A DNA stretch of 22,150 nt from a virus (IMGVR_UViG_3300022707_004751:1-22150), one strand, 5' to 3'; numbered from the stretch's first letter, positions 1 to 22,150 are shown. Notes: generated by a model from the sequence alone, not told the origin. Numbers and translations: made by a program.

Positions 1-38
1 TTTTTCGTTTAGTTTTCTTATCAATTCTGTTTTACCCT
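1..38. repeat. Left arm of a perfect 38-bp inverted repeat
   Basis: Bases 1-38 are the exact reverse complement of bases 210-247, and identity stops at base 39 on the inner side. Because the arm starts at the first base of the window, the true repeat may extend further left. On the - strand it encodes GKTELIRKLNEK, the same P-loop helix and frame as the right arm, here joined to an unrelated N-terminus (a - strand ORF from the ATG at 84-82 running off the window, without a visible ribosome binding site). The 171 bases between the arms (39-209) hold no other complete gene. Confidence 0.9.
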
Positions 39-80
39 TACTCCACCCTTGATAGTAAAGTAAAGTTTGAAAAGGTGTAC

Positions 81-93
81 ACATAAGTTATGT
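81..93. promoter_or_regulatory. Operator-like 13-bp dyad
   Basis: Bases 81-86 and 88-93 form perfect six-base inverted arms (ACATAA, TTATGT) around a central G. A wider inverted pair, GTGTAC at 75-80 and GTACAC at 100-105, partly encloses it. The dyad lies in the gap between two potential divergent starts, so it could be a regulator site. Short AT-rich dyads arise by chance and no regulator is recognised. Confidence 0.22.
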
Positions 94-166
94 TAATAAG
101 TACACAGTATATGAAAAATAAATTTTGAAAGTTGCGCGGCGGTCGTGCTGAAACGAAAGGTAAATT

Positions 167-421
167 ATGATAGCTAATGCTTTGTATATTTTAGAGGGTG
201 CTCGTCGTCAGGGTAAAACAGAATTGATAAGAAAACTAAACGAAAAAAGAATAGTTGTCCATTCTACATCGATTGATGTTGGCTGGAATAAAACTTACTG
301 TGGAATAATTGCTACTGAGAAAACGGTATTTGCTGAACGACATATTTATGTCAGCTGTAAAAGATGTTTAATTAAAAACAGTAAATCTGTCACAACTACA
401 AGCAGGGATTTTCTTCTTTAA
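167..421 (+). CDS. Short P-loop NTPase-like protein, probably truncated
   Basis: This 84-aa ORF starts at ATG 167 behind a good AAAGG ribosome binding site. Residues 9-18 carry a full Walker A motif (GARRQGKT) after a short beta strand (LYIL), as at the N-terminus of phage nucleotide or nucleoside kinases. The normal family length is about 150-250 aa, and no Walker B, lid or base-binding region is visible after the helix, so the protein looks cut short. The point where it stops resembling a kinase (about residue 28) coincides with the end of the inverted repeat at 247, which suggests that rearrangement joined the P-loop to foreign sequence. The motif also resembles that of the terminase at 21303 (AAARRSGKT), but the flanks do not match. 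Expression and function are doubtful. Confidence 0.45.
   Translation: MIANALYILEGARRQGKTELIRKLNEKRIVVHSTSIDVGWNKTYCGIIATEKTVFAERHIYVSCKRCLIKNSKSVTTTSRDFLL
210..247. repeat. Right arm of a perfect 38-bp inverted repeat
   Basis: This is the exact reverse complement of bases 1-38. It lies inside the 84-aa ORF at 167 and encodes the end of Walker A plus the following helix (GKTELIRKLNEK). Both arms keep the same codon phase, so inverting 39-209 would swap the N-termini of the two reading frames and keep both open. Confidence 0.9.
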
Positions 422-444
422 TTGGGAATTCTTTTGAAAAAGTC

Positions 445-473
445 TTGCCTTGCTGTTATGGTGATTTTATAGT
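445..473 (+). promoter_or_regulatory. Possible sigma70-type promoter
   Basis: TTGCCT at 445-450 and TATAGT at 468-473 are separated by 17 bases. They match the -35 and -10 consensus at four and five of six positions. The site lies in the 88-base gap after the P-loop ORF and 37 bases before the next gene, so it could drive the 510-2064 block, which ends at the terminator at 2081. In AT-rich DNA such matches are common. Confidence 0.4.
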
Positions 474-509
474 TTTGAAATTGATTGAACAAAATTAGGA
501 GATCATCAG

Positions 510-692
510 ATGTTAAAACGCAGCTTTGAAATATATCTAAATAGGGCTGTAGATATCAAGATATTTTGTGGAGTTGTGGTTGTGGCCAGCTTTTTATTCT
601 TCAGTGGCTATCGCTTTGGAACGCATTTGGAAAGAATGCACTGCATTAAAGGTTCGCACAGTCATGTGATTGTTGATTTTGTAAATAAATAG
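510..692 (+). CDS. Small single-helix membrane protein, unknown
   Basis: This 60-aa protein starts at ATG 510 with a clear AGGAG ribosome binding site. Residues about 17-36 form one hydrophobic helix (IKIFCGVVVVASFLFFSGY), preceded by a positively charged N-terminus and followed by a short polar tail with several histidines. It probably sits in the inner membrane. It heads the short block that also contains a four-helix membrane protein (1336-2064), so a part in lysis or membrane modification is possible, but no motif shows this. I do not recognise a family. Confidence 0.6.
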   Translation: MLKRSFEIYLNRAVDIKIFCGVVVVASFLFFSGYRFGTHLERMHCIKGSHSHVIVDFVNK

Positions 693-701
693 GGGTTATC
701 T

Positions 702-1346
702 ATGAAGATCAGTGAAGCAGTCAAAGGTGAAACAGGAAAAAAAACCAACTATAAGCGAACCACCTATGAGATAAATGAAGATCTTGATCTGGTCATGACT
801 ATGTGCTTGACCGGTAAAAGTAAAAATATGATTCGTGGGGAATTCAAAGATACCAAACCCCACCGAAATTATACTCTGCATTGGCAAACTGTTGACAAGA
901 TGATGCTATGGGCTGAAGAACAAATACTTAAAAATACCCCTCGAAAAGATCGTTCCCAAGCAGTTAAAGATTCAAAAGCATTCTATGAAAAAATAAAGAT
1001 ACTTGCTATTGAACAGGGAGATCTGAGAATTGCTGTGAGTGCCCAGGATAAAATGGACTATCACCATATCAGTAAACAACCTGATCAGATCAATATCCAA
1101 GAACTGAGAATGCAAATACTTGGTGATGGTGAAGGTATGCAATCGATGCATATTTGTGGTGATACGATTGAACCGGCACTGGTCCGGTATCAGTATATTG
1201 GCCAGGACAAAAAGGGCAATATGGTCGTTTGGGCTGAAGAAGATATAAGCGTTATCAGTAATAAAGAAGAAGCAGAATCAAAAGTATATGTCGAAAAAAC
1301 ACAAGGCACAAGTGAGGCTGAAGGAGAAACCGCAGATGTCGAATAA
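702..1346 (+). CDS. HTH protein, possible small terminase subunit
   Basis: This 214-aa protein starts at ATG 702 behind AGGGG, nine bases after the previous stop. Residues about 25-75 look like a helix-turn-helix (a leucine-rich helix, GKSKNMIRGEF, then TVDKMMLWAEEQI). They are followed by an alpha-helical stretch, residues about 85-130 (KIKILAIEQGDLRIAVSAQDKM), that resembles the oligomerisation region of phage small terminases. The C-terminal 80 residues are acidic and contain a beta-rich piece ending in a Glu-rich tail. Small terminases bind the packaging site and feed DNA to the large subunit. Against this call, the large terminase lies 20 kb downstream across the tail genes. A transcription regulator is the main alternative. 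Confidence 0.4.
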   Translation: MKISEAVKGETGKKTNYKRTTYEINEDLDLVMTMCLTGKSKNMIRGEFKDTKPHRNYTLHWQTVDKMMLWAEEQILKNTPRKDRSQAVKDSKAFYEKIKILAIEQGDLRIAVSAQDKMDYHHISKQPDQINIQELRMQILGDGEGMQSMHICGDTIEPALVRYQYIGQDKKGNMVVWAEEDISVISNKEEAESKVYVEKTQGTSEAEGETADVE

Positions 1347-2064
1347 ACACAATTTTATAATCAGAATAGTTATGGCCAGCGTAATATTAATTTGTCTGAT
1401 CTTGATAATGATCTTTAATACTGGCTGCAATATTCTGAAAGGTGCCAATGATTTAAATGAAGGTGCCGGAAAAGCCAAGGAAACCTTAAAGAATTTGACT
1501 ACTGAAGATTTCGAAGGATTGACAGTAGAAGAACTCACGGCTGAATTAGTCAAAGAGAGAAAGTTGAGAATCAGAGCCCAGGAAGCTCATGGCCAACGCC
1601 TTACATTTTGGCAATCACTGATTTTCTATATTGGTGGGCCCATAATAATTGGTATTGCTATTGGAATTGAAAGCTATATTCCTTTGATCAAGACAAAACC
1701 ACTTGTGATCACTGGCATAATTTTCACATTTATGCCTCAACTGATCAACATGGCTGAATCGATTACTGTATCTTTGGGCGATTGGTTTATACTCCTGGTC
1801 AAGATCATTTCTGGTGTATCTGTGATCGCTGCCGGTCTTTATGTCGCTTGGCAATTTAAGAAGAAACAGAGTTTGAATATGGCCAAGGTGGTTCATTATG
1901 GGCAATTTGCTACTCAGTGGATGAACCCAAAACAAAAGATTGCTCACAATATATCCTTCCATGAAGATGCCAAAAAGAAAGGTCTGCACCATAACGATGA
2001 TGATGTTGATTTGATTGCTGGTGCCAAACAAATTCTGGATAAAGCAAAGCGAGTATTTAAATAA
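1336..2064 (+). CDS. Four-helix membrane protein, unknown
   Basis: I place the start at ATG 1336, which has AAGGAG ten bases upstream and overlaps the previous gene by 11 bases. An in-frame ATG at 1288 lacks such a site. The 242-aa product has a first hydrophobic helix at residues 7-28 followed by a cysteine at 31. That resembles a lipoprotein signal, but the residues before it (FNTGC) are a poor lipobox. A charged, coiled-coil-like segment follows (45-88), then three more helices at about 93-113, 122-141 and 150-172, and a basic C-terminal domain with an HHNDDDVD patch. It is the last gene before the terminator at 2081. A holin-like or other lysis role would fit position and topology, but no family signature is visible. 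Confidence 0.6.
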   Translation: MSNKHNFIIRIVMASVILICLILIMIFNTGCNILKGANDLNEGAGKAKETLKNLTTEDFEGLTVEELTAELVKERKLRIRAQEAHGQRLTFWQSLIFYIGGPIIIGIAIGIESYIPLIKTKPLVITGIIFTFMPQLINMAESITVSLGDWFILLVKIISGVSVIAAGLYVAWQFKKKQSLNMAKVVHYGQFATQWMNPKQKIAHNISFHEDAKKKGLHHNDDDVDLIAGAKQILDKAKRVFK

Positions 2065-2080
2065 ATTTACCTTCTATTCA

Positions 2081-2115
2081 CCCGTTATGGGATTTCCCGT
2101 AACGGGTTTTTTCTT
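2081..2115 (+). terminator. Intrinsic terminator after the membrane gene
   Basis: Bases 2081-2092 (CCCGTTATGGGA) and 2095-2106 (TCCCGTAACGGG) pair over their whole length with one T-G wobble. In practice this gives an 11-bp stem with an ATTT loop, followed at once by a six-T run (2107-2112) and more T. It is a textbook Rho-independent terminator and separates the 510-2064 block from the tail operon. Confidence 0.9.
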
Positions 2116-2180
2116 GCATTTATGATATTTGGCTTTTATTAGTATCGTATCATTAACCCTTTATAGAAAGGTGCATTATT

Positions 2181-2360
2181 ATGGATCATACACCAGATCA
2201 CAACAGCGGTCACAACAGCGGTCACACCACCCCAAAAATGGGCGGGAACGTTCAGTCAAATCATAAATCTATTCCGACTCCAAAGGCCGGCAGTGGAAGT
2301 GGTGCACGTTTTATGGAACGCAAAGCAGCACGAAAAGGCCCAACAAATTACATAGTTTAA
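2181..2360 (+). CDS. 59-aa His/Asn/Ser/Gly-rich basic peptide
   Basis: ATG 2181 follows a good AAAGGTG ribosome binding site and opens a 59-codon frame ending in TAA at 2358-2360. The N-terminus has a tandem HNSG repeat (HNSGHNSGH) coded by a 12-bp direct repeat. The rest is Gly-, Ser- and Lys/Arg-rich with no predicted strong secondary structure. It is the first gene after the terminator at 2081 and so opens the tail operon. No family is recognised. The ribosome binding site and position support a real gene. Histidine clusters can bind metal, but that is speculation here. Confidence 0.55.
   Translation: MDHTPDHNSGHNSGHTTPKMGGNVQSNHKSIPTPKAGSGSGARFMERKAARKGPTNYIV
2199..2222 (+). repeat. 12-bp tandem repeat coding HNSG twice
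   Basis: CACAACAGCGGT occurs twice in a row (2199-2210 and 2211-2222), followed by another CAC. It is in frame and codes the repeated HNSG of the 59-aa peptide. Copy-number change by slippage would lengthen or shorten the peptide by four residues without shifting the frame. Confidence 0.85.
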
Positions 2361-2390
2361 TCATCAACCCCAAACCCGTAGAGTAAATTG

Positions 2391-2801
2391 ATGAAAGAAG
2401 AAATAAAGAAAACATCTGCATCTTTTGTAGATGTAATGATTAATCACTCAGGTCTTGCAAATCTGACAGACCACGAAACCCTACTTTTATATCTTGGCAA
2501 TGCTGAAGGTGATATCGATAACCTACTTCAACACTGGAATGAAGCACTGCAGAGATTGCGAAAATTACCTGATGAATGCTCTCATTTAGAATGCACTGAA
2601 GATGAATGTATCGGCTGGATCAATGGCCTACAGGTCGCCAAAAGATATATCACCCTATTCAAGTATGAACCAAAATTCCTTGAAACCACAGAACGAAAGA
2701 TCCATAATAAAGCAGCGTTAAAGGATCAGAAGAAGCGTGATGCTCGTCGTAGAAAACGAAACAAAGTAAAAAACAAAGCAGGAAACAAAGGTAAAAAATG
2801 A
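2391..2801 (+). CDS. Hypothetical phage protein with basic C-terminal tail
   Basis: The start is taken at ATG 2391. A TTG codon directly before it is open but less likely, and the ribosome binding site is weak. The 136-aa product has a mostly helical, acidic N-terminal 100 residues with five cysteine or histidine positions around SHLECTEDEC (residues about 64-73), then a very basic tail (residues about 108-136, mainly Lys, Arg and Asn) likely to bind nucleic acid. It overlaps the next gene by ATGA, so the two are translationally coupled. It sits where head-tail joining or tail genes are often found just before the chaperones, but it resembles no tail terminator or major tail protein that I know. 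Confidence 0.6.
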   Translation: MKEEIKKTSASFVDVMINHSGLANLTDHETLLLYLGNAEGDIDNLLQHWNEALQRLRKLPDECSHLECTEDECIGWINGLQVAKRYITLFKYEPKFLETTERKIHNKAALKDQKKRDARRRKRNKVKNKAGNKGKK

Positions 2802-3007
2802 TATTGGTCACAACTCCAATGAAGCCAATGTTGAAACTGAGAGTTGGAACAAAACTCGATGTGACATGCCCTTGTTGTTATACTAGATATAGAATTCAGA
2901 TTCTACACAGTATGGGCAAAAAAATCAATGCAGAATACTTAACTCCTTGCTGCAACGTGATTATTACCCCACAAGCACGACAAGGAATAGTTCACTTAAT
3001 TTATTAA
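2798..3007 (+). CDS. Zinc-ribbon-like small protein
   Basis: This 69-aa protein starts in the ATGA overlap with the previous stop, which implies coupled translation. Five cysteines form two knuckles: CPCC at residues 24-27 in a TCPCCYTRY strand-turn context, and PCC at 50-52. This is the usual spacing pattern of a small zinc ribbon. Such proteins often bind nucleic acid or another protein through the metal-held fold. The residues between the knuckles are basic. Nothing indicates a specific tail role, and the specific family is not recognised. Confidence 0.55.
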   Translation: MILVTTPMKPMLKLRVGTKLDVTCPCCYTRYRIQILHSMGKKINAEYLTPCCNVIITPQARQGIVHLIY

Positions 3008-3033
3008 AACAAGAACAAAAGGAACCCGTAGAA

Positions 3034-3513
3034 ATGGCTAATTTAGCACTATTCGCAATTGACGAAACAAAAGAGAACGATGGAATCTGGTTTAACTTCG
3101 GTGAAGATATTGAAATCCTCGTTGCCTCGATCGAAAAGAAAGCTTTCCAAAAAGCTCGCCGTAAAGCTGAGAATAAAAAAGCTGCCACTAAAGGTCGCAG
3201 AGCCAGTAAGAATGAGCAGAATAAAACTGGTCGAGAAATCATTGTTGAGATTGCTGCTGATATTGCTCAACACATTTGCCTGGGTTGGAAAAATATTGAA
3301 CTTCCAATTGATAAAGAAGGTAATATCAACCTGGAGCAGAAAAAGAATAAAGAATTTTTGAATCCAGTAGTTGAGTTTCCATACAATAAAGCGAATGCTG
3401 AGATCTTATTATCTGATTATGCTTTCCGTGAATTGACTTTATTCATCTATGAAAAAGCTGCTGAAGTCGAAGATTTCTATCTTGAAGTTGCGGAGACTGA
3501 CGCAAAGGAATAA
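3034..3513 (+). CDS. Tail assembly chaperone (G-like product)
   Basis: I choose ATG 3034, which follows AAAAGGA. The frame is open from 2947, but the upstream stretch overlaps the zinc-ribbon gene and looks non-coding. The 159-aa product begins with a strand-rich part (GIWFNFGEDIEILVASIEKK), has a Lys/Arg-rich middle (residues 40-70), and then the typical chaperone core: IAADIAQHICLGWKNIELPIDKEGNI, followed by AEILLSDYAFRELTLFIYEKAAEVEDF. This matches the first member of tail chaperone pairs, which keep the tape measure soluble and recruit tail tube protein. It lies just upstream of the tape measure, as expected. Its last codons (GCA AAG GAA TAA) overlap an open -1 frame. Confidence 0.7.
   Translation: MANLALFAIDETKENDGIWFNFGEDIEILVASIEKKAFQKARRKAENKKAATKGRRASKNEQNKTGREIIVEIAADIAQHICLGWKNIELPIDKEGNINLEQKKNKEFLNPVVEFPYNKANAEILLSDYAFRELTLFIYEKAAEVEDFYLEVAETDAKE
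3501..3513 (+). other. Probable programmed -1 frameshift site in chaperone genes
   Basis: The frame of the 3034 gene reads GAC GCA AAG GAA TAA. The -1 frame has a stop at 3498-3500 and then stays open from 3501 to 3905, so a shift must happen within these 13 bases. The A-AAG tetranucleotide at 3504-3507 lets tRNA-Lys slip back onto AAA, and the zero-frame stop comes two codons later. The full heptamer (CGCAAAG) is not a canonical X-XXY-YYZ site. The expected fusion would read ...TDAK-GITAVLQWWLENSG and join the two chaperone domains, as in lambda gpG-gpGT. Confidence 0.6.
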
Positions 3514-3590
3514 CAGCGGTTCTTCAATGGTGGCTGGAGAATTCTGGCAAAGTTGATGAGCTAAAACGCTACGAACCCAAAAGAGCTTCA

Positions 3591-3905
3591 ATGGAAAAGC
3601 ATGGCATTGTCATGCCAGAATCAGATGCATTTCTTGAACCCCTTTACCATTTAGATCTACATCATATTTGGATTGCATTTACCCAATTATCCCGATCCCG
3701 CCCACAATATTATGGTGGTGCGGGTCCGATTATTTGTTCAGAAATCCTTTCTTATTTTGTGCTTCACGGTTATAATGATCCAGAAGAAAACCGTTTTTTC
3801 TTGAAAATGATCCATGAATTAGATATTGTTTTTATGAAGTATGAGAGCAATCAACAAGATAAGAATCTCAAAAAAGCTGAATTGGATAATAAAATAAATG
3901 GCTAA
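3591..3905 (+). CDS. Tail assembly chaperone, second (T-like) domain
   Basis: The first ATG of this frame is at 3591, giving 104 aa behind a weak AAGAG. The frame is open from 3501, and the upstream codons also look coding (TAVLQWWLENSGKVDELKRYE), so the natural product is probably the C-terminal part of a -1 frameshift fusion with the 3034 gene. Residues about 20-85 (LHHIWIAFTQLSRSRP, GAGPIICSEILSYF, ENRFFLKMIHELD) match the pattern of second-frame tail chaperone domains. These load the major tail protein onto the tape measure-chaperone complex. The gene overlaps the tape measure gene by eight bases. Independent initiation at 3591 cannot be excluded. Confidence 0.65.
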   Translation: MEKHGIVMPESDAFLEPLYHLDLHHIWIAFTQLSRSRPQYYGGAGPIICSEILSYFVLHGYNDPEENRFFLKMIHELDIVFMKYESNQQDKNLKKAELDNKING

Positions 3906-6900
3906 TCTCGCACTTGTAATAGATCCAGCACCAACGCTTTCCGGTGGAACTAAAGTATTAAGAATGTTGGATAAGATTGAGAGAAAGGCTTTAAGAGTTT
4001 CTAATGCAATGGCCAAGATGCTCAGACCTTCCACTGCATCGATGAAAGCTTTTGAAACAAGATTAACCCGGGTAGAAAATAAATTTAAGAAGTTTGGCAG
4101 GACTCAGGATAAAGTTCAAAAGAACATTACAAAGAGATCAAACACTTCAGCCCGATCTATTGGGAATTTGATCAAAGGGTTCACAAATTTATTTAATGTT
4201 GGTGGTCGTGCAGGTCTGGCCGTAGGTGAGGGAGCAGCTGCAATTGGAGCTTTGGGAACTACTGCTGCTGTTACTGGCGGGTTGATTGTTGGTTTGGTTG
4301 CTGGTTTGATTACTCTGATCGCTGCCGTAATTGCTGTTGGTCTAACCATAAAGGCTATTGCCAAAACCATAAAATTTGTTATCATTGAAACAATTGCCTG
4401 GGAAAAAGAACTGATCAACGTTGCCAAAACTGCCAATTTGACTGATAAAGGTATCGAAACCTTGACCAAAGGGATCCAAGGAATGCTTGCGGTCTTGCCA
4501 GTAACCAGAACTGAATTGCTGGGAATTGCTGAAGTAGCAGGACAAATGGGAATCCAAGGTGTTAAGAACATTCTGAAATTTACTCAAGCGATCGCTCAAT
4601 TGTCACTGACAAGTAATATTGTTGGCCGTGAAGGTGCAACTGCAATGGCTCGTTTCCTAAAAGTTACTAATACCGGTATACGATTTGTTGAAGAACTTGC
4701 CTCTGTAATTACATCATTGGGTAATAATTATGCTGCAACAGAGAGTGAAATTCTGAACATGACAACTCAACTGTCTCAGAACGTAGCAGCCTTTGATATT
4801 TCAGCTGAGAAGATCCTTTCTTTAAGTGCAGTCATGAAATCACTGGGAATTGAAACAGAAGTGGGATCCTCAGTTGTTGGCCGAGCATTCAATGAGATTG
4901 CCAATAGCATTGACAAAGGTGGGGAATCACTTGAGAGTCTTAGAAAAATAACCAGGCTTTCTTTTGATGAACTAAAACGTTTGGATAGTTTCGATATCTT
5001 TATCAAGACATTGGAAGGATTACGCCGAGTCCAGGAAGAAGGTGGAAACGTATCTGAGACTTTGAGATCAATCGGTCTTGAAGGTGTTCGGAATCGTAAA
5101 GTGCTTCTTACCCTGGCCAACAATACTGATCAGGTGGCTGATGCCCTTGCACTTGCCAATGCTGAAATGAAAGATACGAATGCACTATTTGATGAAGTAG
5201 CAAGACGTAGCCAAACTGCTGATGCCTCAATAACTTTATTCCAGAACTCTCTTACTTCTGCAGCTGCAGCATTCCTTGAAACCACTGGTGTATCCGCTGC
5301 ATTCTTTGATGAAATGACAAATCTGGTTCATGGGTTCCAGACCAGTACACTTGAAAGTGAGAAGTTCCAAACTGAGTTGAGAATCGTGGCAGGGAATATG
5401 GTCAAGGCAATTAAGATCACTGCAATTCTGGCTGATATCTTTTTAACGTTTGCCGTTGAAGCTGCTGGCGTTGCTTTTGAAGTGGGTAAAGTCGCTTTGA
5501 CAATAATGTCTCTGGATGCTCAATCTGATCCTCTTATACGCAAATTGGTATTGGCCGGTAAACGGATGGATGGTTTTGGAATGTCCGTAACTGAAACCGG
5601 CAAGAAACTGGCTTCAATTGCTGAGATACTTAAAGAAGATCCTTTGAAAGTCTTTGGTGATCCAAAAACCAAAAAAGAACTCAAAGCACAAAATGAAGAA
5701 CTTCGCAGATTGAATAATGAGATCAGAGAATTTGCCCAAGCGAGTGATAATGCAACCAGGGCAATATTACGTCAGGAAAATGCACAACGTAGATTATCTA
5801 CTCTGAGACAAGAGAAACGCCAGGTATTCAGGGATCCTACTTCTGCCGTTCTTGCTGCTGCTGCTGGTGAAACTGATACCGAAGGAAAAGTAAGAGAAGC
5901 TGCTAAAAAGCTCAGAGAAATAATTACTGAAGAATTTTTCTTGAGTGGCAAGGATCTTCGAAGCGGTGACGTTATAAAAGAGATTGATAATATGGTGAAG
6001 GAAGGTCGTGTTCGTATTGAAACATTATTCGATCTTAAAAACATTGCCAAAGCGTTCCGCAAAAATATTGATAACATGGCTAAAGATGTTCAGAAGTTTT
6101 TTGACAGTGTTGAGAAATCCCGTGGTAAAACTCTTATAAAAATTGAAAGCATATTTGGAAGCAAAGCCGAAGCTGAAGCAAGTGCCAATCTCAAGAAGTT
6201 TTCAGACAATTTAGTGAATGCTCGTAAAGCAGAAATAGAATTGATCAAGCTGGCCAAAGATGCTTTCAATGATCAAGCCAAAGCTATCAAAGAATCTAAT
6301 GATCTCATGAAATCTGGTGGAGCAGAATTACAAACAAGGCTCACTTCAAATCAACAAGCCTTTGAAAGTTTGAGAGCAGAAATAGAAATTGGAAGCAAGG
6401 TATTGATCTCAAGGATCTCTGATACTGATGCCAGTGCCAAGAGTGCGGAAAACTTAACCAAGGCAATAGAAAATATTACTTCTGCTGCTACTGCTAATCG
6501 TGCGATCGAAGCACTTGGCGGTGACTTTGGTGAAGAAAATCAGAACCAGGTAAAAGATTTAATTACCCAACTTACAGATCTTGGTAATATTTCTCGAACA
6601 ATCCAAAGTGAATTGGCCACTCAAGATAGTGTGACTAAAATGCTCACTGCCAATGAAAACGAATTAGCCATCATTACAGAACAATTAAATAAAACACTCA
6701 AGACAAATACTCAGTTCACGGATGAAAATGTCGCAGCATTAATGAAACGTGCCAAAGAAACCTTGAATGCCCAAATAGCGTTGACCAAATTAAGTGATAC
6801 TGCAGAAGCATTCAAAAAGGCAACTGAAGATTCAACAAAGCCTTTAGAGCAGTCCATTAAAACCTTGAATGAAGAAATACTCAAGTTATCCGGAACAGGT

Positions 6901-7653
6901 TCTTTTGATCTCATTGAAAAACAAGCAGCTGCATCATTGGAATCAATTCAATTGCATCTTGAAGATGTGAGAACAGCAGCCGAAGCAGCACTTGGAAGTG
7001 CCACGACTGAAGAAGCTCTAAAAATTACAGCAGCATTAAAACAATATGAAGCTGCTGCCGAAGCTGCATCGATGAAAACAATTCTGCTGAAAGATCGAAC
7101 AATCGAACTTACCAAAGAATTTGAACGATTAAGATTGGTAAAAGAAATTGCTGATACGCTTGGCGAGAGTTTTGCCAATGCATTCACTGATATCATTACT
7201 GGTACCAAATCGGTTTCTGAAGCTTTCCGTGACATGGCAAATGATATTCTTAAAGAAGTAATCAGGATAACAGTTACACGGCCACTGGCTCAAGCAATAT
7301 CTGGTTCTCTTGTTGGTGCTTTCGGTGCTGCTGGTGCTGCAAGTATTGGTGGTGGTTCTGTTGGTGCGAGTAGTTCTGCTGTTGGATTTGCAAATGGTGG
7401 GATAGTTGATAGTCCAACCTTTATGGGATCCTCTGGTGGTCGTCCTGTTGTTGCTGGCGAAGCTGGTGCAGAAGCAGTCATTCCATTGACAAGAGTTGGT
7501 GGAAAACTTGGAATATCCGGAAAAGATATTAATAATAGTACTATCAATAATAAAAATGTAACTGTGAATATGACTGTCATTGCTAACGACTCTGATTCAT
7601 TCAGACGTTCAGAACGACAAGTCGCTTCCGGAATAAAAAGGGCAATTGGATAA
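3898..7653 (+). CDS. Tail tape measure protein
   Basis: This 1251-aa protein starts at ATG 3898, overlapping the chaperone gene. The N-terminus is basic and helical. Residues about 121-162 form a long hydrophobic Gly/Ala/Ile segment of the kind thought to insert into the host membrane. Residues about 170-330 resemble the phage minor tail/tape measure domain (ELLGIAEVAGQMGIQGV). Residues about 590-640 and 700-1000 are coiled-coil-rich. The C-terminus has the lambda-type ending FANGGIVDSPTFM...GEAGAEAVIPLTR (about 1164-1200) and a final SDSFRRSERQVASGIKRAIG that resembles GTA gp11. At roughly 0.15 nm per residue (established for siphoviruses) this predicts a tail near 190 nm, far longer than GTA tails. 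The position directly after the chaperones agrees. Confidence 0.92.
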   Translation: MANLALVIDPAPTLSGGTKVLRMLDKIERKALRVSNAMAKMLRPSTASMKAFETRLTRVENKFKKFGRTQDKVQKNITKRSNTSARSIGNLIKGFTNLFNVGGRAGLAVGEGAAAIGALGTTAAVTGGLIVGLVAGLITLIAAVIAVGLTIKAIAKTIKFVIIETIAWEKELINVAKTANLTDKGIETLTKGIQGMLAVLPVTRTELLGIAEVAGQMGIQGVKNILKFTQAIAQLSLTSNIVGREGATAMARFLKVTNTGIRFVEELASVITSLGNNYAATESEILNMTTQLSQNVAAFDISAEKILSLSAVMKSLGIETEVGSSVVGRAFNEIANSIDKGGESLESLRKITRLSFDELKRLDSFDIFIKTLEGLRRVQEEGGNVSETLRSIGLEGVRNRKVLLTLANNTDQVADALALANAEMKDTNALFDEVARRSQTADASITLFQNSLTSAAAAFLETTGVSAAFFDEMTNLVHGFQTSTLESEKFQTELRIVAGNMVKAIKITAILADIFLTFAVEAAGVAFEVGKVALTIMSLDAQSDPLIRKLVLAGKRMDGFGMSVTETGKKLASIAEILKEDPLKVFGDPKTKKELKAQNEELRRLNNEIREFAQASDNATRAILRQENAQRRLSTLRQEKRQVFRDPTSAVLAAAAGETDTEGKVREAAKKLREIITEEFFLSGKDLRSGDVIKEIDNMVKEGRVRIETLFDLKNIAKAFRKNIDNMAKDVQKFFDSVEKSRGKTLIKIESIFGSKAEAEASANLKKFSDNLVNARKAEIELIKLAKDAFNDQAKAIKESNDLMKSGGAELQTRLTSNQQAFESLRAEIEIGSKVLISRISDTDASAKSAENLTKAIENITSAATANRAIEALGGDFGEENQNQVKDLITQLTDLGNISRTIQSELATQDSVTKMLTANENELAIITEQLNKTLKTNTQFTDENVAALMKRAKETLNAQIALTKLSDTAEAFKKATEDSTKPLEQSIKTLNEEILKLSGTGSFDLIEKQAAASLESIQLHLEDVRTAAEAALGSATTEEALKITAALKQYEAAAEAASMKTILLKDRTIELTKEFERLRLVKEIADTLGESFANAFTDIITGTKSVSEAFRDMANDILKEVIRITVTRPLAQAISGSLVGAFGAAGAASIGGGSVGASSSAVGFANGGIVDSPTFMGSSGGRPVVAGEAGAEAVIPLTRVGGKLGISGKDINNSTINNKNVTVNMTVIANDSDSFRRSERQVASGIKRAIG

Positions 7654-8628
7654 ATGAGCGTTGATTTAATAGCACTACCAAGGGAACTGAGTTATGGAAC
7701 AATCGGTGGCCCTGGTTATAATACTCAAATAGTTACAACTGATTCTGGTAGAGAAACACGGATCCAGCGGTGGGAAAATGCTCGTCGGCAATATGATCTG
7801 AAATACTTGGTTCGAAGTTATGAAGATTTACTTACCATAAGAAACTTTTTTCTCGCACGTAGAGGTGCCTTTAATGGTTTTCTCTTTATCGACTTTGCCG
7901 ATGGCAATACAACTCCAAGTGCTGCTCTGTCTGAATTAAATCCCAATACTGTTTTGAGTGCTACTGATCAAGATTTTGGTGTGGGTGATGGAACTACTCA
8001 ACAATTTACATTAAGAAGAAAGTATGTTGATTCTGAATTATTCGAAGTAGAAAGAATTATAAAATATCCTGTTGATGGTACTGTTTTAGTGGCCATCAAT
8101 GGAACCCCGACAACTGATTTCACCGTTACTCTTGACACTGGTGTTATTACTTTTGATACTGCACCGATATTAAATGCTGTGCTCACTTGGGGTGGTGAAT
8201 ATTTCACACCGATACGCTTTCAAGAAGGTACAGACGAATGGATGCAATTATCTGAGGATTCATTTGAATCAGCAAGTTTACCAAGTATTAATTGTATCGA
8301 AATTATTGATGAAGTGCCAAGTTCTGAAAGATTCTTTTATGGTGGTGGAACATATATCAATCTCACTGCTGCCATTAGTCTTGGTTTCGCATTTAGAGCG
8401 ATCACACTTTTACCTGATGCCGATGGACACCAAGTATTTTTACCTGAAACATCTCTTTTGACCGGTGGTGGTCCATACCTTACATTAATCAATGACAGTG
8501 CTACTTTTAATTTTTTACTCATCAATACTGATGGAACACAATTAGCCACGGTCGAAGCAGGAACAGGGGTTATTCTTTGGCTTGCAGAAACAAGCACCGG
8601 TGCATTAAACTGGATAACGATTGGATAG
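7654..8628 (+). CDS. DUF2460 distal tail protein (GTA gp12-like) with extra C-terminal domain
   Basis: ATG 7654 directly follows the tape measure stop, with AAAAAGGG as ribosome binding site. Residues 1-220 are a typical DUF2460/TIGR02217 protein: LPRELSYGTIGGPGYNTQIVTT near the start, RRQYDLKYLVRSYEDLLTIRNFFLARRGAFNGFLFIDFAD, then VDGTVLVAINGTPTTDF and LTWGGEYFTPIRF. In GTAs this protein forms the distal tail ring linking tube and hub. The family is usually about 210 aa. Here a roughly 100-residue beta-rich module follows (ending GGGPYLTLINDSA...DGTQLATVEAGTGVILW...LNWITIG). A similar module occurs early in the next, giant gene. The extension may anchor that giant protein or bind glycans (inference). 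Confidence 0.88.
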   Translation: MSVDLIALPRELSYGTIGGPGYNTQIVTTDSGRETRIQRWENARRQYDLKYLVRSYEDLLTIRNFFLARRGAFNGFLFIDFADGNTTPSAALSELNPNTVLSATDQDFGVGDGTTQQFTLRRKYVDSELFEVERIIKYPVDGTVLVAINGTPTTDFTVTLDTGVITFDTAPILNAVLTWGGEYFTPIRFQEGTDEWMQLSEDSFESASLPSINCIEIIDEVPSSERFFYGGGTYINLTAAISLGFAFRAITLLPDADGHQVFLPETSLLTGGGPYLTLINDSATFNFLLINTDGTQLATVEAGTGVILWLAETSTGALNWITIG

Positions 8629-8637
8629 TATTTTGAT

Positions 8638-11600
8638 ATGGCAGATCTTGAAACTTTTTATGGTGGAAGCCAGTACCTTTCAATATTACTTGCTGGAATT
8701 ACTCTAAGCAGGGGAAACAAACGATTACTTGATACCGTAATCCCTTTCAATGAACATTTAAGCGTTCTTAATGAAGATGGAACTATCACCGAAACTAGCT
8801 CTGGATTTACGATTGCTTGCGATGGTGGTGCTGGCCTAGATTGTACTTTACAAAGTTCCTTCAATAACAGTTTCAAAGATATCGAATGGCGGGCATCATT
8901 TGCTGGAACTATTGGTGCTTCTGCTGCTGGTGCATCAAATTATAATGCGTGGGGAATAGAACTTGAAGATGCCAGTGGTAATATTTTTGCGATACGCCTT
9001 TGGGATAATGATAATGGAACAAAAAGACAAATAATTGCTGATAAAGGTGATCCACTCACAAACGAAATTGCTTCAGTAAACGAAGATCCCAATAATGTAA
9101 CATTACTTATTCGCAGAGAGTCCGGAGTATTCAGAGCGTTTTTTAATATTGGACCAGGTGGCTTTCAGGAACTTGCATTCAATGACACCATTAAAGGTGA
9201 AATAGTTTCCTTCAGAATAAAATCAAGATCTGAATCAAATGCAGGTAATCCACCAGGCACCGTAACTACAAGTAATATCTTTCTTACGTGCGATGGAAAT
9301 GCAATCGAAGTAAATATGTACGATCCTACTAATTTACCAACCGGTGAACCATATCACTTGATATTAAACGGTGGACCGGGATCACGTATTATAAAAGACC
9401 AATTGGGTGCTACAGTTGCGACACTGGATGGACGCGAGGGCGTTATCATGGCCATCGTTGATGATGCAGGAACTAATCGCTGGGTAGGAAAAAGAGTCAA
9501 TGTTGTTGGCGAACGAGATTCATTGATAATTCAATTTACTGAGATCCCTCTTTTGATCAGTGAAGGAATACCATTCACTATGACATTTTGTGTCTTTGAT
9601 TCGAAAGGTGCAGTATCAAGTATCTATGATGGTGCCAACTCTCAATTAATTCTTAAATTCACATTCAGTAATGATGAATTGACTGTTGATGATACAATAG
9701 TAGATGGTTGTTCAACCAATGTCATCGATGATGAAACTTTGCCTTATGTTCAATTGGCAGAAACAGAGATATCAACTGTTTTTGGTTTCTGTTGGAGTGA
9801 AGGATTTGGCTCTGATCCTACAGCCGATCAAATCTTTCCTTTGGAAGATGACTTCAGTGGAAATGAGAGAAATTCTGGTGTAGTTGGAGATGCAGATTGG
9901 AACTTCCGCTGGAAACAGCAACAAGGAATTCAATCCAATGCTACTATTGTCGCAGGTATATTAAATATAAACCCTACAGGCACTTGGCGTATCCGTATCG
10001 AGCGAGGGCGTCTTTGGGGTGCTTATCAAGTTGATTGGGGTGCTTACTCAAGAAATGGTGCAGTAGAATTAAGATGGATTTTCGAAACCCCAAATCATGA
10101 GGTCATAATATTTGGTGGATCTGATACTCTAAGAATCGTATATGGCGGTCCAAATCAGGATCAAGGCACTGGATTCGGATCTGGAAATAGTATATTCCTA
10201 CGAAGAAATGGTGCGGATTTAAGAGAGACATTCAGAAATGGTTCACCTTTTGCATTTACTAGTACAAACTCGGGAGATGTACCTGATATTGATATGCAGA
10301 CTGTTGGAACAGGCGCAATTAACACATCTGAAGGTCTAACCATCAAGCATACTACTCACTTAGGAAGTTTAGTTGATTATATAGTACCAGACCCGAAACG
10401 TTGGTTAATGACAGAAAGCGGTGGTCGTGATTATATTATACCTACTGAAACTTTATTAACTCAAGAAATTCAAAATATCGTTGATGATGCCATAGTTAAA
10501 TTGGCTTTAGACTTTCAGAATGATGCAGATCCAGACGCTGAAATAGGATATCGCGAAGATGGTGTGGGCGGTTTAGAAATATTTGGTGGTTTTGGTGCTG
10601 GTGCAACACCAACAGAAATATTCTCGGAATCACGCACAGTTATGGAAGAATTGATATTAGAACGTAATGATTTTACATTTTCAGATTTTGGTGGATCAGT
10701 AGGATTTGATTCACAAAAATCAATCAGTGTTGGTGATGGAATATTTACTGAAAGATGGAATATAGACCAATATTTTGATGGGAGTGGCGATGTCAGTAGC
10801 ATAGTTTCTGGAAAGTTAAGAATTCCAACAAATGCTGCTGGTGGAAATGTTGGTCACAGAGTGGGACATAATTATTCAAGTGTGGGAAATACAGATTTTA
10901 ATATCTCCGTTGATATTGATGTTATTCAATGGGCTAATCTTCCTGGTACAACTTTCGGTGCTGCTTATTTTTGGCTCGTTATTGGTGGGAATAATTATAT
11001 CTTACAACTTGAACGTGGTAACACAGGATTTGATCAAAATTTCCGTGTAGAAATGAATACTATTGTTACTGAAGCTGCCAGTGCAACAACCGATGATAGT
11101 GGAAATTTAAGATTCCAAAGAGTCGGTACAATCTTAACTGCCTTTTATCAAGGAGCAAGTGATTTAAATGAAATACAATTGGCTACCTCTAATGTAGGAA
11201 CCGGCAATTTATCATTTGTATATTTAGCGTCAAGAACATTGGCTCCAAGTGCCACGCAATCTCAGACTGTTGATTATGATAATTTTATTTTTAATGTTTC
11301 TGCTTCTGAATTTACAGAAAAACGTGTGTTATTCAAAGAAAAATTAGCTAGTGAAAGTCAAGCTACATTACTTGCAGCAAGAAAATTATCTGATATTGGT
11401 CTTTCAAATACTGTTCACGAATCACGGCTACGATTGAATGCCAGCACAACTTTTGTACAAAATGCAAATTTATTCAAAGACTTTGATGGTGTTATAGATT
11501 CTGATACATGGTTATTTTCAACTAAGATTAATTCTCATAATTTCAATGGTGCTGGTGCGACACGATTTGTTAAATATGATAATGCACAAATAGAATCACC

Positions 11601-14600
11601 ATTAGGGACACCGTATTGCGAAATCGATTCTCAAGGCATAACAATAACGGGACCAAATCTTCAAGCTCAAGGATTTTTACCAGATCAAAATCTTAGCACT
11701 GCAATTGAATTAATTCCTGTTCGCATTTGGCGTGAACTTTGGCAGGGGCTAATCATAAATTCTGTTGACAATTTCTTTTATCGCTGGAAAGAAAGTGGTA
11801 CATCTATCGGTCCGGTGCAAAATGATGATGGCTTTTTGACATTACAATCAGAAAATAGTGATCAAGATTCATTGGCTAATCAGTCACCAGATTACTTGAC
11901 TGAAGATTTTGCAATTATCTGTGGTGTCGCTAATAATTGGCAACTGTTAAATGATCCTGCTGCAAATCTTACTGTTGATGCAAAAATGCAGTTGGCATCT
12001 TCTCTTGAATTAGCCAGAGAACGTTTTCTTAATAGCGGAAATACTTGGAACATTCTTTCGTTTAATGAATCCGGATTATCACTTCCAAAATTTCTGGATG
12101 AATTCTTTTTCAATGATGAATCACGATTCATGGTTCTTAGATTTTCTGATGTGACATATATCTTTGGTGAAGGTTCATTGATGGCAATTTCAAACACTTT
12201 AACCAATCAAAGTATCACCAATGCAAGTCTTACTTTTATCAATACTGCTGCTGGTTTATTGGAAGGAAAGTTTGGAGCATACACACCAATAAGAACAGCA
12301 CAATTCACTGCCCTAATTATGTGGGATATTCCAGCCGGTGTTTATCCTATGGAGTTGATGAACTTCTTTATTGATACCCTGAATAATTTCAATACAGAAA
12401 CATTGATACTTTCAGCAGTAGATTTCGAAGGTGAAATAGTTCTACTCAATGGACTGCAATTAATTGAATTTGTGATTGGTGACAATACGGAATATAAAGG
12501 CTGGGTAGATGGTTTATTTGTTACTGAATTTGAGAGAGATACTATTGTAAGCAATCAAGGATCTGTTGACGAACTTCTTTTCAATCAATTTGATTTAGCA
12601 TTACCGGCCATGGTTTATTCTACTCTTTTCAGAAGGATTGTTTGGAATACAAAAAGACTTGCTCCTGGTGTTGATTTTACACAGACCGTAACTATCAATG
12701 CATTCTCTTTATTGGCAAATAATCAAGAAGCATATTTGCTTGTTACTGATTCCAAAAAGATTTCAACTGGTAATATTATCAATCGTATTGGTATTCGTTT
12801 TGCCGGTGGTGTTCTGGAAGCATTTTCTGATGACAATGGAGTGATAACGACTTCTGCATTTGGTGGAACTGAAATTGATTTGAAGATCGACAAAACTGGA
12901 TCCACAATTTCATTAGAGATTGATACCGGTGGTGGATTTTCAGCACTTGATACTTCAACTGCACTGGATGATAAGCCACTTTATTTTGCATTCGTAATCA
13001 CAAACACAAATGCGGCCAGTGCAATGTCTGCTAATATCGATACCTTGAAACTGATCAATAAAAGTCTTGCTTCAGGAATTGGTATCAACACTGATATAAG
13101 ACTTGATTTTGATATGGATAAAGTTTTAAGCTACGAAATATATCAAGCTGAAACAACGGATCCAGCACCATTTATTACTGTTACTGCAACTGTTCCTTTC
13201 AAAGAAATTATCAATAGTACTGTTCGCACTGTGATGTTAGAACCAAATGAATTTTATAGTTGGACTGAAGCCGATCGAGCAGTTTACAATGATGCTTCAT
13301 TTACTCAGGCTTCACCAGGTGACACTATTCAAGAACTGCATTCATTGTCAGTCGATAGTGGATTCCCTTATGATGTGAAACCGTTATGGAGAAAAGATTT
13401 TGATGTTGTCAAGTATGCTCAAGCAGCAGCAGGTAAACGTCCTGATTTTGTTGAATTTATTTTTAACGGAAAAGACACTATTGATTTTGATCCTTCAGGA
13501 AACGATGCACTTGAAGATACCGGATCACAGAATGACAGATTCTTACATGATGGAAATGATTTCTGGATTGGTGCCATATTCCAAAGTCTTGGGACAGGAA
13601 CAGAGCAAACGATTTATGATAACAGTCAATTTCTTAATACCAATGTTGGTGTTTCTATTTATCTTGATGGAACTGCCAAGACAATAAAGTTTAGAATTCG
13701 GAATGGTTCAACATCATTCGATCATGATACACCGGCTGGTGCATACGATGAAACAATTGCCAACTTATTGGAGATTGAGCAAAAAGGCATAACCAATATA
13801 ATTAAAATAAATGGCGTTGTTGTCTCGACTAAAGATATAACTTCATTTACACCGGCAACTGGCAGTTCATCTTTCAATCTTACTATTGGCAATAAAGGTT
13901 CTTCTGGTACTGGTTCAGCATTTGAAGGTTTCTTGCCAGTACTGATTATTTCTCGTAGAAGAATCGATTCTGATAAAGCAGAATACTTAAGAAATTATAT
14001 GTGGAAACAGACCGGCGTTTTATCCACTTGGATAACTTCACAGACACCAATTTATAATAAAGAAACTTTTAATATCGTTTTAAGATTTCCACAAATACTC
14101 TCTGGCAGTGTTGTGCTTCTGCAAGCATTTGATGTGAATAATAATTTGCTTAAAGTTCTCGATGTAACTGAACAAAGTTTTAACATTCCTTTCTTTAAGT
14201 TTTCAGATAATTTCAATACCATAGATGTACTTAATGCAAATATTTGGACTGATGAATCAGACGGTGGAGTGGCTGCACCATTTATTTTTAATGACCTTGT
14301 TTTAAGACAATCTTTGGTAAGTCAGAACTTAATTTCGAAGACTGTTTCAACTGCACCCGATCGCGCTGGAATATTTTATCTTGAAGCATTAAATACTGTA
14401 ACCTTTCCAGTGACACCAGCAGACGATGTAAGATCAATGCTGGTTGTCGAATTTGGTGCAACTGTTTTCCGTATGGGATATTTGAAAGACTCTGGTGGAA
14501 GCTTGTTCTTTAAGATTACTGAAGTTGGTGTAGGTGATATTATCTCTATAGCTATTTCTGATTTTATAAATACACCATTAATTATAAAACGTGATGAAGA

Positions 14601-15519
14601 AGAAAATTTGGAATTCATATTCAATAGCGTTACTGAACATACAATTGCATCTAGTACCGCATTACTGACAAAGTGGTATGTTGAAACTGAAGGTGATACA
14701 TCAAATAATATAACGACTGATTGGGATGAAATCAGATACAAAGATACTTCTGCAGGAACAGATATTACTGAAGTTCAAGATGTAAATGAGAATATCGATA
14801 TTCTAATTGATTATCAACAGGATGATGACTTTCTGGAAATACTTTCCACGATCCAAGAAACAGAAATAACAAATAGAACTAGGGCATTGATCTTATTTTA
14901 TTCAGAACGTTTTATTGGCAGTACCATAAACACAAGACGATTGGTAATTGCCAATGCCGGTAATGGTGCCTTTACACAAGATGAAATTGGAACATGGTCA
15001 TGGACTGGTAGTAATGGAACTGATACAAGTGAATTAAAAACGACTGTTACTGATGCAGAACTTGATGGTGATTTCGATATAGAATTCAAAGTCAATATAA
15101 AAGCCTTTCCAACAGGAACAGCAGAAGGTTCTACTTTGGAATTCAAAATCTCTGGTGCTACTGATGATGCACATTTAAGATTTTATAATGTTGATAGTCA
15201 TGCGACTTTTGGCACCTTTGCCGGTATTAAGATATTTGATAACTTAGCTGCACCAGGAAATGAAACGATCACATTAGAGTTCGAAGTACTTGGTGAATAT
15301 ACAGTAAAACTTTCAAGACGATCTGGCGTGTGTAGCTGGTCATTTAAGACTGGTGTTTTTCCATACCAATTCATCATCGATGCAGCAGATCTTACAACAG
15401 AAACACTTGTTGAAATTATTAGAACAACATCACTTCTTAATTCGTCAAGTGCTATTGATATCGATATTGAATTTACAGATATCAATAAAGAAAAGAATGG
15501 AGAATTTTTCTTGATATGA
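8638..15519 (+). CDS. Giant multi-domain beta-sandwich tail protein
   Basis: This 2293-aa protein starts at ATG 8638, nine bases after the DUF2460 stop with no strong ribosome binding site, so translational coupling is likely. It is almost entirely beta-rich and looks like a string of concanavalin/LamG-like sandwiches. Recognisable units begin with a D(N)F...W strand and end in a DYDNF-type strand, at residues about 37-215, 700-888, 946-1100, 1346-1476, 1856-2038 and 2100-2290. A clear LamG-type domain lies at about 1600-1790 (FNGKDTIDFD ... GFLPVLIISRRRIDSDKAEYLRNYM). Residues 228-288 repeat the extra module of the preceding protein. There is no signal peptide or enzyme motif. It is probably a tail-tip adhesin or side fibre that binds surface glycans. 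It ends ATGA-overlapped with the DUF2163 gene. Confidence 0.8.
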   Translation: MADLETFYGGSQYLSILLAGITLSRGNKRLLDTVIPFNEHLSVLNEDGTITETSSGFTIACDGGAGLDCTLQSSFNNSFKDIEWRASFAGTIGASAAGASNYNAWGIELEDASGNIFAIRLWDNDNGTKRQIIADKGDPLTNEIASVNEDPNNVTLLIRRESGVFRAFFNIGPGGFQELAFNDTIKGEIVSFRIKSRSESNAGNPPGTVTTSNIFLTCDGNAIEVNMYDPTNLPTGEPYHLILNGGPGSRIIKDQLGATVATLDGREGVIMAIVDDAGTNRWVGKRVNVVGERDSLIIQFTEIPLLISEGIPFTMTFCVFDSKGAVSSIYDGANSQLILKFTFSNDELTVDDTIVDGCSTNVIDDETLPYVQLAETEISTVFGFCWSEGFGSDPTADQIFPLEDDFSGNERNSGVVGDADWNFRWKQQQGIQSNATIVAGILNINPTGTWRIRIERGRLWGAYQVDWGAYSRNGAVELRWIFETPNHEVIIFGGSDTLRIVYGGPNQDQGTGFGSGNSIFLRRNGADLRETFRNGSPFAFTSTNSGDVPDIDMQTVGTGAINTSEGLTIKHTTHLGSLVDYIVPDPKRWLMTESGGRDYIIPTETLLTQEIQNIVDDAIVKLALDFQNDADPDAEIGYREDGVGGLEIFGGFGAGATPTEIFSESRTVMEELILERNDFTFSDFGGSVGFDSQKSISVGDGIFTERWNIDQYFDGSGDVSSIVSGKLRIPTNAAGGNVGHRVGHNYSSVGNTDFNISVDIDVIQWANLPGTTFGAAYFWLVIGGNNYILQLERGNTGFDQNFRVEMNTIVTEAASATTDDSGNLRFQRVGTILTAFYQGASDLNEIQLATSNVGTGNLSFVYLASRTLAPSATQSQTVDYDNFIFNVSASEFTEKRVLFKEKLASESQATLLAARKLSDIGLSNTVHESRLRLNASTTFVQNANLFKDFDGVIDSDTWLFSTKINSHNFNGAGATRFVKYDNAQIESPLGTPYCEIDSQGITITGPNLQAQGFLPDQNLSTAIELIPVRIWRELWQGLIINSVDNFFYRWKESGTSIGPVQNDDGFLTLQSENSDQDSLANQSPDYLTEDFAIICGVANNWQLLNDPAANLTVDAKMQLASSLELARERFLNSGNTWNILSFNESGLSLPKFLDEFFFNDESRFMVLRFSDVTYIFGEGSLMAISNTLTNQSITNASLTFINTAAGLLEGKFGAYTPIRTAQFTALIMWDIPAGVYPMELMNFFIDTLNNFNTETLILSAVDFEGEIVLLNGLQLIEFVIGDNTEYKGWVDGLFVTEFERDTIVSNQGSVDELLFNQFDLALPAMVYSTLFRRIVWNTKRLAPGVDFTQTVTINAFSLLANNQEAYLLVTDSKKISTGNIINRIGIRFAGGVLEAFSDDNGVITTSAFGGTEIDLKIDKTGSTISLEIDTGGGFSALDTSTALDDKPLYFAFVITNTNAASAMSANIDTLKLINKSLASGIGINTDIRLDFDMDKVLSYEIYQAETTDPAPFITVTATVPFKEIINSTVRTVMLEPNEFYSWTEADRAVYNDASFTQASPGDTIQELHSLSVDSGFPYDVKPLWRKDFDVVKYAQAAAGKRPDFVEFIFNGKDTIDFDPSGNDALEDTGSQNDRFLHDGNDFWIGAIFQSLGTGTEQTIYDNSQFLNTNVGVSIYLDGTAKTIKFRIRNGSTSFDHDTPAGAYDETIANLLEIEQKGITNIIKINGVVVSTKDITSFTPATGSSSFNLTIGNKGSSGTGSAFEGFLPVLIISRRRIDSDKAEYLRNYMWKQTGVLSTWITSQTPIYNKETFNIVLRFPQILSGSVVLLQAFDVNNNLLKVLDVTEQSFNIPFFKFSDNFNTIDVLNANIWTDESDGGVAAPFIFNDLVLRQSLVSQNLISKTVSTAPDRAGIFYLEALNTVTFPVTPADDVRSMLVVEFGATVFRMGYLKDSGGSLFFKITEVGVGDIISIAISDFINTPLIIKRDEEENLEFIFNSVTEHTIASSTALLTKWYVETEGDTSNNITTDWDEIRYKDTSAGTDITEVQDVNENIDILIDYQQDDDFLEILSTIQETEITNRTRALILFYSERFIGSTINTRRLVIANAGNGAFTQDEIGTWSWTGSNGTDTSELKTTVTDAELDGDFDIEFKVNIKAFPTGTAEGSTLEFKISGATDDAHLRFYNVDSHATFGTFAGIKIFDNLAAPGNETITLEFEVLGEYTVKLSRRSGVCSWSFKTGVFPYQFIIDAADLTTETLVEIIRTTSLLNSSSAIDIDIEFTDINKEKNGEFFLI

Positions 15520-16319
15520 GCAATTTACGCAGAGCAAAATGCTGGTTGATAACTAGACGGGATGGTGTTGAAATTGCATCTACTGATCACGATGTCTCAA
15601 TACTTTTTCAAGGCAGGACTTATATTCCAAGAACGATTTCATCTTCAGCAATTGAGAAACAGGCTTTAGTACCAAATAATTTTGATATCCATGCTGCATT
15701 TGGTGATATATCTTATGATGATTTATTGGCAGGTAAATATTTCAATGCACTTGTAGACGAATTCAAAGTAGATTGGCTTCATCCACTTGAAGCCCTCGAT
15801 GCAGTAAGATTCATTATCAATTCATTCCAAGTAAATGGAGAAGTGTTTACGGCATCAATGGTTGGTGTTCAATCAAAGATAGTTGGTAATGCAGCCAGAT
15901 TCTATACATCACTTTGCCCGTGGGATTTGTACGATCCAAACACTTGCCAAGCCAATCCTGATGAATATAGAGTTGATGGTTTTATAACTGAAATTGTAGA
16001 GGCTGGCAGATCAATCAATATCAACATAACTGGATTTGAAGAAAACTATTTTAAGTATGGAACTCTAAAATGGATCACGGGGGATAACGTTGGACTTCTC
16101 GATCGAAACATAAAAACTTCATCATTCGATGGCTTTATTGAATTTCAATTAAAAACTGGTCTTGGTATGCAAGTGGGAGATACTTTTGAACTTTTACCAG
16201 GCTGTGATAAATCTCAATGTCACTGCTTACTTAAATTTAACAATGAACTTAATTATGGTGGCTTCCCTTATATTGAAGGAACAGACCGAATGATACAAAC
16301 ACCAGATGGTAAAGCGTAA
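15516..16319 (+). CDS. DUF2163 tail hub protein (GTA gp13-like)
   Basis: This 267-aa protein starts in the ATGA overlap with the giant gene. It shows the DUF2163 pattern from end to end: RAKCWLITRRDGVEIASTDHD at the start, a middle with a cysteine pair (C134, C144 in LCPWDLYDPNTC), and the C-terminal signature GCDKSQCHCLLKFNNELNYGGFPYIEGTD (C230, C235, C237). In the GTA hub protein and in lambda gpL (established), conserved cysteines in this region hold an iron-sulfur cluster, and four suitable cysteines are present here. The protein should form the hub ring between the DUF2460 ring and the central tip protein. Its length is near the family norm. It overlaps the peptidase gene by 14 bases. 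Confidence 0.88.
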   Translation: MSNLRRAKCWLITRRDGVEIASTDHDVSILFQGRTYIPRTISSSAIEKQALVPNNFDIHAAFGDISYDDLLAGKYFNALVDEFKVDWLHPLEALDAVRFIINSFQVNGEVFTASMVGVQSKIVGNAARFYTSLCPWDLYDPNTCQANPDEYRVDGFITEIVEAGRSININITGFEENYFKYGTLKWITGDNVGLLDRNIKTSSFDGFIEFQLKTGLGMQVGDTFELLPGCDKSQCHCLLKFNNELNYGGFPYIEGTDRMIQTPDGKA

Positions 16320-16716
16320 AGACATAGTTGCGAAAGCAAGATCATGGATAGGAATTGAATATCGATTTAGAGGCAGATCGCGTCAAGGAATCGATTGTTC
16401 TGGTCTTGTCGTCGGAGTGGCCAAAGACTTAAACCTGTTCGATTATGACTTCACTGACTACGTATTAAATGATCCTCACATAATACAACAACAAATTCTT
16501 AAATCAGGCATGTTTGAGGTTCCAGTTCATGATATGTTGCCTGGCGATGTCCTCAATATTGCAATTAAGAATAATCCAATTCATTTGGCTATCTTGGCAA
16601 ATGACGTTAGAATGATTCATACTAATCAATCAGTAAATATGGTCGTAGAGTGTTCAATACCTCATAAACGCGATAGAATTTTAAGGGTTTTTAGATACCC
16701 AAATGTAGAGGATTAA
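16306..16716 (+). CDS. NlpC/P60 tail peptidase (GTA gp14-like)
   Basis: This 136-aa protein has the NlpC/P60 cysteine peptidase fold. The catalytic cysteine is Cys31 in GIDCSGLV, the first histidine is His93 in NPIHLAIL, and the polar partner is probably His105 in RMIHTNQS. LPGDVL (about 78-83) is the usual strand before the histidine. Such tail peptidases cut cross-links in peptidoglycan so the tail can pass the cell wall. The length and the place between hub and tip genes match GTA gp14. It overlaps the hub gene by 14 bases and has no strong ribosome binding site, so its translation probably depends on the upstream gene. Confidence 0.9.
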   Translation: MVKRKDIVAKARSWIGIEYRFRGRSRQGIDCSGLVVGVAKDLNLFDYDFTDYVLNDPHIIQQQILKSGMFEVPVHDMLPGDVLNIAIKNNPIHLAILANDVRMIHTNQSVNMVVECSIPHKRDRILRVFRYPNVED

Positions 16717-16718
16717 TT

Positions 16719-19700
16719 ATGGCAACTTTACTTTTAACAGCATTAGCAACTGGCGCAACAGCCGGTGCTGCACCATTGGTTGTAGGTTTGGCAGTTGGAG
16801 CAGCGAGCGTTGCAGGTAGTTTCATAGATAATAAGTTCTTATTCCCTGCTGGTAAACCACCGACACAAACTGGTAATCGCATTAAAGAACTAAATGCCAT
16901 GACTGCCAATGAAGGTGAATTCATTTACTTTTGTGCCGGTCCTCAATGTCGTGTACCAGGCCAATTGATATGGGCTGGAGCTTTGAAAGAACGTGATGAA
17001 CTGACAGTTATCAAAACTGGTGGTGGCTTAAAAGGTGGATCAGCAAAACGTATAGACTTCTTTTATTTCAATAGTTTGGCCGTGGCAATCGCTGAAGGAC
17101 AAATAAATGAGATTAAGAAGATCTTTGCCAATGGGAAAATAATATTTGATGGTCTTGGCGGTGCTTCTATCGGTTCCGGACTTAGTGGATTTGTTGATAC
17201 TTTTGAGACTTTAGATAATTTCACCTTTAAATCTTCCGGTGATTATTTTGGTATTCGTGAATTTCCATTCAATGAAGATGACAATATTAGAAGTGTTGAT
17301 AAGTCTCTTGTTCCTGATCCCAATAGCGCAAAACTTATCAATGGCAATATCAAATTTCTTTTTGGTATAACAAGAAGATCAAGTATCGATCAAATTACAG
17401 GAACTGGTCAGGTAGTTCTAAGAAATAAGATTGATGGAAATGTTCTTGCAGGTAGAGTTGATGGTTTAGAAGATAAATCTTTACGTTTTCAAATAAATGT
17501 AAAAAGCTCAACCTTTCGATCAGAAACATTACAAGTGACTGATTCTTTTACATCATCTAATTTTTTCAACAGAGAACCATCACGCCAAATATTTGCTACA
17601 CCGAGAACCGAACACACTTTCTTTGGCATTCGTGTTATCAGTTCAAATAGTTCTGTTGAATTAAAAATGAATAACAATAAAGATGGTAAAATTTTAAGTC
17701 AATCTCCGTTTAGATTCTTTGGTAAATATGCAAGATCAACTCGTTTTGTTTATGAGCAAATTGGTGGAACTTATATTGTCTTTGATGGCGATGAAGATAA
17801 TCCTGTTTTTGTTCCAGGCACAATAAAAAGTACTTGCCGTATGCGTATTGAGATTGAAAACAATGTGGTAAAATGTTTTATTGATGATAAAGAAGTCGCA
17901 AGCAATCCGTGGGTAAATGGGACTGTTCAAAAATTAGGATTCTTTACAGACGTTCCTGCAATAGCTGAAGTTCCGAGTGCTGAAAAAGGAAATAATGAAG
18001 ATTTGATTCAGGCATTGTTCGACAATTTTATCTTGCAGGTTCCTTTGGGTGGTGGCCAAGAAATTCCAGAGGGATTAGAAGATATCCGTTATAATTCACT
18101 TACACTTTATGATGGTGGATTTACACAATTACAAGATCCAGTAATAGAGTCGGAAGTAGTTACCCAACAAAGCAAAGCTGGCATACTTGGAAGATTTTTT
18201 GATAATAGAAATTTTTCTGATCAAGTTGGAACCCGTGTTGATGATGTATTTAATTTTAGCTGGACAAAAAGTAAACCAATTCCTGAAATCACCGATAGAA
18301 CTAATTTTTCTGCTGAATGGGATTTGATATTCGTTCCTACTGAATCTTCACCAAATTATCGCTTTCAGATTGGTGCCGATGATTATTTCTTGTTTACAAT
18401 TACCGATGATAATGGTCATCAAATAGTAATGAAAAAAACTGAAAAAGCACGTTCGTTTGATGATTACTTTTCTTACAATAACGATGGTGGTGCTCATAAT
18501 TTGGGTGGTGATGGTCCAATCAGTTCTTTAGCATTCACTAAAGGCAAAAGATATAGAATGAAAATTCAATATGCCAATTACGCTGGTAATGCAAAAATCT
18601 TTGTCAGATTCTTTCTTGACTCAACTAGTCCATTTGAACTTTTATCGAAAAGCACAGTTGTTTTGTCGGGTTCTGATGATTGTGTATTTACACCGACATT
18701 CAGAGGCACATCATATTGCTCTATCGAATTATTGGCACTTTATGATTTTGCCAATTCTATTCCACAGATTTCAATCATAGTTGAAGCCGATTCATCATTA
18801 ACAGTTGCTGAATTACTTACAAAGATTTTATTACGGGCTGGATTGGAAGAAACTGATATCGATGTCACAAGCGTTCCTGACATTGATGTACCAGGCTTTA
18901 TGGTATCCGGAGCAACAACTACTTTAGATTTAATTAATTCCGTAATGGTATATGCAAATTTGAATGTCCAGCAATCAGGGGAATTGATAAGATTCTTTGC
19001 CAATGGCAGTGAAAGAACCTTTAATGTAGATTCAGATTTCTTAGCAGCGAGGGCTGGTAGTGGTGCTGGATTTGAAACAGCATTGACTATTTCAGAAGTA
19101 GATAATCATGGTCTACCAAATGATGTCGTTATCAACTTTTATGATCTTGAGAGAGATCTTCAACCAGGATCCGTTCAATTTAGAAGATTGCCAATATTTA
19201 CAGAAGCAGTGGAAAAAATTGATATGCCATTTGCCATGACCAGAGAACAAGCATTGGTTATAGCTGAACGTATTCTTTGGGGATTTTGGGCTGATATTCG
19301 TTTGGCCAATTTTAAGTTGCCAGAAGATTTCTTTTTCATAGGTCAGGGTGATTCCGTAATCTTAACTTTCAGAGGATTTACCCATAAAATTAAAATCGTT
19401 AATGCAACTTATGGCCATAATGGTGTGATTGATTTTCAGGGAGTGATCCAAGAAGTTGAGATCAACAGACAATTTACAACTGAGAATCAAGGTGCCGGTA
19501 TATCAGTGGGACAATTCGTTTACGTTCCTGGTGCTCTTATTACTCACATACTGAATCTACCACCAATCTTAGGAAACAATGTTGATCTTCCGGATGCTGG
19601 TTATTTATTTGCTTCAGCACTAATTGATACAGATGCTACTTGGAAAGGTGCATCAATCACAGAGAGTGGTGATGATTCCCTATTCTTAGAATCACAGCAA

Positions 19701-20456
19701 GTTTCTATTGAAGGATTTATAGGACAATCATTAAACGTTTTAGAAGATGGACCGGTCGATATTGTTGATGAAGGTAATTTTGTAGATATTGAACTTTTGA
19801 ATGGAGCTTTGGCAAGTATTACACAAGCTCAATTATTTAATGAATTAAATCTTGCGGTACTCGGTGATGAAATTATTGCCTTTCGTGATGTAGAAGAATT
19901 AAACCCGAATCAATTTCGACTTACTGGTCTTATTCGTGGATTGAGAGATACTGTTGATCATACTGCTGATCATGCGATTGATGAAAGATTTATCCTTATC
20001 GGTTCTGATATCACTCAATTTGCTGCTGTTCCAAATGTGGTGATTAATCAATCAAGATTCTGGAAAGGTTTAAGCTTGGGTCAAACCGATGGCGATGTAA
20101 CCAGCTTCCAAGAGGATATTACAGCAGAAAATTTAGTTCCATTCAGACCAGTTACTATTGCTGGATCCCGTGATGGCTCAAACAATTTAACAATCACTTG
20201 GGATAGACAGGATAGGGCAAGTTTCTCTTTATTTGTCATTCCACCACCTTTAAGCGAACAGTCACTTGAATTCGAAATTGATTTTCTCGATACTGGTGTC
20301 GTTGTAAGAACTAAAACCGTAACAGCAGAAACAGCTTCATATACAGCAGCGGAACAGACCACTGATGGTCTTACGCCTGGTGATCCTGTAGATGTTAGAG
20401 TATATCAAATAAGCGCGATCGTAGGACGCGGAAATGAAGGGAGCGAAACAGTATGA
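16719..20456 (+). CDS. Central tail-tip/host-specificity protein (GTA gp15-like) with PA14 insertion
   Basis: ATG 16719 follows GAGG two bases after the peptidase stop. The 1245-aa product has the gp15 frame: an Ala/Gly-rich hydrophobic N-terminus and strand-rich first 140 residues (CRVPGQLIWAGALKE, SLAVAIAEGQINEIKKIFANGKIIF), a phage-tail_3-type middle at about 688-910 (LPNDVVINFYDLERDLQPGS; AERILWGFWADIRLANFKLP), a late NLAVLGDEIIAFRDVE...RLTGLIRG block near 1044-1075, and an FN3-like C-terminus. Two additions interrupt it: a concanavalin-like domain at about 290-440 ending ALFDNFIL, and a PA14 domain at about 488-645 (GILGRFFDNRNFS ... YRFQIGADDYFLF). Both types bind carbohydrate in other proteins. 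It should trimerise as the tip spike. Its stop overlaps the next start. Confidence 0.88.
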   Translation: MATLLLTALATGATAGAAPLVVGLAVGAASVAGSFIDNKFLFPAGKPPTQTGNRIKELNAMTANEGEFIYFCAGPQCRVPGQLIWAGALKERDELTVIKTGGGLKGGSAKRIDFFYFNSLAVAIAEGQINEIKKIFANGKIIFDGLGGASIGSGLSGFVDTFETLDNFTFKSSGDYFGIREFPFNEDDNIRSVDKSLVPDPNSAKLINGNIKFLFGITRRSSIDQITGTGQVVLRNKIDGNVLAGRVDGLEDKSLRFQINVKSSTFRSETLQVTDSFTSSNFFNREPSRQIFATPRTEHTFFGIRVISSNSSVELKMNNNKDGKILSQSPFRFFGKYARSTRFVYEQIGGTYIVFDGDEDNPVFVPGTIKSTCRMRIEIENNVVKCFIDDKEVASNPWVNGTVQKLGFFTDVPAIAEVPSAEKGNNEDLIQALFDNFILQVPLGGGQEIPEGLEDIRYNSLTLYDGGFTQLQDPVIESEVVTQQSKAGILGRFFDNRNFSDQVGTRVDDVFNFSWTKSKPIPEITDRTNFSAEWDLIFVPTESSPNYRFQIGADDYFLFTITDDNGHQIVMKKTEKARSFDDYFSYNNDGGAHNLGGDGPISSLAFTKGKRYRMKIQYANYAGNAKIFVRFFLDSTSPFELLSKSTVVLSGSDDCVFTPTFRGTSYCSIELLALYDFANSIPQISIIVEADSSLTVAELLTKILLRAGLEETDIDVTSVPDIDVPGFMVSGATTTLDLINSVMVYANLNVQQSGELIRFFANGSERTFNVDSDFLAARAGSGAGFETALTISEVDNHGLPNDVVINFYDLERDLQPGSVQFRRLPIFTEAVEKIDMPFAMTREQALVIAERILWGFWADIRLANFKLPEDFFFIGQGDSVILTFRGFTHKIKIVNATYGHNGVIDFQGVIQEVEINRQFTTENQGAGISVGQFVYVPGALITHILNLPPILGNNVDLPDAGYLFASALIDTDATWKGASITESGDDSLFLESQQVSIEGFIGQSLNVLEDGPVDIVDEGNFVDIELLNGALASITQAQLFNELNLAVLGDEIIAFRDVEELNPNQFRLTGLIRGLRDTVDHTADHAIDERFILIGSDITQFAAVPNVVINQSRFWKGLSLGQTDGDVTSFQEDITAENLVPFRPVTIAGSRDGSNNLTITWDRQDRASFSLFVIPPPLSEQSLEFEIDFLDTGVVVRTKTVTAETASYTAAEQTTDGLTPGDPVDVRVYQISAIVGRGNEGSETV

Positions 20457-21223
20457 GTTTAACACCATTAGAAGTTTTTGCACAGAGCCAAAACAATGCC
20501 AACATTTTGAATAATACCAATTTTGATGTTGTGGCTGCAGAACAACGTCGTGAAGTAATTGATCAGGTCAATGCAGAACCTACATTGATTCTTACTGATT
20601 CAAGAAATTTCTATATTGTCGGTGATTCCCCTACTGGAACAGTACCGTGGACAGACAACCCAAAGAAATTAGCATTGTGGCGTGGATCCGCTTGGTTCTT
20701 TTGGACACCGGCCAGAAATCAGATTTATTCAAAACCCGATGGTACGGAATTTCAATGGGATGGTACTGATTGGGTAACTCCTGGCGGTGGTGGTGGTGGT
20801 TCACAACGTTCTGGATTAATAACAATGTCCGGTGATCAAAGTACTGATATTGATGTTGGTGATCCAATTCAATTTGATCAACAAGAATCAGGCGGTGATT
20901 TAGATTTTGATTCAGTCAATCATAGAATTACTTTACGCGAAGGAATTAAAGTAAGATTGGAAGGTGTAGTATTTTTTACTTTTTCTGGTTCAAGTGGTAG
21001 AGGTGATTGCAAGTTTTTTGATTTTACCAATACTGTTGAAATTGGGTTAAGATCGATTGCGTATTCGATGAACGCATCACAAAATGAACAGAGCCAGCCA
21101 ATTGCTATTGTTCATATCGTTCCATCAACTGATATAGTAGTAGAACTGAGAATTGTGGCCGATTCGGTCATAACTTCAGTGGATGCTACATATACTTATA
21201 TTTCTTGTCAGGAAATATCATAA
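20453..21223 (+). CDS. Tail fibre-like protein with C1q-like head
   Basis: This 256-aa protein starts in an ATGA overlap behind AGGGAG. Residues about 45-110 resemble the DUF2793-type tail motif (ALWRGSAWFFWTPARNQIYSKPDG, then FQWDGTDWVTP). A six-Gly linker follows (111-116). Residues about 120-256 look like a C1q/TNF-like jelly roll (ITLREGIKVRLEGVVFFTF, ending VDATYTYISCQEI). C1q-like heads form trimers and often act as receptor-binding tips. As the last gene of the tail operon, right before a terminator, it is placed like a fibre gene. The C1q call rests on strand pattern only. The receptor is unknown. Confidence 0.65.
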   Translation: MSLTPLEVFAQSQNNANILNNTNFDVVAAEQRREVIDQVNAEPTLILTDSRNFYIVGDSPTGTVPWTDNPKKLALWRGSAWFFWTPARNQIYSKPDGTEFQWDGTDWVTPGGGGGGSQRSGLITMSGDQSTDIDVGDPIQFDQQESGGDLDFDSVNHRITLREGIKVRLEGVVFFTFSGSSGRGDCKFFDFTNTVEIGLRSIAYSMNASQNEQSQPIAIVHIVPSTDIVVELRIVADSVITSVDATYTYISCQEIS

Positions 21224-21239
21224 TAAAAATTAACAATTT

Positions 21240-21291
21240 CAGTCTGCCCTTACTTGCCTCTACGGGCTAAAAAAGGGTAGACTGTCTTTTT
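21240..21291 (+). terminator. Intrinsic terminator ending the tail operon
   Basis: Bases 21240-21251 (CAGTCTGCCCTT) pair with 21273-21284 (AAGGGTAGACTG) with one G-T wobble, forming a 12-bp stem. The 21-base loop can fold a small inner GCC/GGC pair. TCTTTTT follows at 21285-21291. It lies 16 bases after the last tail gene. The run of A after it starts the ribosome binding site of the large terminase gene. Confidence 0.85.
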
Positions 21292-21302
21292 AAAAGGAAA
21301 AC

Positions 21303-22150
21303 ATGGGCAAAGTAGAAATCATAAAAGGAACACCTTTTGAAAAGCAGGTGATGATTCCCTACTCTTGTGGATCTGGTCAATTCATGCCCACCCCTGAGTG
21401 GAAGCCAATGCGCCCACATAAACAGCAAACAGCCGTGGTTCAATCACAAGCACGATTTAAATATATTGCTGCAGCAAGGCGGTCTGGTAAAACTGAGATT
21501 GTCAAAAGAATGTCGATAGATTTTGCCCGATGGTGTTTATGCTTTATGATCAAGGGCATTCTTTTTATTGCATCACCTACCAGGGATCAGACCAAACGAA
21601 TATTTTGGGAACATCTAAAATCTTTGGTTCCTATATCCTGGCTGAGAGGGCATTCGTCAAAGAGTGGAATAAGCGAACAGCACTTAACTATTTATTTCTG
21701 GTGGGGTGTAGAGATCCAACTTCATTCAATGCAGGAACCAGCCCGTATGGAAGGTCAAGCCAGGGTATTAGGATTCATACTTGATGAAACAGCCGATTGT
21801 CCAAACTTCTATGCTCAATTCCAAGCACATATTTGGCCAGCATTGATGGAAACTGGTGGCTTTGCCTGGTTCCTTGGTGTTCCCGATGGTAAGAATATGT
21901 ATTATACACAATGTATGAAAGCCAAAAGAGAAGCTGCCAAAGCAAGAGCCGACAATCGTATTCCTGAAAGTGAATTCTTTACTTGGCACAGTTCAACAGT
22001 TCTAAAGCCTGCAGAAGTAGACAAGGCTCGCCGTGAAATGGATCCAATGTTATTTCTTCAGGAGATGGAAGGATCATTCGAGAATTCAGCAGGACAAATT
22101 TATCACCAATTTGATCAAGATAAACATGTTGATGAAAGGATCTGCTATGA
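21303..22150 (+). CDS. Large terminase subunit, N-terminal part (runs off window)
   Basis: ATG 21303 follows AAAAGGA. The frame stays open for 282 codons to the end of the window, so the gene is cut by the edge, not broken. Residues 56-64 are Walker A (AAARRSGKT), 157-163 are Walker B with the catalytic acidic pair (GFILDETAD, D161 and E162), and about 226-232 (FTWHSST) fit the coupling motif. Then comes the typical LKPAEVDKARREMDPMLFLQEMEGSF stretch at the end of the ATPase domain. The protein cuts and pumps phage DNA into the prohead. The nuclease domain must lie to the right of the window. Its position after the tail genes suggests that portal and capsid genes follow it. Confidence 0.92.
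   Translation, partial: MGKVEIIKGTPFEKQVMIPYSCGSGQFMPTPEWKPMRPHKQQTAVVQSQARFKYIAAARRSGKTEIVKRMSIDFARWCLCFMIKGILFIASPTRDQTKRIFWEHLKSLVPISWLRGHSSKSGISEQHLTIYFWWGVEIQLHSMQEPARMEGQARVLGFILDETADCPNFYAQFQAHIWPALMETGGFAWFLGVPDGKNMYYTQCMKAKREAAKARADNRIPESEFFTWHSSTVLKPAEVDKARREMDPMLFLQEMEGSFENSAGQIYHQFDQDKHVDERICY

Follow-up and report, generated by a model that had tools for sequence, protein, structure and literature searches.

The 2293-residue protein encoded between the distal tail protein (Dit) and baseplate hub genes of a virus contig is probably a Dit-anchored adhesin of the virion tail tip, with an N-terminal anchor, the FYGG domain, that is homologous to an extra domain of the Dit itself. Judged from sequence comparison, the best reading of this giant protein is that of an extreme occupant of a host-recognition slot, in which an anchor is kept and the attached modules are swapped.

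The giant gene in its tail operon

The window, i.e. the whole stretch of DNA analyzed, is a virus contig of 22,150 bp, and its content is a siphovirus-type tail operon with the following features:

2947-3513 and 3591-3905: tail assembly chaperones
3898-7653, + strand: tape measure protein (phrog_13339, 4.8e-55)
7654-8628: Dit, whole gene
7654-8292, + strand: Dit core (DUF2460, Rcc01695 family; PF09343, 1.5e-50; TIGR02217)
8293-8622, + strand: FYGG domain, the C-terminal extension of the Dit, residues 214-322 (window-excluded HMM, E 2.8e-25; no database family)
8638-15519, + strand: giant tail-tip protein, 2293 aa (ORF and translation)
8647-8742, + strand: first half of the FYGG anchor, giant residues 4-35 (alignment A6; AF2 pLDDT mostly about 70-90)
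8743-9291, + strand: predicted ConA-like sandwich inside the anchor domain, giant residues 36-218 (Foldseek; AF2 pLDDT 39-72)
9292-9507, + strand: second half of the FYGG anchor, giant residues 219-290 (window-excluded HMM; AF2 pLDDT 87-96 at 221-290)
9508-15516, + strand: rest of the giant, residues 291-2293, presumed arm (no homologue found)
15516-16319, + strand: baseplate hub (DUF2163; PF09931, PF09356, TIGR02218)
16306-16716, + strand: NlpC/P60 tail peptidase, gp14-like (PF00877, 1.9e-9)
16719-20456, + strand: megatron-type baseplate protein with a PA14 domain (Rcc01698_C, Phage-tail_3, PA14)
20453-21223, + strand: fibre-like protein (PHROG matches including tail fiber, 6.7e-5)
running off the contig end: terminase large subunit

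An Rcc01695-family Dit, an Rcc01696-type hub, an NlpC/P60 peptidase and a megatron-type protein follow each other in the order seen in the baseplates of RcGTA and roseophage R4C (Dit Rcc01695, hub Rcc01696, gp14 peptidase, megatron Rcc01698). A profile of the Dit family matched the PDB entries 6tba (RcGTA, 1.5e-76) and 8gtc (R4C, 3.7e-54), covering residues 1-212 only. The window differs from RcGTA in that its megatron-type protein carries a PA14 domain and scores below the curated cut-off of the GTA_megatron model. Dits of the RcGTA type are only about 210 aa long, lack the FYGG domain and, as described, are not separated from the hub by another gene. By its gene content, the tail is of the RcGTA type, and the presence of a terminase marks it as a phage tail rather than a demonstrated GTA.

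The 2293-aa ORF and the tight junctions on both of its sides, which had been noted from the sequence alone, were confirmed. A single open frame without internal stops runs from 8638 to 15519 on the same strand as the Dit and hub genes, which were identified by Pfam, NCBIfam and, for the Dit, the PDB profile. The Dit stop is followed by a 9-base gap and the start of the giant, the end of which overlaps the hub gene by 4 bases (ATGA). Flanked by the Dit, the hub and other tail genes, the giant belongs to the tail-tip operon, as had been proposed. A chance ORF is ruled out by the length at approximately 36% GC and by homologues of the N-terminus, and a frameshifted gene by the uninterrupted frame.

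The giant gave no matches in Pfam, PHROGs or NCBIfam, and none by tblastn against phages and plasmids. Pfam searches with ten pieces of the protein yielded nothing above the cut-off, and no close relatives turned up among viral contigs, whether the query was the giant, one of two segments or the neighbouring proteins. The sequence-only reading had described the protein as repeated concanavalin/LamG-like units and recommended a self-comparison to count them. This description was not supported: no internal repeats were detected by self-BLAST, by tiled phmmer or by HMM-HMM comparison of seven candidate units, and a single ConA-like sandwich is predicted, at residues 36-218, from Foldseek and an AF2 model of low to medium confidence. 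The chain of six or more lectin sandwiches was a guess from sequence texture; residues 1590-2293, modelled by single-sequence AF2 without an alignment, were strand-rich with a pLDDT of 35.6 and were not used for fold search. HMM-HMM comparison of tiles of the giant with the sandwich domains of relatives gave no significant match, and the alignments looked forced end to end. A beta-helix tailspike finds no support in the giant sequence.

The FYGG domain in the Dit and in the giant

The name FYGG domain is coined here for a domain of about 110 aa with the pattern '..FFYGG...LP....GGPYF.I.N....W', for which searches of Pfam, PHROGs, NCBIfam and PDB sequences returned nothing. The C-terminal extension of the Dit, of about this length, is homologous to the N-terminal 110 aa of the inserts found between Dit and hub genes. 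The sequences in the mixed DUF2460 alignment (A1) diverged too much to allow a pattern search. With the window excluded and the database size set to 1000, an HMM built from Dit C-termini alone found the giant at E 3.5e-11 for the whole protein, with the best stretch at residues 219-284, and a second window-excluded HMM found it at E 9.5e-12. Plain phmmer also matched residues 219-284 to the Dit of a relative (L138) at about 1e-6.

In the giant, the domain is split. Alignment A6 matches residues from about 4 to 35 and from 219 to 290 to the FYGG domain, with approximately 185 aa interposed; residues 4-35 taken alone scored weakly in the FYGG HMM. The AF2 model of the N-terminus displayed a pLDDT of about 90 at residues 21-30 and 221-290, 68-74 at residues 1-20 and 39-72 in the inserted part. 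Foldseek searches with the modelled sandwich returned PL7 alginate lyases, galectins and C-terminal domains of GH43 xylosidases, with query TM-scores of about 0.3, low values that reflect a composite model with uncertain parts. One lectin-type (ConA-like) sandwich at residues 36-218 is reasonably supported as a predicted fold. An insertion of similar size (about 170 aa) is located in the same FYGG loop in L007 and L104 according to alignment A6, whereas it is absent from L088 and L089, which share homologous downstream cargo with L007.

Occupancy of the junction and cargo of the inserts

We surveyed 196 non-redundant loci with both Dit and hub in view, and scored the two genes as adjacent when the gap was under 240 bp. 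The junction was occupied in 102 loci and the genes were adjacent in 94, fractions that describe a sample collected by profile searches via relatives of the window's Dit rather than population frequencies. The statement that DUF2460 and DUF2163 genes are normally neighbours holds for these 94 loci but not for the 102 with something between. The junction as an insertion site is in itself not unusual.

An extended Dit, with the extra C-terminal segment of about 110 aa, was present in 57 loci, and an insert was found in all 57, with a Dit-hub gap of at least 343 bp; since extended Dits are essentially one clade, this agreement corresponds to nearly one event that has been kept and not to 57 independent events. 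An earlier, narrower count had given 54 of 54. A tree of 194 Dit cores groups all extended Dits into a single supported set, whose 59 rows comprise the 57 extended Dits and 2 short ones on long branches; the extended/short label requires two changes. Short Dits (n = 139) were adjacent to the hub in 94 cases and followed by an insert in 45; of the 11 of these 45 inserts that were read, most contained a holin-like protein and a muramidase, i.e. a lysis cassette. In Tetraselmis virus S20, a different protein occupies the junction. The state of the junction switches often among short-Dit relatives (about 18 changes on the tree), showing that the junction is also a permissive insertion point.

The FYGG domain was identified at the start of 46 of the 57 inserts behind extended Dits at E<1e-3, and more weakly in another 6, some of the scored inserts having been in the training set of the HMM; in the inserts of L166, L148 and L121, it was weak or recognized by motif only. 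Behind short Dits, not one of the 45 inserts began with the domain, even at E<10. This distribution bears on the explanation that the junction is merely permissive and the giant a passenger gene or an enzyme, for example a depolymerase, with no link to a Dit-borne anchor. The frequent changes of state and the lysis cassettes of short-Dit relatives would agree with such an explanation, as would the resemblance of the modelled sandwich to PL7 alginate lyases among others. It is disfavoured by the FYGG domain, which is common to the giant, the Dit and the inserts of relatives and is absent from lysis-cassette inserts, and we consider it very improbable. Dit and insert have both kept the anchor across deep divergence, with the cargo being swapped in the meantime, and this argues for a functional link between the two proteins.

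The inserts behind extended Dits range from about 108 to 2293 aa, and the gap of 6,890 bp in the window is the largest. The longest single ORFs at the junction are those of the window (2293 aa), L166 (1080 aa), L126 (1041 aa) and L148 (931 aa). An ORF of more than 1500 aa between the Dit and hub genes, which the sequence-only reading had suggested searching for, was found only in the window among the 196 surveyed loci. At roughly double the length of the second-longest insert, the giant of the window marks the upper size seen to date and is unmatched in the sample. The inserts of L166, L126, L148, L007, L104, L019, L108, L121, L111 and MW202657 share the window's junction and the N-terminal FYGG domain, but differ from the giant in size (about 300-1080 aa) and in cargo. 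MW202657 is the closest annotated phage, with a 'kelch protein' gene and one more ORF between Dit and hub; this protein and that of its twin record are the only annotated FYGG-anchored insert found. Many known phages with an annotated homologue at this site would, according to the sequence-only reading, speak against it, and this objection applies by half: many uncultivated phages have an anchor-bearing insert, but the kelch protein of MW202657 and its twin record is the only annotated one found.

The cargo behind the anchor includes the T-even Gp38 adhesin (PF05268) in L121 (3.3e-19), L108 and L113, with the PHROG label 'tail fiber protein; host specificity', kelch repeats in L087 and others, a right-handed beta-helix in L111 (4.8e-13) and Laminin_G_3 in L019 (1.2e-7). 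Most cargo regions have no detectable similarity among themselves. A constant anchor combined with exchanged recognition modules is the pattern expected of an adhesin slot, and the host-binding role proposed for the giant is likely, given that relatives encode Gp38, kelch, beta-helix or LamG modules at this site, each preceded by the anchor. The Gp38 domain of L108, L121 and L113 is missing from the giant, in Pfam searches with the whole protein as well as with pieces. Nothing similar to residues 291-2293 was found among the inserts of relatives; this region is presumed to be a projecting recognition arm.

At the lower end of the size range, the inserts of L164, L119 and L106 consist of the anchor only (108-118 aa). 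Anchor-only inserts would bring no separate adhesin, which is an observation against the adhesin reading. They would fit small binding proteins if FYGG were a saccharide-binding domain that adds avidity on both Dit and insert and is not a connector, the giant being attached by another region. The carbohydrate-binding modules (CBMs) of evolved Dits, which promote adsorption (PMC7291167, PMC10688798), offer a precedent. However, a saccharide-binding role leaves unexplained why a constant domain starts inserts of all sizes while the cargo changes, and no fold match for the domain alone points to sugar binding; we regard this alternative as unlikely. The anchor-only versions could also be explained if the insert served chiefly to space Dit and hub, as a structural or adaptor ring, and the large C-terminal region of the giant were a decoration that matters little for host recognition. 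Such a ring is geometrically possible, as Dit and hub touch in RcGTA, but recognition folds, the T-even Gp38 adhesin among them, are matched by many of the cargo regions, and the great diversity of the cargo from phage to phage is what host recognition would lead one to expect. A spacer ring is, in our judgement, quite improbable.

Proposed docking, known baseplates and hosts

For the giant as a Dit-anchored adhesin, we infer that it docks on the Dit ring. Its FYGG domain would pack against those located beneath the Dit hexamer, close to where Dit meets the hub; of all the steps, this FYGG-FYGG contact is the one with the least certainty. In RcGTA, the Dit C-terminus contacts the hub and the megatron (PMC7296036). 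The remaining approximately 2000 residues of the giant would project outward from the tail tip, and the arm may touch glycans or proteins of the host surface before the hub and megatron engage. The sequences show that the cargo after the anchor is exchanged between phages, and may be a Gp38 adhesin, kelch repeats, a beta-helix, LamG or almost nothing. Beyond the window, it is possible, although somewhat short of an even chance, that RcGTA-type siphophages, including those of Planctomycetota, possess an undescribed plug-and-socket system, in which one domain, present on the Dit ring and also at the start of a downstream adhesin gene, is the connector that is kept while whole recognition modules of nothing to 2000 residues are swapped. 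The window would be its record-length example, perhaps with a long receptor-capturing arm built of several sandwiches.

BppU of phage TP901-1 is a Dit-docked adaptor that holds receptor-binding proteins (PMC7291167). The giant would resemble it by analogy, in that both sit on the Dit ring as accessory proteins and hold receptor-binding parts. No sequence link to BppU was found, and the giant differs in that its anchor is homologous to a Dit-borne domain and would form one chain with the recognition part. Evolved Dits of lactococcal and related phages carry an extra domain linked to adsorption (PMC10688798), a CBM inserted internally in the loops of the Dit galectin domain. The Dit of the window is not of this kind, as its extension is C-terminal, after residue 213, and paired with a separate downstream gene. 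The RcGTA tailspike TspA, whose N-terminal domain is a beta-sandwich, is an accessory protein for recognition that contacts the Dit (PMC13420450). Unlike the giant, TspA is a trimeric depolymerase encoded outside the virion cluster, and it uses the OB domain of the Dit.

If the adhesin reading is correct, the anchor adds a mode of adhesin attachment to the Dit ring that differs from BppU and from evolved Dits. The FYGG domain would then also serve as a sequence handle for host-recognition proteins in unannotated phages, including those of Planctomycetota, because whatever comes after the domain at the Dit/hub junction is likely to be an adhesin.

The lineage of FYGG-type phages occurs in Planctomycetota genomes, a result that holds for relatives of the window. 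Of four matches to genome contigs, an extended Dit was found in two Planctomycetota MAGs and in one MAG of an unclassified bacterium, and a short Dit in a Neomarinimicrobiota MAG. A complete-looking contig of 6.9 Mb from the Planctomycetota search contains an extended Dit, a 444-aa insert with a weak FYGG match (2.6e-4) and a hub.

Insertion within the FYGG domain

The FYGG domain, the segment of about 110 residues that forms the C-terminal extension of the distal tail protein (Dit, DUF2460) and the start of the inserts between Dit and the baseplate hub (DUF2163), contains an extra domain of about 170 residues in the inserts of loci L007 and L104. The related inserts of loci L088 and L089 lack this extra domain. 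The window clusters weakly with L088–L090 in the Dit phylogeny, and the FYGG domain may thus have been interrupted more than once.

FYGG-like domains in genomes from the Planctomycetota search

The Planctomycetota search yielded a 6.9-Mb single contig (L185, 9758–13576) that encodes a Dit with the FYGG extension, an insert of 444 residues and a hub, and is a possible experimental source of this module. Domains similar to FYGG were also observed in further ORFs of 260–631 residues (L179, L180 and L182), with no Dit detected near them within these short loci.

Hub proteins and genes downstream of the hub

The DUF2163 hub protein is interrupted by about 200 residues in Erythrobacter phage XM05 (L006, 7565–8959) and in OL955261, where the insertion is annotated as F5/8 type C. 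Such hub-internal insertion is an alternative route by which the tail tip can gain a binding domain. In Tetraselmis viridis virus S20 (L003), a short Dit, without the FYGG domain, is followed by an unrelated insert of 345 residues, and the hub ORF (6065–7822) bears an N-terminal extension of about 300 residues with a LamG-like appearance.

Two features of the window lie downstream of the hub:
16719–20456, megatron-type protein with a PA14 domain at residues 486–626
21303–22148, terminase large subunit, immediately 3' of the tail tip genes

No TIM-barrel was found among the matches listed for the megatron-type protein. The position of the terminase gene right after the tail tip genes is unusual for a phage late operon.

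Apparent lysis genes at the short-Dit junction

In several short-Dit prophages (L196, L206, L210, L219, L243 and others), a holin-like protein and a muramidase, sometimes joined by an Rz1-like lipoprotein, are encoded between Dit and DUF2163, an apparent lysis cassette within the tail operon.
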